Shown here one piece after another: positions 1 to 64,000 of a DNA stretch of 64,000 bases (position 1 is the stretch's first letter; every line of letters starts with the position of its first letter). This DNA is from Cellvibrio sp. KY-YJ-3 (GTDB lineage Bacteria; Pseudomonadota; Gammaproteobacteria; Pseudomonadales; Cellvibrionaceae), in the NCBI RefSeq assembly GCF_008806955.1, contig NZ_CP031727.1:2556001-2620000 (forward strand), written 5' to 3'. The position numbers were made by a program, and so were the translations under genes. Under the pieces are notes generated by a model. It did no database searches and was not told the DNA's origin. It was given only the letters and a program-made list of their open reading frames with translations.

Positions 1-117
1 GAGAGAGTGTTGAATGTATTGTCCATTGCGTTTCTCGTTTGAAATTAAAAATAAAAAGAAGATAAAGCAGAATTTTTATAAAACTATTCGTTTGGGATAA
101 GGCGAGTCATGGGGCCG

Positions 118-741
118 TTAAATCCGGCGCAATAAATCATCAACCTGCCGTGCGATATCCTTGCGATTGAGCAGTAGTTGCCAGCGATTGCCACCTACCT
201 GACGCCATAAAATGGCAGATCGCACCGCAGCGAGCAGCAAGGCGCGAATTTGGTTGGCGATGCGTTGTTGTTGCAGATAATTGTAGTCGCCATTTACTTG
301 AATGCGAAAACGGAAGGTGCTCAGGGTTTCGGTATAAAGGGTGCCCAAATTGGCGACCACATTGTCGTGTGTGGATGAAAAATGCTGTGCCTGTTGGCTG
401 GCTTGTTCAATGCGGCTGCCGATGACATTTAACATGTCGCGGCGGCCGGCGAGTTTCTTTTGCAAATGTAATACACCCAAGCCATAGCGCAGCACTTCGC
501 GATGTTGCTGCGAGTTTGGGCGCAGTAATTCACGCATAACCTCAAGGCCGGTACGCAGGTTTTCAATACTGCCGCCGTAGACATCCAGCGTGCTGGCAGG
601 ATTCAAGTCGAGAATGGATTCCATGCTGCACTTAAACGCATCGGTAGGTACATGCCCGGTTTTGGCGACTTGATCAACCAGTGCGGTGGCTTGAAATACG
701 CCAGCGAGGGCGAGGGTAATGTCTTGCCAGTTTTTGCTCAC
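118..741 (-). CDS. hflD: High frequency lysogenization protein HflD homologue
   Basis: Peripheral membrane protein family named from E. coli HflD, which binds phage lambda CII; its cellular role is poorly defined. The product is about 207 residues, close to the 213 of E. coli. The N-terminus has the family pattern DITLALAGV, then a DLNPASTLDVYGG stretch. I chose a GTG start at 741 because it begins exactly at the family N-terminus and has a GAGAG ribosome site upstream. A longer in-frame reading to 855 would overlap mnmA and adds sequence unlike the family. It follows mnmA on the same strand, the order seen in E. coli and pseudomonads, where purB comes next; no purB start is visible in the remaining 117 bases. 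Confidence 0.88.
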   Translation of the reverse strand: MSKNWQDITLALAGVFQATALVDQVAKTGHVPTDAFKCSMESILDLNPASTLDVYGGSIENLRTGLEVMRELLRPNSQQHREVLRYGLGVLHLQKKLAGRRDMLNVIGSRIEQASQQAQHFSSTHDNVVANLGTLYTETLSTFRFRIQVNGDYNYLQQQRIANQIRALLLAAVRSAILWRQVGGNRWQLLLNRKDIARQVDDLLRRI

Positions 742-820
742 GCGAATTCTCTCACTATCAATCGGTTGGAAGGCTATTAATCGCCTGAATGCTGTTACTT
801 GGGTTGAGGTAAAACATTCA

Positions 821-1939
821 TTAACGATTGTCGGTTGACTCGATAACGGCGCCACCGAGACAGATGTCGTCTTGATAGAAAACCACTGATTGTCCGGGTG
901 TTACCGCGCGTTGCGGTTGATCGAAGTGTACATCGAGCGTGCCGTCGCTCATCACCTTGACCACACAGTCCTGATCGGCTTGGCGGTAGCGGGTTTTGGC
1001 ACTACAGCGAAACTCGGCCGCCGGTGGTGTACTGTTGATCCAGTGCGCCTGTTGCGCGATTAAATGATTGGTAAACAATAATGGATGATCTGTGCCCTGA
1101 ACCACCACCAGCACGTTGCGGGTTAAATCTTTTTGTGCGACGAACCAGGGCTCTTCGTTGGCACCCTTAACACCGCCTATACCCAAGCCCTGACGTTGGC
1201 CAATGGTGTGATACATCAAGCCCATGTGCTCGCCAATGACTTTGCCATCCGGGGTTTGAATCTCACCCGGTTGTGCGGGTAAGTATTGTTGTAAGAAGTC
1301 TTTAAAGCGGCGCTCGCCGATAAAACAGATGCCTGTGCTGTCCTTTTTGTTGTGAGTGATTAACCCATGCTCTTCGGCGATACGACGTACCTCCGGCTTT
1401 TCCAGCTCCCCTACAGGGAAGAGTGAGTGGGCGAATTCGGCTTCGCCAACAGCGTGCAAAAAGTAGCTTTGATCCTTGTTGGGATCTAACCCTTTGAGTA
1501 GATAAGTATGGCCATCGCGGTCGGCGCGGCGCACATAGTGGCCGGTGGCGATGAGTTCGCCGCCGAGCATGCGCGCATATTCCATAAAGACTTTGAATTT
1601 GATCTCGCGGTTGCAGAGGATGTCCGGGTTGGGCGTGCGGCCCGCTTTGTACTCTTCAAGGAAGTGTTCAAAGACGTTATCCCAGTATTCTGCTGCAAAG
1701 TTGGCGGTGTGCAGCTTGATGCCAATACGCTCACAGACGCGCTCTGCATCGGCCAAATCTGCTTTGGCGGTGCAGTATTCGGTGCCGTCATCTTCATCCC
1801 AGTTTTTCATAAACAATCCCTCGACTTGATAGCCTTGCTGTTTTAGCAGTAGGGCAGAGACAGACGAGTCGACACCGCCCGACATTCCCACAATAACGCG
1901 GGCACCGGGGGCAATAGAGGGCTTGGAAAACTGGGTCAT
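821..1939 (-). CDS. mnmA: tRNA-specific 2-thiouridylase MnmA
   Basis: Cytoplasmic enzyme that thiolates U34 of tRNA-Lys, -Glu and -Gln, using ATP to adenylate the uridine and persulfide sulfur delivered by the Tus relay or IscS. The product is 372 residues, the usual length. A PP-loop SGGVDSS sits at residues 20-26. The two catalytic cysteines are visible as Cys109 (in [12 protein letters not shown]) and Cys205 (in [12 protein letters not shown]). The ATG at 1939 gives the normal N-terminus. It lies between nudJ (58 bases upstream, with a terminator-like hairpin between them) and hflD (79 bases downstream). Confidence 0.97.
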
Positions 1940-1960
1940 AAGCGGAAATTACAGCGGTTG

Positions 1961-1987
1961 AAAAAGAGGCGGGCATTTTACCCGCCT
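1961..1987 (-). terminator. Hairpin terminator between nudJ and mnmA
   Basis: A perfect 7-bp stem (AGGCGGG at 1967-1973, CCCGCCT at 1981-1987) with a 7-base loop is followed on the minus strand by CTTTTT. It lies just after the nudJ stop and just before the mnmA start, so mnmA may have its own promoter or depend on read-through. A short T run on the plus side makes it partly bidirectional. Confidence 0.65.
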
Positions 1988-1997
1988 TTTGCCCCTC

Positions 1998-2441
1998 TTA
2001 GCCAACAACCTGGAGCGGAAAACGGCGGCCGGCGCGATATTCCTCAATAATTTGCAGGGTCATGGGGCTGCGCAGCTGATCTTTGCGGGCGACCAGCTCT
2101 TCGTAGGTCAACCAGACTGCCTCGATTATGCCGGTGTCCAGTGGTCGCTGGGTGTCGTGACTGAGTGCTTTGGCGATAAATGTGGTACGGAAATAAGTAA
2201 TGCCGTTGCTGGGCGCGGTATAAAGGTTAACGCCAACTACGCCCGTCAATTCAATGCTCCAGCCTGTTTCTTCGAGTGTCTCGCGAATCGCGGCCTCTTT
2301 AAGCGTCTCGTTAGGGTCAAGGTGACCAGCAGGTTGGTTGTAAACTTTTTTTCCATCCGCTTCCTCATAAACCATAAGGTAGCGATTGTCTTGCTCGATA
2401 ATCGTCGCGACAGTTACATGAGGTGCCCAAGTCATAACCAA
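1998..2441 (-). CDS. nudJ: Nudix phosphatase NudJ
   Basis: Nudix hydrolase of the NudJ type, known in E. coli as a thiamin pyrimidine-pyrophosphate and nucleoside-diphosphate phosphatase. The 147-residue product has the full Nudix box: Gly39, Glu45, Arg53-Glu54, Glu57-Glu58 and Gly60, preceded by the NudJ-like YNQPAGHL. The C-terminus also resembles NudJ (LRSP, then a basic segment and FPLQVVG). The ATG at 2441 and the one two codons later are both possible starts. The order nudJ-mnmA-hflD matches E. coli, which supports the name. Confidence 0.87.
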   Translation of the reverse strand: MVMTWAPHVTVATIIEQDNRYLMVYEEADGKKVYNQPAGHLDPNETLKEAAIRETLEETGWSIELTGVVGVNLYTAPSNGITYFRTTFIAKALSHDTQRPLDTGIIEAVWLTYEELVARKDQLRSPMTLQIIEEYRAGRRFPLQVVG

Positions 2442-2848
2442 TCCTTAATTGAGAATAATTGAGCGGGAAGAGTAAAGAAGCAATGTCATCCAGGCAATCA
2501 GATAACTCATTTTTATGAGTGATCCAGTTGGCTCTTTGGTGCGTTATGGGGTGGGTGATGAATGTCATTAGTTTGTGATAATCATTAACAACGCATTGGA
2601 GAATCAGGCAAAAGGGAATATTATTCGCCCACCGACCAGATGGTCGGATGATTCTTTTTGTGACCGGTTTTGGTTGTTGTGCGCTACATTTTTTGACAAC
2701 TCCCAAGTTTGGTTTTACCGGTGACTGTGTAACAATTCTTCCGCATGAATGCGTGAAGCGATGGTCGGGATGCCGTTAATTTACCTCCCTTCCTATGTTG
2801 CTCGTTTCCAAATCGTTTTTCTCCTCTTCTTTTAATGGTTCTTCATCT
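2442..2848. other. Divergent intergenic region, nudJ / RND operon
   Basis: About 400 bases separate the nudJ start (minus) from the efflux adaptor gene (plus). The clear structure is the palindrome at 2632-2647, with one arm repeated near 2760. No convincing gene is present. A 9-base TGATAATCA motif near 2576 is too short to call a Fur site. Confidence 0.6.
2632..2647. promoter_or_regulatory. 16-bp palindrome, candidate operator of the RND operon
   Basis: CCGACCA at 2632-2638 and TGGTCGG at 2641-2647 form a perfect 7-bp inverted repeat with a 2-base spacer. The arm GATGGTCGG recurs at 2760-2768, about 90 bases before the efflux gene. Palindromes of this size upstream of RND pumps are often TetR-family operators; that assignment is inference, and no regulator gene is adjacent. 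Confidence 0.45.
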
Positions 2849-3973
2849 ATGAACAATGCGAAATCAATCGGCATTGCGGCCGCAAGTCTTGTAGGGATTT
2901 TCCTCATTGTTGCTGGCGTTAAGTTCGGTCAAATCATGGCAATGGTTTCTGCCGGAGAAAATACACCACCAGTAACGGAAACAGTCAGTACGTTTACCGC
3001 AGAGCTGCAGCGCTGGCCCAACAGTTATACCGCCATGGGAACCGTTGAGGCTTCCGAGGGTATCGTAATTGCCGCTGAAGTGGCTGGTAAGGTAAAAGAA
3101 ATTCGCTTTAATTCGGGCGAGCAAGTTAAAAAAGGAACAGTGCTACTGGTGCAGGAATCCGGCAACGAACAAGCACAATTAAGTGCAGCGGAAGCGCGCT
3201 TGCGTTTGGCTAAATCCAACCATGAGCGTTTGCTGGAATTGCGCAAGCGCAATACCGTATCGCAAAGTGAGTTAGATGCTGCCTTGCAGCAAATGGAGTC
3301 AGCGCAAGGCGATGTGAACGATTTGAAAACCACCCTTGAGAAAAAAGTAGTGCGTGCTCCTTTTGATGGCCGGCTGGGTATCCGCAAAGTGGATCTCGGT
3401 CAGGATTTGCAGGTGGGTGGGGAATTGGTTTCCCTGCAGGCGACTAACACTGTGCGGGTAAATTTCCCGGTACCGCAATTTTGGTTGGTGCAAATGACAC
3501 GTGGCCTGCCAGTGGAAGTAAATGTGGGTGATGGTTCTGATGCAACTATCAAAGGTGAAATTACCGCAATAGGTGCAGAAATAAGCACGCTTACTCGCAA
3601 CGCCATAGTGCAGTCTTATTTGCAAAACGAAAACAGCTTGTTGATTCCGGGTATGGCGGTGGAAACCAAAGTGACCTTATCTGACCCACAAGAGGTGCTC
3701 GCGGTGCCATCTACAGCAGTTATTTATGCTCCTTTTGGCGACACCGTATTTGTAATTGAGCCAGGCGAAGCGGCGGGCAGCTTTAAAGCGCGGCAACAAT
3801 TTGTTCGTTTAGGTAAATCCCGAGGCGATTTTGTCGAAATCGTCGACGGTTTGAAACCGGGTGAAGTGGTGGCGAGCGCTGGCGCATTCAAATTGTTGAA
3901 TGGCCAAGCAGTAACCGTGGGCAATTTACCCACACCGGAATACAAGTTGGAGCCAACGCCGGCAGATAGTTAA
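2849..3973 (+). CDS. RND efflux periplasmic adaptor (membrane fusion protein)
   Basis: Periplasmic adaptor that links an inner-membrane RND pump to an outer-membrane channel. From the ATG at 2849 the product is about 374 residues. One N-terminal membrane anchor (roughly residues 5-30, SIGIAAASLVGIFLIVAG) is followed by the lipoyl/biotinyl-like half (VAGKVKEIRFNSGEQVKKG), a coiled-coil hairpin (about 100-160), the second lipoyl half (VRAPFDGRLGIRKVDLGQ) and beta-barrel plus membrane-proximal domains. An upstream ATG at 2795 would add 18 mostly serine and phenylalanine residues before the anchor, and neither start has a clear ribosome site. The pump gene follows after 61 bases. A perfect 7-bp hairpin begins at the stop codon (3971-3988) and might tune expression between the two genes. 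Confidence 0.9.
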   Translation: MNNAKSIGIAAASLVGIFLIVAGVKFGQIMAMVSAGENTPPVTETVSTFTAELQRWPNSYTAMGTVEASEGIVIAAEVAGKVKEIRFNSGEQVKKGTVLLVQESGNEQAQLSAAEARLRLAKSNHERLLELRKRNTVSQSELDAALQQMESAQGDVNDLKTTLEKKVVRAPFDGRLGIRKVDLGQDLQVGGELVSLQATNTVRVNFPVPQFWLVQMTRGLPVEVNVGDGSDATIKGEITAIGAEISTLTRNAIVQSYLQNENSLLIPGMAVETKVTLSDPQEVLAVPSTAVIYAPFGDTVFVIEPGEAAGSFKARQQFVRLGKSRGDFVEIVDGLKPGEVVASAGAFKLLNGQAVTVGNLPTPEYKLEPTPADS

Positions 3974-4034
3974 TCACATCGGTGATTAGATGGTTTATCA
4001 ACTCCACAAGCCTCAACGCCAATGGGCCTAAGTT

Positions 4035-7000
4035 ATGAAATTTACTGATGTATTTATTAAGCGCCCGGTTCTCGCCATAGTGGTGAGCCTGCTTATTTTA
4101 ATTTTAGGGATTCAAGCCGGGTCAAATTTGACTGTGCGCCAATATCCTCGCAGTGACATCTCTGTAATTATTATTAATACCGTTTATGTGGGCGCCAATG
4201 CTGAATTGGTACGTGGTTTTATTACCACACCTATTGAGCGCGCCATCGCTTCAGCGGGCGGTATTGATTACATTGAGTCGCAAAGTGCAATGGGCATGTC
4301 CACCGTGACTGCCCACTTGCGTTTGAATTACGATCCCCTCAAGGCCATGACGGAAATTTCCGCCAAGGTAAATCAGGTGCGTGGCGATTTACCGCCAGAA
4401 GCCGAAGTGCCTGCAATTCGTATTGAAGCAGCCGATTCGCAATTTGCTGCTGCCTATTTGAGTTTCAGTTCGGAAATTCTTGAGCAAAACCAAATTACGG
4501 ATTTCTTAACTCGCTCTATTCAGCCGCGTTTAACTGCGATTAATGGTGTGCAAAAAGCGGATGTATTAGGTGGTAGAACCTTTGCAATGCGTATTTGGCT
4601 AAAATCCGAGCGGATGGCGGCGTTAAATGTAACACCGGTTCAGGTTCGCGCTGCGCTTGCCGCCAATAATGTGCAAGCCGCTGTTGGTCAAACTCGCGGT
4701 TCTTACACTCAGGTAAACCTGCGGGCAGACACCGACCTGAAAAGTGTTGATGAATTTAAACGATTAATTATTCGCAATTCTGCCGATGGGATTATCCGCT
4801 TAAGCGATATTGCCGATGTCGCTTTGGGTGCGGAAAATTATGACACAGTAGTAAATTTCTCAGGCGATACCGCAGTATTCATGGGCGTATGGGTCGCTCC
4901 CAACGCTAACGCGCTGGATGTAATGAAGGCTGTTAACAGAGAAATGGAGGCCATTAAATCCGAGTTGCCAACTGGCTTGAGCGGTACTGTGGCTTACGAC
5001 TCTACCGAATATATTGATGCAGCGATTAATGAGGTTATTAAAACCCTCACGGAAACGCTATTAATTATTGTGGTGGTAATTTTTCTTTTCCTTGGGTTTA
5101 GTCGCTCGGTAATTATTCCGGTGCTAGCGATTCCGCTCTCGCTTGTCGGCGCCTTATTTATTATGCAGGTGTGCGGCTTCTCGCTTAATTTATTGACCTT
5201 GCTGTCCATCGTATTGTGTGTGGGCTTGGTGGTCGATGATGCCATCGTTATGGTGGAAAACATTGAGCGTCATATCCAAGAAGGGATGAAACCTTTTCCT
5301 GCAGCTATTACCGCCGCACGTGAATTGGCAGGGCCAATTCTGGCCATGACCGTAACGCTCGCTTCGGTTTATATTCCAATCGGTTTGCAAGGTGGTTTGA
5401 TAGGCTCATTGTTCCGCGAATTTGCCATCACCCTAGCAGGCGCGGTGACTATCTCGGCGGTTGTTGCAATCACGCTGTCCCCTATGTTGGGTTCGCGTAT
5501 GCTAAAACCTCACACGGGTTTAAATGCACCGCTGGAGAAGCCCTTTGAGCGTTTCCGCGCTTGGTATGTAGAAAAACTTAAAGTGAGTCTGGAAAATCGT
5601 ACTGGTGTCTATATTTTTTGGATTGGTATTACGCTGCTGTGTTTCCCGCTGTACATGATGTCGGCAAAAGAGCTGGCGCCCGTTGAGGATCAAGGTGTTA
5701 TTTTTGGCATTGTGGATGCGCAAGCCAATTCAACGGTTGACCAATCGTCGCATTATGGGAAGCAAGTGAATGAAGCGTTTATGAGTATTCCCGAGACAGA
5801 TTTTACCTTCCAGCTGACCATGCCCACTGGCGGTTTTTCTGGCATGGTGACTAAGCCTTGGGAAGAGCGTGATCGCGATGTGTTTCAAATCATGCCGGAA
5901 GTGCAAAAAAAGCTGGCAGAAATCTCCGGTGTAAGAATTCTACCTATCACTCCACCTGCATTGCCCGGTGGTGGCCAATTCCCGGTTGAATTTGTATTGG
6001 CTTCAACTGCAGATATTAAAGAAATTTATGATTACGCATTAAAAGTGCAGGAAATAATGCAGAAATCTGGCAAGTTTTATTTCCAAACACTGGATGTAAA
6101 AGTGGATCAGCCTGATTACAAATTGAATATTGATCGTGAAAAAGTGGCAGATCTTGGTTTGGATTTGCAAACAGTAACTAACGACGTAGGCACTTTGCTG
6201 GGCGGAGGTTATGTAAATCGCTTCAATATGGCGGGGCAGAGCTACAAAGTGATTCCACAAGTTAAGCGCGCTGAACGTTTGACTCCTGATGATCTGGCAA
6301 ATCTTTATGTAACCGGGCCAGATGGGAATCTTATTCGTCTGGATCAGGTTGCCACAATTACTCACTCTACCGAGCCACGGACTATCAACCGTATGCAGCA
6401 ATTAAATGCTGTCAAAATCAGTGGTGTCCCCGGTGCGCCATTGGGTGAGGCGCTGGCTTTCCTCGAGACAGAAGTGCGCAAAATTCTGCCCAAGAGTTAC
6501 ACCATTGATTACACCGGTGAGTCGCGTCAGTTAAAGCGTGAGGGCAATACATTTTTGCCTGCATTCTTAATGGCAATTGTGATGATCTTTTTGGTGTTGT
6601 CTGCGCAATACAACAGTTTCCGCGATCCATTGGTTATTTTGGCGGGATCAGTACCACTGGCGATGTTTGGTGCGCTGTTGTTTACGTTTTGGAAGATTCC
6701 CATGCCGATTCCATTTTTCACCGACGGTTTTACCACCACGTTGAATATTTACTCTCAAGTGGGTCTGGTGACGCTGATGGGGTTGATTGCACGTAATGGT
6801 ATTTTGGTTGTGGAATTTGCCAATAAGTTGCAAGAGCAGGGTATGGCCAAGTTGGAGGCGGTTCGTGAGGCCTCGTCGCTGCGTTTGCGTCCGGTAATGA
6901 TGACAAGTGTGGCAACTATTGCGGGACATACTCCGTTGATTTTCGCTTCTGGTGCAGGTGCAGAAGCGCGTAACGCGATTGGTATTGTTCTGGTGCTAGG

Positions 7001-7115
7001 TATGGCGATAGGTACATTCTTTACGTTATTTGTATTGCCCTCGGTGTATATGCTGCTGGCGAAAGATCACCAGCATGACCACGAGCAATTGGATGAGTTG
7101 GTGCAAACCACTTGA
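4035..7115 (+). CDS. RND (HAE-1 type) efflux permease
   Basis: Inner-membrane proton-driven pump, 1026 residues, the family's usual size. It starts with the typical MKFTDVFIKRPVLAIVVSLL and has two RND halves, each one membrane helix, a large periplasmic loop and further helices. The TM4 aspartate pair is Asp401-Asp402 (VGLVVDDAIVMVENIERH). At the place of AcrB Lys940 in TM10, the sequence reads IARNGILVVEFAN, so the basic residue is Arg920. No outer-membrane channel gene is adjacent, so a TolC encoded elsewhere is likely. The substrate cannot be told from sequence. A strong terminator follows at 7138-7167. Confidence 0.93.
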   Translation: MKFTDVFIKRPVLAIVVSLLILILGIQAGSNLTVRQYPRSDISVIIINTVYVGANAELVRGFITTPIERAIASAGGIDYIESQSAMGMSTVTAHLRLNYDPLKAMTEISAKVNQVRGDLPPEAEVPAIRIEAADSQFAAAYLSFSSEILEQNQITDFLTRSIQPRLTAINGVQKADVLGGRTFAMRIWLKSERMAALNVTPVQVRAALAANNVQAAVGQTRGSYTQVNLRADTDLKSVDEFKRLIIRNSADGIIRLSDIADVALGAENYDTVVNFSGDTAVFMGVWVAPNANALDVMKAVNREMEAIKSELPTGLSGTVAYDSTEYIDAAINEVIKTLTETLLIIVVVIFLFLGFSRSVIIPVLAIPLSLVGALFIMQVCGFSLNLLTLLSIVLCVGLVVDDAIVMVENIERHIQEGMKPFPAAITAARELAGPILAMTVTLASVYIPIGLQGGLIGSLFREFAITLAGAVTISAVVAITLSPMLGSRMLKPHTGLNAPLEKPFERFRAWYVEKLKVSLENRTGVYIFWIGITLLCFPLYMMSAKELAPVEDQGVIFGIVDAQANSTVDQSSHYGKQVNEAFMSIPETDFTFQLTMPTGGFSGMVTKPWEERDRDVFQIMPEVQKKLAEISGVRILPITPPALPGGGQFPVEFVLASTADIKEIYDYALKVQEIMQKSGKFYFQTLDVKVDQPDYKLNIDREKVADLGLDLQTVTNDVGTLLGGGYVNRFNMAGQSYKVIPQVKRAERLTPDDLANLYVTGPDGNLIRLDQVATITHSTEPRTINRMQQLNAVKISGVPGAPLGEALAFLETEVRKILPKSYTIDYTGESRQLKREGNTFLPAFLMAIVMIFLVLSAQYNSFRDPLVILAGSVPLAMFGALLFTFWKIPMPIPFFTDGFTTTLNIYSQVGLVTLMGLIARNGILVVEFANKLQEQGMAKLEAVREASSLRLRPVMMTSVATIAGHTPLIFASGAGAEARNAIGIVLVLGMAIGTFFTLFVLPSVYMLLAKDHQHDHEQLDELVQTT

Positions 7116-7137
7116 TTCAAGTGATAGTTCCCGCTCC

Positions 7138-7167
7138 AAAAAAGGGTGCCACATGGCACCCTTTTTT
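7138..7167 (+). terminator. Terminator of the RND operon
   Basis: A 13-bp perfect stem (AAAAAAGGGTGCC at 7138-7150, GGCACCCTTTTTT at 7155-7167) with a 4-base loop and a T run, 22 bases after the permease stop codon. It is A/T flanked on both sides and could work in both directions. Confidence 0.9.
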
Positions 7168-7219
7168 GTTAGGGTGTGCCGATTTTTAATGTCGGGCTGT
7201 TTATTTTTGGAGGCATTTC

Positions 7220-8059
7220 ATGGCTAGTCACAATCAATCAATTCCCGGTGTAAAAAATATTATTGCCGTAGCGTCTGGCAAAGGCGGGGTAGGCAAGTCG
7301 ACTACTGCTGTGAACCTTGCATTGGCGCTTGCCGCGGAGGGCGCGCGCGTGGGTATTTTGGATGCTGATATCTATGGCCCGAGTCAACCACAAATGCTTG
7401 GTGTGGGTCAGCAGCGCCCAAAAATTATAGGCGAGCAAGGCCAGCAAAAAATGGTGCCGATTGAAGCGCATGGCATTCAATCTATTTCCATGGGTTATCT
7501 GGTCACAGAGGAAACCCCTATGTTGTGGCGCGGGCCAATGGCGACCGGTGCTTTGCAGCAGCTACTCATGCAAACCGCATGGGATAATCTCGATTATTTA
7601 ATAATCGATATGCCGCCAGGCACAGGGGATATTCAAATCACCCTCGCGCAAAAAGTGCCGGTAACTGGTGCTGTTATTGTGACAACACCGCAGGATATTG
7701 CGTTGCTTGATGCTAAAAAAGGCATAGAGATGTTCCGCAAAGTCAATGTGCCGGTGTTGGGTGTAGTGGAAAATATGGCCGTTCATATTTGTTCCAATTG
7801 TGGTCACGCCGAGCATATTTTTGGTGAAGGTGGTGGTGAGCGAATCGCACGTGCCTATCAAACGCAGTTGCTGGGTTCACTGCCGCTGGATCTATCTATT
7901 TGCACTCAGGCAGATGCGGGAAAACCATCAGTTGCGGCAGATCCAAATTCAGCAATCAGTCATCGCTATCGTGAAATTGCACGCAAACTGTTAGTGATCG
8001 TGGCACAGCAGCAGGAAAGTGGTGGTGATTTGCCGCCAATAGAATTTAGTGATGACTAA
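7220..8059 (+). CDS. apbC: Iron-sulfur cluster carrier ATPase ApbC/Mrp
   Basis: P-loop ATPase of the Mrp/NBP35 family, which carries Fe-S clusters to apoproteins in the cytosol. The 279-residue product has a deviant Walker A GKGGVGKS at residues 20-27, the family DADIYGPSQP block (48-57), the DMPPGTGD Walker B region (130-137) and the bridging cluster motif CSNC at 191-194. A clean GGAGG lies 6 bases before the ATG. It lacks the N-terminal MIP18/DUF59 domain found in longer proteins such as the 369-residue E. coli Mrp. Flanked by terminators on both sides, so it is probably a single-gene unit. Confidence 0.92.
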   Translation: MASHNQSIPGVKNIIAVASGKGGVGKSTTAVNLALALAAEGARVGILDADIYGPSQPQMLGVGQQRPKIIGEQGQQKMVPIEAHGIQSISMGYLVTEETPMLWRGPMATGALQQLLMQTAWDNLDYLIIDMPPGTGDIQITLAQKVPVTGAVIVTTPQDIALLDAKKGIEMFRKVNVPVLGVVENMAVHICSNCGHAEHIFGEGGGERIARAYQTQLLGSLPLDLSICTQADAGKPSVAADPNSAISHRYREIARKLLVIVAQQQESGGDLPPIEFSDD

Positions 8060-8091
8060 TCGTTATTAATTCAGATCTGTCAGGTAAAAGT

Positions 8092-8121
8092 AAATGCCCG
8101 TTGTTAGCGGGCATTTTTTTG
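8092..8121 (+). terminator. Terminator after apbC
   Basis: A 9-bp stem (AAATGCCCG at 8092-8100, CGGGCATTT at 8108-8116) with a 7-base loop and a T run, 32 bases past the apbC stop and before the convergent mannanase gene. Confidence 0.88.
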
Positions 8122-8176
8122 TGGCAGGTCTTTATTGTGAGTTACTTTTAAGCGGAATTATTGTTCTGGATTGCAA

Positions 8177-9622
8177 TTAATCCGCGTGATTAAAATCAGG
8201 TAATTCATCAAGCGTAATCACATTGTTATGGGTGTAAACCTTGGTTTTGTGCGCGTTGGTGTTGTAATACTCACCGCTCCAGAAATTGTCGGCGTGGGTA
8301 TCGGATACCAAGGTGGTCTGATTAAAGTTGCCATCGTTCCACGTCATAAACCACAACCACCACGCGCTATCAGCTGTGATGTTATCCGGGTCGGGAATGT
8401 AGCTGTTCTCGCTCAGCGCAACCATTTTGGTTTCCACTGGATATTTGCGCGCTTGATTGTAGGTGGCAATTTGCGATTTATAAGTTTTGTTGTCGCTGTT
8501 GTCATAAATATCATGGCTGACAATATCGACATAATCATCCCCAGGGTACCAAGCGGCATTCTGGCCATTCCATACCCACAACAAGTTGTGAATATCGTGG
8601 TGATTTACTAGTCGGTCATACATGTGGCGCCATAATAAAATCTGCGCCAGCGATTGGGGTACATCATCGGTGCGTGTGCGGCCCCACCAAAACCAGCCGT
8701 CGCCGTTGTAGCCCGATGCTTCGTGCAGCGGACGCCAGAGCACGGGTACATCAGCATCAGCGAGTTTTTTCAGTTCTTCGGCAATCAGGTCAATCCCGGC
8801 GTTGAGTTGATTGTAGGCCGGGCTACTGGTGTCGAGTTCGCCGTTAACCACGGGAATGGTGAAATTGGTGTTTTTGCTGGCATCAGATTCGCGCGCATAA
8901 AAGTTCGCGTTATTGACGCTGTTAGTGTTGAGCAGCGCTGGGTCGCGCCAGTGCCAGGAAAAGGTGATCAATCCCCCCTTGTTGGCATAGGCAATAGCTT
9001 CTTCAGTTTGCTCCAAGCCCTCTACCCAGTTTGCGGTCATGCCATAGTTCATAAAGTCATAACCCATGAGTGCCGGGTATTTGCCGGTGTCGTTGTACAC
9101 CCGCTGCGCCATATCAATATCGTCTTTCCAGGTCAGGTCTTGCTGGCCTGCCAGTGTCTTTTCACCCCAAATACTTTTCAGGTAGCTATAGATAGTTTTG
9201 GTCTTGGCGGAGGCCGCATCATCAACCGGCGTGTCACGTGCTTCCAAGCTAGGAAAGCTGGTGCGATTGGCTGGGCAAAAACTGTGGGCGATACAATAGT
9301 TTCCCCCTTCAAAACCCCATTCATTGTTATCGGTTACACAAATATTCCATTGTTTTCCATCGACAGTACACCTAGCCACAGGCGCTGTGCTTGATGAACT
9401 AATTTGTTGTGAAGATGATGAGGGTGGCTGAACTGACGAGCTGCTCGATACAGGTGTAGAGCTGGGCGCGATGGAGCTTGTAGCGATAGAGCTAGGATTT
9501 ACGCTAGCTGCAGCGGATGAAGGTGTTGATCCGCTACCTCCACCGCCACCACCACAAGCGGTTAATACTAATGCAATAGATAACAAAACGAGCGATAGAG
9601 GGAGTTGGGCTAAGGGCTTCAT
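8177..9622 (-). CDS. GH26 endo-beta-1,4-mannanase lipoprotein with CBM10
   Basis: Cell-envelope mannanase that would cut beta-1,4-mannan chains. The 481-residue product has a lipoprotein signal (lipobox LTAC, Cys23), a Gly/Ser/Pro linker (24-80), a cysteine-rich CBM10-type module (about 85-116, with Trp/aromatic residues spaced as in Cellvibrio CBM10) and a GH26 domain (about 125-470). The GH26 acid/base is visible as Glu301 in WRPLHEASG and the nucleophile as Glu405 in ALSENSY. The lipid anchor implies action at the cell surface or in the periplasm, on oligosaccharides or nearby chains, rather than free secretion. A LacI-type operator overlaps its probable promoter. The GH26 family is sure; the substrate is inferred from the family. 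Confidence 0.94.
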   Translation of the reverse strand: MKPLAQLPLSLVLLSIALVLTACGGGGGGSGSTPSSAAASVNPSSIATSSIAPSSTPVSSSSSVQPPSSSSQQISSSSTAPVARCTVDGKQWNICVTDNNEWGFEGGNYCIAHSFCPANRTSFPSLEARDTPVDDAASAKTKTIYSYLKSIWGEKTLAGQQDLTWKDDIDMAQRVYNDTGKYPALMGYDFMNYGMTANWVEGLEQTEEAIAYANKGGLITFSWHWRDPALLNTNSVNNANFYARESDASKNTNFTIPVVNGELDTSSPAYNQLNAGIDLIAEELKKLADADVPVLWRPLHEASGYNGDGWFWWGRTRTDDVPQSLAQILLWRHMYDRLVNHHDIHNLLWVWNGQNAAWYPGDDYVDIVSHDIYDNSDNKTYKSQIATYNQARKYPVETKMVALSENSYIPDPDNITADSAWWLWFMTWNDGNFNQTTLVSDTHADNFWSGEYYNTNAHKTKVYTHNNVITLDELPDFNHAD

Positions 9623-9931
9623 GGGTTCTCCGGATTCTTATGATTATTTGTAAAAAAGCGGTTTACAGTTGATTTGATGTAACCGGTTACTATTTGAAGT
9701 ATACCTAGCTAAAAAAAATACAGGTAGTCATAAATGGGGGATTGCTAAAAAATTACTGGTTTCAGGTCATCAAGGGGGTAAGTAAACACTCGTTTTTGAA
9801 CCTGAGCTGTTTTGTTTATTCCATGAAAAAGGAGGGAGTGGAATTTGGCCTGAAGTGGCATCTCATGTAGAATGCGCGCCTCGCTTTTTCTGCCTGTTCA
9901 GGCCTAAACCCGGATCAAACTGCGCACTATC
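9623..9931. other. Divergent intergenic region, mannanase / prfB
   Basis: About 309 bases. The mannanase side holds a minus-strand TATACT hexamer (9698-9703) and the LacI-type palindrome at 9679-9690. I see no gene here. The prfB promoter must lie in the right half, but I cannot place it with confidence. Confidence 0.6.
9679..9690. promoter_or_regulatory. LacI/GalR-type operator upstream of the mannanase gene
   Basis: GTAACCGGTTAC is a perfect 12-bp palindrome with the central CG typical of LacI-family operators. It lies 57 bases before the mannanase start codon and 7 bases downstream of a minus-strand TATACT hexamer, so a bound protein would cover the expected transcription start. This suggests repression lifted by a sugar. 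The regulator gene is not in the window. Confidence 0.62.
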
Positions 9932-11027
9932 ATGGAAATTAATCCCTTATTAAATGCCCTTAAAGACCTTACTGAGCGCACCAATGTGCTTAGGGGGTAT
10001 CTTTGACTATGACCTTAAGAAAGAACGCTTAGCGGAAGTCGAACTTGATCTTGGTGAGCCGAGTGTGTGGGATAACCCTGAACGTGCTCAGGCGTTAGGG
10101 CGCGAGCGTTCAGCGCTGGAGATGGTAGTCAAAACCATCGATGACCTTGATGTGGGGGTGCGTGATTCCCGTGAGTTGTTGGATATGGCCGTGGAAGAGG
10201 ATGACGAATCCATGGTTGCCGAGGTTCAAACGGAGCTGGATCGTTTGGACAAGCAGTTGGCTGAGCTTGAATTTCGCCGCATGTTCTCCGGCGAAACTGA
10301 CCCCAACAATGCTTACTTGGATATTCAATCCGGCTCTGGCGGTACTGAGGCTCAGGATTGGGCTGAGATAGTACTGCGCATGTATTTGCGCTGGGGCGAA
10401 GCCAAAGGGTTTAAGGTCACGTTGGAAGAAGTTTCTGCCGGTGATGTGGCTGGCATTAAAAGTGCGACCATTTATTTTGAAGGTGAGTATGCGTTTGGTT
10501 GGCTGCGCACGGAGACGGGTGTTCACCGCCTGGTGCGTAAATCTCCGTTTGATTCGGGCAATCGCCGTCACACTTCATTTTGTTCGGTATTTGTTTCGCC
10601 GGAAATTGATGACAATATCGAAATTGAAATCAATCCGGCCGATTTGCGGATCGATACTTACCGCGCCAGCGGTGCCGGCGGTCAGCACATTAACAAAACT
10701 GACTCGGCGGTGCGTATCACCCATATACCTACCAACATTGTGGTGCAGTGTCAGAACGAGCGTTCGCAACATGCGAACCGCGACAAGGCCTATAAAATGT
10801 TGCGTGCAAAAATGTATGAACAGGAAATGCAAAAGCGCAACGCTGAAAAACAAGCGATGGAAGACAACAAGTCAGACATCGGCTGGGGCAGTCAGATCCG
10901 CTCTTACGTGCTGGACGACTCGCGCATTAAAGATTTGCGCACCGGCGCCCAAACCTCCAATACCCAAGCGGTACTGGATGGCGACCTGGATCAATTTATT
11001 GTCGAAAGTTTAAAGGCTGGCCTGTAA
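9932..11027 (+). CDS. prfB: Peptide chain release factor 2 (programmed +1 frameshift)
   Basis: Release factor that reads UGA and UAA and triggers peptide release. Translation starts at ATG 9932 and reads 24 codons to CTT; an in-frame TGA follows at 10004-10006. A +1 shift at CTT-TGA-C resumes reading with GAC at 10005, giving about 364 residues (E. coli has 365). The internal Shine-Dalgarno-like AGGGGG at 9992-9997 stimulates the shift, the known autoregulatory device of this gene. The SPF codon-recognition motif is at about 204-206 and the catalytic GGQ at about 249-251. lysS follows after 49 bases, the usual prfB-lysS order. Confidence 0.97.
9992..10007 (+). promoter_or_regulatory. prfB programmed frameshift site
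   Basis: AGGGGG, TAT, then the slippery CTT-TGA-C. This is the standard RF2 autoregulation signal: low RF2 lets the ribosome pause at UGA and slip +1. All elements are intact, so the in-frame stop is functional rather than a mutation. Confidence 0.95.
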
Positions 11028-11076
11028 TTTTTTGCAGACCCACTCCACTATTTTTAATTCAACATCAGTGAAGACT

Positions 11077-12579
11077 ATGAGCAACGAAACCCAATCAGCG
11101 CAAACCGATGCGCATGCACATGACGAAAACAAACTGATCGCTGAACGCCGCAGTAAGCTTGATGCTATTCGCGAAAAGGGCAATGCATTTCCTAACGATT
11201 TCCGTCGTGGCGACAAGAGCATTGATTTGCAAGCACAGTTTGGTGAAAAGACCAAGGAAGAATTGGAAGCGCTGAATCATGTAGTCAGTGTTGCCGGTCG
11301 TGTGATGGCCAAACGCGGCCCGTTTATGGTGTTACAAGACGGTGATGGCTCAATCCAATTGTATGCGGATAAAGCTGCGCAAGAAGTGATTAAAGATAAA
11401 TGGGGTTTGTGGGACATTGGCGATATAGTCGGTGTAAAAGGCGCGCTGCATAAATCGGGCAAAGGCGATTTGTATGTGAATTTGGAAGAGTATCAATTAC
11501 TCACCAAGTCCTTGCGTCCACTGCCGGATAAATACCATGGCCTGAGCGATCAGGAAATTCGTTACCGTCAACGCTATGTCGATTTGATTGTGAACCCGGA
11601 AGTGCGTGACACTTTCCGGTTGCGTTCACAGTGCATTAGTTTTATCCGCAATTACATGAGCGGCTGCGGTTTTATGGAAGTGGAAACACCCATGCTGCAT
11701 GTGATTCCCGGTGGCGCATCCGCCAAGCCGTTTATTACCCATCACAATGCACTCGACATGGAAATGTTCCTGCGAATTGCACCCGAGTTGTATTTGAAGC
11801 GTTTGGTGGTTGGTGGATTTGAGCGCGTATTTGAAATTAACCGCAACTTCCGCAACGAAGGTGTTTCTACTCGTCACAATCCAGAATTCACCATGATGGA
11901 ATTCTATCAAGCCTATGCGGATTACAAAGACTTGATGGATCTGACCGAAGACTTGCTGCGCAAGCTGTGCATCGAGGTGACTGGCGGAACTACCCTGAAA
12001 TACCAAACCAGCGAATACGATTTTGGTAAGCCATTTGTGCGTTTGTCTATGTTTGATTCGGTGTTGCACTACAATCCGCAGATCACGGCAGAGCAATTAA
12101 GCAGTGTTGAAGGTGCCACTAAAGCAGCAGAAGCCTTGGGGCTAAAAATTAAACCCGGCACTGCGCTCGGCAAAATTCAAACCGAAATTTTTGAAGAAAC
12201 GGTTGAGCATAAACTGGATCAGCCAACTTTCATTACAGAATATCCGATTGAAATATCACCGCTTGCACGTCGCAGTGATCACAACCCGGCGGTGACCGAT
12301 CGCTTTGAGTTTTTTATCGGTGGGCGTGAATTGGCCAACGGTTTCTCTGAGTTGAATGATGCGGAAGACCAAGCTGAGCGTTTCATGCAACAAGTGCGTG
12401 AAAAAGATGCCGGTGATGATGAAGCCATGCACTACGATGCTGACTTTGTGCGCGCGTTGGAGTACGGTTTGCCACCAACGGCGGGTGAAGGTATTGGTAT
12501 TGATCGTTTGATTATGCTGTTTGCCAATGCGCCGTCCATTCGCGATGTATTGTTGTTTCCACATATGCGCCCGGAATAA
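11077..12579 (+). CDS. lysS: Lysyl-tRNA synthetase, class II
   Basis: Charges tRNA-Lys with lysine. From the ATG at 11077 the product is 500 residues (E. coli LysS is 505). An N-terminal charged stretch and OB-fold anticodon-binding domain (about 50-160) precede the class II catalytic core: motif 2 region [20 protein letters not shown] and motif 3 region [12 protein letters not shown] near the C-terminus. An in-frame start at 11032 would overlap the region just after prfB and adds sequence unlike the family. Probably cotranscribed with prfB. Confidence 0.97.
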
Positions 12580-12598
12580 TTCATTCAGGTGCAAAAAG

Positions 12599-12626
12599 AT
12601 AGCGCCCATTGTGGCGCTATTTTTTT
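12599..12626 (+). terminator. Terminator of prfB-lysS
   Basis: An 8-bp stem (ATAGCGCC at 12599-12606, GGCGCTAT at 12613-12620) with a 6-base loop, then seven T, 19 bases after the lysS stop. Confidence 0.92.
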
Positions 12627-12714
12627 GACTGGAAATTACTACATTAATGTTATTGGCGCTGCTTTACTGGTTCCGTGTTGCCGATTTTTTTATTGCGCCA
12701 ATTGCTGTTTAGAG

Positions 12715-13254
12715 TTAATTTTCGGCGGGAACTTTTGTGGGGTCATGATCGACAAAAATTAATTGTTCTGTCGCAAAACCCAAGGCTTTTGCTTTGGCAA
12801 TTAATTCAGCTTGCAGATTTTTATCAATAACCGGTGTGCGTGCCAGCAGCCAGAAATAACTTTTGTCCGGGCCGCTCACCAGTGAGTATTGATAATCTTG
12901 TTTGTCCAACTCAAATACCACATAAGAGCCATAGAAGGGGCCAAAAAAAGAAACCTTTAAATAGCCTTGGTCTTTTTTATCCACAAAGTACGCTTTACCC
13001 TCGGCAGATTGCCATGCCTTTTCCTCTGCAGAATATCCTTTGTTAAGTACATTAATGCCGCCGTCGTCACGCAGGCTGTAGGTGGCGCTAATGTGGCTTA
13101 ATCCGCGTTCAAACGAATGATCAAGGCGAGCGATTTCATACCACTGACCCAAGTAGCGGTTTGCATCAAAGTTATCGACTGGTTTGATGTTCTCGGGCAT
13201 GCCCGTACATGCTACCAGCAGGCACAACACAAATAATAATCCGTACTTTGGCAT
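12715..13254 (-). CDS. blc: Outer-membrane lipocalin (Blc family lipoprotein)
   Basis: Small lipid-binding beta-barrel lipoprotein. The 179-residue product has a signal peptide with lipobox LVAC (Cys16) and the lipocalin signature NRYLGQWYEIARLDHSFERG at about 37-56, followed by the family strands ending in LARTPVIDKNL. The ATG at 13254 is preceded by AGGGG and gives a correct signal peptide; upstream in-frame codons do not. It is 37 bases downstream of sppA on the same strand. The ligand is unknown; E. coli Blc binds lysophospholipids. Confidence 0.9.
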   Translation of the reverse strand: MPKYGLLFVLCLLVACTGMPENIKPVDNFDANRYLGQWYEIARLDHSFERGLSHISATYSLRDDGGINVLNKGYSAEEKAWQSAEGKAYFVDKKDQGYLKVSFFGPFYGSYVVFELDKQDYQYSLVSGPDKSYFWLLARTPVIDKNLQAELIAKAKALGFATEQLIFVDHDPTKVPAEN

Positions 13255-13291
13255 GAATCTTTTCCCCTTGTGAAACATCAATTTTGATCGG

Positions 13292-15256
13292 TTAGGGTGC
13301 AACACAATCCAGGCATTGCACATAAATACCTTGCGGATCGTTCATGTTTTTCAAATCTTGCAGTGGTTTTAACGCCGGGCTTATGTCATTCAGAATGCTC
13401 AGTGATACAAAATTGTTGACCAGTGATTTCGGGAGTAGTACGCCCGCTTGCCCCTGTGTTAATGAGCGTAAAAATTCTTCTTTGGGTGAAAGTGGGCGCT
13501 GTACAAATTCAACTTTGTAAGTGTCTAGTTTTGCTTCCTGTGCGATTGCTCTGATCACATCTTTTAGTGTTCCGAGTTCATCCACCAAACCGATTTCTTT
13601 GGCTTTGTTTCCAGTCCATACATGGCCTTGTGCGATTTCATTGATGGCGTCTTTTTCTTGTTCACGCGCGTCGGCAACCAAGGTAATGAAACGTTGGTAA
13701 ATATTATCAACACTTTGTTGCACCACTTTGCCCGCTTTTTCTGACAGCGGGCGATCCAAACGCATGGTGCCTGCCAATTCAGTGGTGCCTACGCCGTCGG
13801 TATATACACCGATTTTTTCCAGCGATTTTTCCAGCGTAGGAAACGCGCCGAATACACCAATAGAGCCGGTGATGGTAGTTGGTTGTGCCCAAATTTTATC
13901 GGCGGCGGTGGCAATCCAATAACCGCCTGAGGCGGCAACGGAACCCATGGAAATGTAGATGGGAATTTTTTTGTCGCGCAACGCAATAATCTCACTGCGA
14001 ATAATTTCGGATGCAAAAGCGCTGCCGCCGCCGGAATCGATGCGAATCACCAGTGCTTTGATATTCTTGTCGTCCTGCACTTGGCGCAGTAATTCAAGCA
14101 TGCTTTCACTGCCGATACTGCCATCGGGTTGATGACCATCAAGAATTGATCCGGCAGCGACTATGACGCCGACTTTATCGGATTCAGTGATCGCTTTTTT
14201 GCGCATGTCGCCGAGATAAAAATTAACATCTATACCGTTGTAATTATCGCCTTCTTTATTTTTGCCCGCCTCTGCGATCAGTGTTGAGATTAATTCACGG
14301 CGCGGTGCAATTTTATCAACCAAGGCTTTTTCAAGTGCGAGTTTGGCGCTGTCGCCTTCGGTAAGCGCCATATGTGCATCAAGATTGTTGACATAATCAT
14401 TGATGCTGCCCGGTGGTAAACGACGCAGGCGCTCTACATTACCGGTATAACCAGCCCAGAGTTCATTAATCCATTGGGCGTTGTGTTCACGCGATTCGGC
14501 TGACATATCGTCGCGCAGATAGGGTTCCAGATAGTCTTTATATTTTCCGGAACGGAAGGCGTGAATAGTTACACCGAGTTTGTCCAGTGCACTTTTGTAG
14601 TAGTTCATGTAGCGGCCATAGCCGGTAATTTCTACCACACCCATTTCATGCAAATAAATTTCATCGGCAAAGCTGGCAAGATAATATTGGTCTTGGGAGT
14701 AGTTATCGCTCACAGCGATAATTTTTTTGCCGCTTGCTTTAAAACTTTCCAGCGCTTGGCCGATTTCATTGAGCTTGCTGATACCGCCGCCGAGCAAACG
14801 GCCTGGCTCCAGCACCAACAAAGTGACACGTTTGTCTTTTTCGGCGTAATTAATCGCAGCAACTATGTCACTGACCAGCGTTTCACTTTCCTGCGGATTT
14901 TCATCGGACAGTAACAAACTGGTTGGGTCTATATAGCTGCGCTGATCTACTAAAATACCACTGGGAGCTATGCGCAGTGCAAAGCTATCGGGCAATGGCA
15001 GTGTAGCTTTACCGCTGATGGCAGCAATAATCAGCAGCAGGATAATAAGAAAAATAATATTGGCGAGAGTATTTCGCAGGGTGGTGACCGCTGCGCCCAT
15101 GCCACCAAAAATACGGCGCAAGCGATTCGATGGTTTAAGCTTTGGAGTGTAACCACCATTGCCAGGCGCTTGCGATGTGGGTTGATTCGTGGGTTGTGGC
15201 GCTGCCTGCGCTGCAGGCTGTGGCGCCGAGGGCGGTTCGTAATAATTCACAGACAC
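13292..15256 (-). CDS. sppA: Signal peptide peptidase SppA (67K type)
   Basis: Inner-membrane serine protease that degrades cleaved signal peptides from the periplasmic side. The 654-residue product has a Pro/Gln/Ala-rich cytoplasmic extension (about 1-45), one membrane helix (about 63-81) and two tandem S49 domains as in E. coli SppA. The catalytic Lys is Lys240 in SGKYKDYLEPY and the nucleophile Ser443 in AASGGYW. The Pro/Gln-rich N-terminus is longer than in E. coli. The C-terminus carries two cysteines (QCLDCVAP), whose role is unclear. Confidence 0.95.
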   Translation of the reverse strand: MSVNYYEPPSAPQPAAQAAPQPTNQPTSQAPGNGGYTPKLKPSNRLRRIFGGMGAAVTTLRNTLANIIFLIILLLIIAAISGKATLPLPDSFALRIAPSGILVDQRSYIDPTSLLLSDENPQESETLVSDIVAAINYAEKDKRVTLLVLEPGRLLGGGISKLNEIGQALESFKASGKKIIAVSDNYSQDQYYLASFADEIYLHEMGVVEITGYGRYMNYYKSALDKLGVTIHAFRSGKYKDYLEPYLRDDMSAESREHNAQWINELWAGYTGNVERLRRLPPGSINDYVNNLDAHMALTEGDSAKLALEKALVDKIAPRRELISTLIAEAGKNKEGDNYNGIDVNFYLGDMRKKAITESDKVGVIVAAGSILDGHQPDGSIGSESMLELLRQVQDDKNIKALVIRIDSGGGSAFASEIIRSEIIALRDKKIPIYISMGSVAASGGYWIATAADKIWAQPTTITGSIGVFGAFPTLEKSLEKIGVYTDGVGTTELAGTMRLDRPLSEKAGKVVQQSVDNIYQRFITLVADAREQEKDAINEIAQGHVWTGNKAKEIGLVDELGTLKDVIRAIAQEAKLDTYKVEFVQRPLSPKEEFLRSLTQGQAGVLLPKSLVNNFVSLSILNDISPALKPLQDLKNMNDPQGIYVQCLDCVAP

Positions 15257-15309
15257 AATAATATTCCTTGGGAAAAATGAAATTTAGCGGTGAAAATTTG
15301 AATGGATAA

Positions 15310-15762
15310 TCATTGTTTGGTCGACAGGTAATAGTTCCAATATTGCAGCCAGCGACTGGTCATCATCGCGGCAACAAAAAGTACCGTCACTAAAATAGTC
15401 ATTAACCAGTAGGTCAGCGACCAATAGCTCATCAATAGCGGTACCAAAAATAAAAAGTACATTAGCAATACAAAACACAGCCAGCTGTAGGTGCGATGTT
15501 GCGGTTTGAGTAGACCTGGAATAAAAATCGCGAGTGGCAGTATGGCTACCAACCAATGAACAAATTTCATGTCATCGCTGAGTAAATAATTAATTGTCAG
15601 CATCAATAATAGGGCAACGTAGCTAGCGTTGCAGATGAGCTGGCCGCGGCGTAATTTTTTTTCCAGCACCACCGCATCGGCATCGGTAATCACGAGTATT
15701 TTTTTGGGCTTTTCATGGGCTGCGGGCTGCTGTGCTGAATTGTCCGGTGAATCCTGAGTCAT
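15310..15762 (-). CDS. DUF2069 inner-membrane protein
   Basis: A 150-residue protein with a charged cytoplasmic N-terminus (about 1-42) and four predicted membrane helices; the family pattern LPLAIFIPGLL and YSWLCFVLLMYF is visible. Its function is unknown. It begins 3 bases after the wrbA stop, and the trio arsC-like, wrbA, DUF2069 is conserved in pseudomonads, so it is almost certainly in one operon with them. Confidence 0.85.
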   Translation of the reverse strand: MTQDSPDNSAQQPAAHEKPKKILVITDADAVVLEKKLRRGQLICNASYVALLLMLTINYLLSDDMKFVHWLVAILPLAIFIPGLLKPQHRTYSWLCFVLLMYFLFLVPLLMSYWSLTYWLMTILVTVLFVAAMMTSRWLQYWNYYLSTKQ

Positions 15763-15765
15763 GGT

Positions 15766-16365
<600 letters not shown>

Positions 16366-16389
16366 TTAGCCTTCAGGGGCGATTAATAA

Positions 16390-16755
16390 TTAGGGGGTCA
16401 ACAACTGTAAAACGTTTTCTGGTGGTCGGCCGATCACGGCTTTGCCGTCTTTTATAGCAATCGGGCGCTCGATTAATTTGGGGTGTTCAACCATCGCATT
16501 AATCAAGGCTGTCTCGCTCAGTGTTTGATCGGCCAAGCCTAATTCTTTGTAGGCATCTTCACTTTTACGTAACAGTGCGCGTGCACTTATGCCCAGTTGT
16601 GCAAGCAGTGATTTCAACGTCTTGGCATTGGGTGGCGTTTCCAGGTAAAGAATAACTTCCGGTTCAACACCTTGCTCGCGCAATAAGTTCAATGCCTCGC
16701 GCGATTTGGAGCAGCGCGGGTTGTGGTAGAGTGCAATCAGCGTGTTATGTTTCAT
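16390..16755 (-). CDS. arsC: ArsC-family arsenate reductase (glutaredoxin type)
   Basis: A 121-residue thioredoxin-fold protein of the ArsC family. The catalytic cysteine is Cys15 in YHNPRCSKSR. Further family residues follow: LLRKSEDAYKELGL in the middle and RPIAI with AVIGRPPE near the end. The family uses glutathione and glutaredoxin to reduce arsenate, but this housekeeping version sits with wrbA rather than with arsR or an arsenite pump, so its true substrate is uncertain. The first gene of the operon, it is divergent from yihY with about 118 bases between. Confidence 0.87.
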   Translation of the reverse strand: MKHNTLIALYHNPRCSKSREALNLLREQGVEPEVILYLETPPNAKTLKSLLAQLGISARALLRKSEDAYKELGLADQTLSETALINAMVEHPKLIERPIAIKDGKAVIGRPPENVLQLLTP

Positions 16756-16873
16756 TAATCAGTCCAATACCAAATCAGTCCACAGTAATTTTTTGTTAAA
16801 CGTCTATCCACCGGGAACAGCCGTGCGGCGATTATAGCGGCTGAGCCCTGACTTGTTTTAAGGATTTAACCTT

Positions 16874-18169
16874 ATGCCGTTGTTGCAAACCCTGCGTCGC
16901 CTTGCGATTGAAAATTATCACTGGCTAATGGGATTTTTCGGGTTAATGGTGCACCAGTATCGCATCAAAGCCTGCCAGAAAAGTGCAGCTTCCCTGACTT
17001 ACGTTACCCTCTTTGCCACCGTGCCTATGCTCACGGTGACTTTCTCGATGTTTTCGTTGATTCCTGCATTTCAGGATTTGGGCGAAGAATTGCAAACCTT
17101 GTTGTTCCAGCACTTTTTGCCTAACAGTGAGCAGGATTTAGGCAAATATCTGCAGGAGTTTTCCCAGCAGGCGCGTCAGCTGACGGCATTCGGTTTTGTG
17201 TTTTTGTTAGTGTCAGCGTATCTGATGTTGAAAAATATCGAGCAAAACTTTAATGCCATTTGGGGTGTTGCCCGTGGCCGTCGCGGGGTTGCTAATTTTT
17301 TACTCTATTGGGCGATATTGAGCCTTGGCCCCTTGCTGCTCGGTGCTGCCTTGGCGATGAGCACTTATTTGGCCTCGTTCCGATTACTGGTTGGCACTTA
17401 CGATAATTTGGGCCTGGTGGAGTGGGTACTGCAATTTGCGCCCTGGGTGCTCACTTGGGCTGCCTTTACTTTGCTATTTGTGGCGGTACCCAACTGTAAG
17501 GTGCCAGTGCGTCATGCCCTGGTGGGCGGTTTTTTCACTACGCTGGGTTTCCAGGGTTTAAAAGCAGCATTTAGTTGGATAGTCAGTCACTCTTCTTTTT
17601 CCTTGGTGTATGGCGCATTTGCAGCGCTGCCGTTGTTTTTGTTGTGGGTAAACCTGATTTGGACTGTAGTGCTGGGTGGTGCGGTCTTTGTGCACACTAT
17701 CAATGCCCATCAAATTGGTTTGCGTCATCGCAAGTATCCCGACCTGATTGCCGCATTACTGGTGCTGTGGCGTTGTTATGATGCCGCCAAAGAGGGTGCC
17801 AGTGTGCCCGAGCGGGTTTTGTTACGGCAGGGTTTGGCAGCTGATCAATGGCAGCGCATCTGCGAAGCATTGGTGCGGCATCATGTGATTACGGCTAACT
17901 ATCAGGGCGATTATTTACTCAGTCAGAACCTTCATTTACTTAGCTTGCAGCAGTTGGCAGATATTCTTGAGTTGCCGCGGCAGCTGCCAGCCGAGAAAGA
18001 TAGCTTGCGCCAGTTGCCTTGGGGGGAGGCTGGCCTGCAATTACTTACCGAGGCGGAGCAGCAAATAAATTCGCTGTTTGCGATCAAACTGGGCGTGCTT
18101 TTTGACAGTCCTGCACCAGCCGAGCAACCCGCTGTGCCTCCAAAACTCAGCCAACACGGAGAGGCTTAA
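16874..18169 (+). CDS. yihY: YihY/BrkB (formerly RNase BN) family membrane protein
   Basis: A 431-residue inner-membrane protein with about six hydrophobic segments across residues 25-280 and a soluble C-terminal region. Family marks include [19 protein letters not shown] near the N-terminus and [19 protein letters not shown]. The old name RNase BN is wrong for this family, and the function is unknown. Divergent from the arsC-wrbA operon, an arrangement known from pseudomonads. Confidence 0.88.
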
Positions 18170-18269
18170 TGGTTATTTGTGTGCGATAAACTTGGCTAAA
18201 AAAGTGACTGACGTCCAATTCACTGGCTATACTCCTAACAACTTTCCCACTGACAGATACAGCAACTCC

Positions 18270-18635
18270 ATGGCTACACCTCTATTGATTTGTGATGATT
18301 CGATGATGGCGCGCAAGCAGGTGGCGCGCTCCCTACCTGCCGATTGGGATGTCGATATTACCTTTGCCACCAACGGCGCTGAGGGGTTGCAGGCTATTCG
18401 CGATGGCAAGGGTGAAATGGTCTTTTTAGACCTGACCATGCCGGAAATGGATGGCTATCAAGTGTTAGAGGCCATTAAAGCCGAAGGGCTGGACGCTATG
18501 GTAATAGTGATCTCGGGTGATATTCAGCCTAACGCCCAAGCGCGCGTGACGCAGTTAGGTGCTATGGACTTTATTTATAAACCGGTTAACCCTGAAAAGT
18601 TGGCTGAAACCTTACGCAAATTTGGTCTTATCTAG
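18270..18635 (+). CDS. CheY-like single-domain response regulator
   Basis: A 121-residue receiver domain with no output domain. The phosphoacceptor is Asp54 (VFLDLTMPEMDG), the acidic pair is Asp9-Asp10, the switch Ser is Ser82 (VISGD) and the conserved Lys is Lys104 (YKP). The ATG at 18270 gives exactly one receiver; an in-frame extension upstream overlaps the end of yihY and is not family-like. No histidine kinase is adjacent, so its partner is unknown; a stand-alone receiver usually acts by protein contact. Confidence 0.88.
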   Translation: MATPLLICDDSMMARKQVARSLPADWDVDITFATNGAEGLQAIRDGKGEMVFLDLTMPEMDGYQVLEAIKAEGLDAMVIVISGDIQPNAQARVTQLGAMDFIYKPVNPEKLAETLRKFGLI

Positions 18636-18770
18636 TTACGCTTTTCTGCCAGGTTTTCCTGCGGTAGAGTTTTTCTTTGGCACCCGTTAGATTGCCCGCT
18701 GGTTTGCGGTATCAATCAACGGGTGTTTGCTTTTCAGGGGGTGTACTCCTGCTGTTATGGGTAGTTATCA

Positions 18771-20045
18771 ATGAGTGTTTCATCGTTAAAACTTTCGCGT
18801 TTCGGGCAAAAATTATGTACCGATGCCGGCATAGTCACCTTGATGGATGATTTGGGCGAGGCGCTGCGGGTAAATCCCGAGATGATTTTTATGGGTGGCG
18901 GTAATCCGGCGCGAATCCCGGCTATGGAACAAGCATTTGCCAGCGCGCTGGATGCAACACTCGCCAACCCGCGCGATGCGCATGAGTTGCTTGGCTTATA
19001 TCAGCCACCACAGGGCGATGCACAATTGCTGGACGCCATTGCCGATTTGCTTAATCACGAATACGGTTGGGCGATAGCGCGCGATAACATTGCGCTTTCC
19101 AACGGCAGTCAGGCGGCGTTTTTTGTACTGTTTAATTTATTTGCTGGCGACTATGCCGATGGCAGCAACAAGAAGATCCAGTTGCCGCTCACACCGGAGT
19201 ATTTGGGTTACAGCGACCTGGGCATTAGCGAGGATTTTTTTACCGCTACACGCCCCAGTATTGAAATATTGGACGATGGTTTTTTTAAATACCATGTGGA
19301 TTTTGATGAGCTGAAAATCACCAGTGAAACGGGCGCGCTCTGTGTATCGCGCCCCACCAATCCCACTGGCAATGTGATTAGCGATGAGGAACTGACTAAG
19401 CTCGATGCGCTGGCACGTGCGCATCAAGTTCCTTTTATTGTAGATGGCGCTTACGGCACACCCTTTCCCAATATTTTATTTGTGGATGCGCAACCCCACT
19501 GGAATAGCAATACGATTCTGGTATTGAGTCTATCCAAACTTGGTTTGCCCGGTGCGCGCACTGGCATCGTTATCGCCGACCCTGCCATCATTCAAGCTTT
19601 TGCCAAAGCCAATACTATTCTCAGTTTAGCGACGGGCAATTTTGGCCCGGCAGTGGCACGACATTTATTGCGCGACGGAAAAATATTGCGATTAAGTCGC
19701 GAAGTAGTTGCGCCGTTTTATCGCACACGAATGGAAATGGCAGTGGCGAGGTTTAAATCGGCACTGGGCGATTTGCCTTGTTTAATCCACAAGCCTGAAG
19801 GCGCGATTTTTTTGTGGTTGTGGTTTAAGGATTTGCCGATCAGTAGTGAGTTGTTATACCAGCGTTTAAAAACGCGTGGAGTATTGGTGGTATCCGGACA
19901 TCATTTTTTCCCCGGTTTGGCGGAGGATTGGCCGCATCGCCATGAATGTATCCGCGTGACTTATTGTCAGGAGCCGGAAACCGTTGCGCGCGGTGCGGCG
20001 ATTATTGCCGATGAAGTGCGCCGTGTTTATCGCGAAGCGGGTTGA
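18771..20045 (+). CDS. avtA: Valine-pyruvate aminotransferase AvtA
   Basis: PLP-dependent aminotransferase that exchanges the amino group between valine or 2-oxoisovalerate and alanine or pyruvate. The 424-residue product is a fold-type I enzyme with the family N-terminus (FGQKLCTDAGIVTLMDDLG), the SRPTNPTGN segment (193-201) and the PLP lysine Lys256 in LSLSKLGLPGARTG. The length fits E. coli AvtA (417). No other branched-chain genes are nearby. Confidence 0.93.
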   Translation: MSVSSLKLSRFGQKLCTDAGIVTLMDDLGEALRVNPEMIFMGGGNPARIPAMEQAFASALDATLANPRDAHELLGLYQPPQGDAQLLDAIADLLNHEYGWAIARDNIALSNGSQAAFFVLFNLFAGDYADGSNKKIQLPLTPEYLGYSDLGISEDFFTATRPSIEILDDGFFKYHVDFDELKITSETGALCVSRPTNPTGNVISDEELTKLDALARAHQVPFIVDGAYGTPFPNILFVDAQPHWNSNTILVLSLSKLGLPGARTGIVIADPAIIQAFAKANTILSLATGNFGPAVARHLLRDGKILRLSREVVAPFYRTRMEMAVARFKSALGDLPCLIHKPEGAIFLWLWFKDLPISSELLYQRLKTRGVLVVSGHHFFPGLAEDWPHRHECIRVTYCQEPETVARGAAIIADEVRRVYREAG

Positions 20046-20138
20046 TTGTTCGAGTAAATAGTTGTGATCTGCGGTGACTATGCTATTTATAAATGGCTAC
20101 CAACCATACCTACACCGACAATAATAGTGGAGTCCAAG

Positions 20139-20384
20139 ATGCCAATGTCCCCGGAATTAGTTGCTGAACTGCAAGTGCTGCGCCTGTTTGACGCGACAAC
20201 CAGCCAGACCGGACTCAAAGTTCATTCAGATGCAGCACCTGAGTTGATCGCCGCCACCAAACGCCTGCACGAAAAACAATTAATCACCTTGCCCGATGGT
20301 GGTTATTTAACCCCCTTGGGTTATGAATCCACGGTGCATTTACAAAACCTGCTGCAAATCCTGACTTCAAAACCACTGCTGTAA
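20139..20384 (+). CDS. TIGR02647 family small protein
   Basis: An 81-residue protein of a family common in pseudomonads and of unknown function. The pattern MSPELVAELQVLRLFD, TGLKVHSDA, then LITLPDGGYLTPLG fits that family and suggests a small winged-helix-like fold. The ATG at 20139 has GGAG six bases upstream; an in-frame start at 20064 has no such site. A 6-bp hairpin (20412-20430) without a T run follows. Confidence 0.8.
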   Translation: MPMSPELVAELQVLRLFDATTSQTGLKVHSDAAPELIAATKRLHEKQLITLPDGGYLTPLGYESTVHLQNLLQILTSKPLL

Positions 20385-20514
20385 GTGGCGACTCTCGTCA
20401 ATCTGGAGGTGCTAAAGGGCGCCTCTTTAGATGCATAAAATGATTTAGTTGGCGCGTAAAGTTCTGTGTTTCGGCTAAACTATTAGATATGCCCATCACC
20501 GATGAGGCTTATCC

Positions 20515-21558
20515 ATGAGCCAAACCCCAGTGCTTTCAACTTCTCCATTCGATCCGTCGCTTATTACTCGCGAGCAGTTGCTTGCGATCATTGCTATTCA
20601 AACGGAAATCGCCAAGGTTGGCCTTGATCTTGGTGGTGTGATGGCACTGGTGGTTGAGCGTGCGCAACAGCTCGTTGGTGGCGACGGTGCGGTTATTGAG
20701 CTGGTCGAGGGGGAAAATGAGTTGGTGTATTGCGCCGCCTCAGGCATAGCCGCGCAACAAATAGGTCTACGTTTACAAGTCACCCAGAGCCTCTCTGGTC
20801 TCTGTATTCAAACTGGAATGCCCCAGCGCTGCGATGACTCCGACTTGGATCCGCGCGTTAATCGCGCAGCATGCCGCTCGGTCAACCTTCGCTCAATGGT
20901 GGTAATACCGCTTAAATATCGCAATAACTGTATTGGGGTATTAAAAGTGGTTTCCGCGAAACCCGCTGCTTTTGGTTCGGCAGATCAGACCTTATTAAAC
21001 ATGCTCTCCGAGGTGCTGGGCGCGGAAATGTTTTTTGCGGCCAAATATGCCCAGGATGAACTTTTTTATCGCGCTACTCATGATGAGATGACCGGAGTGG
21101 CTAACCGGGCTTTATTTTTTGATCGCTTACGCAACTTGCTTGGACAATCCCGTCGCGACGACTGTTATTTGGCCGTCTTGATTGCGGATATGGATAACCT
21201 AAAAAAAATCAACGATACCCACGGGCATACCGCAGGTGACGCAGCCATTTGCGAGCTGGCGCAGCGGCTCAAAAATATGGTGCGTGTGACGGATACTGTG
21301 GCGCGTTTGGGGGGCGATGAGTTCGGTTTACTATTGCATCCGATTGAAAGCCGCACCGCACTTGAGCGAAGTGTGCAACGCCTACTGGATGAAATTGCCC
21401 AACCGTTTTTGTATAAGGGTATTTCCATATCCCTCAGTACCAGTATTGGTTACGCGCTTGCACCGGATGATGGCTTTGATCAGGACCTGCTATTGGAGCA
21501 GGCGGATAAGGCAATGTACGCGGTGAAACGAAGTATTAGTGCTCCTGCCGATAAGTGA
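20515..21558 (+). CDS. GAF-GGDEF diguanylate cyclase
   Basis: Makes cyclic di-GMP from two GTP. The 347-residue cytoplasmic protein has a GAF sensor domain (about 25-175) and a GGDEF domain (about 180-345). The active-site motif GGDEF is intact at 266-270. An RxxD inhibitory site (RVTD, 257-260) lies five residues before it, so product feedback is expected. No signal peptide or membrane helix is seen. The GAF ligand is unknown. Confidence 0.94.
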   Translation: MSQTPVLSTSPFDPSLITREQLLAIIAIQTEIAKVGLDLGGVMALVVERAQQLVGGDGAVIELVEGENELVYCAASGIAAQQIGLRLQVTQSLSGLCIQTGMPQRCDDSDLDPRVNRAACRSVNLRSMVVIPLKYRNNCIGVLKVVSAKPAAFGSADQTLLNMLSEVLGAEMFFAAKYAQDELFYRATHDEMTGVANRALFFDRLRNLLGQSRRDDCYLAVLIADMDNLKKINDTHGHTAGDAAICELAQRLKNMVRVTDTVARLGGDEFGLLLHPIESRTALERSVQRLLDEIAQPFLYKGISISLSTSIGYALAPDDGFDQDLLLEQADKAMYAVKRSISAPADK

Positions 21559-21681
21559 TTAGTGCCAAGCCCATTTTGCATGGCTATCAATACTGTCGCG
21601 CTCAGTGGGACTGGGCCCGATGCATGTTGCCATCCCAGCGTCCTTGCCGGGGGCTTGTAAAGCTATTGTCCAGCAGTTTCG

Positions 21682-24279
21682 TTAATTGCAAACGTTGCCA
21701 TTTACCACCGGAACTTGCGCTGTTGCGCTACTGCCCTTATTACCTTGGAAACCTATCTCCACCGACTGCCCTGGCTGAATAGTGCCGTTCCAATTCAGGT
21801 TGCTCGCACTGTAGGGGTTGTTTCCACTAAACACGGCATTCCAGCTGTTGGTGATACGGCTGCCATCGCTGTAGGACCAATTTACCGTCCAGCCATTGAT
21901 AGGGCTGCTGCTGGTGTTGGTAATGCGCAGAGTAGCCGTAAAACCATTATTCCACTCGTTGCTCACCAGATACTGGCAGTTACCACCCTCTACACTGGCT
22001 ACCGAACTGGATGAACTTGCCGGTGGTGTCGAGCTGGCAACGGAAGAGGGCGCCGTGCTGCTTGGGGTACTACTTGCCGGCGTGCTGCTTGCGGGCCTGC
22101 TACTGGCTGGAGTGCTACTTGTACCGCCGCCCACTATGCCAAAAGGCGCGGGTTGGGCACTGCAGGTACTGGCTGAAATACAGCTTCTGTTGTTCTCATA
22201 CCCCCAACCGGAACTGGTAACGGCGCACAGCGGATAAAGCGTGCCATACCAATTACATTGCTGCGCAGTACTGACGCTTGACGCGACTGACGACGAGCTG
22301 CTGGGTGCGATAGAGGATGAGCTTGAGGTTGTTGCCAAGCTGGAAGAACTGGCTGGAACCGATGAACTGATCGCCTGGCTTGATGAACTGACAGCGAGGC
22401 TCGATGAGCTCAGACTGGATGAGCTTTGCCCACCGCCATTGCCCTGTGCGTAGTCGTTGTAAAACGCGAGGTTCCAAGCCAAGGGAGCGTTCCAGTTAAT
22501 GGTAATTTCATTAACCGCATAGGCATTGATGTTATCAGCCCAACAAGTGGCAGGTCTGGACTTGCAGCCACCCAACAATGAAGCTGAGGTGCTGTCCTCA
22601 AGACCGGCATTGGGGCCGCCAGAGAGTGCGCCGGGTGGTGGGGCAGGGTAGTTGGCATTGATCGCATTTGCCCAGAAACGGTGATGTGGTTGGGTGGCCG
22701 TTTTGGTGCCCGCACCCGTCACGAATGAGGTGGACAGGGTGTTTTGACCAAAGAAATAGTTCAGCCCTTTCCCCACCCCTTTGGCGTAGTTTTCATTGCC
22801 CGTGAAATCATAGGCAAGCCCCATCAGGATCAGTTTATTCGCCACGGCGCCGTTGGAACCCCAATAGTACTCAAGGGTTGAAAGCGGTGCGGGATAGCCA
22901 GATGCATTTTGGGTGGCGATATTATTGTCGGCGATACTGATAATTTTCTGGCGCGCACTCGAACGCAAACTGGCCGTGTGAGTGGTGGGAACCATCGCCA
23001 ATGAAATCAGGCCCGCCAGTTCGGTATCAGCCCACCCGAAATCGTTGCGGGTAATAGCAAAGTTATTCAATGTGCTTAGGTATCGGCTATTGCCAGTGGT
23101 GATGTACAACTCGGCAGCGGCCCAGTAAAACTCATCGCTGACATTGGCATCGCCATAACCGCCGCCGCCATTGTCGTAATTGCCACTGTAAATATCATTG
23201 GGGTTGGCTTGGGCGGCATCCCAGGCGCGGGTTGCAGCACTCAGGCAGGTAGCGGCAAAACCGGAATCGATGTCTTGCCAAATCCGTGCACACTGGGCAG
23301 CGGTGGCCGCCAAATTCAGGGTGGCAGCGGTAGAGGGTGGAACCAGTGCACGCTGCTGTGGATCTTCATGGGGTGCAAGAGGGAATCCGGTCCAGCCTAC
23401 ATCGTGCATTTTGTGGTGCGCCATACCGGCTTTGGCTTGACCGACGGGCACTTGCATCGCCAACAAAAACTCCATTTGCCAGCGCGCTTCGTCCAGCACA
23501 TCAGAAATACCATTGGCACTTTCGGGAATATTCAGTTTGCCGTCGCCCACCAGGCTGCCATTGTCGCTCAGGTACAGGTCGCGCTCGTAAAGGTTTAATA
23601 ATGTCCAGGCTGAAATGCCGCCATTTACCACGTATTTGCCGTGATCACCGGCGTCATACCAGCCTTTGCTGACATTCAGCGAATAGTTACAGGTGCCACT
23701 CCAGCAGGGCACATTGATGTCGCCTTTGTTGGCACCGATGTTCAAGTGACCCGCCGGGCGCGACCATTTGCTATTGCTGGCAAAGGAGCCATTGCCGCCA
23801 CCGGTGTACTGGGTCTCAATCGCGATGCCACTACGGTTATGGTAGAAATATTTGAGCGAGTCGTAGAGTGCGCCTTTGAGGGCGGTATTGGAAATCGCAA
23901 AGCTGTAACTGGTATCGCCACCGACCGTCAGGGTAAAACCGCTTCCGGTTGCACTCACGGCCGACAAATCAATCTGATGCAGATTGTCGCCGCTGGCCGC
24001 ATCGGAGCCACTTGGCAGTGTTTGGCCGCTCGCGACCACTGTGCCGTTTTGCCGCAGCTGCCAGGTTTGGGCGCTGGTTTGGGTGGTTTTGTAGGTCGCG
24101 GTTTTGGCGCCGGTGGGCAGGTAGCCAAGTTGGTTTACCCGTGGGTTGCCTATCTCGGCCTGGGCATTGAATGCCGACAGGGCGAGCAGCCCTGTACCAA
24201 TCAATTGGTACAGCGGTGTGCGTTTGGCGGATAGTTCGCGCGCAAATTCTTGATCATTATTCTGGACGGATTTTTTCAT
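21682..24279 (-). CDS. GH9 endoglucanase with CBM10 and CBM2
   Basis: Secreted cellulase of 865 residues. The order is a long signal region (about 1-41, ending FNAQA), a CelD-type N-terminal Ig-like domain (about 44-130), the GH9 catalytic domain (about 135-612), a polyserine linker, CBM10 (about 675-706, [11 protein letters not shown]), a second Ser/Thr/Pro linker and a C-terminal CBM2 (about 768-864). The GH9 catalytic aspartates are Asp209 and Asp212 ([11 protein letters not shown]), the conserved HHRFWAN is at 532-538 and the acid is Glu591 ([10 protein letters not shown]). It follows the GH6 gene on the same strand, separated by a terminator. Endo action is inferred from the family. Confidence 0.95.
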
Positions 24280-24324
24280 CGGAAATATCTCGCGTGAAAT
24301 AAAAGAGGAGCTGTAATCAGCGTT

Positions 24325-24353
24325 AAAAAAACCGGCCTGCGAAACAGGCCGGT
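24325..24353 (-). terminator. Terminator between GH6 and GH9 genes
   Basis: A 9-bp perfect stem (ACCGGCCTG at 24331-24339, CAGGCCGGT at 24345-24353) with a 5-base loop and a T run on the minus strand (A run at 24325-24330 on the plus). It ends transcription of the GH6 gene 45 bases before the GH9 start, so the two cellulases are likely transcribed separately or with attenuation. Confidence 0.82.
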
Positions 24354-24376
24354 AAATAATTGCATTGATTAAGGGG

Positions 24377-24435
24377 TTTTATACCGGGGCGGGAGTGATG
24401 GCCTTGTCCTGAAATCCACCACCTCCGGTATAAAA
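24377..24435. repeat. 11-bp inverted repeat downstream of the GH6 gene
   Basis: TTTTATACCGG at 24377-24387 and CCGGTATAAAA at 24425-24435 are perfect reverse complements with 37 bases between. It lies in the GH6 3' untranslated region, before the terminator. It could fold as an mRNA-stabilising stem or bind protein; the role is unknown. Confidence 0.55.
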
Positions 24436-24514
24436 GGTACCGGCTCATCCCTAAGCCAAGTCGAAACTCCTGTTTTGACTTGAGTCCACCGGAAATCCGG
24501 CTGCACTGATCTGC

Positions 24515-26611
24515 TTATTGCAGTGGTGGGTAAGCGTTATCCACCAGTTGCTTGAACCCTTCCGAGAACCAGCGGCCAGCAACTGGCGCATTGGGCATAG
24601 CGCCAGTGGTGGTGCCTGCAGCATTGGTAAAGGTAGGGTCACAGTTGCGGTCAAAGCCTTTGGCTGGATCTTGTGGGTCGTAAGAGAGTTCCAGTGAGGC
24701 TGCACCATCTGATTCACCTGGAGGTTTCACCCATACATAAGCATCGATACCTGCAACCGGTGCTACTTGTGGCCGTTCGCCCACGCCACCGCGTTGGTTA
24801 CACCAGTTACCGCGATGGGCACGACGGTCAATGCGCGATTGGTCAACAAAGGTATCCAGTACCGTGCTGGTTGATTGCGCAGTTGGACGGTTAGCGCCAC
24901 CCCAGCCGTTGCGTGAGGTATCCACCAACATGCCGATGTTGGATGGGAAGCCAGCAGAGATCATGGCATTGCGCCAGGCGGTCACAAAAGAAACTTCACT
25001 GAAGTGCGGGTTCCATTCGTAGAACTTGGCTTGACGGGTTTGTGTGCCGCCACCACTGCCCGGGAAGGCGCTGTTAGCCAATGAATCCAGGAAGGGTTCG
25101 TACAGTGGGGTGTAACCTGAGGTGTTGGATACAAAGCCGGCTACGGAATTCACCCCGCCAGTCGCCCCTTTGATTGCATCGCCAATCAGGGTAACAGCCT
25201 TGCCAAAATTGTCCGTCCAGCCCAACCAGCCTGAGTGGCCGATATCAACGTAAGAATAAACGTTGGTAATCGGGTAGAACTTGCTCAGGGTGTAACGGGT
25301 GTTAGGGACATAACCATGGGTCGCATCGGCTGCTTGTTGACACGCCGGTGTGCTCAGGTTGGTGACCAGGTTAGGTAATGAGTCTGGCTCGATGATGGCA
25401 ATAATGCGCAGTTCGCGGTATTTAGGATCAGCGAAGATGGATGCCAACACATCGATATATTCGGTGCGATAGCGGGTAGTGCCTTCAACGCCTTGGCTCA
25501 ACTCACCATTGGACGCTAACGCGTGGCAATCGCGGTTAGGTAGGTCATAGACCACCACCTGGATTACATTGGCGTTTTGATCCAGAGCTGCATCCAAATG
25601 GTCGCGCAGACCCCAGCTACCATCGGTTGGGGCAATCGCACCGATACGATCCATCCACACCGCGGTGTTGTAATTGGCCACTTTGGAGCCACCGGTTTCT
25701 GCCATGGCTTTGGCTGACCAGATTGGATCTACGTACCACTGGGCGCCAACGAAGGGGTTATCCAAACGTGGGCCAGCGCTGGCTGCACTGGAGCTGCTAA
25801 CACTGACGACTGAACTGCTTGCCACGGAGCTGCTAATTACAGACGAACTGCTGGAGCTGACCGAGCTAGAGCTGGGTGGTACCAAGCTGCTGCTTGATGA
25901 CACACTGGCTGACGACGGCGTAGTGGCGACAGAACTGGACGACACTACTGACGAAGAAGAGCTGGTAGTTGATGAGCTTGAAGTTACACCGCAGCCGGCG
26001 ACTACCCCAAAAGGTGAAGGTTGGCTGGTACAGGTCGCTGTAGAGATACAACTCTTGCCATTTTCATAACCCCAACCACTGACGGTAGTGGTGCAAGTGG
26101 GGTAAAGCGTGCCGTACCAATTGCATTGCGACACTGCCGCGCACTGTGATGCCACACTGCTGGAGGAAATAGAAACGGTGCTGGATGAAGAGCTTGCCGG
26201 CGGAGTGCTGCTGGGTGCTGAGCTGCTTGTTGCAGTGCCACAAACATTACCGGTGATAGTCGGGATTTCAGCAGTAGCGCCATTCTTGTTGCCCTGCACC
26301 CCGAAGCTCACGGATTGCCCCGGTTGAATTGTGCTGTTCCAGTTCAATCCACTGGCGGTGTAGGGATTGTTGCCACTGAGGGTGGCATTCCAGGAATTGG
26401 TGATGCGGTTGTTGGTGTAAGCCCAGCCCACAGTCCAACCGTTAATGGCGGTAGTGCCATTGTTGGTGATACTGACAGTACCTTGAAAGCCGGTATTCCA
26501 TTCATTGTTGAGTGTGTAAGAGCAGACCGCTGCGTGCGTTTGGCTCGCGACGACCATGCTCAGGCTTAGCAGCGAGGCTATCCCGAGCGTTTTGCGTAGT
26601 GATGTTTTCAT
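24515..26611 (-). CDS. GH6 cellobiohydrolase with CBM2 and CBM10
   Basis: Secreted GH6 cellulase of 698 residues. The order is a signal peptide (1-27, ending THA), CBM2 (about 30-124), a Ser linker, CBM10 (about 163-194), a long polyserine linker (about 210-279) and the GH6 domain (about 280-698). GH6 residues are visible: Asp361 in PNRDCHALASNGE and the acid Asp410 in IIEPDSLPNLVTNL (Trichoderma Cel6A Asp175 and Asp221). The ATG at 26611 has AAGGA upstream and gives a proper signal peptide; a longer frame to 26668 does not. An exo-acting mode is likely but not proven by sequence. The binding modules are in the reverse order of the GH9 neighbour. Confidence 0.95.
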   Translation of the reverse strand: MKTSLRKTLGIASLLSLSMVVASQTHAAVCSYTLNNEWNTGFQGTVSITNNGTTAINGWTVGWAYTNNRITNSWNATLSGNNPYTASGLNWNSTIQPGQSVSFGVQGNKNGATAEIPTITGNVCGTATSSSAPSSTPPASSSSSTVSISSSSVASQCAAVSQCNWYGTLYPTCTTTVSGWGYENGKSCISTATCTSQPSPFGVVAGCGVTSSSSTTSSSSSVVSSSSVATTPSSASVSSSSSLVPPSSSSVSSSSSSVISSSVASSSVVSVSSSSAASAGPRLDNPFVGAQWYVDPIWSAKAMAETGGSKVANYNTAVWMDRIGAIAPTDGSWGLRDHLDAALDQNANVIQVVVYDLPNRDCHALASNGELSQGVEGTTRYRTEYIDVLASIFADPKYRELRIIAIIEPDSLPNLVTNLSTPACQQAADATHGYVPNTRYTLSKFYPITNVYSYVDIGHSGWLGWTDNFGKAVTLIGDAIKGATGGVNSVAGFVSNTSGYTPLYEPFLDSLANSAFPGSGGGTQTRQAKFYEWNPHFSEVSFVTAWRNAMISAGFPSNIGMLVDTSRNGWGGANRPTAQSTSTVLDTFVDQSRIDRRAHRGNWCNQRGGVGERPQVAPVAGIDAYVWVKPPGESDGAASLELSYDPQDPAKGFDRNCDPTFTNAAGTTTGAMPNAPVAGRWFSEGFKQLVDNAYPPLQ

Positions 26612-26899
26612 TATGTTTATCCTTGAACGTGATGTTGAAAGGCGTGGTACGCCTTTTTTGTAACTCACCTCTCATTCCGGTTTGTTTTCCAAAATGAACT
26701 GCAGGTGGATTTTTACCTCGTACTTCTACCCTCGGAACTTCTACTTTCTAAACTTCCCGGTGTAGGCCGGTTCACGTGTTGATGAATCGGTGTCAATCCT
26801 GACAATTTGTTAACGGCCGAGATTATCTGCCTTGGTTTGAATTATTTTTTCTCTGTAACACTTTGTATTTTCTAAGGTTATTTTTATTTATCGGGCGTT

Positions 26900-27046
26900 C
26901 TACCCAGTATGTGTTAAACATAAATTCAAAAAGGACAGCGCTGTCATTTTTGTGCCGCGAAAAATATCACTTATGAAATAAAAATACTCTGCACAGTGCG
27001 GGGCACTATTAAATTCTGCAGGCTGGATCACGATAGTATCCGGCAT
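26900..27046 (-). CDS. Doubtful small protein, 48 residues
   Basis: A short frame starting MPDTIVIQPAEFN, preceded by AAGGTGA six bases before the ATG. I do not recognise it. It has no signal peptide and no clear domain. The good ribosome site is the only support; the surrounding DNA is AT-rich and looks non-coding. Confidence 0.22.
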   Translation of the reverse strand: MPDTIVIQPAEFNSAPHCAEYFYFISDIFRGTKMTALSFLNLCLTHTG

Positions 27047-27340
27047 AAATTCACCTTTCTGTTCAATCAGGCAAGTCGGAGTGGTGGCGCTTAAATTGTC
27101 TTTTTGGTTGGTAAATTTTTTGTAACTTAAAATTTTCAAGGTGAAAAATGATGTTTTATTTTTATTATTTAATAAATAACCAGAAGGTGATTTTTAGCCA
27201 CAGTAGTTTAAAAAAAATGAAAAAACAATAATTAAGTTTTTGTGTTTTGTGTTTTGTTTCGGAAAAAAATGGCTTTATTTGTTGTAAAAAAGTGATTTCT
27301 AGAATTTATAAAACCTCAAAATATGAGTTAAAACAGATGT

Positions 27341-27374
27341 TTAATTGATTTTTAAAAAGTTAAAAATCAATTAA
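27341..27374. repeat. 14-bp perfect AT-rich inverted repeat
   Basis: TTAATTGATTTTTA at 27341-27354 and TAAAAATCAATTAA at 27361-27374 with a 6-base spacer. It lies in the AT-rich gap about 430 bases before the HDOD gene. It could be a protein-binding palindrome or a remnant; the function is unknown. Confidence 0.55.
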
Positions 27375-27808
27375 AAATTTTTAAATAGTTGCTCTTAAAA
27401 AATATTATGTCTTGGTGATTTTAATTTGGCGTTTTTGATTTCTTAAAAAGACATTTACAGGTGAAAATATTTGTGTCGCTTAAATCTTTATTTCTACTTG
27501 TGTGAGCCCTGTGTTGAGCTACCGGGTTAGGGGTAACCCCTCGTCAAGCGACGAGTGATTGGGGGGGGCGCATGGTCATCAAAGTGGCCTGTCAGGTTGT
27601 TGTCGCTATGGGCTGTATTTTGCCGCCAGCTGACGCGTTTAACCCCCGGCTTTTTGAGCAGGTTTTTTTTGAGCAGTTATTGTTCTTTGCTCCAAATCAT
27701 GAGTGTTGTGTCGGTCTTTTTGTGGGTGCTCAAGTGGCGGCCGCTACTACTAAGGCGTTTAAATCTGCTAGGCTTGCCGCCATCAAGATCAGCCAAATAT
27801 CAAAGCCT

Positions 27809-28675
27809 ATGGAATTGAACGTGCAATCCGGTCAACCAGACTATTCAGTCTATCGCAGCTTGGTTAGCGAATTACTTGCAGGCAATGAGCAGTTGCCCAG
27901 TCTGCCTGCTATTACCTTTGAAATTCGCAATGCGTTGGAGCAATCGGATTTGTCGATGGCTGAGTTAAGTAAGTTGCTCGCTAAAGATCCTTCGCTGTCC
28001 GCCATTTTGCTGAAATATGCCTCAAGCCCTCTGGTCGGGAGCCAAAACCCGCCGCAAACCCTGCTGGATGTGGTGCGCCTGTTAGGGATGAATCAGGTAG
28101 AGCGAATTACCATGGTGCATTCCATTAAAAGCTTATTTTCTGTGCATTCGGTTAAACATAAGCGCCTGTTTGTGGAGGCATGGCGGCGCATGGCATTAAA
28201 GGCTAGCCTCAGTACTTTCATTGCCAAACATGTAGGTAAGGTTGTACCGGATCAGGTATTGATGGCTGCGCTGTTAAGTGAAGTGGGAACCCTGGCAGTG
28301 TTGTCCGCTTTTAAAAAGAGCGAGCAAACACCAGAGTTGGCGGTTTATGTAGGGCTTTGCCGCGAGTATGCAAAATCACTGGGTGTGATTACGCTGAAAA
28401 AATGGCAGGTGGATAGCCAATACCTGAAAGTTATCCAGGATATTGGTAACTGGTCAGGGGATAGCCCCGGGCCAATTAATTTGAGCGATATTATCAATTT
28501 GGGTTTGTATCACTCAGTGAAATTAAGCCAGGCAAAAAACAATTTGCCTCCCATTACTGAATTAACCGCCTATAAAAAATTGGATGCACCGGAAAACTCT
28601 GTTGTAGCGGGCGGCCTGACCTTGGTAATGACCAATGTGCAGGAAATTCGCATGGTGGCAAAAAGCCTGTTCTAA
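27809..28675 (+). CDS. HDOD domain signalling protein
   Basis: A 288-residue protein with one HDOD domain (about 20-220), an HD-like fold without the metal-binding HD pair, linked in other bacteria to signalling and motility control. Family marks are LPSLPAITFEIRNAL, LAKDPSLSAILLKYASSP and LDVVRLLGMNQV. The ATG at 27809 (MELNVQSG) is chosen because the domain begins soon after; in-frame codons back to 27572 give a hydrophobic, cysteine-containing stretch that looks non-coding. No ribosome site is strong. Convergent with the PhoX-like gene. Confidence 0.82.
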   Translation: MELNVQSGQPDYSVYRSLVSELLAGNEQLPSLPAITFEIRNALEQSDLSMAELSKLLAKDPSLSAILLKYASSPLVGSQNPPQTLLDVVRLLGMNQVERITMVHSIKSLFSVHSVKHKRLFVEAWRRMALKASLSTFIAKHVGKVVPDQVLMAALLSEVGTLAVLSAFKKSEQTPELAVYVGLCREYAKSLGVITLKKWQVDSQYLKVIQDIGNWSGDSPGPINLSDIINLGLYHSVKLSQAKNNLPPITELTAYKKLDAPENSVVAGGLTLVMTNVQEIRMVAKSLF

Positions 28676-28701
28676 GCAGTTAATTCACGTTTTTCGCGCA
28701 T

Positions 28702-28724
28702 AAAAAAAGGGGCCAAGGCCCCTT
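28702..28724 (-). terminator. Terminator of the PhoX-like gene (possibly shared)
   Basis: The near-palindrome AAGGGGCCAAGGCCCCTT (28707-28724) is followed on the minus strand by a run of seven T. It lies 107 bases past the PhoX-like stop, and 31 bases past the HDOD stop on the other strand, where the T run is weak. Confidence 0.75.
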
Positions 28725-28830
28725 CGATTTCTTACCTGACTTCCTGTCCGCTTCCCTGCTGTTTCTGTTTCCTTACTCTCTCGGTTTTTATGATATGTGA
28801 TCAAGGTGACAGGGTGATGACAGCCCTGAC

Positions 28831-30624
28831 TTAGATCCCGTTCGGGTTGTAAACCCACAGCATGTTGTTGACATGGTTGCTGCTGTCTTCGCCGATTAAT
28901 ACGCGACCATCATCCAATACTTCGATGTTGTCTGGCTGCGCTATGCCGTTAACGTCACATTTGTCGGTAGTGCTGGTGCCGTTATAAGCGCCGCCCACTA
29001 CAACAGGTTGCATGCGATTTACGTTGTAGCTTTCATCGAAACCAAAACGATACACCGCGCCACAGCGGTTTTCAGTTACCTGGATGTCACCTGTGGTGTC
29101 GGCCATGGCGCCGCGCACTTCAGCCATCGCTACGTACATAAAGGGTACGCTGCGGTCTTTGGCTCCGTCGTAATTAATGTTGATCCCTTCCATTTTGTTG
29201 AACTCAACCGTGGCACCTTTGGCTTCGGCGGCGCGCAAGGTTTCCAGGAATGCGACGCGATCATCTGTGGCGTTACCTGCAGCCCAATCAGCTACTTCGG
29301 CATCAGAAATGTAACTGGTAGCCCCTTCAACGTAATCACTTTCATCAATACCATCGTAAGAGCGCACCCAGCTTTCAATGTCAGCATTGGTGGCATGAGC
29401 CAGCTCAATCCATTCAATATCAAAACCAGCTTTGGCGGTATCTACTGTGGCGTCTTGCATTACTTTGGCGGCGTAGAGTGTGCCCGCGCTCATGTCACCT
29501 GCAACATCGGCAACAAATTTATAAAAGCCTTTGTTAGAGCCGTCATCCGTTAAATACACAGTTTTGTGGTCGGGCATAATCACCGGGTTTTCATGCGCAT
29601 AACGGCCCATGGTGAAATGTTTTACCGGAACCGGCGCAGCGGTTTTAGGTTGGGTGATTTCAACAATGTAGCCGTAGTCGTAAGGGTTGGGGAAAGTGCC
29701 GCCCAGGTAATCCTTAATCTTCAGCACGTCTGCGTAATTGGGGTAGCCAGTGGAGTAGGTGGCATCGTTCCAACGCACGGTGTTTTCGGCTTCGTAGTTT
29801 TCTTCCGAGGTGAGTGGCGTGCCCCAGGGTGAAACGGTACCGAAGCAGTTAATCATGGTGCCTTTTACGTTGCCAAAATTTACGTTCATCGCATCGTTCA
29901 CACGCCAGGTGCCATCGTTTTGTTTCGCGATGCTCAAACGGCTTACACCACCGGGACGATCTTCCCACGCGCTAAACAAGTAACCTTCGCTACCGCTGAT
30001 ATTGTCGGGGATGTAAGCGTTAAAGTCCGGGTTGTTGGATTGTTTGACGCTAACACTGCCATCAGGGGTAGTGATATTGCCAAAACCAAAGGGCAGTGCA
30101 CCGGCAAAAATATCACCTTCGCGGCCCAGCGCTTGATAGCTGCCCACAGCAACTCGGGTGGTCTGTGATTCAGGAGAGCCTTTTACGGGTACTGCGACGG
30201 GTGTAATTTTGGGGTCAAGCATGTCCAGGTCAACACCGTTCCAAACGCCCACCGCCGCTTTGCTTTCATCGCCGGGTAGAGTGTCTGATGGATGTTGAAT
30301 ATTAAAAAATAATTCACCGTTATCGGTTTTAAACATACCGGTTAATTCGGAGCCCATGGGCGTGGTTGCCAAGCGAATTAATTTAGCGGGTGCGGTTGCA
30401 TCAACACCGTCTTCGCCGTCAGTGCCGTCCTGACCATTGGCACCATTTTGCCCCGGCGCGCCATTGTTTCCTGCTGGGCCAGTTGGGCCTGCAGGGCCAG
30501 CAACACCGTCAGAGCCTGCGGGGCCGGTTGCACCGTCTTTACCATCGTCACCACCACAGGCGGTGAGCAACAGGGTGGATGAAATTAAAACGGCTAATAA
30601 TTTTTTGTTGAACGTTATATTCAT
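28831..30624 (-). CDS. PhoX-like (DUF839) lipoprotein with a collagen-like stretch
   Basis: A 597-residue lipoprotein: signal peptide with lipobox LTAC (Cys23), about 16 Gly-X-Y triplets (residues 28-74, beginning GKDGATGPAG), then a DUF839/PhoX-type domain (about 80-595). The PhoX hallmark is NCFGTVSPWGTPLTSEENYE, with the active-site-like Cys and Glu residues, and a C-terminal QPDNIEVLDDGRVLIGED. PhoX enzymes are calcium/iron alkaline phosphatases, but many DUF839 proteins are untested, so phosphatase activity is inferred. The ATG at 30624 has GGGA upstream. The Gly-X-Y segment is too short for a stable triple helix by itself and may be a spacer from the membrane. No clear Pho box was found. 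Confidence 0.85.
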   Translation of the reverse strand: MNITFNKKLLAVLISSTLLLTACGGDDGKDGATGPAGSDGVAGPAGPTGPAGNNGAPGQNGANGQDGTDGEDGVDATAPAKLIRLATTPMGSELTGMFKTDNGELFFNIQHPSDTLPGDESKAAVGVWNGVDLDMLDPKITPVAVPVKGSPESQTTRVAVGSYQALGREGDIFAGALPFGFGNITTPDGSVSVKQSNNPDFNAYIPDNISGSEGYLFSAWEDRPGGVSRLSIAKQNDGTWRVNDAMNVNFGNVKGTMINCFGTVSPWGTPLTSEENYEAENTVRWNDATYSTGYPNYADVLKIKDYLGGTFPNPYDYGYIVEITQPKTAAPVPVKHFTMGRYAHENPVIMPDHKTVYLTDDGSNKGFYKFVADVAGDMSAGTLYAAKVMQDATVDTAKAGFDIEWIELAHATNADIESWVRSYDGIDESDYVEGATSYISDAEVADWAAGNATDDRVAFLETLRAAEAKGATVEFNKMEGININYDGAKDRSVPFMYVAMAEVRGAMADTTGDIQVTENRCGAVYRFGFDESYNVNRMQPVVVGGAYNGTSTTDKCDVNGIAQPDNIEVLDDGRVLIGEDSSNHVNNMLWVYNPNGI

Positions 30625-30861
30625 GTTAAATCCCAAGGTTGCTTGTAAACAGTACAGAATTAATTGTTAGGAAGGTCTTGCTACGGAGTCTGTAGCCTAA
30701 GCAAGTTTTATGAATGTTTCGCAACGGAAATGTGGCAGTTCAGTGAAGCTTTTTTGACAAAAAATTCGCGATAGTTTTAAGTCGATACCCGCATGCGCGG
30801 GCACGACAAAAAAATATTTTCAGTGATTACGTTACGTGCGGGAGTAAAATATTTTTGAGGG

Positions 30862-32559
30862 TTATTGATTGTTCTGTGACCAATCCAGGCGGATGTCCCA
30901 ATTGTAAAAGCGATGTTCGGGTGGGAGTGGTGGCAGCTCGTCATTGATTACATCAAAAACATTTTTTGCGGGTAACCAAGTTGCATCACGGCCGTAAATA
31001 AAACTCTGGGTGCGCACAATATGGGCGTAGGCTTTATTTAATTGCAGGGCACGTTGATGCGAAGGTGTAATTAGCTCATAAACGTTTGCAGCGCTCACTT
31101 TTTCTTCATCCACCATGCCATTATCTTTGAACCAGCGTGTAAGCATTTCAGGATTTTCACGAAATTCACTACCGCCGCCTGCGCGCTGTAAATAATGCAA
31201 AATCTCGCCGCCACTTTCGCTCACACTGGGCGCATCTTTCATGCCTTTGAGGTTAATGTAACCCCAGCCCTCGGCGCCGGTAACCTTGCGTGCCAGTGCA
31301 AAGGTGTGGTCTATGGTGGCGCCAACGGCGGCATGGCAACCCATGCAGAACAAGGTTTCTTCATGGGTTTGTGGGCGCAGGGCACCTGCGTAATCCTCGA
31401 TAAAACCTTGCAATAACCAGCCAAAACCGTTTTCCATACCCAGCTCGCCGTGATCATTAAAGTTGGGTAGCAGTTCAAGGTTTTTTTCTTTACGTTCGCG
31501 CGCATAACGGCTGGCAACGTCATATTGTTCCAACACACGAATTTTTTTCATGTAACGTAATTCTTTCATGCGCTCAGGCACAAAAATATCGCCTTCTGAT
31601 TTTGTGCCCACATAGCGCACGGTGTGCATTAATTCGCTATCCAGTGGGTATTGTTGTGCGGTGACGGGCATATTGCTGGCATCACCCAGGTAGCTTTCCC
31701 GTTTTACCAATTGCTGTGCAATGCCGAGTGTGCCATCGCCATCCAAATCGATACCCAGCAGGTTTTCGTCCTGTGCAGGAATACTGATCGCAGCGAGCTG
31801 TTTGATATTCAGTTCCACCAGCGACAAATTCAGTAAATACACCGCGCGATTATATTGCCCATTTAATTCACGCAGGGCGGCTGGCAGGCGAATGATGACA
31901 TCGTCAGTGGAACCATTGGTTGGCCAAAACGTACCGGGGAAGGGTTTGTAATTAAACGCTACCCAGTGGCTGCCGTCTTTGGCAAAACCCTGCGCGTCAA
32001 AGGCGGCCGCCGCGCGCTGATAATTTGCCAAGTCGGGAATAAAGCCTTTCCAATCGCGTGCTTTGAGCGATTCGGCCAGTGCGCTGTAGTTGTCACTATT
32101 TACATAGTGTTGAATCGTTTCTTCGCTTACCGCATCTAGCCATTCGCGGCGATCAACAAATAAATTTTTCCAGTGATTACTCAAGCCGTCTTCTGAAAAA
32201 ATATAAGCGCCTTGCAGGCCGCCATCATCCAACTCATTCATGCGAAACTCGCCCGCGCTACGGTCATACATTTGATGGCAGGTGTAGCAGGGGTTGTGGC
32301 GATTTTCAGTTTTGGTATAACACTGCGCAGGAATGGGGGCTTCCAAATTGGTAATGACTTCATTGGATACGGGCGTCCGCGCCGCGAGTTCAATGTTCGG
32401 TAAATCTTTTGCTTTGGTGGCGCTAGTGCCTTGTGGAAACTCGCCATCACTTAATAAATCACAACCGACCAAACTGATTGTCAGGCTGAGAGGCAACAAC
32501 AGGCCAAGTGAAAATAAACGGTTGAAAGGCTGCTTGAATTGCATAGGGGGTATCCGCAT
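30862..32559 (-). CDS. Diheme c-type cytochrome-like lipoprotein
   Basis: A 565-residue exported protein with a lipoprotein signal (lipobox LVGC, Cys33) and two heme-c motifs, CYTCH near residue 95 and CMGCH near residue 405. The first motif sits close to the N-terminus and the second in the C-terminal third, with a long segment of about 300 residues between them that I do not recognise. It probably carries electrons or acts as a diheme oxidoreductase facing the periplasm; no specific function can be named. Met6 (32544) is an alternative start; neither has a clear ribosome site. It is 237 bases upstream of the PhoX-like gene on the same strand. Confidence 0.75.
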   Translation of the reverse strand: MRIPPMQFKQPFNRLFSLGLLLPLSLTISLVGCDLLSDGEFPQGTSATKAKDLPNIELAARTPVSNEVITNLEAPIPAQCYTKTENRHNPCYTCHQMYDRSAGEFRMNELDDGGLQGAYIFSEDGLSNHWKNLFVDRREWLDAVSEETIQHYVNSDNYSALAESLKARDWKGFIPDLANYQRAAAAFDAQGFAKDGSHWVAFNYKPFPGTFWPTNGSTDDVIIRLPAALRELNGQYNRAVYLLNLSLVELNIKQLAAISIPAQDENLLGIDLDGDGTLGIAQQLVKRESYLGDASNMPVTAQQYPLDSELMHTVRYVGTKSEGDIFVPERMKELRYMKKIRVLEQYDVASRYARERKEKNLELLPNFNDHGELGMENGFGWLLQGFIEDYAGALRPQTHEETLFCMGCHAAVGATIDHTFALARKVTGAEGWGYINLKGMKDAPSVSESGGEILHYLQRAGGGSEFRENPEMLTRWFKDNGMVDEEKVSAANVYELITPSHQRALQLNKAYAHIVRTQSFIYGRDATWLPAKNVFDVINDELPPLPPEHRFYNWDIRLDWSQNNQ

Positions 32560-32743
32560 AGCGTTGGTTATTCAGTTGCTTTTTAACAGCATAAAGAGGT
32601 AGTCAATAAGTCAAGCAAGCCTAACAAGCCTTTGTGACATTATTCTTTCAGTCAAAAAAGCATCCCATGCACCCTCCAAACAACCACGCCTGCTACAATT
32701 CACGCTCAATTTTTTATTTTCTTCTGATGTAAAAGTAACCATC

Positions 32744-33634
32744 ATGCTCAGCGAACTACTCGCCATTCTTGCCCCTATTATGATTTCTGTCGGTGCCGGC
32801 TTTATTTGGGGAAAAACCGGCACTGATTTCCCCGCGGATTTTATTTCACGCATAGTGATGAACATCGGCACGCCTTGTTTGATTATCAGCGTGATGGCGA
32901 AAGTGGATGTGCAACCATCCGTGATGGGGCAGGTCGCGCTTGCCACGGCAATCGTCATGACCGCTATGGGATTATTCGGCTGGGCATTATTGCGCTGGAT
33001 GAAACTGGAAATTAGCACTTATCTCCCGCCACTTATCTTCCCCAACAACGGCAACATGGGGTTGCCGCTGTGTTTATTTGCCTATGGGCAAACCGGCCTC
33101 GCGCTCGCGTTGGGCTCATTTATGGTGATGATGATTGCGACTTTTACGGTGGGCTTATTACTGGTGACCAGCAGCGAAGGTGGGATCTTTAAACGCCTGG
33201 AAGCCATTGCTAAACAACCGGTGATTTATGCTATGGCAATCGCTGTGTTATTGCTGGTGACGGGTACAGAGTTGCCGCTCTGGATCAGCAACACACTCGA
33301 TCTCCTCGGCGGCATCGCCATCCCGCTAATGACCATCGCACTCGGTGTTTCCCTCGCGACGCTAAAAATTCATTTCTGGAAGCGCAGTTTGTTTTTTAGC
33401 CTACTTCGTGTGGGTGGTGGGTTGCTATTTGGTTTTATTGTGTGCGAATTAATGGGGCTGACAGGCATATCGCGTAATGTCGTGTTATTGCAATCTGCCA
33501 TGCCTGTGGCAGTGTTCAACTATCTATTGGCGTTGCGTTACAACCAAAAACCGGAAGAGATTGCCGCCATGGTGTTGGTGTCAACCTTAATTGCATTTAT
33601 CGGCTTGCCGTTTTTGCTTATAGCAATTTTGTAA
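32744..33634 (+). CDS. AEC family transporter (auxin efflux carrier-like)
   Basis: A 296-residue integral membrane protein with about ten helices, starting ELLAILAPIMISVGAGFIWG, and with PLIFPNNGNMGLPLCLFAYG in the middle, the AEC family signature. Bacterial members export or import malate, malonate or other small acids; the substrate here is unknown. It is 81 bases upstream of the hydroxylase-like gene, so it might be cotranscribed with the surface-protein locus, but its product has no obvious link to it. Confidence 0.87.
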   Translation: MLSELLAILAPIMISVGAGFIWGKTGTDFPADFISRIVMNIGTPCLIISVMAKVDVQPSVMGQVALATAIVMTAMGLFGWALLRWMKLEISTYLPPLIFPNNGNMGLPLCLFAYGQTGLALALGSFMVMMIATFTVGLLLVTSSEGGIFKRLEAIAKQPVIYAMAIAVLLLVTGTELPLWISNTLDLLGGIAIPLMTIALGVSLATLKIHFWKRSLFFSLLRVGGGLLFGFIVCELMGLTGISRNVVLLQSAMPVAVFNYLLALRYNQKPEEIAAMVLVSTLIAFIGLPFLLIAIL

Positions 33635-33715
33635 CTATGCTTTGATTTGTCTTTTTATAGCCATTTTCTAACAAAATATGAAAGGGATTTTATTCAGTTA
33701 ATAAGAGAGCTGCGA

Positions 33716-34342
33716 ATGGAAAATCCTGTTGCTGTTTCTTCACCTGAGGTTTCTTTTGCGCGGCTCGCCTGTGTAATTCGGTTGACTGCTTTACAGGCGG
33801 AAGTTGAATTACTACTGCACCTTTCGCAAGTAGCTGAGACCTGGGTTGATCACGTCAATAAAAACGATTATCGCGGTGGTTGGGATGTATTGCCCCTGCG
33901 CTGCCAACGCCAACACCTTAGTGCACATCCCATCCTGCAAGGTTTTGCCATAGCCAATGGCGATGACTGGGAAAACTTACCGGTATTGGATCAGTGCCCG
34001 GCAATTGCCGCCATTTTTAATCAACTGCAATGCCCCATCAAAGCGGCGCGTTTAATGCGTTTAAAAGCCGGCGCAGAAATAAAACCCCATCGCGATCAAG
34101 GGTTAAGTATTGCGTATGGCGAGGCGCGGTTACATGTGCCAATTTACACCAGTGCGGATGTAAGTTTTATTGTCGACAATAAAATTGTTCCCATGAACGC
34201 GGGTGAGTTGTGGTATTTCAACGCCGATCAAACTCACGAATTTTACAATTACGGCAGCGAAGACCGGATTAATTTGGTAATCGATTGCGTGGCTAACAAC
34301 TGGCTATGTAACGCAATTGCGACTGGTGTGCCAAATGCCTGA
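33716..34342 (+). CDS. Aspartyl/asparaginyl beta-hydroxylase-like protein
   Basis: A 208-residue protein with a cupin-type 2-oxoglutarate, Fe(II) oxygenase fold. The C-terminal half shows MRLKAGAEIKPHRDQ (His125, Asp127), RLHVPIYTSADVSF, then DQTHEFYNYG (His174) and Arg184, the set that binds iron and 2-oxoglutarate in this family. The family hydroxylates Asp or Asn residues of proteins; the target here is unknown. The ATG at 33716 is preferred over a TTG at 33647. It overlaps the following sulfotransferase gene by 8 bases, so the two are translationally coupled. Confidence 0.82.
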   Translation: MENPVAVSSPEVSFARLACVIRLTALQAEVELLLHLSQVAETWVDHVNKNDYRGGWDVLPLRCQRQHLSAHPILQGFAIANGDDWENLPVLDQCPAIAAIFNQLQCPIKAARLMRLKAGAEIKPHRDQGLSIAYGEARLHVPIYTSADVSFIVDNKIVPMNAGELWYFNADQTHEFYNYGSEDRINLVIDCVANNWLCNAIATGVPNA

Positions 34343-35492
34343 ATTTTATGCGGAATACTGCGCGTTAATTAGCTCCAGCGAGCAGCTTGAACAATGTAAA
34401 AGAGCGCATTCGCTGCAGAATTTGTTGGCGATTATCAAAAAACTATGGCATTGCCCCGAGCGTAGCGATAACCAGTTGCTGGATGATATCGCGCAACTCA
34501 ATCAATTTCCCATAACTGAAAATCAGGCCCAGTTTGCAAAGAATTGGTTGCCTTATCGCTACCGCCCTGGGCAACAGCGCGTGTACTGGCTCTTACCCTT
34601 TGGTCATGCCACCGAGCCATTTCAGGATGAAACTATTTCCCGCTACCGTCAGCAATTGATTAATCAAATAATCCAGCCTTGTAGCACTTTGGCGGTTGCG
34701 CAACAACAGGCGATAGCGCTTGCCGATGCACAACCTGCGGGTTTTATTTTTCATTTGTCGCGCTGCGGTTCTACGTTAATTTCGGGTTGTTTATCTGAAC
34801 TGGATTCCACTTGTGTTTTTTCCGAATCGCCTTTGTTGACAGAATTATTGTTGGATAAAAACCTGTCAGTGCAAGAGCAGCAAAATTTACTGCGTGCTTT
34901 TATTAACTTGCAAGCGGCAGTGTTTCCCAATCGCCCACAGGTGATTATTAAATGGAACGCCTGGGATATTTTTTGCTGGGATTTAATTCACGCAATTTAT
35001 CCGCAAGTACCAGTGGTTTTTGTAGTGCGCAACCCGGTAGAGATTTTGGCTTCCCATCAGAAGCTAGCGGGGCGGCATATGGCGGGTGAACCAGGGTTAG
35101 CACAATTTAATAGCATGTTTTCAAGGGCGACTAATCATCTTTCGCTGTTGCAGTATCGCACTGATGTATTGCGGAGCTTGCAGCAGAAAATGCACAGTAT
35201 TCAGACACAAAATTCTATTTTGTGTATGGATTACAGCCAATTGAAATATTCGGGCATAAACACCATTTTTCGCTATTTTGACTTGACGCTAACAGGGGAA
35301 GAACAGACAGCGGTGATGCAGCGACTCGGTATTCACTCAAAAACCCCCGGCGTATTGTTCACACAGGATTCACTGAGTAAACAATCATTATTTTCTGCCG
35401 CGGATAAACACTATATAGAGCAACAGTTGTTCGTTACTTATGAGCTGCTGCGTGAAGCGGCCACCTGCTTGGCTGAGCCAGAGGGTTATTAA
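34335..35492 (+). CDS. Sulfotransferase-like protein with N-terminal extension
   Basis: A 385-residue protein. About 130 unrecognised N-terminal residues precede a sulfotransferase-type P-loop, HLSRCGSTLIS at 140-150, which binds the 5'-phosphosulfate of PAPS. The 3'-phosphate-binding region follows as VVFVVRNPVEILASH. The family moves sulfate from PAPS to a hydroxyl. The substrate is unknown; neighbours suggest a protein. It starts within the last codons of the hydroxylase gene and ends 9 bases before the GNAT gene, so the three form one operon. Confidence 0.78.
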   Translation: MPEFYAEYCALISSSEQLEQCKRAHSLQNLLAIIKKLWHCPERSDNQLLDDIAQLNQFPITENQAQFAKNWLPYRYRPGQQRVYWLLPFGHATEPFQDETISRYRQQLINQIIQPCSTLAVAQQQAIALADAQPAGFIFHLSRCGSTLISGCLSELDSTCVFSESPLLTELLLDKNLSVQEQQNLLRAFINLQAAVFPNRPQVIIKWNAWDIFCWDLIHAIYPQVPVVFVVRNPVEILASHQKLAGRHMAGEPGLAQFNSMFSRATNHLSLLQYRTDVLRSLQQKMHSIQTQNSILCMDYSQLKYSGINTIFRYFDLTLTGEEQTAVMQRLGIHSKTPGVLFTQDSLSKQSLFSAADKHYIEQQLFVTYELLREAATCLAEPEGY

Positions 35493-35501
35493 GGAGTTGT
35501 A

Positions 35502-35987
35502 ATGGAAAAAAATATCTTTTTGCCTGCCGGGATTTGTGTGCGTTTAGCGGATGCTACAGATGATGCATTTTTATTTTCACTGTTTTGCGAGGCGCGACCT
35601 GAATTAGCCTATTTACCGCTCCCCCCTGCACAGGTGGAAACCTTATTGGCTCAGCAATACCAATTACAGCAGCGCGGTTATGCCAATCAATATCCCACCG
35701 CCAGAAATTGGATTATTGAGTGTGAGTCACAAGTCGTTGGCAAGATCATGCTGGCTGAACTGGTAAATTTTATACACATTGTTGATTTTGTTATCGCATT
35801 TAGTTGGCGCAGCCGGGGTATAGGTTCAGCGGTATTGAATGCAGTAAAGCACTATGCGAGCGCGCAATCCTTAGGCCTGAGCTTGCAAGTTGAGCGTCAA
35901 AATATTGCGGCAAAACGGCTTTACACCCGAATTGGTTTTAATGTTTGTCAATTAACTGTCACGCATCAGGCGATGGAGTGCAAATAA
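35502..35987 (+). CDS. GNAT family N-acetyltransferase
   Basis: A 161-residue acyl-CoA N-acyltransferase fold. The acetyl-CoA loop is visible as FSWRSRGIGSAVL (motif A), followed by LQVERQNIAAKRLYTRIGF (motif B), typical of RimI/RimJ-like members that act on proteins or small amines. An AAGGAG ribosome site overlaps the preceding stop. Third gene of the hydroxylase-sulfotransferase-GNAT operon, just before the tail-collar genes. Confidence 0.84.
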   Translation: MEKNIFLPAGICVRLADATDDAFLFSLFCEARPELAYLPLPPAQVETLLAQQYQLQQRGYANQYPTARNWIIECESQVVGKIMLAELVNFIHIVDFVIAFSWRSRGIGSAVLNAVKHYASAQSLGLSLQVERQNIAAKRLYTRIGFNVCQLTVTHQAMECK

Positions 35988-36160
35988 CTGTGTTATGGCT
36001 CGTAATGTGAATTAGTTCTGCTATACCTTAGTCTTCAATTTGGAGTTGGCGTGTCCACGGAGAATGATCTTTTATTCAGGAAAGAATGGCTGTTGTTAGC
36101 AGTGTGTTATGGCGCGTGGGTCTGCGCTTAATCATTCAAGGATTACATTTCATAATCAAC

Positions 36161-36179
36161 CCTGACCTTTAAGGACAGG
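36161..36179. promoter_or_regulatory. 19-bp imperfect palindrome before the tail-collar genes
   Basis: CCTGACCTT (36161-36169), T, AAGGACAGG (36171-36179): a 9-bp inverted repeat with one mismatch. It lies 23 bases before the first tail-collar ATG and just before its ribosome site, followed by TTTT. It could be an operator or a weak terminator/attenuator in the leader. Confidence 0.4.
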
Positions 36180-36202
36180 TTTTCTGAATCAAGGAGTTAT
36201 TG

Positions 36203-36724
36203 ATGTCTGATTTTTTCCTCGGAGAAATTAAGCTTCTCCCTTACAACTGGGCACCCAAGTATTGGACTTTGTGTGCCGGGCAATTACTGCCAATCAATTC
36301 CAACCAAGCCCTTTTTTCACTTCTGGGCACTACTTATGGTGGTGATGGAGTCACTACCTTTGCATTGCCTGATTTGCGTGGCCGCGTACCGGTTCACCCA
36401 AATGTAAATGCGGGTCTGCCCCAAGGCAGCAAAGCGGGTGTGGAAAATGTAACACTCACTACTGCTAACTTGCCCGCACACAACCACGGCGTGTCTGCTA
36501 GTACTAGCCAAGGCGATAACCTGGCTTTTGCCAACAATTATATTGCGGGCGGTAAGGGTAATGCGGGCGACGTTAATTTGTATGAAGCTCCAAACAGCCT
36601 GCAACCATTGAATCCGGCATCGGTATCCAATACCGGCGGCAGCCAGCCTCACGAAAATTGCCAGCCTTCGTTGGTACTCAATTATTGCATTGCCACCCAA
36701 GGCATTTACCCTTCACGTAACTGA
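36203..36724 (+). CDS. Phage tail-collar domain protein, MdpB-like (1 of 3)
   Basis: A 173-residue protein built on the phage tail collar domain of MdpB (microcystin-dependent protein) type. It starts SDFFLGEIKLLPYNWAP, then GTTYGGDGVTTFALPDLRGR, LPAHNHG and ends YPSRN. Conserved Cys24 and Cys162 may pair. The HNH triad matches the HxH metal site of the T4 short-tail-fibre collar. No signal peptide. Its role in bacteria is unknown. AAGGAG lies before the ATG at 36203. First of three tandem paralogues 10-20 bases apart. Confidence 0.9.
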   Translation: MSDFFLGEIKLLPYNWAPKYWTLCAGQLLPINSNQALFSLLGTTYGGDGVTTFALPDLRGRVPVHPNVNAGLPQGSKAGVENVTLTTANLPAHNHGVSASTSQGDNLAFANNYIAGGKGNAGDVNLYEAPNSLQPLNPASVSNTGGSQPHENCQPSLVLNYCIATQGIYPSRN

Positions 36725-36744
36725 CTCACATAAGGAGAATCACA

Positions 36745-37272
36745 ATGGATCCATATCTCGGTGATATCCGCCTTTTTGCGGGTAGTTTTGCACCAGCTGG
36801 CTGGGTGCTGTGCGATGGTCGTTTGCTCGCCATCAGCGAAAATGATGCGTTATTTGCAATTGTCGGAACCACCTTTGGCGGCGATGGTGTGAGTACGTTT
36901 GGCGTTCCTGATTTGCGCGGTCGGCTTCCAGTTGGCCAAGGAAATGGAGCGGGGTTGACGCCGCGGGTTATCGGCCAACAGTTTGGTGTTGAGTCGGTCA
37001 CCCTGCTAACCACGCAAATCCCTGCGCACAACCATACGTTTAATGCGAGTACTACCGCACCGTCTACTTCTCCCAGCCCGGCGGGAACGGTATTTGCCCA
37101 CAGTGATACCGATAAAATTTATGTTTCATCTCCAACTGGGCCAGTGCCAGAGACGTTGAACGCTGCCACTGTGCAAGCTGCTGGAGGCTCCCAGCCGCAC
37201 AATAACATCATGCCGACCACTGCGATTAACTACATCATGTGTGTCTCTGGCATTTTCCCATCGCGCAATTAA
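36745..37272 (+). CDS. Phage tail-collar domain protein, MdpB-like (2 of 3)
   Basis: A 175-residue paralogue of its neighbours. It begins DPYLGDIRLFAGSFAPAGW, has GTTFGGDGVSTFGVPDLRGR, then IPAHNHTF, and ends FPSRN. Cysteines are Cys23 and Cys166. The segment after the HNH motif, where phage fibres carry the receptor-binding tip, differs from the other two copies. An AAGGAG site precedes the ATG. No signal peptide. Confidence 0.9.
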   Translation: MDPYLGDIRLFAGSFAPAGWVLCDGRLLAISENDALFAIVGTTFGGDGVSTFGVPDLRGRLPVGQGNGAGLTPRVIGQQFGVESVTLLTTQIPAHNHTFNASTTAPSTSPSPAGTVFAHSDTDKIYVSSPTGPVPETLNAATVQAAGGSQPHNNIMPTTAINYIMCVSGIFPSRN

Positions 37273-37282
37273 GGAGTGAACT

Positions 37283-37822
37283 ATGGAACCTTTTATCGGT
37301 GAAATCCGTTTGTTGCCATTTAGCTTTGCTCCCAAAAATTGGGCGTTATGTAATGGCCAAATACTACCAATCCAATCCAATACGGCGCTGTTCTCCATCA
37401 TTGGTACCACCTATGGCGGTAACGGCACCACCAATTTCCAGTTGCCTAATTTGCAAGGCCAAGTAGTTGCTGGTGTAGGCCAAGGGCCGGGATTGAGCCC
37501 TTGGAGTTGGGGAGAGCAGCAGGGTGAGAATGGGATGACCTTACTCACGACTGAAATTCCCGCCCATAATCATTTGATCACTGCCATGAACAATCCGGGT
37601 AATGCATCAACACCGGCAGCAGATGCTTATCTGGCAAAAGATGTGCGTGGTGGTAGCGGTGGGACAATAAACTACATGCTGACTCCCGGAACAACCAATA
37701 CGACTATGGCGCCACAAACCATAGGTGTAAATGGTGGTGGGCAGGCCCATGAAAATCGTCAGCCGTTTTTGGCATTAAATTATTGCATTGCGCTGGCTGG
37801 TGTTTTTCCTACGCGCAATTGA
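37283..37822 (+). CDS. Phage tail-collar domain protein, MdpB-like (3 of 3)
   Basis: A 179-residue paralogue beginning EPFIGEIRLLPFSFAPKNW, with GTTYGGNGTTNFQLPNLQGQ, IPAHNHLI and the ending FPTRN. Cysteines are Cys23 and Cys168. It has the longest loop between the HNH motif and the C-terminus of the three. A terminator follows 9 bases after the stop, closing the tail-collar operon. Confidence 0.9.
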   Translation: MEPFIGEIRLLPFSFAPKNWALCNGQILPIQSNTALFSIIGTTYGGNGTTNFQLPNLQGQVVAGVGQGPGLSPWSWGEQQGENGMTLLTTEIPAHNHLITAMNNPGNASTPAADAYLAKDVRGGSGGTINYMLTPGTTNTTMAPQTIGVNGGGQAHENRQPFLALNYCIALAGVFPTRN

Positions 37823-37831
37823 TAAGTGTAT

Positions 37832-37857
37832 TCCCGGCGTAACTGCCGGGATTTTTT
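37832..37857 (+). terminator. Terminator of the tail-collar operon
   Basis: A 6-bp GC stem (CCCGGC at 37833-37838, GCCGGG at 37845-37850) extended by one T-A pair, with a 6-base loop and six T. Confidence 0.85.
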
Positions 37858-37917
37858 CATAAAGTTTTAACCCAATACCTTTTTCACTCAATATTTTTTG
37901 AATCAAGTAAAACATCA

Positions 37918-38778
37918 ATGCCAACTAAATTGCATTTTATTTCCGGATTGCCTCGCTCAGGATCAACTCTCCTGGCAGGAATACTACGACAAAATCCGCG
38001 CTTCCATGCCGCTATGAGCAGCCCTGTGGCTGGCTTGGTAAATGGCGCGCTTGAGCAGATGGGCGCGGGCAGTGAATCCTATTCGTTTTTTGATGAACAA
38101 AAACGCAAGCGTATTTGTAAGGCGCTCCTCGATGCCTATTATGCCGATAAAGACCAACCGGTAATTTTTGATACCAACCGTCATTGGACGGCGCGGCTGC
38201 ATCAATTAATTGAATTAGTGGATGACTTTAAAGTGATTTGCTGTGTGCGTAATCCCGCGTGGATTATGGACAGTTTTGAAATGATTTACCGAAAAAATCC
38301 CTTCGACTACAGCCGCATGTTTAATGCTGGGTCACGTCAGACGGTTTACAGCCGCTGTGAGTCATTAATCAATGCTGGTGGTGCGGTGGGATCTGCATGG
38401 ACTGCATTAAAAGAAGCTTATTACGGTGAGTTTTCCGAGCGTTTGTTGCTGGTGGATTACGACCTACTTACCCAGCATCCGGCACGCACGCTGGAATTAA
38501 TTTATCGCTTTATTGATGAGCCGCAATTCGATCACGATTTTAATAATGTGGACTACTCAGAAAACGAATTCGACCAAAATCTGGGAGTAAAAGGTTTGCA
38601 CAGTGTGAAGAAAAAGGTGGAGTTCAAAAGTCGGCGCAGTATTTTGCCACCGGATTTATTTGTGAAATATCAGGAAATGGATTTTTGGCAGGATCAGGCG
38701 GGAACTTCCGCCAATATTATCGCGAGTAAGAAACCAGCGGCGACAGGTGCGCCTCTAAACGGGAATTTATCATCATGA
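37918..38778 (+). CDS. Sulfotransferase family protein
   Basis: A 286-residue cytosolic sulfotransferase. The PAPS 5'-phosphosulfate loop is GLPRSGSTLLAG (10-21) and the 3'-phosphate site is VICCVRNPAWIMDSF. The rest is the usual alpha/beta fold, ending in a basic KKKVEFKSRRS segment. It differs from the longer sulfotransferase upstream and is not a duplicate of it. It overlaps the giant-protein gene by the 4 bases ATGA, so the two are translationally coupled, which suggests that the giant protein, or the fibre-like proteins, may be its substrate. Confidence 0.87.
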   Translation: MPTKLHFISGLPRSGSTLLAGILRQNPRFHAAMSSPVAGLVNGALEQMGAGSESYSFFDEQKRKRICKALLDAYYADKDQPVIFDTNRHWTARLHQLIELVDDFKVICCVRNPAWIMDSFEMIYRKNPFDYSRMFNAGSRQTVYSRCESLINAGGAVGSAWTALKEAYYGEFSERLLLVDYDLLTQHPARTLELIYRFIDEPQFDHDFNNVDYSENEFDQNLGVKGLHSVKKKVEFKSRRSILPPDLFVKYQEMDFWQDQAGTSANIIASKKPAATGAPLNGNLSS

Positions 38779-41700
38779 GAAATCTTTTATTCAGTGGGCT
38801 TTCTTCGCTGTTGTTACCCATGGGGGCCTATGCAGGGCCAACAGCCGGGGCGAGCTATCAGCGGACTTATTTAAGTGCATCAATCAATGCATCAACGGCA
38901 GATTTGTCGCACGCTAGTGTATTGCCGCGTGACTTGGTTGATTTGTCCGGTGATCAACTGGATATTCAAGTTGCGCACGCTGTGCGTGAATTGGTGATTG
39001 TGGATGACGGGGTCGCGGAAACGGATAAAGCCGTATTGCGTCGCGCGTTAAAGCCAGGTGTGGAAATGGTGCATATCAGTTCTGCCGCAGCGGGTTTGCC
39101 GCAATTGATTGCAGCGCTGGAAGGGCATAAAAATCTTGCGGCAATCCATATTATTTCCCACGCCGAAGCCGGTGCTATTTTGCTCGGTAATTCGCGTATT
39201 ACCGCTGAAAATATCCAGCGCGAAGTTCAGGCTTTCGCTGCTTTGAATGGTGCTGTGCGTGAAGGCGGTGACTTATTATTTTACGGTTGTGACCTCGCGG
39301 CTAATAAAGCTGGTGAAGAGTTGCTGGATATCATCAGCAATAAAACCGGTTTGGATGTGGCGGCATCTAATAATTTAACCGGTAATTCCGAGTTGCAAGG
39401 CGACTGGGATTTGGAAGTTAAACGCGGGAATGTTGAAGCGGCTTTAGCGTTTTCAGAAAAATCCCTGAAAGATTTTTCCAATGTGTTAGTGGCTTCGTCT
39501 GGGACGAAAGATTTTACATCTGGCTGGACGGATAATAACAGCAGTCTGACCTCGACAGACTTCATTGTTACAGGTTTTGACAGTGGAGGTAGTCCGATTT
39601 CTGATCTTAGTTTTGTTATACCCGGCTATGCTAACGCTGCGTATTTGCAGACTGGGTACGATTCATCAACCACCGGGACTTATTTCCAGGTTGCTGTCGA
39701 CGGAACGAATACTGGGAGTTTTGAACTGACTGGTTTGATTGCGGGAGAAGCGCCTGCATTAGGTGGTAATTTTACAAATGTGCATATTGTGGGAATCAAG
39801 CCGGACAATAGCACGATTACATCTGGCGAACTTGATGGAACAGGGGGAACCAGTGATACCTTCACCTTTGGCGCAGGTCAGCTAACCAATTTTTCCGGTG
39901 TACAGCTGAAAGCGTTCAAGTTGGTGTTCGATACTACCAGCGGGTCTAGTACCAAACCCTTCTTTGAATTCCGTAGTTTTAGTATCACCGGCGCTCTTGC
40001 TCCGTCACCCACCATCACTTCCGCCACCTACAACACCACCTCTGGTGCGTTGGTGGTTACCGGTACCAACTTCACCGCAACCGGAGGTGCAACCAATGAT
40101 GTTGATGCTAGCGACTTTACCCTGACCGGTGAGGGGGGCAGCACTTACACGCTTACTGATACGGACGATGTGGAAATTTCGTCGGCCACTAGCTTCACCC
40201 TGACACTCAGTGCAACTGATCGCGCGGCAGCGAATTTAATCATCAATAAAACTGGCACCAGTTCTACTGGCGCTACTACCTATAACCTTGCCGGTGCAGC
40301 TGGTTTTATAGCGGCTTCGGGCGCAACAGCTGACCTGACGGGTAACGGCATTACGGCTACCGTTGCTGCGCCCACGGTGACTTCCGCTACCTATGATGCG
40401 AGTACCGGGGCATTGGTTGTGACTGGCACTAACTTGAAAAAACTGAATGGTGCTGATAATGAAATTATTGCGAATAAATTCACGCTAAGAGGTGAGGGCG
40501 GCACTACCTATACCCTCACAGATACGGCGAATGTGGAGATCTCATCCGGCACCAGCTTTACCCTGAGCCTGAGTGCGACCGATAAGGCCGGCGCTAACCT
40601 GATCCTCAATAAAAACGGTACGCTTTCTACGGATATTTCCACCTACAACTTAGCGGCCGCAGAAGATTGGAATGCCGGTGCAGATGCAGCAGTGACGATT
40701 GCTGACACTACCGGTAATGGCGTTACCGTGAGCAATGTTGCTGTACCCACCATTACCAGCTCCACTTATGATGTGTCGACAGGTGCTCTGGTCGTCACTG
40801 GCACCGGGCTGCTGAAGTCACAGGGCGCCACCAATGATATAGTGGCCAATAAATTTACGTTCACAGGTCAGGGCGCGGCGACTTACGCATTGACCGATAC
40901 CGCGAATGTTGAAGTTACCTCCGGAACCAGTTTTACCCTGACGCTTAGCGCTACTGATCGCAATGCCGTAGGCGCATTGCTGAATAAAAATGGCACCAGT
41001 GCAAATGATGCAACCACCTATAACCTTGCTGCTGCTGAGGATTGGAATGCGGGTGCTGATTCGGCTGTAGTTACTGCGGATTTGACGGGTAATGGCATTA
41101 CCACCAGTAATGCATTTACAGCCCCGAACGCCCCGACCATCGGCACAGCTACCGCCGGTGATGCTCAAGTTTCTGTCACCTTTACTGCGCCGGGTAGTAA
41201 CGGCGGTTCAGCAATTACCACTTATACCGCTACGGCTAGCCCCGGTGGTGCATTTGGTACCTGTGCTGGTCCCGCTGCTTGTACTGCTACGGTAACTGGC
41301 CTTAGTAATGGGACTGCTTACACCTTTACCGTTACTGCGACTAACGCCATAGGCACCAGTGTTGCGTCGGGGGCTTCCAACTCGGCGACACCTAAAGGAA
41401 ACCAAACCATCACTTTTGCTAACCCGGGCACACAAAACTTTGGAACTACTCCAACCCTCACGGCGACTGCGGACTCTGCAACAGGAACTGATAATTTAAC
41501 GGTCACTTTCAGCTCATCTACCACTGGTGTTTGTACCATCACCAGCGGCGGTGCACTGACCTTTGTAACGGCCGGTAGCTGTACCATTGATGCAGATCAG
41601 GCGGGTGACTCGGCTACCAATTCAGCACCTACCGTCAGCCGCACCTTTACTGTCAATGCGATAGTGCCGGATGCGCCGACTATTGGTACTGCAACTGCAG

Positions 41701-44700
41701 GTGATACCCAGGCGGATGTGACCTTTACCGCACCAGTTAATACCGGCGGGGCAGCGATTACCGGTTATACCGTGACCTCTAACCCTGGTGGTTTTACTGG
41801 AACAGGTGCAGGTTCACCAATTACTGTGTCCAGTTTGACCAACGGTGTTTCATACACCTTTACCGTAACGGCGACTAACTCGGCGGGTACTGGTGCGGCT
41901 TCTGGTGCATCTAACTCGATCACGCCGGCATCACCGCAAACCATTACCTTTGCTAATCCAGGCACTCAGAACTTTGGGACTTCGCCAACATTGTCAGCTA
42001 CTTCAACTTCAAGTCTGACGGTCAGCTTCACATCATCTACAACAGGTGTTTGTACTGTTAGTGGTACAACTCTGACTTTCCTGTCGGCGGGTATCTGTAC
42101 GATTAATGCGGACCAAGCGGGCGATTCATCCTTCCTGGCTGCATCGCAAGTGAGCCAGTCTTTTAGTGTTAGTCCCGTAGTTCCCGGTGCACCAACCATA
42201 GGGACTGCAATCGCCGGTGATACTCAGGCGAGCGTTGCCTTTGTTGCCCCGGTGAATATCGGCGGCTCGGCGATTACCGGTTATACCGTGACGGTAAACC
42301 CAGCGGATGTTGCGCCTGTGATGGGCGCATCTTCACCGATTGTGGTGACCGGGCTGACTAACGGACAGGCCTACACTTTTACCGTGACGGCGGATAACGT
42401 TGCTGGTACTGGCCCTGCGTCCAGTGCATCCAACTCGATAACGCCCAAGTCGATCCAGACGGTTACCTTTGCTAACCCTGGGCCGCGAAACTTTGGTACC
42501 ACGCCAACACTGATTGCAACTACGGATGCGACTGGTTTGACGCCGACCTTTACCTCATCAACTCCCGGTGTTTGTACGATTACGAGCGGCGGTACATTGA
42601 CTTTCGTCACTGTAGGTACCTGTACGATTAATGCTGATCAGGCGGGTGACGCTAGCTACTTGGCCGCACCCCAGGTGACCAATAGCTTCACCGTAAATGC
42701 GGTAGTGCCTGGTGCACCGGTTATTGGCAGTGTCACTGCTGGCGACACCCAGGCTAGCGTTAGTTTCAGTGCACCCGCCTTTACTGGTGGTGCAGCGGTT
42801 ACCGGTTATACCGTCACCGCTAACCCCGGCGGAGCGACTGCAACCGGTGCTGGTTCACCAATCACCTTTACCGGCCTGACCAACGGCACCAGTTATACCT
42901 TTACCGTAACCGCAACCAACAGTGTGGGGACTGGTTCCGCATCGGCGGCGTCTGCTGCGGTTACACCTAACGGTCCGCCATCTATCAACGGCACTCCGGC
43001 GCTTACTGTTAATGAGGACAGCGCTTACAGTTTTGTACCCAGTGCAACAGATACTATGGGCGACACTTTGACTTTCAGTATTGCCAACAAGCCTGCTTGG
43101 GCCGCATTTGACACTACTACTGGCGCCTTGACGGGTACGCCGATAAACGCGGATGTCGGTACTACTAGCGCTATTGTGATCAGCGTTAGCGATGGCAGCT
43201 TGAGTTCAAGTTTGGCCGCATTTGATCTAACTGTGGTGAATATTAATGATGCACCTCTAATCAGCGGTACACCGACGACGTCGGTTGATCAGGACGTTGC
43301 CTACAGCTTCACCCCAACCGCGAGCGATGTGGATGTGGGCGATGTGCTGACTTACAGCATCACCAACAAACCGACCTGGGCCGCGTTTGATACCGCAACC
43401 GGTGCACTGACCGGCACACCAACCAATGTGGATGTGGGCACTACCACCGGAATCGTCATCACTGTCAGCGACGGCACCTTGAGCGCAAGCCTGGCGGCGT
43501 TTGACCTGACTGTGACCAACGTGAACGAGGCGCCCGTGATTAGCGGTACGCCGACGACGTCGGTTGATCAGGACATTGCTTACAGCTTCACCCCAACCGC
43601 GAGCGATGTGGATGTGGGCGATGTACTGACTTACAGCATCACCAATCAACCCACCTGGGCCGCGTTTGACACTGCAACCGGTGCCTTGACCGGCACACCA
43701 ACCAATACCGATGTGGGCACTACCACCGGAATCGTCATCACTGTGAGCGACGGCACCTTGAGCGCAAGCCTGGCGGCGTTTGACCTGACTGTGACCAACG
43801 TGAATGAGGCGCCTGTGATTAGCGGTACGCCATTGGTATCAGTCGATCAGGACGTTGCTTACAGCTTTATCCCAACCGCGAGCGATGTGGATGTGGGCGA
43901 TGTGCTGACTTACAGCATCACCAACAAACCGACCTGGGCCGCGTTTGATACCGCAACCGGTGCCTTGACCGGTACACCAACCAATACGGATGTGGGCACT
44001 ACCACCGGAATCGTCATCACTGTCAGCGACGGCACCTTGAGCGCAAGCCTGGCGGCGTTTGACCTGACTGTGACCAACGTGAACGAAGCGCCCGTGATTA
44101 GCGGTACGCCATTGGTATCAGTCGATCAAGACGTTGCTTACAGCTTCACCCCAACCGCAAGTGACGTGGATGTAGGCGATGTGCTGACTTACAGCATCAC
44201 CAATCAACCCACCTGGGCCGCGTTTGATACCGCCACCGGTGCTTTGACCGGCACACCAACCAATACCGATGTGGGCACTACCACCGGAATCGTGATCACT
44301 GTCAGCGACGGCACCTTGAGCGCAAGCCTGGCGGCGTTTGACCTGACCGTGACCAACGTGAACGAGGCGCCCGTGATTAGCGGTACGCCATTGGTATCAG
44401 TCGATCAAGACGTTGCTTACAGCTTCACCCCAACCGCAAGTGACGTGGATGTAGGCGATGTGCTGACTTACAGCATCACCAACAAACCCACTTGGGCCGC
44501 GTTTGACACTGCAACCGGTGCTTTGACCGGCACACCAACCAATACCGATGTGGGCACTACCACCGGAATCGTCATCACCGTCAGCGATAGTGTGCTGAGT
44601 GCATCATTACCAGCCTTCAATCTGGAAGTGATTGAAACCATCGACCCATTGCAGCCGGTGGTTACTGCACCGGAAGATATCGCCATCAACGCCACCGGGC

Positions 44701-46958
44701 TTTACACACCGGTAAGCCTGCGTCAGTTGTTGAGCCTCAACGCCTCGGCGACCCAAGAGCAGGTGGATGCGATTCTCAACAGCATGGCCAGTGATGGGGT
44801 GAGTGGTAATACCTGTTGCACCACCAATCCGGAAGGCTTGAACGTCAACAATGTATTGCTCTTGCCACCGGGTCGTCATGAAGTGAGCTGGAGTGCGACC
44901 AACGGAGCCGATGTCACGGGTACCGCTACGCAAGTGGTCGATATCCGTCCGCTGGTATCCCTGAGCAAGTCACAAATCGCCATCCGTGGCAGTGCGGTGG
45001 AATTCCGTGTGCTGCTCAATGGCAAAGCGCCGGAATACCCTGTCGCGATACCCTACGTGATCGACGCGGCTACTACCGCAGGCACTACCGAACACAATCT
45101 GGTCAATGGCCTAGCCAACTTCACCGAAGCAGGGCAGCTGGAAGTGATAGTGCCAGTGCAACTGGCTACCCTCAGTGGCTTGAGCGACAGTGAACTGGTG
45201 GTACGTTTGGATGGCGATATCAATGCCGGTGTCGCCAACAGCCACACCATCCGTATCCGCGAAGGCAATATCGCCCCGATGGTGAGCCTGCAGTTGACGC
45301 AAGGGGGTGTAAACACCATCCAGATTACCCCTGCCGGCGGCCCGGTCACCCTGACCGCCACCGTCACCGACCTGAACCCCGGCGATACCCACAGCTACAA
45401 CTGGTCAGCCAGTGACACAGCGCTGGGCGATACCGACGGCAACCCGGTCAACAACACCCTGGTGTTCGACCCGAGCAACTTGAGCGGTCGTCATCAGGCA
45501 CAAGTGACCGTCACCGACACGGGTGGTGCCACTGCCAACGTACAGCTCTACTTCCGTGTCGTACCGAGCCTGCCAGTGCTAGTACCGGATGCCGACACCG
45601 ACGGCGATGGTGTTACTGACACCAACGAAGGCTTTGGCGACACCAACGGCAACGGTATCCCCGACTATCTGGACAACATGCCCACCAGCAACATCCTGCC
45701 GCAGCAGGGCGCGATCACGAACGCCTACCTGATCGAATGTGATCCCGGTGTGCGGTGTGGCCTCGGCCAATTTGCGTTGGTCGGCGAGTCTGGCGGTGTG
45801 CAAATCCTTAACGAAGAGCTGGGCACTACCGGTGAATTGATCATCGACCCCACCTTTGAACCGGTGGGAGGCATCTTTGACTTCGTGATCAACGACCTGC
45901 CAACCCTGGGTCAAAGTGTGCGCATAGTGATCCCGCAAGTAGCGCCGATTCCCGCCAATGCGGTCTATCGCAAATACCAGGATGGCCGTTGGGTCAACTT
46001 CATCAGCAATGCCAACAACAGCATCTTCTCCGCCCCCGGCAACCCCGGTTACTGCCCGCCACCGGGCAACCCGGATTGGACACCCGGCCTGACCGCCGGC
46101 AACCTCTGCGTCCAGCTGACCATTGAAGACGGAGGGCCGAACGACGATGACGGCTTGATCAACGCCGCGATTGTGGACCCGGGCGCCGTGAGTGTTGCAC
46201 TGCCGGTGGAACCACCCCCTCCGCCACCGCCAGCGCCGGATGTAAACCTCAAATCCAAAGGCGGTGGTGCGATAGATGGACTCTGGCTCTTGTTATTAGG
46301 AGGCGTATTGATGATGAAATGGATCACGGGAACAAACCGCCGGGGCTTGATCGCCCTGGCCCTGATTGCCACCTCGGCCTCCAGCCAGGCGCTGACCGAC
46401 GGCAAAGCCTATGTGCGGGTAGATGTTTACAAAGTAGAAGGCGACCAACGCGAAGCGACGTTCACTCAAGCCCTGAGCGCCGCCGGTCACGAGTTCACGG
46501 TTGATAAGTACGACATCGACCGTCGCGGCTACCAAATCGCCTTTGGCTACCAATGGCACGACTACACCTACAGCGAACTGGGCTATCTGGAACTGGGCGA
46601 TGTAACAGTGGATATGACCCTCGACGGCGACACCGACCTGACGGCATTCAAACGCGACTTCGCGAATGCCTACCCGGTCAGCGCCAGCGGCTGGACAGCA
46701 GTGCAGGGGTTAACGCTGCTGCGCAACCAGCCGGTGAATATCTCATTGGAAGCGGGCGCCTATTTCTGGCAGGACGAAAAAGAGACCAACCAGCAACCCA
46801 TCACCCTGCAAAGTGACAGTGGTGTTGCACCGCTGGCGGGTATTCGGTTGGATTTAGGGCTGACCAAAAACCTGTCCTACGGGTTGAGTGTAAGACGTAT
46901 TTATCTGGCGGATCAGGTAGTGGATATGTATTCGTTATCGGGGCGTTTGCGGTTTTAG
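38775..46958 (+). CDS. Giant DUF4347 surface protein with FN3, cadherin-like repeats and a fused barrel domain
   Basis: One open frame of 2727 residues. The N-terminal signal peptide (about 1-20, AYA) is followed by a DUF4347 domain (about 70-235) with a His129-Cys172 pair (IISHAEAG, FYGCDLA). Next come an unrecognised segment (240-410), three 120-residue repeats (about 413-770, TSATYNTTSG type), alternating FN3 and Ig-like modules (about 780-1400), six cadherin-like domains of 93 residues (about 1404-1955), a linker, a calcium-binding DxDxDG region (about 2272-2303), a choice-of-anchor U-like domain (about 2310-2490), a Gly-rich plus hydrophobic tail (2496-2512) and a final beta-barrel-like domain (about 2540-2727). 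Surface exposure and adhesion are likely. The last segment may be a separate product (next entry). Cotranslated with the sulfotransferase upstream. Confidence 0.85.
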   Translation: MRNLLFSGLSSLLLPMGAYAGPTAGASYQRTYLSASINASTADLSHASVLPRDLVDLSGDQLDIQVAHAVRELVIVDDGVAETDKAVLRRALKPGVEMVHISSAAAGLPQLIAALEGHKNLAAIHIISHAEAGAILLGNSRITAENIQREVQAFAALNGAVREGGDLLFYGCDLAANKAGEELLDIISNKTGLDVAASNNLTGNSELQGDWDLEVKRGNVEAALAFSEKSLKDFSNVLVASSGTKDFTSGWTDNNSSLTSTDFIVTGFDSGGSPISDLSFVIPGYANAAYLQTGYDSSTTGTYFQVAVDGTNTGSFELTGLIAGEAPALGGNFTNVHIVGIKPDNSTITSGELDGTGGTSDTFTFGAGQLTNFSGVQLKAFKLVFDTTSGSSTKPFFEFRSFSITGALAPSPTITSATYNTTSGALVVTGTNFTATGGATNDVDASDFTLTGEGGSTYTLTDTDDVEISSATSFTLTLSATDRAAANLIINKTGTSSTGATTYNLAGAAGFIAASGATADLTGNGITATVAAPTVTSATYDASTGALVVTGTNLKKLNGADNEIIANKFTLRGEGGTTYTLTDTANVEISSGTSFTLSLSATDKAGANLILNKNGTLSTDISTYNLAAAEDWNAGADAAVTIADTTGNGVTVSNVAVPTITSSTYDVSTGALVVTGTGLLKSQGATNDIVANKFTFTGQGAATYALTDTANVEVTSGTSFTLTLSATDRNAVGALLNKNGTSANDATTYNLAAAEDWNAGADSAVVTADLTGNGITTSNAFTAPNAPTIGTATAGDAQVSVTFTAPGSNGGSAITTYTATASPGGAFGTCAGPAACTATVTGLSNGTAYTFTVTATNAIGTSVASGASNSATPKGNQTITFANPGTQNFGTTPTLTATADSATGTDNLTVTFSSSTTGVCTITSGGALTFVTAGSCTIDADQAGDSATNSAPTVSRTFTVNAIVPDAPTIGTATAGDTQADVTFTAPVNTGGAAITGYTVTSNPGGFTGTGAGSPITVSSLTNGVSYTFTVTATNSAGTGAASGASNSITPASPQTITFANPGTQNFGTSPTLSATSTSSLTVSFTSSTTGVCTVSGTTLTFLSAGICTINADQAGDSSFLAASQVSQSFSVSPVVPGAPTIGTAIAGDTQASVAFVAPVNIGGSAITGYTVTVNPADVAPVMGASSPIVVTGLTNGQAYTFTVTADNVAGTGPASSASNSITPKSIQTVTFANPGPRNFGTTPTLIATTDATGLTPTFTSSTPGVCTITSGGTLTFVTVGTCTINADQAGDASYLAAPQVTNSFTVNAVVPGAPVIGSVTAGDTQASVSFSAPAFTGGAAVTGYTVTANPGGATATGAGSPITFTGLTNGTSYTFTVTATNSVGTGSASAASAAVTPNGPPSINGTPALTVNEDSAYSFVPSATDTMGDTLTFSIANKPAWAAFDTTTGALTGTPINADVGTTSAIVISVSDGSLSSSLAAFDLTVVNINDAPLISGTPTTSVDQDVAYSFTPTASDVDVGDVLTYSITNKPTWAAFDTATGALTGTPTNVDVGTTTGIVITVSDGTLSASLAAFDLTVTNVNEAPVISGTPTTSVDQDIAYSFTPTASDVDVGDVLTYSITNQPTWAAFDTATGALTGTPTNTDVGTTTGIVITVSDGTLSASLAAFDLTVTNVNEAPVISGTPLVSVDQDVAYSFIPTASDVDVGDVLTYSITNKPTWAAFDTATGALTGTPTNTDVGTTTGIVITVSDGTLSASLAAFDLTVTNVNEAPVISGTPLVSVDQDVAYSFTPTASDVDVGDVLTYSITNQPTWAAFDTATGALTGTPTNTDVGTTTGIVITVSDGTLSASLAAFDLTVTNVNEAPVISGTPLVSVDQDVAYSFTPTASDVDVGDVLTYSITNKPTWAAFDTATGALTGTPTNTDVGTTTGIVITVSDSVLSASLPAFNLEVIETIDPLQPVVTAPEDIAINATGLYTPVSLRQLLSLNASATQEQVDAILNSMASDGVSGNTCCTTNPEGLNVNNVLLLPPGRHEVSWSATNGADVTGTATQVVDIRPLVSLSKSQIAIRGSAVEFRVLLNGKAPEYPVAIPYVIDAATTAGTTEHNLVNGLANFTEAGQLEVIVPVQLATLSGLSDSELVVRLDGDINAGVANSHTIRIREGNIAPMVSLQLTQGGVNTIQITPAGGPVTLTATVTDLNPGDTHSYNWSASDTALGDTDGNPVNNTLVFDPSNLSGRHQAQVTVTDTGGATANVQLYFRVVPSLPVLVPDADTDGDGVTDTNEGFGDTNGNGIPDYLDNMPTSNILPQQGAITNAYLIECDPGVRCGLGQFALVGESGGVQILNEELGTTGELIIDPTFEPVGGIFDFVINDLPTLGQSVRIVIPQVAPIPANAVYRKYQDGRWVNFISNANNSIFSAPGNPGYCPPPGNPDWTPGLTAGNLCVQLTIEDGGPNDDDGLINAAIVDPGAVSVALPVEPPPPPPPAPDVNLKSKGGGAIDGLWLLLLGGVLMMKWITGTNRRGLIALALIATSASSQALTDGKAYVRVDVYKVEGDQREATFTQALSAAGHEFTVDKYDIDRRGYQIAFGYQWHDYTYSELGYLELGDVTVDMTLDGDTDLTAFKRDFANAYPVSASGWTAVQGLTLLRNQPVNISLEAGAYFWQDEKETNQQPITLQSDSGVAPLAGIRLDLGLTKNLSYGLSVRRIYLADQVVDMYSLSGRLRF
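43260..44654 (+). repeat. Five near-identical 279-bp tandem repeats
   Basis: Units begin at 43260, 43539, 43818, 44097 and 44376, each exactly 279 bases (93 codons), nearly identical at DNA level. They code for cadherin-like domains opening with ISGTP and including YSFTPTASDVDVGDVLTYS. A diverged sixth copy precedes them from about 42984. Such repeats can gain or lose units by recombination without shifting the frame. Confidence 0.92.
46311..46958 (+). CDS. Possible internally started outer-membrane beta-barrel protein
   Basis: In the same frame as the giant protein, a perfect AGGAGG (46298-46303) lies 7 bases before two adjacent ATG codons (46311, 46314). The product would be 215 residues: a basic start (MMKWITGTNRR), a hydrophobic core (GLIALALIATSA) and a signal-peptidase site near SSQA, followed by alternating polar and aromatic strands ending YSLSGRLRF, the C-terminal aromatic typical of outer-membrane barrels. 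This arrangement suggests independent initiation. The same bases also continue the giant frame, so both products, or a fusion, are possible. Confidence 0.55.
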   Translation: MMKWITGTNRRGLIALALIATSASSQALTDGKAYVRVDVYKVEGDQREATFTQALSAAGHEFTVDKYDIDRRGYQIAFGYQWHDYTYSELGYLELGDVTVDMTLDGDTDLTAFKRDFANAYPVSASGWTAVQGLTLLRNQPVNISLEAGAYFWQDEKETNQQPITLQSDSGVAPLAGIRLDLGLTKNLSYGLSVRRIYLADQVVDMYSLSGRLRF

Positions 46959-46981
46959 CTGGTGATAAGCCTGAACTTGCA

Positions 46982-48001
46982 CTAACTATTTCCTTTAAGG
47001 GTCCGCGCCAATTCGATTACCGATAAGGGCGCGGAGCCTTCTGCTTTATTGCTGAGTGTGACAAATACATTCTGCCCACCACTTGCTGTTCCGCTAATTA
47101 CTTTTGCCAGCGCCATGCGTGTTTCTATGTCCGGGTCGATGATCTTGTCGTAAGGCTCATAGGCATCTTTGGCATCTTCATAACCAAATGCGCCATGCAC
47201 CGGGTTTAAATTCCAGCGACAGACAAATGGCCCGGGCCAGAGCGCACGCAAAATGGGAAGTTGCTCGCTAATACGCGGCATTTTTGCATGTAAACCCATG
47301 CAATAAGTCGCGCCGGTATCGCGTAATGCCGCCACAAATTGCGGTGTTAACCACTGCGGGTCGCGCACTTCAACGGCGACAACGCCATCATGGGCAATGC
47401 TTTTTAAATTGGGAATGGATTTTAATAATAGGTGCAAACGGTCTATTAATTTAGGCATCTGTGCGAGCCAGTGAGCGGGCAGGGGGCTGATCTGAAAAAC
47501 CAGTGCACCTAATTTGTGTTGCAGACCTTGTAGTGCCGGCTCCGCAAATAATTGCACAGCATCTGCGGCGTTTAAGAAATTGGCATTGGCGCGCCTGCCG
47601 CGACCGCTTTCATCGCGCACCAACGCATCGGTAACCAAACTTGGGGCTTTCACCACAAAACGAAAATCATTGCCTACTTGTGAGGCATATTGCGCGAACT
47701 GGGCAAGGTTAAGTGGGCGATAAAAACTGCGGTCGATACTGACTGTTCGAAACAGCGGATGCTGGCCATAAGCTGCCAGTCCATAACGCGATAAGTTTGA
47801 TTCGGTGTAATCACCATTCCACACTAGTCCATTCCAGCCGGGATAATTCCAGGATGATGTACCGAGCCGCACCTTCGCGGGCAGCGTATCTGCAAGTGCT
47901 ATCCATTCTGGATCAGGATTCACCGGCGCAATCGCTTTGGTTGACTTTTTGGTCTGTTTTACGGTGGCGATCTCTGAACCATCAAACAGAGGGTTTTGCA
48001 T
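46982..48001 (-). CDS. DUF72 family protein
   Basis: A 339-residue protein of the DUF72 (YecE-like) TIM-barrel-type family of unknown function. Marks include VRLGTSSWNYPGW near residue 45, a DRSFYRPL segment, an AVEVRDPQWL motif and a C-terminal NKAEGSAPLS. The ATG at 48001 is used because the longer frame overlaps cysC. Last gene of a probable antiporter-cysC-DUF72 operon; convergent with the giant gene. Confidence 0.86.
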   Translation of the reverse strand: MQNPLFDGSEIATVKQTKKSTKAIAPVNPDPEWIALADTLPAKVRLGTSSWNYPGWNGLVWNGDYTESNLSRYGLAAYGQHPLFRTVSIDRSFYRPLNLAQFAQYASQVGNDFRFVVKAPSLVTDALVRDESGRGRRANANFLNAADAVQLFAEPALQGLQHKLGALVFQISPLPAHWLAQMPKLIDRLHLLLKSIPNLKSIAHDGVVAVEVRDPQWLTPQFVAALRDTGATYCMGLHAKMPRISEQLPILRALWPGPFVCRWNLNPVHGAFGYEDAKDAYEPYDKIIDPDIETRMALAKVISGTASGGQNVFVTLSNKAEGSAPLSVIELARTLKGNS

Positions 48002-48063
48002 AGATAAATTGCCCAAGTGGAATGACAAGGTGTCACTAAGAAAATCCTTGTCGTTTTTTATGG

Positions 48064-48612
48064 CTACTTGACCGCTAGATAGTGATTGGTTTGTAAATAC
48101 TGAACAATTTGTGCAACGCATTGCTCAGGGTTCATTTGGTCAGTGTGCAGATGAATATCCGCATTAGTTGGCCGATCATAGGCGGAATCTATACCGGTAA
48201 ATTGTGCAATTTTACCTTCACGCACTTTGCGGTATAGCCCTTTAGGGTCGCGCGCCTCACATACACTTAAAGGTGCATCGATAAATACTTCAAGAAAATC
48301 ACCTGGGGCAAAACGCGACCGCAATTCGCGCCGGGTTTTTTCAAACGGGGAAATGGTGGCGCAAATCACCAGCAAACCTGCATCCACCATTAACCGCGCT
48401 ACCTCACCAATGCGGCGTAAGTTTTCAGCGCGGTCTTCTTCGCTAAAGCCCAAATCTTTGCACAGCCCCTGACGAAGCAAATCGCCATCCAGCAAATACG
48501 TATTGCACCCTAATTCGGTTAGTTGGGTTTGTAGCGCTGCAGCAGTAGTGGATTTTCCGGCGCCACTCAAACCGGTAAACCAAAGTACGCAGGGGCGATA
48601 GTGTTTGGCCAT
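48064..48612 (-). CDS. cysC: Adenylylsulfate (APS) kinase CysC
   Basis: Phosphorylates adenylylsulfate to PAPS, the sulfate donor for sulfotransferases and for sulfite formation. The 182-residue product has the P-loop GLSGAGKST (14-22), [20 protein letters not shown] and [18 protein letters not shown], all CysC signatures. It is a free-standing gene with no cysD or cysN beside it. The two sulfotransferase genes lie about 10-13 kb upstream, so it may supply their PAPS. It is 26 bases after the antiporter gene. Confidence 0.95.
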
Positions 48613-48638
48613 AGTTTCATATATCCCTTTCTTTTTAA

Positions 48639-50255
48639 TTAAACGGTAACTGGATCTACAGCAGTGTTCGCCGGTGGCATGGACAATAACTCATGCATCG
48701 CGCTGTCTGCGAGTGCTTGGCCTGCGCCATCGTAAACGTAAAAAATGGCGTTGGCTCCCAGGCTGCGCAGTATTTCTACTTCTTCTTCGTATTGCACTAT
48801 GGCGGCGATTTTGCCCTTGAAGCGGCGGTGTTTTAATTGTTTGAGTGCAAACACATTGCCCTGATGGTATGGCATGGCTAATACGATTAACTGGATCTGA
48901 TCAGTATTCACCAGCTTGTCCCAAAAATCCGAGTCAGATGCATCGCCTTCAGCAAGGCACATATCGGCCACTTTGTGCAGGTGTTCAATGCGCAATGGAT
49001 TATTGTCCACGCCCAGCACTCGCAGGTTGTATTTCTCCTGCAGCCGCTGGTAAGCCCCGCGGCCAATACGGCCCATACCAAACACAATCGCCTGGGCATC
49101 GCCCAAATACAGTGGGCGATCCTGCGGGCGCAGTTTTTCTGCTGGCAGGTCGGGGCGCTTGGCAACAAAGTACTGATACAGGCGCTCGCTGTAGGCATTG
49201 GCGATGGCCGAAAACACAAAACTCAGTGATACCGCAAGGGCAATAATCACCAGCCAATCTATGGCTAACCAACCGGCAGTAACGGCGAGGCTGGCCACAA
49301 TCAAACTGAACTCCGAGTAATTACCCAATCCAAGGCTAGTGAGAAAGCTGGTGCGCAACCGCAGGCGAAAGCGCGGCAGTAACAGCATAAATAACACGAC
49401 TTGTAGCGGTAGCAACAATTGCAACGCAAAGGCCCAGGCAAGGTGATCCCAGCTTGGGTCTGCCATCAGGCCGATGCTGAGAAAAAACGCCACCAGAAAC
49501 AGCTCTTTGATATTAAAGAGGGATTTAGCCAAACCCGGTGCTGCCCGATGGGTAGAGAGCAGCATGCCTATCAGTAGCGCACCCAAATCACCTTTTACTC
49601 CCAGCGCCTCAAACAGCGCATAGCCAATCACTAGCGATAATAAAAAGCCAAACAACACCTGCATTTCGCCATGCCCCAGGCGATCCAGCAGGCGGCGTAA
49701 GATCGGTGCCAGTGGAATCAAACCAAGCAGTAAAAATGCCCACACACTGGGAATTTTGCCGGTAGAGGCGCTTAAAAAAATCACCGCGAAAATATCTTGC
49801 ATCACCAATACACCAATGGCGATACGGCCATAAATGGATTGGCTTTCGCTGCGCTCCTCCAGCATTTTCACTACAAATACGGTACTGGAGAAGGACAGTG
49901 CAAACCCAATCAGTACAAAACTGCTCCACTCCATATTGCTGAGGAGTGCGGTTAAACCCAGCATTTTTAGCGTCATAAAAAGTAGCGCAATACCTGCGGT
50001 GGTGAGCAGCATATGCAGGGTGGCACCACCCCATATTTCGGCCTTCAACAGCGAGCGGACATCCAGTTTTAACCCGATAGTAAACAGCAGCAGGGTGACT
50101 CCCAAATCAGCGATGAATTGAATGTTGTCATTCAATTCATAGCCCATGAAATTCAGCGCAAAACCGGCCACTAAAAAGCCGGTTAATGGCGGCAATCGCA
50201 AAAACGACGCTGCCAAGCCGCCGGCAAAAGCGACCAAAATAATAATGGGTTCCAT
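48639..50255 (-). CDS. Kef-type monovalent cation/proton antiporter (CPA2)
   Basis: A 538-residue inner-membrane protein with about 12 helices (residues 1-370) and a C-terminal TrkA-N/RCK domain whose nucleotide loop reads [12 protein letters not shown]. The order and length fit KefB/KefC/YbaL-type potassium or sodium antiporters. The glutathione-gating residues cannot be judged without an alignment. First gene of a minus-strand operon with cysC and DUF72. Confidence 0.88.
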
Positions 50256-50376
50256 AGGGAGTCTACTGCTTTGATATCGAAGAGGTTTTCAGAGTAACAA
50301 ATTTACAATAGGCTCGCCAAACTCACCAAGCTGCACTCGGCTTTGTTACTCCATACTCACGCGCAGGAGATTCGCT

Positions 50377-51174
50377 ATGAGTTACCCCATGTATTTAGTT
50401 GATGCCTTTGTCGACCAACCCTTTAGCGGCAACCCCGCTGGCGTTTGTATTGTGGATCAAGAGCCGCCCGCCGGTTGGATGCAAAATGTCGCACTGGAAA
50501 TGAATCAGGCGGAAACGGCATTTGTACATAAGCGTGCCGATGGCAGTTGGGACCTGCGCTGGTTTACGCCGCAGGTAGAGGTAAGCCTGTGTGGCCATGC
50601 AACGCTCGCTGCCGCCCATGCGTTATGGCTGCACGCCGGAGAAACCGTCGCGACCTTGGAATTCCACACCCTCAGTGGCCGCCTCGCGGCGACAAGAATT
50701 GGCGATGAAATCCAACTCGATTTCCCGTACGACTTCCCGCAGTTCATCGCCGAGGTTCCTCCCGTGCTGTTGCAATTATTAGGTGGTCAACCGCAGTGGT
50801 TTGGGCAGGGGCGTGACGATCTTATCGCCGTGGTGGATTCCGCCGACGCTGTCCGTAATTTTGTACCCAATGCGGAGCAGATTGCCTCGTTTACCTCGCG
50901 CGGATTAATCCTCACCGCTCCGGGTGATGCAGGTTCAGGGTTGGATATGGTCTCGCGCTTTTTTGCACCCAAGGTCGGCATTAACGAAGATCCCGTCACT
51001 GGTTCTGCACATTGCTTACTCGCTTGTTACTGGGGGCATCGCCTCGGGAAAACCCATCTGCGCGCGCAACAAGCATCGCCGCGTGGCGGATTGTTAACTC
51101 TCGATTGGCAAGGCGAGCGCATTCTGTTGCGCGGCAAAGCGCGCACTATGCTCAGCGGAGAATTTCAGGGCTAA
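50377..51174 (+). CDS. PhzF family isomerase
   Basis: A 265-residue protein of the PhzF/diaminopimelate-epimerase fold, in which two similar halves form an isomerase. It begins PMYLVDAFVDQPFSGNPAGV; the acid Glu46 is in NQAETAFV, and SLCGHATLAAAHAL and GINEDPVTGSAHC follow. The family includes PhzF (phenazine synthesis) and many enzymes of unknown substrate; no phenazine genes are near. AGGAG precedes the ATG. Confidence 0.92.
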   Translation: MSYPMYLVDAFVDQPFSGNPAGVCIVDQEPPAGWMQNVALEMNQAETAFVHKRADGSWDLRWFTPQVEVSLCGHATLAAAHALWLHAGETVATLEFHTLSGRLAATRIGDEIQLDFPYDFPQFIAEVPPVLLQLLGGQPQWFGQGRDDLIAVVDSADAVRNFVPNAEQIASFTSRGLILTAPGDAGSGLDMVSRFFAPKVGINEDPVTGSAHCLLACYWGHRLGKTHLRAQQASPRGGLLTLDWQGERILLRGKARTMLSGEFQG

Positions 51175-51321
51175 TACGCGCTGCTTTTTCCAGATCAACT
51201 ATCATAAACAAGATAAGTGGGTTGCTATCGCCAATAGTAAGGGTGCTGGGCATCTATCTTGCTAGCAATTTGGCAAGGGCTAACGAAGGCTCGTTACGCT
51301 TTGAAATAATTGGAGTTTTAT

Positions 51322-53244
51322 ATGTCGATTGCTAAAAAATTTATGTATGCCCTGACCGCCATTTTGCTGTTGGGTGTGGTGTCTGCTGTTCTTCTGGTAT
51401 ATCACCATCAGCGCGAGTTGGCTCAACAGCGTGCCGTCAATGAGAGCAACAGCATTAGCCGCGAAGCGATACGTCTGCTCAGTGTTACCAACAACATAAT
51501 GATGGAGCGTGTAAAAAGTAGCATGCAGCTGTTGCGTGAATACGGTAGTGAGCTGGGTGAACCACAGCTGGGTGAACGGGTAGTCGTTAATGAACGTGAA
51601 ACGAATAATCTTTTGCTCGGCGACACGGCTATTGCCAATCAGTTTGATCTGGTGGATAGAACCACCAAAATTATGGGCGGAACAGCCACAATATTTGCGC
51701 GCGACAATAATGAGTACGTAAGAATTTCCACCAATGTAATGACACCAACCGGACGCGCCGTTGGCACTATCCTGGCTCCGCAAGGGGCGGCCATCAAAAA
51801 TATTCAGCAGGGCACTGCGTTTTATGGTGTGGTTGATATTCTCGGCAGCCCATACCTTACCGGTTATGAACCTATCACTAACCAGAGCGGCGATATTATT
51901 GGTGTTTGGTATGTGGGCTACAAAGCGGACTTGAATGATTTATTTTCAGCTATTGCGTCCAGTCGCGTATTGGAAGAGGGGTTTGTGGTCATTCGCGATA
52001 ATACCGGCGCGACACGAGTCCATTCAGACAATCTATCCAAAGACGCTATCGACAAAATCCTTGCCGATCCCGGTACCGATTGGCATCTGCAAACTACCCG
52101 TTTTGATGCCTGGGGCTATGAAATTATTACGGTCTATTCCACTCAGGAAATTCAAGCCATGGTGCGTAAAGTTTCCTACCTCTTGACTGCGTTGATTATT
52201 GCAATTGGCTTGGTGTTTTTGGTTATCGTTTATTTGCTTATTCAAAAAGTTGTCGTAACGCCGCTACGCCAAACCACTAAACGGCTACACGATATTGTCG
52301 ACGGCGAAGGCGATCTGACCCTGCGTTTTAATGTAGTGCGCGATGATGAAATCGGCGAGTTGGCCAAAGGGTTTGATTCACTGCTTGATCGGCTGCAAAA
52401 CACAATCAAATCAGTCGCCAGTGCAACCCACCAATTATCGCAAGCGGCGCGGCATTTAAAATCAATCGCGGTGCAATCCACTGAAGCAATTAATACCCAA
52501 GCGCGCGACATAGACGGTATTGCCGCCGCCATACATGAAATGTCCACTACCGCGCAGGAAGTTGCACGCAATGCAGCCAGCGTCGCAACTGCAACACTAA
52601 CGACCAATAAAGATGCCGAGCAGGGCTACAAAGTTTTGTCAGATACCATTGCGTCGACCGAAACCCTGGCAGGAAACATTGATAGCGCCGCAAAAGTCAT
52701 TGCAGAGTTGGCTGATACCAGCAATGAAATTGGCACAGTGCTGAATGTGATTCGCTCAATTGCCGAGCAGACTAATTTACTTGCCTTGAACGCCGCGATT
52801 GAAGCTGCTCGGGCTGGGGAGCAAGGCCGTGGTTTTGCCGTGGTTGCCGATGAAGTGCGCTCATTAGCCAGCCGCACACAAGCCTCTACTGCCGAGGTGG
52901 ATAACATGGTGAAACGTTTTCAAAGCAATTCCGGGCGCGCCATTGAACAAATGCGTTTAGCGGATGAAATGATGCGGTTGAATGTCACTGGTGCGCAAAG
53001 TTCGGGTGAATCCATCAAAGCAGTATTGCGCAGCGTGTCTGATCTAAACGACCTGAACAGTGAAATTTCACACGCCGTAGTGCAGCAAAGCCATGTTGCG
53101 GAAGATATCAATAAAAATATTACCAACATCAATACTGCTGGCGACCAGAGTCAGACACGAGCGCAAGAGACATTGCGCGCATCGGAAGCCCTATCGCAAT
53201 TATCCGAGGACATTCAACAGCAATTGGCAGCTTACAAAGTGTAA
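51322..53244 (+). CDS. Methyl-accepting chemotaxis protein with periplasmic Cache sensor
   Basis: A 640-residue chemoreceptor. An N-terminal helix (about 7-28), a periplasmic double-Cache-type domain (about 30-280, with [20 protein letters not shown]), a second helix (about 286-310), HAMP (about 311-365) and a cytoplasmic signalling domain follow. The hairpin tip is conserved: [19 protein letters not shown] and [13 protein letters not shown]. The ATG at 51322 has GGAG six bases before it; a TTG at 51310 is less likely. The ligand is unknown. No che genes are adjacent. Confidence 0.93.
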
Positions 53245-53309
53245 GCTGCGGCGTGGATTTTGTGATGTAAGAGTCCAAAGCAAGTATTGCTTTGACTCTG
53301 ATTAGGCTT

Positions 53310-54125
53310 TCAGCATATTCGTGAAATTTCGGTAATGCGAGCAGCACTGGCTGTTGTTGAAAGTGGTAACCGTATATATGACTTGATGATGGAATTAACA
53401 CGAATCTTTCTTGCTACAACAGAGCCCTCTCTACTTCCTGCATCATTAGTGTTGCCTTCAATGGTGGTAACCATTCTTCCGCTAACACTTTCCACTATTC
53501 CTATGTGCGAAAAAGTGAAAACCACAATATCACCTTTCTGAGGTGTGAAAAACTCTGAGTTTCTTGGGAAAATTAAGCAGTTATTATTTTTCGCCCAGAT
53601 GTTCAAAAACCGACTCACTGATGCTTCTTTTGGGGGTTGTGTTGTCAAAAAGAAAGGGGAGTTGTTTAGTAGTTTCTGCACGCAAAATGATACAAAAGCG
53701 GCGCACCAAGGATAGCCATCTGTAGCACCATTTATCGTCAGTGAGTCTGACTTAAAAATTGCCAGAAGTTCTTGGCTATCTCCGGCTTTATTATTTCCTG
53801 TCTCCTTCACACCAATATATTTTGCTGCGATTTCAGCCAGCAATGCCTGTGGCGAAGAAGCGCTAGAGGATGGGGTGCTGACAGTTGCTAATTTGGTTGT
53901 TGCATATGGTGCACCTAGGGACAGCGCATGCCATGTTTTTGGGCCAACCACGCCATCAGCCGTTAGTCCGGCATTTTCCTGAAAATGCTTAAGTGCCTTT
54001 AATGTTGCTGAACCAAAATCACCATCTACAGTTAAAAAGGTATTCTCATTAAATGCATTGAGCAATTTTTGTAGGTTTTCAACTGATTTTCCTTGTGATC
54101 CCTTGCGTAATGTTTTTTGTGTCAT
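53310..54125 (-). CDS. Peptidoglycan-binding CHAP/TIGR02594-type hydrolase, possible toxin
   Basis: A 271-residue protein without signal peptide. An N-terminal PG-binding domain (about 5-70, KGSQGKSVENLQKLL and DGDFGSATLKALKHFQ) is joined by a Thr/Ser linker to a cysteine-peptidase domain of the CHAP/NlpC type. The likely nucleophile is Cys141 (PWCAAFVSFC) and the histidine is His207 (FSHIGIV), with Glu223 near by. It would cleave peptide crosslinks in the cell wall. The upstream gene encodes a lipoprotein 33 bases away, so an effector and immunity pair is likely. Lower GC than the neighbours suggests transfer. A phage lysin is an alternative, but no other phage genes occur here. Confidence 0.72.
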   Translation of the reverse strand: MTQKTLRKGSQGKSVENLQKLLNAFNENTFLTVDGDFGSATLKALKHFQENAGLTADGVVGPKTWHALSLGAPYATTKLATVSTPSSSASSPQALLAEIAAKYIGVKETGNNKAGDSQELLAIFKSDSLTINGATDGYPWCAAFVSFCVQKLLNNSPFFLTTQPPKEASVSRFLNIWAKNNNCLIFPRNSEFFTPQKGDIVVFTFSHIGIVESVSGRMVTTIEGNTNDAGSREGSVVARKIRVNSIIKSYIRLPLSTTASAARITEISRIC

Positions 54126-54158
54126 AGATAATTTCCTTTTTTAAATTTTTCCCAGTAG

Positions 54159-54662
54159 TCAGTTTTTTTCCAAATAAATCCACATGTCAGGTGAAATAAA
54201 TTCGATGTCAGACTTCAGCTCCAACCACAAAATCCCTTTTTCAGTAAAAACACCGCGAACATGTTCACCGTATAGATGCTCTGCATTTATACATAAGTTC
54301 TTGTAATTCGAAGTCATATCTTGAAGGTCGGGTTCTTTGTAGATTCGCGTTATCTGGTACTGATCTGTTAATGTTTGAACGTCAATTTTTATAGTGGAGC
54401 CACCCATCTCAGTATGAAAATGTGAACCTGAAATGGTAGAGCTTTTAAAACTGCTAATTTCTACCACATCCGTTCCATCAAGCACCTCAGTGGGTAACTT
54501 TTTGAATGCATCCGTGGGTATATTGCATGTTTTGGGCACCAGTATTTTTGCTGTGCTGCCCACCTCATTTTTAATTTCGCTAGCTATATTGTGCTCGTTT
54601 ATACAGCCGCCTAGTAAAAAGGCTGCCATGTAAAGAAGGTTCTTCTTATTAATATTGCTCAA
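54159..54662 (-). CDS. Lipoprotein of unknown function, possible immunity protein
   Basis: A 167-residue lipoprotein: TTG start at 54662 set by a strong GGAGG 7 bases upstream, signal peptide starting SNINKKNLLYMAAFLLGGC (lipobox LGGC, Cys20). The mature part is a mostly beta-strand protein with two further cysteines and no family I recognise. It lies 33 bases before the cell-wall hydrolase gene on the same strand, the usual layout of a periplasmic immunity protein protecting against a peptidoglycan toxin. AT-rich like its partner. The function is inferred from context only. Confidence 0.65.
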   Translation of the reverse strand: MSNINKKNLLYMAAFLLGGCINEHNIASEIKNEVGSTAKILVPKTCNIPTDAFKKLPTEVLDGTDVVEISSFKSSTISGSHFHTEMGGSTIKIDVQTLTDQYQITRIYKEPDLQDMTSNYKNLCINAEHLYGEHVRGVFTEKGILWLELKSDIEFISPDMWIYLEKN

Positions 54663-54912
54663 CGTTAATCCTCCATAATTTAAGGGTGGTTGATTTTATA
54701 CTTCAACCAATCGTTGTGGTCGAATTATTGCTCGCTATTGAGATAATTTGCTCACAGTTTCAGTGTTTCGATTAAGTCTGGCGGGTTTAGATCTTTATCC
54801 CATTTGCATGATTTAATTAAAACTCCTGACAATCAGTTCCTATTGCAAGTTGCGTACAGAAATAAGTACAGGTAGCATGAGGTCTTTACAGATCCTGTTG
54901 GGGAGACGACCT
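54663..54912. other. Divergent intergenic region, lipoprotein / YefM-YoeB
   Basis: About 250 bases. The direct repeat GTACAG occurs twice near 54856-54873 (14 bases apart) before the antitoxin gene and could be part of a YefM-type operator, but it is not palindromic as typical sites are. Nothing else is recognised. Confidence 0.4.
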
Positions 54913-55167
54913 ATGGATACTATGAGCTATACCGCGTTTCGCAATGATCTGGCCAGTGTGCTGGACAAGGTGAACGATGATCATAAGCCGGTGCTGATTA
55001 CCCGTCAGAATGGGAAGCCAGCGGTGGTGATTAGCTTGGAAGATTTTCAGGCCTACGAAGAAACCGCGTATTTGATGGCTAGCCCGAAAAATGCCGCGCG
55101 GCTGAATGATGCAATTAACCAGGTGGCCGCAGGGAAGGCGACGCAGCGGGGGTTGATTGAGGAATGA
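54913..55167 (+). CDS. yefM: Antitoxin YefM (Phd family)
   Basis: An 84-residue type II antitoxin that binds its operator and neutralises YoeB. The Phd/YefM N-terminal fold is visible (MSYTAFRNDLASVLDKVNDDH, then PVLITRQNGKPAVVISLEDF) and the acidic/disordered C-terminus would wrap the toxin. A strong GGGGAG lies before the ATG at 54913. It overlaps the toxin gene by 4 bases (ATGA), so translation is coupled. Confidence 0.95.
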   Translation: MDTMSYTAFRNDLASVLDKVNDDHKPVLITRQNGKPAVVISLEDFQAYEETAYLMASPKNAARLNDAINQVAAGKATQRGLIEE

Positions 55168-55418
55168 TATTGGCGTGGGCGGATAATGCCTGGGAAGATT
55201 ATCTTTACTGGCAACAAACGGATCAAAAAACACTGAAGCGCATTTATACCCTAATCAAAGAAATTCAACGTCAGCCCTTTATCGGAATAGGTGACCCTGA
55301 ACCGCTTAAACACCACTGGTCAGGATATTGGTCGCGGCGAATTGATCGCGAGCATCGGCTGGTTTATCGCGTTGAAAATGAAATGATAATTGTGGTGCAA
55401 TGCCGTTATCACTATTGA
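55164..55418 (+). CDS. yoeB: mRNA interferase toxin YoeB
   Basis: An 84-residue RelE-fold toxin that cuts mRNA in the ribosomal A site. The catalytic set known from E. coli YoeB is intact at the same positions: Glu46 (GDPEPLK), Arg65 (REHRLVY) and His83 at the C-terminal RYHY. Functional by sequence. purU starts 40 bases downstream. Confidence 0.96.
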   Translation: MILAWADNAWEDYLYWQQTDQKTLKRIYTLIKEIQRQPFIGIGDPEPLKHHWSGYWSRRIDREHRLVYRVENEMIIVVQCRYHY

Positions 55419-55458
55419 TGACTACATTTTTAAATTGAATTTGATAAAGAGAAATCAC

Positions 55459-56319
55459 ATGTCTGCTGTTAAGGAAATCGTTTTAACCTTTAGTTGTCAG
55501 GATTCCAAAGGCTTGGTGGCCGCCGTGGCCACTTTATTTGCGACCTTGGGTTTTAATATTAAAGAGTCTTCGCAATTTGAAGATGTGCAAAGCAACCGCT
55601 TTTTTATGCGCACCGTATTTGAGTGCCCGGTGGGTTATAACCTGGGGCAGATTCGCTCGCTGTTTAAGCCGCTGGGCGAGCAGTTCCAAATGGATTGGAA
55701 TATTTTTGATAGCCACACCAAGCCGCGTGTGCTAATTGCGGTTTCCCAATGGGGGCACTGTTTGAATGCACTGCTGAACAGTTGGAAAAACGGTTCGCTG
55801 CCGATTGATATTGTGGGTGTAGTGTCCAACCACAATGTGATGCGCGATTTAACGGAATGGTATCAATTGCCATTTCATTATTTACCCATCACCGCCGACA
55901 CCAAAGTGCAGCAAGAGGCACAGCTGTGGCAATTGATGCAGGATTTGCAAGCCGAATTTTTAGTGCTTGCGCGCTACATGCAAATTCTTTCTGACGATTT
56001 GTGCCGCAAATTAAATGGCCGCGCGATCAATATCCACCACTCATTTCTGCCAGGTTTTAAAGGTGCAAAACCGTATCATCAAGCGTTTGAGCGTGGGGTA
56101 AAACTCATCGGTGCTACCGCGCATTTTGTCACGGCTGATTTGGATGAAGGCCCGATTATCGAGCAGTCGGTAGAGCGTGTGTCCCACGTAAATTCACCGG
56201 ATGAAATGGCAGAGATCGGGCGCGATATTGAAGCGGTAGTGTTGAACCGCGCGGTGCGCTGGCATGCGGAACATCGCGTGTTGTTGAATGGCACCAAGAC
56301 GGTGGTGTTTTCAAGATAG
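55459..56319 (+). CDS. purU: Formyltetrahydrofolate deformylase PurU
   Basis: Hydrolyses 10-formyltetrahydrofolate to formate and tetrahydrofolate, balancing one-carbon pools. The 286-residue product has an N-terminal ACT domain (about 5-80, VLTFSCQDSKGLVAAVA) and a formyltransferase-like domain with INIHHSFLPGFKGAKPYHQA and DLDEGPII, the family's catalytic Asn, His and Asp region. The ATG at 55459 removes an in-frame extension overlapping yoeB. Confidence 0.93.
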   Translation: MSAVKEIVLTFSCQDSKGLVAAVATLFATLGFNIKESSQFEDVQSNRFFMRTVFECPVGYNLGQIRSLFKPLGEQFQMDWNIFDSHTKPRVLIAVSQWGHCLNALLNSWKNGSLPIDIVGVVSNHNVMRDLTEWYQLPFHYLPITADTKVQQEAQLWQLMQDLQAEFLVLARYMQILSDDLCRKLNGRAINIHHSFLPGFKGAKPYHQAFERGVKLIGATAHFVTADLDEGPIIEQSVERVSHVNSPDEMAEIGRDIEAVVLNRAVRWHAEHRVLLNGTKTVVFSR

Positions 56320-56357
56320 GTCAGTGCATAACTTCTTTTGGTGAGCAAACTGGTGAC

Positions 56358-56393
56358 AAAAAACGCTGCGATAATGTTATCGCCGCGTTTTTT
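56358..56393. terminator. Bidirectional terminator, purU / MFS gene
   Basis: A long hairpin with one mismatch (AAAAAACGC, GCGATAA, then TTATCGC, GCGTTTTTT) lies between convergent purU and the MFS gene, with A and T runs on both sides. Confidence 0.85.
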
Positions 56394-56419
56394 ATTGGAT
56401 CAGATAATGTCGGTGTAAA

Positions 56420-57574
56420 TTATTTGTGAGTCGCTTTTTTGGCCGACATCGCCAGCGCCAATAACCCAAGCGCTACAATCCCGAATGACACATTCAAACT
56501 GCTTAACTCAGCGATAAAACCAATCACCGCTGGCCCCGCTAATAACCCTGCGTAACCCATGCTGACTACGGCAGCAATCGCCAAACCCATTGGCATGGAT
56601 GTTTGATTGCCGGCGGCGGTAAATAGCACCGGCACTATGTTGGATGCGCCCACGCCAACCAGCGTGAAGCCGATAAAAGCGGTAGGGGTAAAGGGGGTAA
56701 GTACAACTAACAAAAAACCACTTGCAGCGCAGAGTCCACCCCAGAACACAACCCGGGTGCCGCCGAGGGCGTTGACAATTTTATCGCCGGTGAAGCGGCC
56801 GATGGTCATGGCGACTGAGAAACATGCGAAACCCAAACCGGCGTAAACCGGGTCGATACCGCGTAATGTATTGAGGAATACAGCGCTCCAATCCAGCACT
56901 GCACCTTCGGCGAGGAAGGCGACAAAACACAGGCTGCCGATGAGTAATACTTTGCCGCGCGGTAATACAAAAAAGGGTTCGCGTTCGCCGCTAGTACTTT
57001 CGTTAATATTTTTTGGTAATAAATCTTTTGCAGAGTAGGCCAGCATCAGTAAGAGCACGGCGGTAAGGCAGAGCAGGGCGTGAAAGGGCGATAAACCCAG
57101 CCACATCAGTGCGCTCATGACTACGGCGCCAAAGATCCCGCCCAGACTATAAAAGCCGTGGAAGCCCGACATCATCGCGCGGCCGCTGGCTTTTTCTACC
57201 ACTACCGCTTGCATGTTCATGGCGACGTCCGTGGCACCGAGCATCATGCCGAAAATTAATAAGTTAATGGCCATGCCGGGAATACCGGGGGAAATGGCGA
57301 GGCAGACCAAACTCACACACATTAGTAACAAGGTGGTGGTGATAACCCGACGGCAGCCGTAACGATTAACCAGTGGGCCGGTGACCGGCATCGCCAGCAG
57401 TGAGCCAACGCCAAAACACAGAATTAATAAACCGAGGGTGGATTCACCAATCGCCAGTCGTGCTTTCACAAATGGAATCAGCGGCGCCCAAGCCGACATG
57501 GCGAGACCGGTAATTAAAAACGCAAAACGGGTGGAGAGGTATTGGGCTGTACCAATAGGGTGGGTGGCAGACAT
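56420..57574 (-). CDS. MFS transporter
   Basis: A 384-residue major facilitator protein with about 12 helices. It shows the loop GPLVNRYGCRRV between helices 2 and 3 and resembles small YbjJ-type members. The substrate is unknown. Shares a terminator with purU. Divergent from the lactate permease. Confidence 0.85.
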   Translation of the reverse strand: MSATHPIGTAQYLSTRFAFLITGLAMSAWAPLIPFVKARLAIGESTLGLLILCFGVGSLLAMPVTGPLVNRYGCRRVITTTLLLMCVSLVCLAISPGIPGMAINLLIFGMMLGATDVAMNMQAVVVEKASGRAMMSGFHGFYSLGGIFGAVVMSALMWLGLSPFHALLCLTAVLLLMLAYSAKDLLPKNINESTSGEREPFFVLPRGKVLLIGSLCFVAFLAEGAVLDWSAVFLNTLRGIDPVYAGLGFACFSVAMTIGRFTGDKIVNALGGTRVVFWGGLCAASGFLLVVLTPFTPTAFIGFTLVGVGASNIVPVLFTAAGNQTSMPMGLAIAAVVSMGYAGLLAGPAVIGFIAELSSLNVSFGIVALGLLALAMSAKKATHK

Positions 57575-57762
57575 AAGTAAAAACTTCCAGCGAATAAATC
57601 AAGCTGCGCACTATACCTGTCGCCAAAACGCAGGGTTAGTGAGGATTTGTAAATCGGATTTGCCCTATCAACTATGCTTGATACAGCGCAAATGGCGCTT
57701 GAGCATTTGGACTAGGATAGCCACATGAGATCACCTTTTATTTTTTGCCGGCGGTCGCGCCA

Positions 57763-59376
57763 ATGACCTGGTTGCAATTATTCACCACGCTAGTACCCAT
57801 TCTGTCAGTGTTTATCCTGCTGGTTTTACTGCGCTTGCCCGCGACCCGCGCTATGCCGCTCAGCCTGTTAATTACCGCTGCGTTTGCCGCCTGGGTGTGG
57901 CAGGTATCTGCAGTGCAATTGGCAGCATCGATACTGGAGGGGTGGATTATCGCCTTCACTATTCTGGTGATTGTGTTTGGGGCCATCTTGCTGCTGAACA
58001 CCCTGACGGCTCTGGGGGCGATTCGGGTTATTTGCGACTGGTTCGCGCGTATCTCGCCGGATCACCGGGTGCAGGTGATTATCATCGCCTGGTTATTTGG
58101 TGCATTTTTGGAGGGAGCCAGCGGCTTCGGAACGCCAGCAGCGATAGGTGCGCCTTTGTTGGTCGCTTTGGGTTTTCCCCCGATGGCAGCCGTGGTAATG
58201 GCGTTAATTGGGGATAGTGCGCCAGTCTCGTTTGGGGCGGTGGGTACGCCGGTGATTGTAGGCATAGGGCAGGGGTTGGCGAATGCGACGCCTGACCGGC
58301 TGCAGCAGATTGCCCTTAGTGCCCTGACGCTGGATGTGTTTATCGCCAGCTTTCTCCCGCTGTTAATGGTAGCCATGCTGACGCGCTTTTTTGGCGCCAA
58401 TCGCAGCTGGCGCGAGGGCTTGCTGCTTTGGCGTTTTGCTCTATTTTCCGGTCTTGCCTTTACCTTACCTGCCTATGGCGTACTGCGCCTGTTGGGGCCG
58501 GAATTCCCCAGTATTCTTGGTGCTCTGGTTGGATTGCTGTTAGTCGTTGGCGCCGCACGGCGTCGCTGGTTACTGCCTACCGAGGTCTGGCGCTTGCCGG
58601 TTATGACAGATGAATTGCTGCCCCATGCCACCGGCGTTACACAGCTGCCAACGATGGGTTTATTCAAAGCCTGGTTTCCCTACCTGTTGGTAGCAGGGTT
58701 ATTGGTGCTGACCCGGGTGGATACGCTGCCGTTTAAGGCGCTGTTGCAGTCAGTCAGCATCGAATTTAACGCGTTGCTAGGGACGCAAATTTCTACGCGG
58801 GTCGCGCCGCTCTATTTGCCGGGCAGTATTTTTGTGCTGGTCGCCGTGGTGATTGGTTTGTTATATCGCCTGCCATTGGTTGCTACAGGGCAATTATGGC
58901 GAGCATCACTCGGGCGCCTATTACCCACCAGTATTGCGCTGGCGACCTCGGTACCTATGGTGCGCATTTTCCTCAATTCTGGCGAGAACAGCGCGGGTTT
59001 GGCGGCAATGCCCAAAGAATTGGGGGTTTTGGCGGCCGACACCTTTGCCAATCAGTGGCCGCTGGTGGCGCCATTTATTGGTGCTTTGGGTAGTTTTATC
59101 GCTGGCTCCTCTACCTTTTCCAACATGATGTTTGCGCGCTTGCAGCAGGACGCCGCCCAAACGGCTGACCTGCCCGAACATTGGATTCTGGCGCTGCAGA
59201 TGCTTGGCGCCAATGCGGGCAATATGGTGTGTGTGCTTAACGTAGTGGCAGCGGTTTCGGTGGTGAAACTGGTAGGGCGGGAGGGCGATGTGATTCGCTA
59301 CACCTTGGCACCGGCGCTGCTTTATTGTGCCTGCGCAGGTGCTTTGGGATATTTGGTAGTGGCGTTAGTTGTGTGA
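57763..59376 (+). CDS. lctP: L-lactate permease LctP family
   Basis: A 537-residue membrane protein with about 14 helices, importing lactate (and often glycolate) with protons. Family marks are [22 protein letters not shown] and [15 protein letters not shown] in the first half and [18 protein letters not shown] with [20 protein letters not shown] near the end. The ATG at 57763 is used; a TTG at 57745 is possible. Ends 3 bases before the convergent solute-binding gene. No lldD or lldR is next to it, but a D-lactate dehydrogenase lies 3.5 kb away. Confidence 0.91.
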
Positions 59377-59379
59377 TTG

Positions 59380-60246
59380 CTAGCGCTCGGTTTTCCGCAG
59401 GCTAGCAGTGGGGTTATAAAAGCTGCTGTTATCCACGCGGTCCAGAATCTTGCGGTAACTGCCATTCTTTTTCAGTTGTTTAAGGCCTTGGTTGAAGGTA
59501 TTGATCAGCGCCTGCGCGTTGGGGTGAGTTTTGCTTGCCAGCAAATAACCCTCTGGTGCACTTAGCGCGGGCTCTATTACCTTGAGTTTGCGCGGGTCTA
59601 TGCTCAGCTGGGCGGCCATGTAAAACCCTGACATCTCATCGGTGGCAAACAAATCCACCCGGTCGGCCATCAGCAATTTTATGTTTTGGATGTCCGAGGG
59701 CACCATAATCGGGTTGATAACCTGGGCATCAACCGCGCGATAAAAATCCTCTGTGTAGGTAAAGCCCAAGGTGGCGCTCATCCGATACTGGCTTAAATCC
59801 CCAAAGTTCTTCCAGCGGATGGCATCGCTATTGGTGCGTTGGAAAAAAACCGTGCGGTTGACTATGAGTGGGTCGCTGAACAGCATGGCCTCGCGCCGTT
59901 CGCTGTTTTCATACCAGTAGCTGGTGGCGTCAAATTTGCCCAAGCGTGCCTCTTCAAAAGCGCGTTTCCAGGGTAAGTACACAAACTCCACGGTCACCCC
60001 CTGGGTGGCAAACGCGGCTGCGATAATATGGTTCACATGGCCATTATCAGGCAGTTGTTGGCCTGTCCAAGGGGCGAATTCGCCAGTGGCAATACGGATG
60101 GTTTGTTGTGCCGGAGCGGCTGATTCCGCCGCGGGGTGTTGGTAACTCTTTGTGTTGTCGCCAGCGGCCAGGCAGCTGAGGCTAAACGCCAGCGAGAACG
60201 ACAAGGAACGTGAAAGGGTAGATCCAATCAATTTGGCCAGTGACAC
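59380..60246 (-). CDS. Periplasmic solute-binding protein, family 3
   Basis: A 288-residue exported protein. From a GTG start at 60246, set by GGAG six bases upstream, it has a signal peptide (SLSFSLAFSLSCLAAG) and a type-3 binding fold (about 45-270: TIRIATGEFAPWTGQQLPD, VEFVYLPWKRAFEEARLGKFD). These resemble polar amino-acid binders, but no ABC permease or ATPase gene is adjacent, so it may serve as a sensor or work with a distant transporter. Confidence 0.83.
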   Translation of the reverse strand: MSLAKLIGSTLSRSLSFSLAFSLSCLAAGDNTKSYQHPAAESAAPAQQTIRIATGEFAPWTGQQLPDNGHVNHIIAAAFATQGVTVEFVYLPWKRAFEEARLGKFDATSYWYENSERREAMLFSDPLIVNRTVFFQRTNSDAIRWKNFGDLSQYRMSATLGFTYTEDFYRAVDAQVINPIMVPSDIQNIKLLMADRVDLFATDEMSGFYMAAQLSIDPRKLKVIEPALSAPEGYLLASKTHPNAQALINTFNQGLKQLKKNGSYRKILDRVDNSSFYNPTASLRKTER

Positions 60247-60361
60247 ACATAGCTCCTGTACTGAACTCACAAAAACCGTCTAATCCAATTACGCGGCCTG
60301 CTTATCATTTGATCACAACACACTGTTTATAGCTCACATAACCGGCTTTTGCCTTGTCGCC

Positions 60362-62872
60362 TCAATCTGCCCAGCAAATAAGCGGGTTTTCTGCCGGTAC
60401 TTGGGCGTGAGGGTGACAGGCTATAGCGCGCAGGCTCCAATCACTCACTGGTCGGTGTTGCGGAATAACACCTTGGTAGTGATAGGCGTTAATCGCTCCG
60501 GTTAGGGGGTAAGCCAATTGCAGGCGGATGCACTCTGCAGGTACCTCGCCCACTGGATCGGCGATCATTTCTATCGCCACCTGCTCCGGTGCTATACCGC
60601 CTAAATAAACCTGGGTTTCAGCCAGCCAGTTGCCCGCGCGTTCGGTCATCGTGAGTTTCCCAAGATGAATTTCATGCCAATGGCGTGCCAAATGCTGTTG
60701 CCAGAGGCGCAATTCCTGCGCCAGCGCGCCTTGCTTGTCCATGCGCTGCTGGTACTGCCGGGCGGCGGGCAGGTAGTAGTTGTCCAGGTAATCGCGCAGC
60801 ATGCGATTGGTGCTAAAACGGGGAGTGAGCTGCGCCATGCTGGTGCGCATTAGTTGCAGCCAGCGACGGGGAATGTCCTCGGCATCCCGTTCGTAAAAGC
60901 AGGGAATGATCTGTTGTTCCAGCAATTGGTAGAGCGCTTCGGCATCGGCGGCGTCCTGTTCCGCGCCGTATTCGCCGCCATCACCCAGTGCCCAGCCGTA
61001 TGCCGGGTCGTAAGCCTCGGCCCACCAACCATCGAGTGATGAAAGATTCAACCCGCCATTGACCAGCACTTTCATACCGCTGGTGCCGCAGGCTTCCCAG
61101 GGGCGACGGGGATTGTTGATCCACACATCAACCCCTTGCACCAAATGGCGGGCGAGGGCGATATCGTAATCCTCGATAAAAATCAGGTGCTTGGCCACCT
61201 CGTCGCGCTGCACAAATTCCTGCCAACGCTGCAATTTGGCTTTGCCCAGTTTGTCGGCCGGGTGCGCTTTACCTGCCACCAATAGCTGCACCGGGTGGCG
61301 GCTGTTGCACAGTAAACGCGTCAGGCGCTCCTGGTCGTGCAACAGCAAATCCGGGCGTTTGTACTCGGCAAAGCGGCGGGCAAAACCCAGGGTGAGAATA
61401 TTCGGGTCGAGCGGGTGGAGGTTGGGTAGGCTGCAATCCAGCTGGCTGGATTCATGGCGCCACTGGCGCTGGTAGCGCAGGCGGGCATAGTCCACCAGCC
61501 GCGCCCGGCTGGTGCTGGCGAGCTGCCACAAGGTCTGGTCGCTCAGTTTTTGCCAGCGTGCGGGGTTGAGTTGGGTTTCGTCCTGCTGCCAGGGGGTGTC
61601 GCCGAAGAGTTGGCGCCACAAGGCGTCGCTGTTGCTCGCGGCCCAGCTGGGCATATGCACGCCATTCGTCACATGGCCGACCGGTACTTCGCGCTGCGGC
61701 CAGCGTGGAAACAGTGGCTGGAAAATACGCTGGCTGACTTGGCCGTGCAATTCACTGACGCCATTGCTGTGCGCGCAGGTGCGCATGGCGAGGTAGGCCA
61801 TGTTGAACTCCTCGCTGGCATCTTTGGGGTTGGCGCGCCCTAGCGCGAGTATGTCATCCATAGTGACGCCCATCTCCAGCGCGGCCTCACCGGCATAGCG
61901 GCGCAAAAGTTTACTGGGGTAGCGATCAAACCCCGCTGCCACAGGCGTGTGGGTGGTAAACAAATTGCCGCTGCGCGTGGCCCAAAGTGCCTGCCAAAAA
62001 TCGACTTGATGCTTAACGCAATGAGCGCGGATTCGTTCCAGCGTGGCAAAAGCGGCGTGGCCCTCATTCAGGTGGCAGATATCGATCTCCAGCCCCAGCC
62101 GCTCCAGTAAGCGCCAGCCACCAATGCCCAGCGCGATTTCCTGCACCAGCCGCAGTTCGGTACCACCGCCGTAAAGCTGGCTGGTTATGCCCCGGTCGCG
62201 GGGTTGATTGCAGGGGTGATTGCTATCCAGCAGGTAAAGTTTGACGCGCCCGACCTGGGCTACCCACACCCGAAACAGCACTTCGCGACACAGAAAGTTG
62301 GTAGCGACATCCATCCAGCTGCCGTCCTTATCCAGCAGCGGTGTCAGGGGCAAACTGCCGGGATCGTTAAACAGATAAGTCTGCTGCTGCCAACCCTGGT
62401 TATCAAAGCTCTGGCGAAAGTAACCTTCCTGATACAACAGCCCTACACCCACCAGCGGCACGCCCAAATCGCTCGCGGTTTTTAAATAGTCGCCCGCCAG
62501 AATACCCAAACCACCTGCATAGAGTGGCAGGGCATCGCATACACCAAATTCCATACTGAAATAGGCGATGCCTTTGAGTGGCACATTGGTGTAGTGCTGC
62601 TGATACCAACCCGGTTCGTCCAAATAGCGACGGCGCGCTGCCACGAGTTGGGCGAGGTGGGTGAGGAAATCCGGGTCTTTCGCCAGCTGTTGCAAATGTT
62701 GGTCACTGGTGAATTGCAACACACTCACCGGGTTGCCTGTGCTCTCCCACACGGCGGGGTTGAGCCGGTGCCAGAGGGCATCGCCGGAATGGTTCCAGCT
62801 CCACTGCAGGTCGGCAGCCAACTCGTGCAATATCGCCAGCGGTGGTGGCAATTGACGTTCAAGGTTCGGCAT
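60362..62872 (-). CDS. glgP: Alpha-glucan (glycogen/maltodextrin) phosphorylase, GT35
   Basis: An 836-residue PLP enzyme that releases glucose 1-phosphate from alpha-1,4-glucans. It begins with a DUF3417-type domain (about 1-110), typical of the more distant phosphorylase group, followed by the phosphorylase core (YFSMEFGVCDALPLYAGGLG, NEGHAAFATLERIR, THTPVAAGFDRYP). The PLP lysine is Lys601 in ACGTSGMKVLVNGGLNLSS. GGAG lies before the ATG. It follows the D-lactate dehydrogenase gene on the same strand, consistent with sugar-to-lactate flux, although the link is inference. Confidence 0.93.
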   Translation of the reverse strand: MPNLERQLPPPLAILHELAADLQWSWNHSGDALWHRLNPAVWESTGNPVSVLQFTSDQHLQQLAKDPDFLTHLAQLVAARRRYLDEPGWYQQHYTNVPLKGIAYFSMEFGVCDALPLYAGGLGILAGDYLKTASDLGVPLVGVGLLYQEGYFRQSFDNQGWQQQTYLFNDPGSLPLTPLLDKDGSWMDVATNFLCREVLFRVWVAQVGRVKLYLLDSNHPCNQPRDRGITSQLYGGGTELRLVQEIALGIGGWRLLERLGLEIDICHLNEGHAAFATLERIRAHCVKHQVDFWQALWATRSGNLFTTHTPVAAGFDRYPSKLLRRYAGEAALEMGVTMDDILALGRANPKDASEEFNMAYLAMRTCAHSNGVSELHGQVSQRIFQPLFPRWPQREVPVGHVTNGVHMPSWAASNSDALWRQLFGDTPWQQDETQLNPARWQKLSDQTLWQLASTSRARLVDYARLRYQRQWRHESSQLDCSLPNLHPLDPNILTLGFARRFAEYKRPDLLLHDQERLTRLLCNSRHPVQLLVAGKAHPADKLGKAKLQRWQEFVQRDEVAKHLIFIEDYDIALARHLVQGVDVWINNPRRPWEACGTSGMKVLVNGGLNLSSLDGWWAEAYDPAYGWALGDGGEYGAEQDAADAEALYQLLEQQIIPCFYERDAEDIPRRWLQLMRTSMAQLTPRFSTNRMLRDYLDNYYLPAARQYQQRMDKQGALAQELRLWQQHLARHWHEIHLGKLTMTERAGNWLAETQVYLGGIAPEQVAIEMIADPVGEVPAECIRLQLAYPLTGAINAYHYQGVIPQHRPVSDWSLRAIACHPHAQVPAENPLICWAD

Positions 62873-62917
62873 GGACGGCGCTCCTTTGCGTGTAATGGGC
62901 GGCTAAACGTCAGTGTT

Positions 62918-63916
62918 TCAGTTCACCAAACACACCTGCGTCAGTTCGCCACGTTCAACATGGGTGATATTGGCCAGGGTCACGCGGGCGATGGCAGTGA
63001 GTGCCTCGCGGGTAAAAAAGGCTTGGTGGCCGGTGATGACTACATTGGGGAAGGTGAGCAGGCGTGCAAATACGTCGTCTTGCAATAACTGGTTGGAGTT
63101 GTCTTCAAAAAATAAATCGCCTTCCTCCTCGTACACATCCAGCCCGAGGTGGCCAATTTTTTTGCTTTTTAAACCGTCAATTACCGCTTTGGTATCAATC
63201 AAACCGCCGCGCCCGGTATTAATTAACATCACCCCGTTTTTCATTTGCGCAATGCTGTTGTTGGTAATCAGATGATGGGTATGAGTGTTGAGCGGGCAGT
63301 GGAGGGAAATAATATCGGCTTGTGACCAGAGTTGGTCGAGCGGCAGATAAGCCACACCGGCGGCGATCAGTGCGCTGTTGGGTTCAGGGTCGTAGGCGAT
63401 CACCCGGCAGCCCAGCCCGCGCACAATCGTCGCCAGTACTGCGCCGATTTTTCCGGTACCAATTACCGCGACGGTTTTATTCACCATATCAAAACCTAAC
63501 AGGCCGTTGAGCGAGTAGTCGTTCTCGCGTACACGGTGATAGGCGCGATGCAAATTACGGTTGAGCATCAGCATCAAACCCAGCGCATGTTCGGCCACGG
63601 CATGGGGTGAATAGTCCGCCACGCGCGCGACCAGCAGGCCCAGTTTTTTCGCGGCAGTTAAATCCACCTGATTAAATCCGGCGCAGCGCAGTGCGATCAG
63701 TTTTACGCCTAATTCGGCAAGTTGCGCCAATGTTGTTGCATCCACATGGTCATTCACAAAACAGCAAACCGCTTGGCAATTTTGTGCCAGTAGCGCGGAC
63801 TGAGTGTTAAGTTGGGTTTCGTGAAAAATTAATTCGTGGGCTTGCGGTAGTGCATTGTTTGCTTGAGTTAAAAACTCGCGGTCATAGGGTTTGGTACTGA
63901 ATATGGCGACTTTCAT
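62918..63916 (-). CDS. ldhA: D-lactate dehydrogenase (2-hydroxyacid dehydrogenase)
   Basis: An NAD-dependent reductase converting pyruvate to D-lactate. The 332-residue product resembles E. coli LdhA: N-terminal FSTKPYDREFL, NAD loop GTGKIG (153-158), Arg236 (NTGRGGLID), an acidic DVYEEE (Glu264 region) and His297 (ITGHQAFFT), the usual catalytic set. AAGGA precedes the ATG at 63916. First gene of a unit with the phosphorylase. Confidence 0.93.
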   Translation of the reverse strand: MKVAIFSTKPYDREFLTQANNALPQAHELIFHETQLNTQSALLAQNCQAVCCFVNDHVDATTLAQLAELGVKLIALRCAGFNQVDLTAAKKLGLLVARVADYSPHAVAEHALGLMLMLNRNLHRAYHRVRENDYSLNGLLGFDMVNKTVAVIGTGKIGAVLATIVRGLGCRVIAYDPEPNSALIAAGVAYLPLDQLWSQADIISLHCPLNTHTHHLITNNSIAQMKNGVMLINTGRGGLIDTKAVIDGLKSKKIGHLGLDVYEEEGDLFFEDNSNQLLQDDVFARLLTFPNVVITGHQAFFTREALTAIARVTLANITHVERGELTQVCLVN

Positions 63917-64000
63917 AATAGGGTTCCTTCAGGTAGCGAGTCGAAATTACATCATAGCCCCAATTGCGCTTGGCCACCTTGTTGAGAAGGTATGTAACAC
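63917..64000. other. Window edge upstream of ldhA
   Basis: Only the region before the ldhA start is included; no gene or strong site is recognisable here. Confidence 0.5.

What the first reader, a model, noticed from the sequence alone, without database searches (positions are those of the whole stretch)
33716..46958. Candidate undescribed system: three tail-collar proteins with hydroxylase, two sulfotransferases, acetyltransferase and giant surface protein
Two tightly packed operons combine protein-modifying enzymes (Asp/Asn hydroxylase-like, two unlike sulfotransferases, GNAT) with three MdpB-type tail-collar paralogues and a DUF4347 giant protein. Phage structural genes are absent, so this is not a prophage. 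The layout suggests that the fibre-like or surface proteins are hydroxylated, sulfated or acetylated and shown outside. MdpB-like proteins have no settled function.
Basis: partly seen in the sequence, partly recalled or inferred. Interest (0 to 1): 0.82.

Follow-up and report, generated by a model that had tools for sequence, protein, structure and literature searches.

The report
Bacterial phage-fibre-like trio with capping enzyme
A Cellvibrio-like bacterium carries three small proteins that resemble the tip of a virus's landing leg, beside enzymes that probably cap and decorate them and a giant surface-type protein; the trio and its capping enzyme recur side by side in very different bacteria, and we found no description of them as a system.

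Summary
The genes are real and placed as described, in a Cellvibrio-like genome. The co-occurrence test is passed, but the core is collar plus GNAT acetyltransferase, not the sulfotransferases. In 60 loci picked by Collar alone, 39 have this GNAT, among them 23 of 27 triplets; 20 control stretches have none. The triplet is an old ordered set: for 126 of 139 members the nearest triplet relative in another locus holds the same position. Three results point to N-terminal capping. A formyltransferase replaces GNAT (41 loci: 34 versus 7, none both). Neither stands by signal-peptide collars (0 of 10 loci; leaderless 105 of 119). The predicted mature N-terminus keeps its register. Best reading: a leaderless gp12-like trimeric knob, acetyl- or formyl-capped by its own enzyme. 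Hyd-ST1 and ST2-giant are separable modules; ST2's nearest solved relatives are protein-tyrosine sulfotransferases. Capping, heterotrimer, export and display are inferred. Ten searches of open-licence papers showed no description in the listings seen.

The parts
33716..34342 (+). Hyd: 2OG/Fe hydroxylase of the Asp/Asn/Arg hydroxylase family (ORF open from 33647, conserved start 33716)
   Evidence: PF05118 66.6 bits; H125-R126-D127, H174 and R184 invariant in nine aligned sequences, the window's included; best solved relative L-proline cis-4-hydroxylase 4p7w, E 8.9e-12
34335..35492 (+). ST1: divergent sulfotransferase-like protein (ORF open from 34317)
   Evidence: PF13469 below cut-off; 13 of 19 family members match PF13469; next to Hyd, also in loci without collars
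35502..35987 (+). GNAT: RimI/RimL-like N-acetyltransferase, the most constant neighbour of collars
   Evidence: PF00583; 49 of 49 aligned members, the window's included, match the RimI model at E<=1e-3; model pLDDT 95.5; Foldseek ranks 4-9 are RimL-type entries
36203..36724 (+). ColA: first collar protein (start 36200 TTG or 36203 ATG)
   Evidence: PF07484 89.9 bits; AAGGAG before the start
36745..37272 (+). ColB: second collar protein
   Evidence: PF07484 92.9 bits; AAGGAG before the start
37283..37822 (+). ColC: third collar protein
   Evidence: PF07484 91 bits; AAGGAG before the start
37832..37851 (+). terminator-like hairpin followed by six T, closing the collar unit
   Evidence: consensus scan only
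37918..38778 (+). ST2: sulfotransferase, partner of the giant (4-base overlap)
   Evidence: PF13469 57 bits; profile matches protein-tyrosine sulfotransferase 1 at E 1.1e-5; 11 of 11 and 2 of 2 ST2 loci have DUF4347
38775..46958 (+). Giant protein of 2727 aa with a signal-peptide-like start (by eye)
38991..39488 (+). DUF4347 domain of the giant
   Evidence: PF14252 158.6 bits, residues 73-238
45867..46193 (+). choice-of-anchor U domain of the giant
   Evidence: NF041766 44 bits, cut-off 32, residues 2365-2473
46260..46313 (+). internal GlyGly-CTERM-like sorting signal of the giant
   Evidence: TIGR03501 14.4 bits, just under the cut-off of 15.5
46497..46877 (+). OmpA-like barrel at the C-terminus of the giant
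   Evidence: PF01389 22.6 bits, cut-off 21, residues 2575-2701; homologues lie in giant frames of relatives

Best explanation
The window holds one member of a widespread, cell-encoded collar module. Three phage-fibre-tip-like chains (ColA, ColB, ColC) are made from a unit with strong ribosome-binding sites and no signal peptide. N-terminal Met is removed where residue 2 is small, and the neighbouring RimI/RimL-like GNAT acetylates the new N-terminus; in other lineages a formyltransferase does the equivalent job. The capped chains fold into a compact trimer round the HxH metal site known from T4 gp12 (recalled), probably one A, one B and one C. Two separable modules are added here: Hyd plus ST1 (hydroxylation, perhaps followed by sulfation) and ST2 plus the DUF4347 giant (tyrosine-type sulfation of the giant). 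The giant is exported and cut at its internal GlyGly signal, which frees its C-terminal outer-membrane barrel. The trimer most likely works as a binding knob at the cell surface together with the giant. Shown: gene conservation, order, linkage, GNAT/formyltransferase replacement, N-terminal register, signal-peptide exclusion. Inferred: acetylation, heterotrimer, metal, splitting of the giant, export route, surface role.
For: GNAT in 39 of 60 collar-picked loci and 23 of 27 triplets, 19 of these 39 within 83 bases of a collar, against 0 of 20 control stretches. GNAT or formyltransferase, never both at the thresholds used: 34, 7, 0 both, 0 neither in 41 loci. Signal-peptide collars: 0 of 10 loci have either, leaderless 105 of 119. 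Register: 98 of 105 Met-cleaved type have Met six before the conserved G, 34 of 37 Met-retained type five before. Formyltransferase loci are all Met-retained in 8 of 10, GNAT loci in 10 of 95. Triplet order: 126 of 139. HxH in 139 of 139 triplet members; H153 and N155 in 134 and 135 of 139, against 6 and 11 of 56 singles. Trio plus GNAT in Paenibacillus, Deinococcus, Comamonas, Rhizobium. In Acaryochloris the annotated acetyltransferase AM1_3686 and collars AM1_3688-3690 change in the same direction (PMC11633204 passages). ST2-DUF4347 link and TPST1 similarity.
Against: No protein was assayed. 14 of 119 leaderless loci have neither enzyme, among them four triplets, L035, L102, L173 and L175, of which only L035 has full flanks. 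Single collars have GNAT in only 13 of 27. The acidic residue after the N-terminus is also kept in signal-peptide collars, so it is no sign of acetyltransferase specificity by itself. GNAT scores far under the RimI cut-off (39 against 86.4 bits), and Foldseek lists uncharacterised and polyamine acetyltransferases equally high. One locus, L188, has GNAT and a weak 29-bit formyltransferase hit that the 50-bit threshold left out. Loci are related by descent, so the p-values overstate. Leaderless collars have no known export route; a surface role rests on the giant neighbour only (30 of 49 loci without signal-peptide collars have an ORF of 900 aa or more within 4 kb, control 5 of 20). The collar model was poor (pLDDT 59), so no trimer was seen. 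Within the genus a contractile sheath goes with collars (12 of 14 against 2 of 7, p 0.017), which favours a rival.
Confidence: 0.5

Rival explanations
1. The acyltransferases, hydroxylase, methyltransferase and sulfotransferases tailor a small molecule, sugar or short peptide, and the collars are its carrier or receptor rather than the substrate.
For: GNAT also matches PseH and WecD-type sugar acetyltransferases and a formyltransferase of the clusters matches ArnA; several collar loci carry asparagine-synthase-like, B2-like, HprK-like and ABC genes as in lasso-peptide clusters.
Against: The Pfam matches of the eight window genes show no scaffold-making enzyme. Small-molecule acylation does not predict loss of the enzyme when collars have a signal peptide, nor the match between formyltransferase and Met-retained collars.
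Confidence: 0.2
2. Collars are tail-fibre parts of a contractile injection system, tailocin or prophage encoded elsewhere.
For: PF07484 is a phage tail domain; phage minor tail proteins match ColB over 92% of its length at about 37% identity. Among 57 relatives a sheath match occurs in 13 of 20 Collar-positive and 11 of 37 Collar-negative genomes (p 0.013), inside the genus 12 of 14 against 2 of 7 (p 0.017), outside it 1 of 6 against 9 of 30. In Acaryochloris sheath and baseplate genes respond to light in the same direction as the collars.
Against: The own genome has no match to sheath (PF04984, PF17482) or baseplate J (PF04865) at E<=1e-3, and 7 of 20 Collar-positive relatives, the own genome included, lack a sheath match. 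With only strong sheath matches the association is weaker (10 of 20 against 9 of 37, p 0.08). No tail gene lies beside the collars.
Confidence: 0.12
3. Surface adhesion island: the enzymes modify the giant protein, and the collars are an independent binding partner or chaperone; GNAT acetylates lysines or the giant.
For: Giant neighbours are common; ST2 tracks the DUF4347 giant.
Against: GNAT tracks collars better than DUF4347 giants: 23 of 27 triplets have GNAT, 7 of 27 have DUF4347 (other giant types not counted there). The giant has a signal-peptide-like start (by eye), so its mature N-terminus is made outside the cytosol.
Confidence: 0.15
4. GNAT and formyltransferase act on an aminoacyl-tRNA, not on finished protein, as GNAT toxins and Fmt do (recalled).
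For: One formyltransferase (L090) scores E 3.1e-40 with the Met-tRNA formyltransferase model.
Against: I saw no antitoxin-like partner in the gene maps, though none was searched for; Ser/Ala N-termini arise after Met removal, so tRNA acylation would not explain them.
Confidence: 0.05

Closest known systems
T4 short tail fibre gp12 and related phage tail fibres (PF07484)
   Same: Same collar domain; profile matches a long tail fibre 8kec at E 1e-8, 1ocy at 1.1e-5 and 5iv5 at 5.6e-5; HxH pair in every triplet member, which holds a metal in gp12 (recalled)
   Different: Stand-alone proteins of about 175 aa without a shaft, three ordered paralogues, no virion genes beside them, a linked acyltransferase
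RimI and RimL ribosomal-protein N-alpha-acetyltransferases
   Same: Fold (RimL-type entries at Foldseek ranks 4-9, RimI rank 17); 49 of 49 aligned members match the RimI model
   Different: Window member far below the RimI cut-off; sits beside collars
Emp1, acetyltransferase required for EsxA N-terminal acetylation (PMC10653941, abstract and outline seen)
   Same: An N-acetyltransferase acting on the N-terminus of a secreted protein; that EsxA has no signal peptide is recalled
   Different: Other export system; Emp1 serves at least 22 more proteins, whereas linkage here suggests dedication to collars
Protein-tyrosine sulfotransferases TPST1/2
   Same: Nearest solved relatives of ST2 (profile E 1.1e-5 over 200 positions)
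   Different: Weak similarity; bacterial, presumably cytosolic; target unknown; catalytic residue not checked
GlyGly-CTERM / rhombosortase sorting
   Same: GG-TM-R signal in the giant; rhombosortase over its cut-off in the own genome
   Different: Signal is internal and is followed by a second signal-like segment and a barrel; score just under the cut-off

Membership tests
Collar domain family PF07484 | score over the gathering cut-off | tested here: met
   89.9, 92.9, 91 bits against 24
Prophage, tailocin or contractile injection system | contractile sheath or baseplate J in the genome | tested here: not met
   PF04984, PF04865, PF17482: no match at E<=1e-3 in G000; other tail families not searched genome-wide
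Prophage, tailocin or contractile injection system | tail genes next to the collars | tested here: not met
   Pfam of the eight genes and two neighbours shows none besides the collars
RimI-type N-alpha-acetyltransferase | TIGR01575 cut-off | tested here: not met
   39 bits against 86.4
N-terminal acetyltransferase (by fold) | GNAT fold closest to protein N-alpha-acetyltransferases | tested here: inconclusive
   RimL-type ranks 4-9, RimI 17, but two uncharacterised acetyltransferases take ranks 1-3 and polyamine enzymes follow
N-terminal acetyltransferase (by activity) | acetylates collar N-termini | not testable with these tools
   needs mass spectrometry
Asp/Asn/Arg hydroxylase PF05118 | score over cut-off and metal-binding residues | tested here: met
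   66.6 bits; HxD and distal H invariant in nine sequences (the role of these residues is recalled)
Sulfotransferase family PF13469 | score over cut-off | tested here: inconclusive
   ST2 57 bits, met; ST1 23.3 bits against 27, not met, although 13 of 19 relatives match at E<=1e-3
Protein-tyrosine sulfotransferase | closest solved relatives and catalytic Glu | tested here: inconclusive
   closest relatives are TPST1/2; catalytic residue not checked
GlyGly-CTERM protein | signal at the extreme C-terminus, score over 15.5 | tested here: not met
   internal, 14.4 bits at best
Lasso peptide or other RiPP cluster | cyclase, B2 and precursor | tested here: not met
   no cyclase or B2 among the eight genes of the window, though such genes are in some collar loci elsewhere; a short precursor was not searched for

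The most novel reading that the evidence does not exclude
A phage-fibre tip has become a general bacterial device in at least five phyla (Pseudomonadota, Bacillota, Deinococcota, Bacteroidota, and, by the authors' annotation only, Cyanobacteria): an obligate A-B-C heterotrimer made without a signal peptide, whose three N-termini are sealed by a dedicated enzyme, acetyl in most lineages and formyl in others, an enzyme that is missing wherever the collars carry a signal peptide. In Cellvibrio and its kin it is further hydroxylated and sulfated and shown with a giant, partly tyrosine-sulfated polyprotein that is split into an exported fibre and an outer-membrane barrel by an internal sorting signal.
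Probability: 0.3. Interest if true: 0.88.

Novelty: categorically new. Interest (0 to 1): 0.72.

Why it matters
In the annotated plasmid records read here, collar proteins outside phages are named only tail fiber protein. Here they become a defined, old and common module with a testable biochemical step. If right, it gives bacteria in which protein N-termini are acetylated or formylated by a cluster-encoded enzyme, across phyla, with nature's own swap between the two caps, and a direct assay: weigh the intact proteins.

Tried and rejected
Considered and set aside: (1) Hydroxylase acting on the conserved C-terminal Asn of collars. Genomes without this hydroxylase are split: G023 and G019 collars end in SRS, G006 and G027 collars in RN, so nothing follows. 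(2) Acidic residue 2 as an acetyltransferase signature: also kept in signal-peptide collars, dropped. (3) Lasso-type ring closure on collar N-termini: GNAT is present in most such loci too, so a free amine would be lacking; not pursued. (4) AlphaFold of a collar monomer: pLDDT 59, not used for a fold search. (5) Collar alignment as query of genome contigs: not possible. (6) Class-level collar sample (20 of 185 genomes): the 19 loci fetched show no Hyd; GNAT in three, a DUF4347 giant with barrel in two. (7) Papers: ten searches. Searches found no paper; the others gave listings, mostly a part of the matches (20 of 55, 2 of 2, 10 of 10,115, 20 of 384, 12 of 1,130, 6 of 6, 40 of 7,561), and no title or abstract start seen describes the module. 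The library holds open-licence papers only and no preprints.

The L091 tail was checked and does match the barrel (E 8e-7).

Rows dropped: of 67 collar genomes not already held, 60 were fetched, one place each; further places in some genomes were not fetched; seven genomes (G274, G310, G313, G324, G359, G526, G559) were left out because the best collar lay in a frame over 300 aa, while G321 (frame 617) was kept. L032, L033 and L042 were dropped as copies of L049, L050 and L052; one search repeats the counts after removing one of each of six near-copies (93 GNAT, 9 formyltransferase, 14 none; signal peptide 0 of 10). In one search six of 135 loci could not be classed by N-terminus (4 without enzyme, 2 with GNAT). 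The register count covers 147 of 206 short-N-terminus collars, those with the G[EDQ] motif found, five of them unassigned. Plasmid loci: 18 were read for (a nineteenth, L232, later), out of 74 and 55 matching records, picked to spread genera. The 20 control stretches were set by hand at round coordinates in 20 of the 60 genomes.

Full report
WHAT IS THERE. The window lies in a 4.49 Mb genome whose closest named loci are Cellvibrio. On the + strand stand Hyd, ST1, GNAT, three collar genes, ST2 and a 2727-residue giant. The three collars are the only Collar matches in the genome; the giant is one of three DUF4347 genes. GNAT and all three collars have AAGGAG before the start; Hyd, ST1, ST2 and giant do not. 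A terminator-like hairpin follows the third collar. I therefore read three units: Hyd-ST1-GNAT, ColA-ColB-ColC, ST2-giant.

IT RECURS. Among 57 relatives (own genome included) 20 have a Collar match. The hydroxylase subfamily (E below 1e-80) is in 14 of 57, all of them among those 20, and by the coordinates it lies within about 6 kb of a collar in 13 of the 14. Weaker hydroxylase matches (E 1e-16 to 1e-21) occur in three Collar-negative genomes. A pattern scan of 84,980 species genomes with the hydroxylase gave 49 loci. In the fetched stretches 41 of 49 have collars (15 three, 1 two, 25 one), 36 ST1, 35 GNAT, 32 a PhyH-methyltransferase-like protein, 17 DUF4347, 11 ST2. Eight have no collar: three Arenimonas, Delftia, one Hahella, two Ferrimonas and a Pseudomonadales contig whose stretch ends just after Hyd; four of these keep Hyd next to ST1. 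In one Cellvibrio-genus relative, G018, Hyd-ST1 stand alone at what by eye is the old site, and the collars with GNAT, ST2 and giant sit elsewhere.

THE CORE IS COLLAR PLUS GNAT. To avoid choosing by enzyme, I took 60 loci by Collar alone from the phylum search (69 of 349 genomes positive at E<=1e-18; selection in Tried and rejected). GNAT of this subfamily is in 39 of 60: 23 of 27 triplets, 3 of 6 pairs, 13 of 27 singles; DUF4347 in 16, Hyd in 5, ST1 in 5. Twenty 20-kb control stretches from 20 of the same genomes have no match to GNAT, collar, Hyd, ST1, or the eight accessory queries printed (GNAT there by the A3 profile). The own genome has one strong member of this GNAT subfamily (177 bits; the next has 45). 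Outside the Pseudomonadota the plasmid records show trio plus GNAT in Paenibacillus and Deinococcus and trio plus formyltransferase in Spirosoma. In the 18 plasmid loci scanned, all 14 leaderless triplets have one of the two enzymes (13 GNAT, 1 formyltransferase), three single collars have neither, and one signal-peptide triplet has neither. In the cyanobacterium Acaryochloris, PMC11633204 lists acetyltransferase AM1_3686 and collars AM1_3688 and 3689 in its Table 2 for strain MU13 (log2 -3.4, -2.6, -3.2), and 3686, 3688, 3689 and 3690 for strain MBIC11017 (-3.7, -4.0, -3.9, -3.2; passages). Those are the authors' annotations; I did not see the sequences. Phage sheath and baseplate genes stand in the same Table 2.

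THREE POINTERS TO THE N-TERMINUS. First, a formyltransferase (PF00551, PF02911) stands in for GNAT. Of 41 hydroxylase-plus-collar loci 34 have GNAT only, 7 formyltransferase only, none both, none neither within 5 kb (Fisher p 4e-8); in the 60-locus set 39, 2, 0 and 19 (p 0.12; a weak 29-bit hit in L188, which has GNAT, was under the 50-bit threshold). Second, over 135 collar loci, 105 of 119 leaderless ones have one of the two enzymes within 5 kb, while 0 of 10 with signal-peptide collars do, and 2 of 6 unclassed (p 8e-9; phylum sample alone 39 of 46 against 0 of 7, p 2e-5). Third, the start is kept in register: where residue 2 is small, so that Met should be removed, Met stands six residues before the conserved G in 98 of 105; where Met should stay, five before in 34 of 37 (the Met rule is recalled), so the predicted mature N-terminus falls on the same residue. 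Formyltransferase loci have only Met-retained collars in 8 of 10, GNAT loci in 10 of 95 (p 6e-6). Loci share ancestry, so these p-values overstate the evidence. The simplest common cause is that both enzymes put an acyl group on the collar N-terminus. The GNAT is predicted with high confidence (pLDDT 95.5) and resembles RimL and RimI, but also uncharacterised and polyamine acetyltransferases. Against: 14 leaderless loci have neither enzyme, some on short contigs, one (L035) a full triplet with flanks in a family-level relative.

THE TRIO. In a tree of 215 collars, 126 of 139 triplet members have as nearest triplet relative in another locus the member of the same position (41 of 47 first, 41 of 46 second, 44 of 46 third). 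The three genes are thus an old ordered set. HxH is present in all 139 triplet members; H153 and N155 (numbering) are in 134 and 135 of 139 triplet members but 6 and 11 of 56 singles. Since the collar domain of phage fibres is trimeric round such a pair (recalled; relatives 1ocy and 5iv5), one A, one B and one C per trimer is the natural reading. The single-chain model was poor, as might be expected of an intertwined trimer, so this was not tested.

THE ADD-ON MODULES. ST2 goes with DUF4347: 11 of 11 ST2 loci among the 49, 2 of 2 among the 60. ST1 goes with Hyd: 4 of 5 among the 60. Hyd's best solved relative is L-proline cis-4-hydroxylase. ST2's profile matches protein-tyrosine sulfotransferase 1 at E 1.1e-5 over 200 positions; ST1's best solved match is an uncharacterised protein, 2zq5, at E 2.6e-4. 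Other collar loci carry a PhyH-methyltransferase, a TPR-arginine-methyltransferase-like protein, subtilase, DUF4915 and DUF6916 genes. ORFs of 900 residues or more lie within 4 kb of collars in 30 of 49 phylum loci without signal-peptide collars, against 5 of 20 controls (p 0.008); ORFs of 1400 or more in 26 of 56 collar loci, against 1 of 20 whole control stretches.

THE GIANT. After choice-of-anchor U comes a GG-TM-R signal like GlyGly-CTERM (14.4 bits, cut-off 15.5), then a second hydrophobic segment (by eye), then an OmpA-like barrel. The same arrangement is in L042, L043 (twice), L053 and L091; the L091 tail, from Ferrimonas, matches the barrel at E 8e-7. Of 57 relatives 19 have a barrel match; of the 18 matches below E 1e-11, 17 lie in frames of 1286 to 4034 residues and one in a frame of 741; of the five weaker ones two are in frames of 218 and 239. 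A rhombosortase over its cut-off is in the genome. A split into an exported fibre and a barrel is likely but unproved.

THE STRONGEST POINT FOR A RIVAL. Among the 57 relatives a contractile-sheath match goes with collars (13 of 20 against 11 of 37, p 0.013), all of it inside the genus (12 of 14 against 2 of 7; outside 1 of 6 against 9 of 30); with strong sheath matches only, 10 of 20 against 9 of 37, p 0.08. The own genome nevertheless has neither sheath nor baseplate J, so the window's collars cannot need a contractile tail of these families.

VERDICT. The finding is real and more interesting than stated, for another reason. Existence of a conserved collar-acyltransferase module: about 0.95. 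N-terminal capping as its mechanism: about 0.5. Heterotrimer: about 0.5. Surface role: about 0.5. Sulfation of collars: about 0.2; of the giant by ST2: about 0.35. These figures are judgements. Of papers I saw listings, and beyond these PMC11633204 (passages and section 6 part 1 of 2), PMC3174227 (passages) and PMC10653941 (abstract and outline).

Noticed in passing
window 46200-46958: Giant protein has an internal GlyGly-CTERM-like signal followed by a second signal-like stretch and an OmpA-like barrel, as if two exported proteins were made as one chain; same in L042, L043, L053, L091.
   Followed up: partly
L036, L087, L152, L156, L164, L171, L178, L201, L207: Collar loci with asparagine-synthase-like, lasso-B2-like, HprK-like or ABC genes (not all in each): a second, RiPP-like context of collar triplets.
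   Followed up: partly
L202:6694-8544 and L140: Signal-peptide collars stand near a carbamoyltransferase-like gene and have no GNAT.
   Followed up: no
L103:10559-12046: Gene whose N-terminus looks like a flavin-dependent halogenase, about 150 bases from a collar with GNAT; judged by eye, no family search done.
   Followed up: no
A4, A3, A5 alignments: ST2 is unusually conserved between genera (10 of 13 relatives at 75-90% identity to the window copy), much more than GNAT (25-49%) or ST1 (24-58%), perhaps by recent transfer.
   Followed up: no
L035:9254-10850 and L235:8883-9518: Collars ending in SRS where most others end in RN; both genomes lack the hydroxylase, but so do G006 and G027, which keep RN.
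   Followed up: partly
L070 and L071 among nine loci: By eye, the type II secretion gene cluster lies just upstream of Hyd in Shewanella loci (ORF clusters 13-23, nine loci each); may be only the insertion site.
   Followed up: no
window 28831-30636: PhoX-type phosphatase with a collagen-like repeat behind what by eye is a lipoprotein signal.
   Followed up: no
G001-G020 (same genus): Contractile-sheath matches go with collars inside the genus (12 of 14 against 2 of 7) but not outside it.
   Followed up: partly
PMC11633204 Table 2: In Acaryochloris the collar genes respond to light in the same direction as phage-sheath and baseplate genes.
   Followed up: partly
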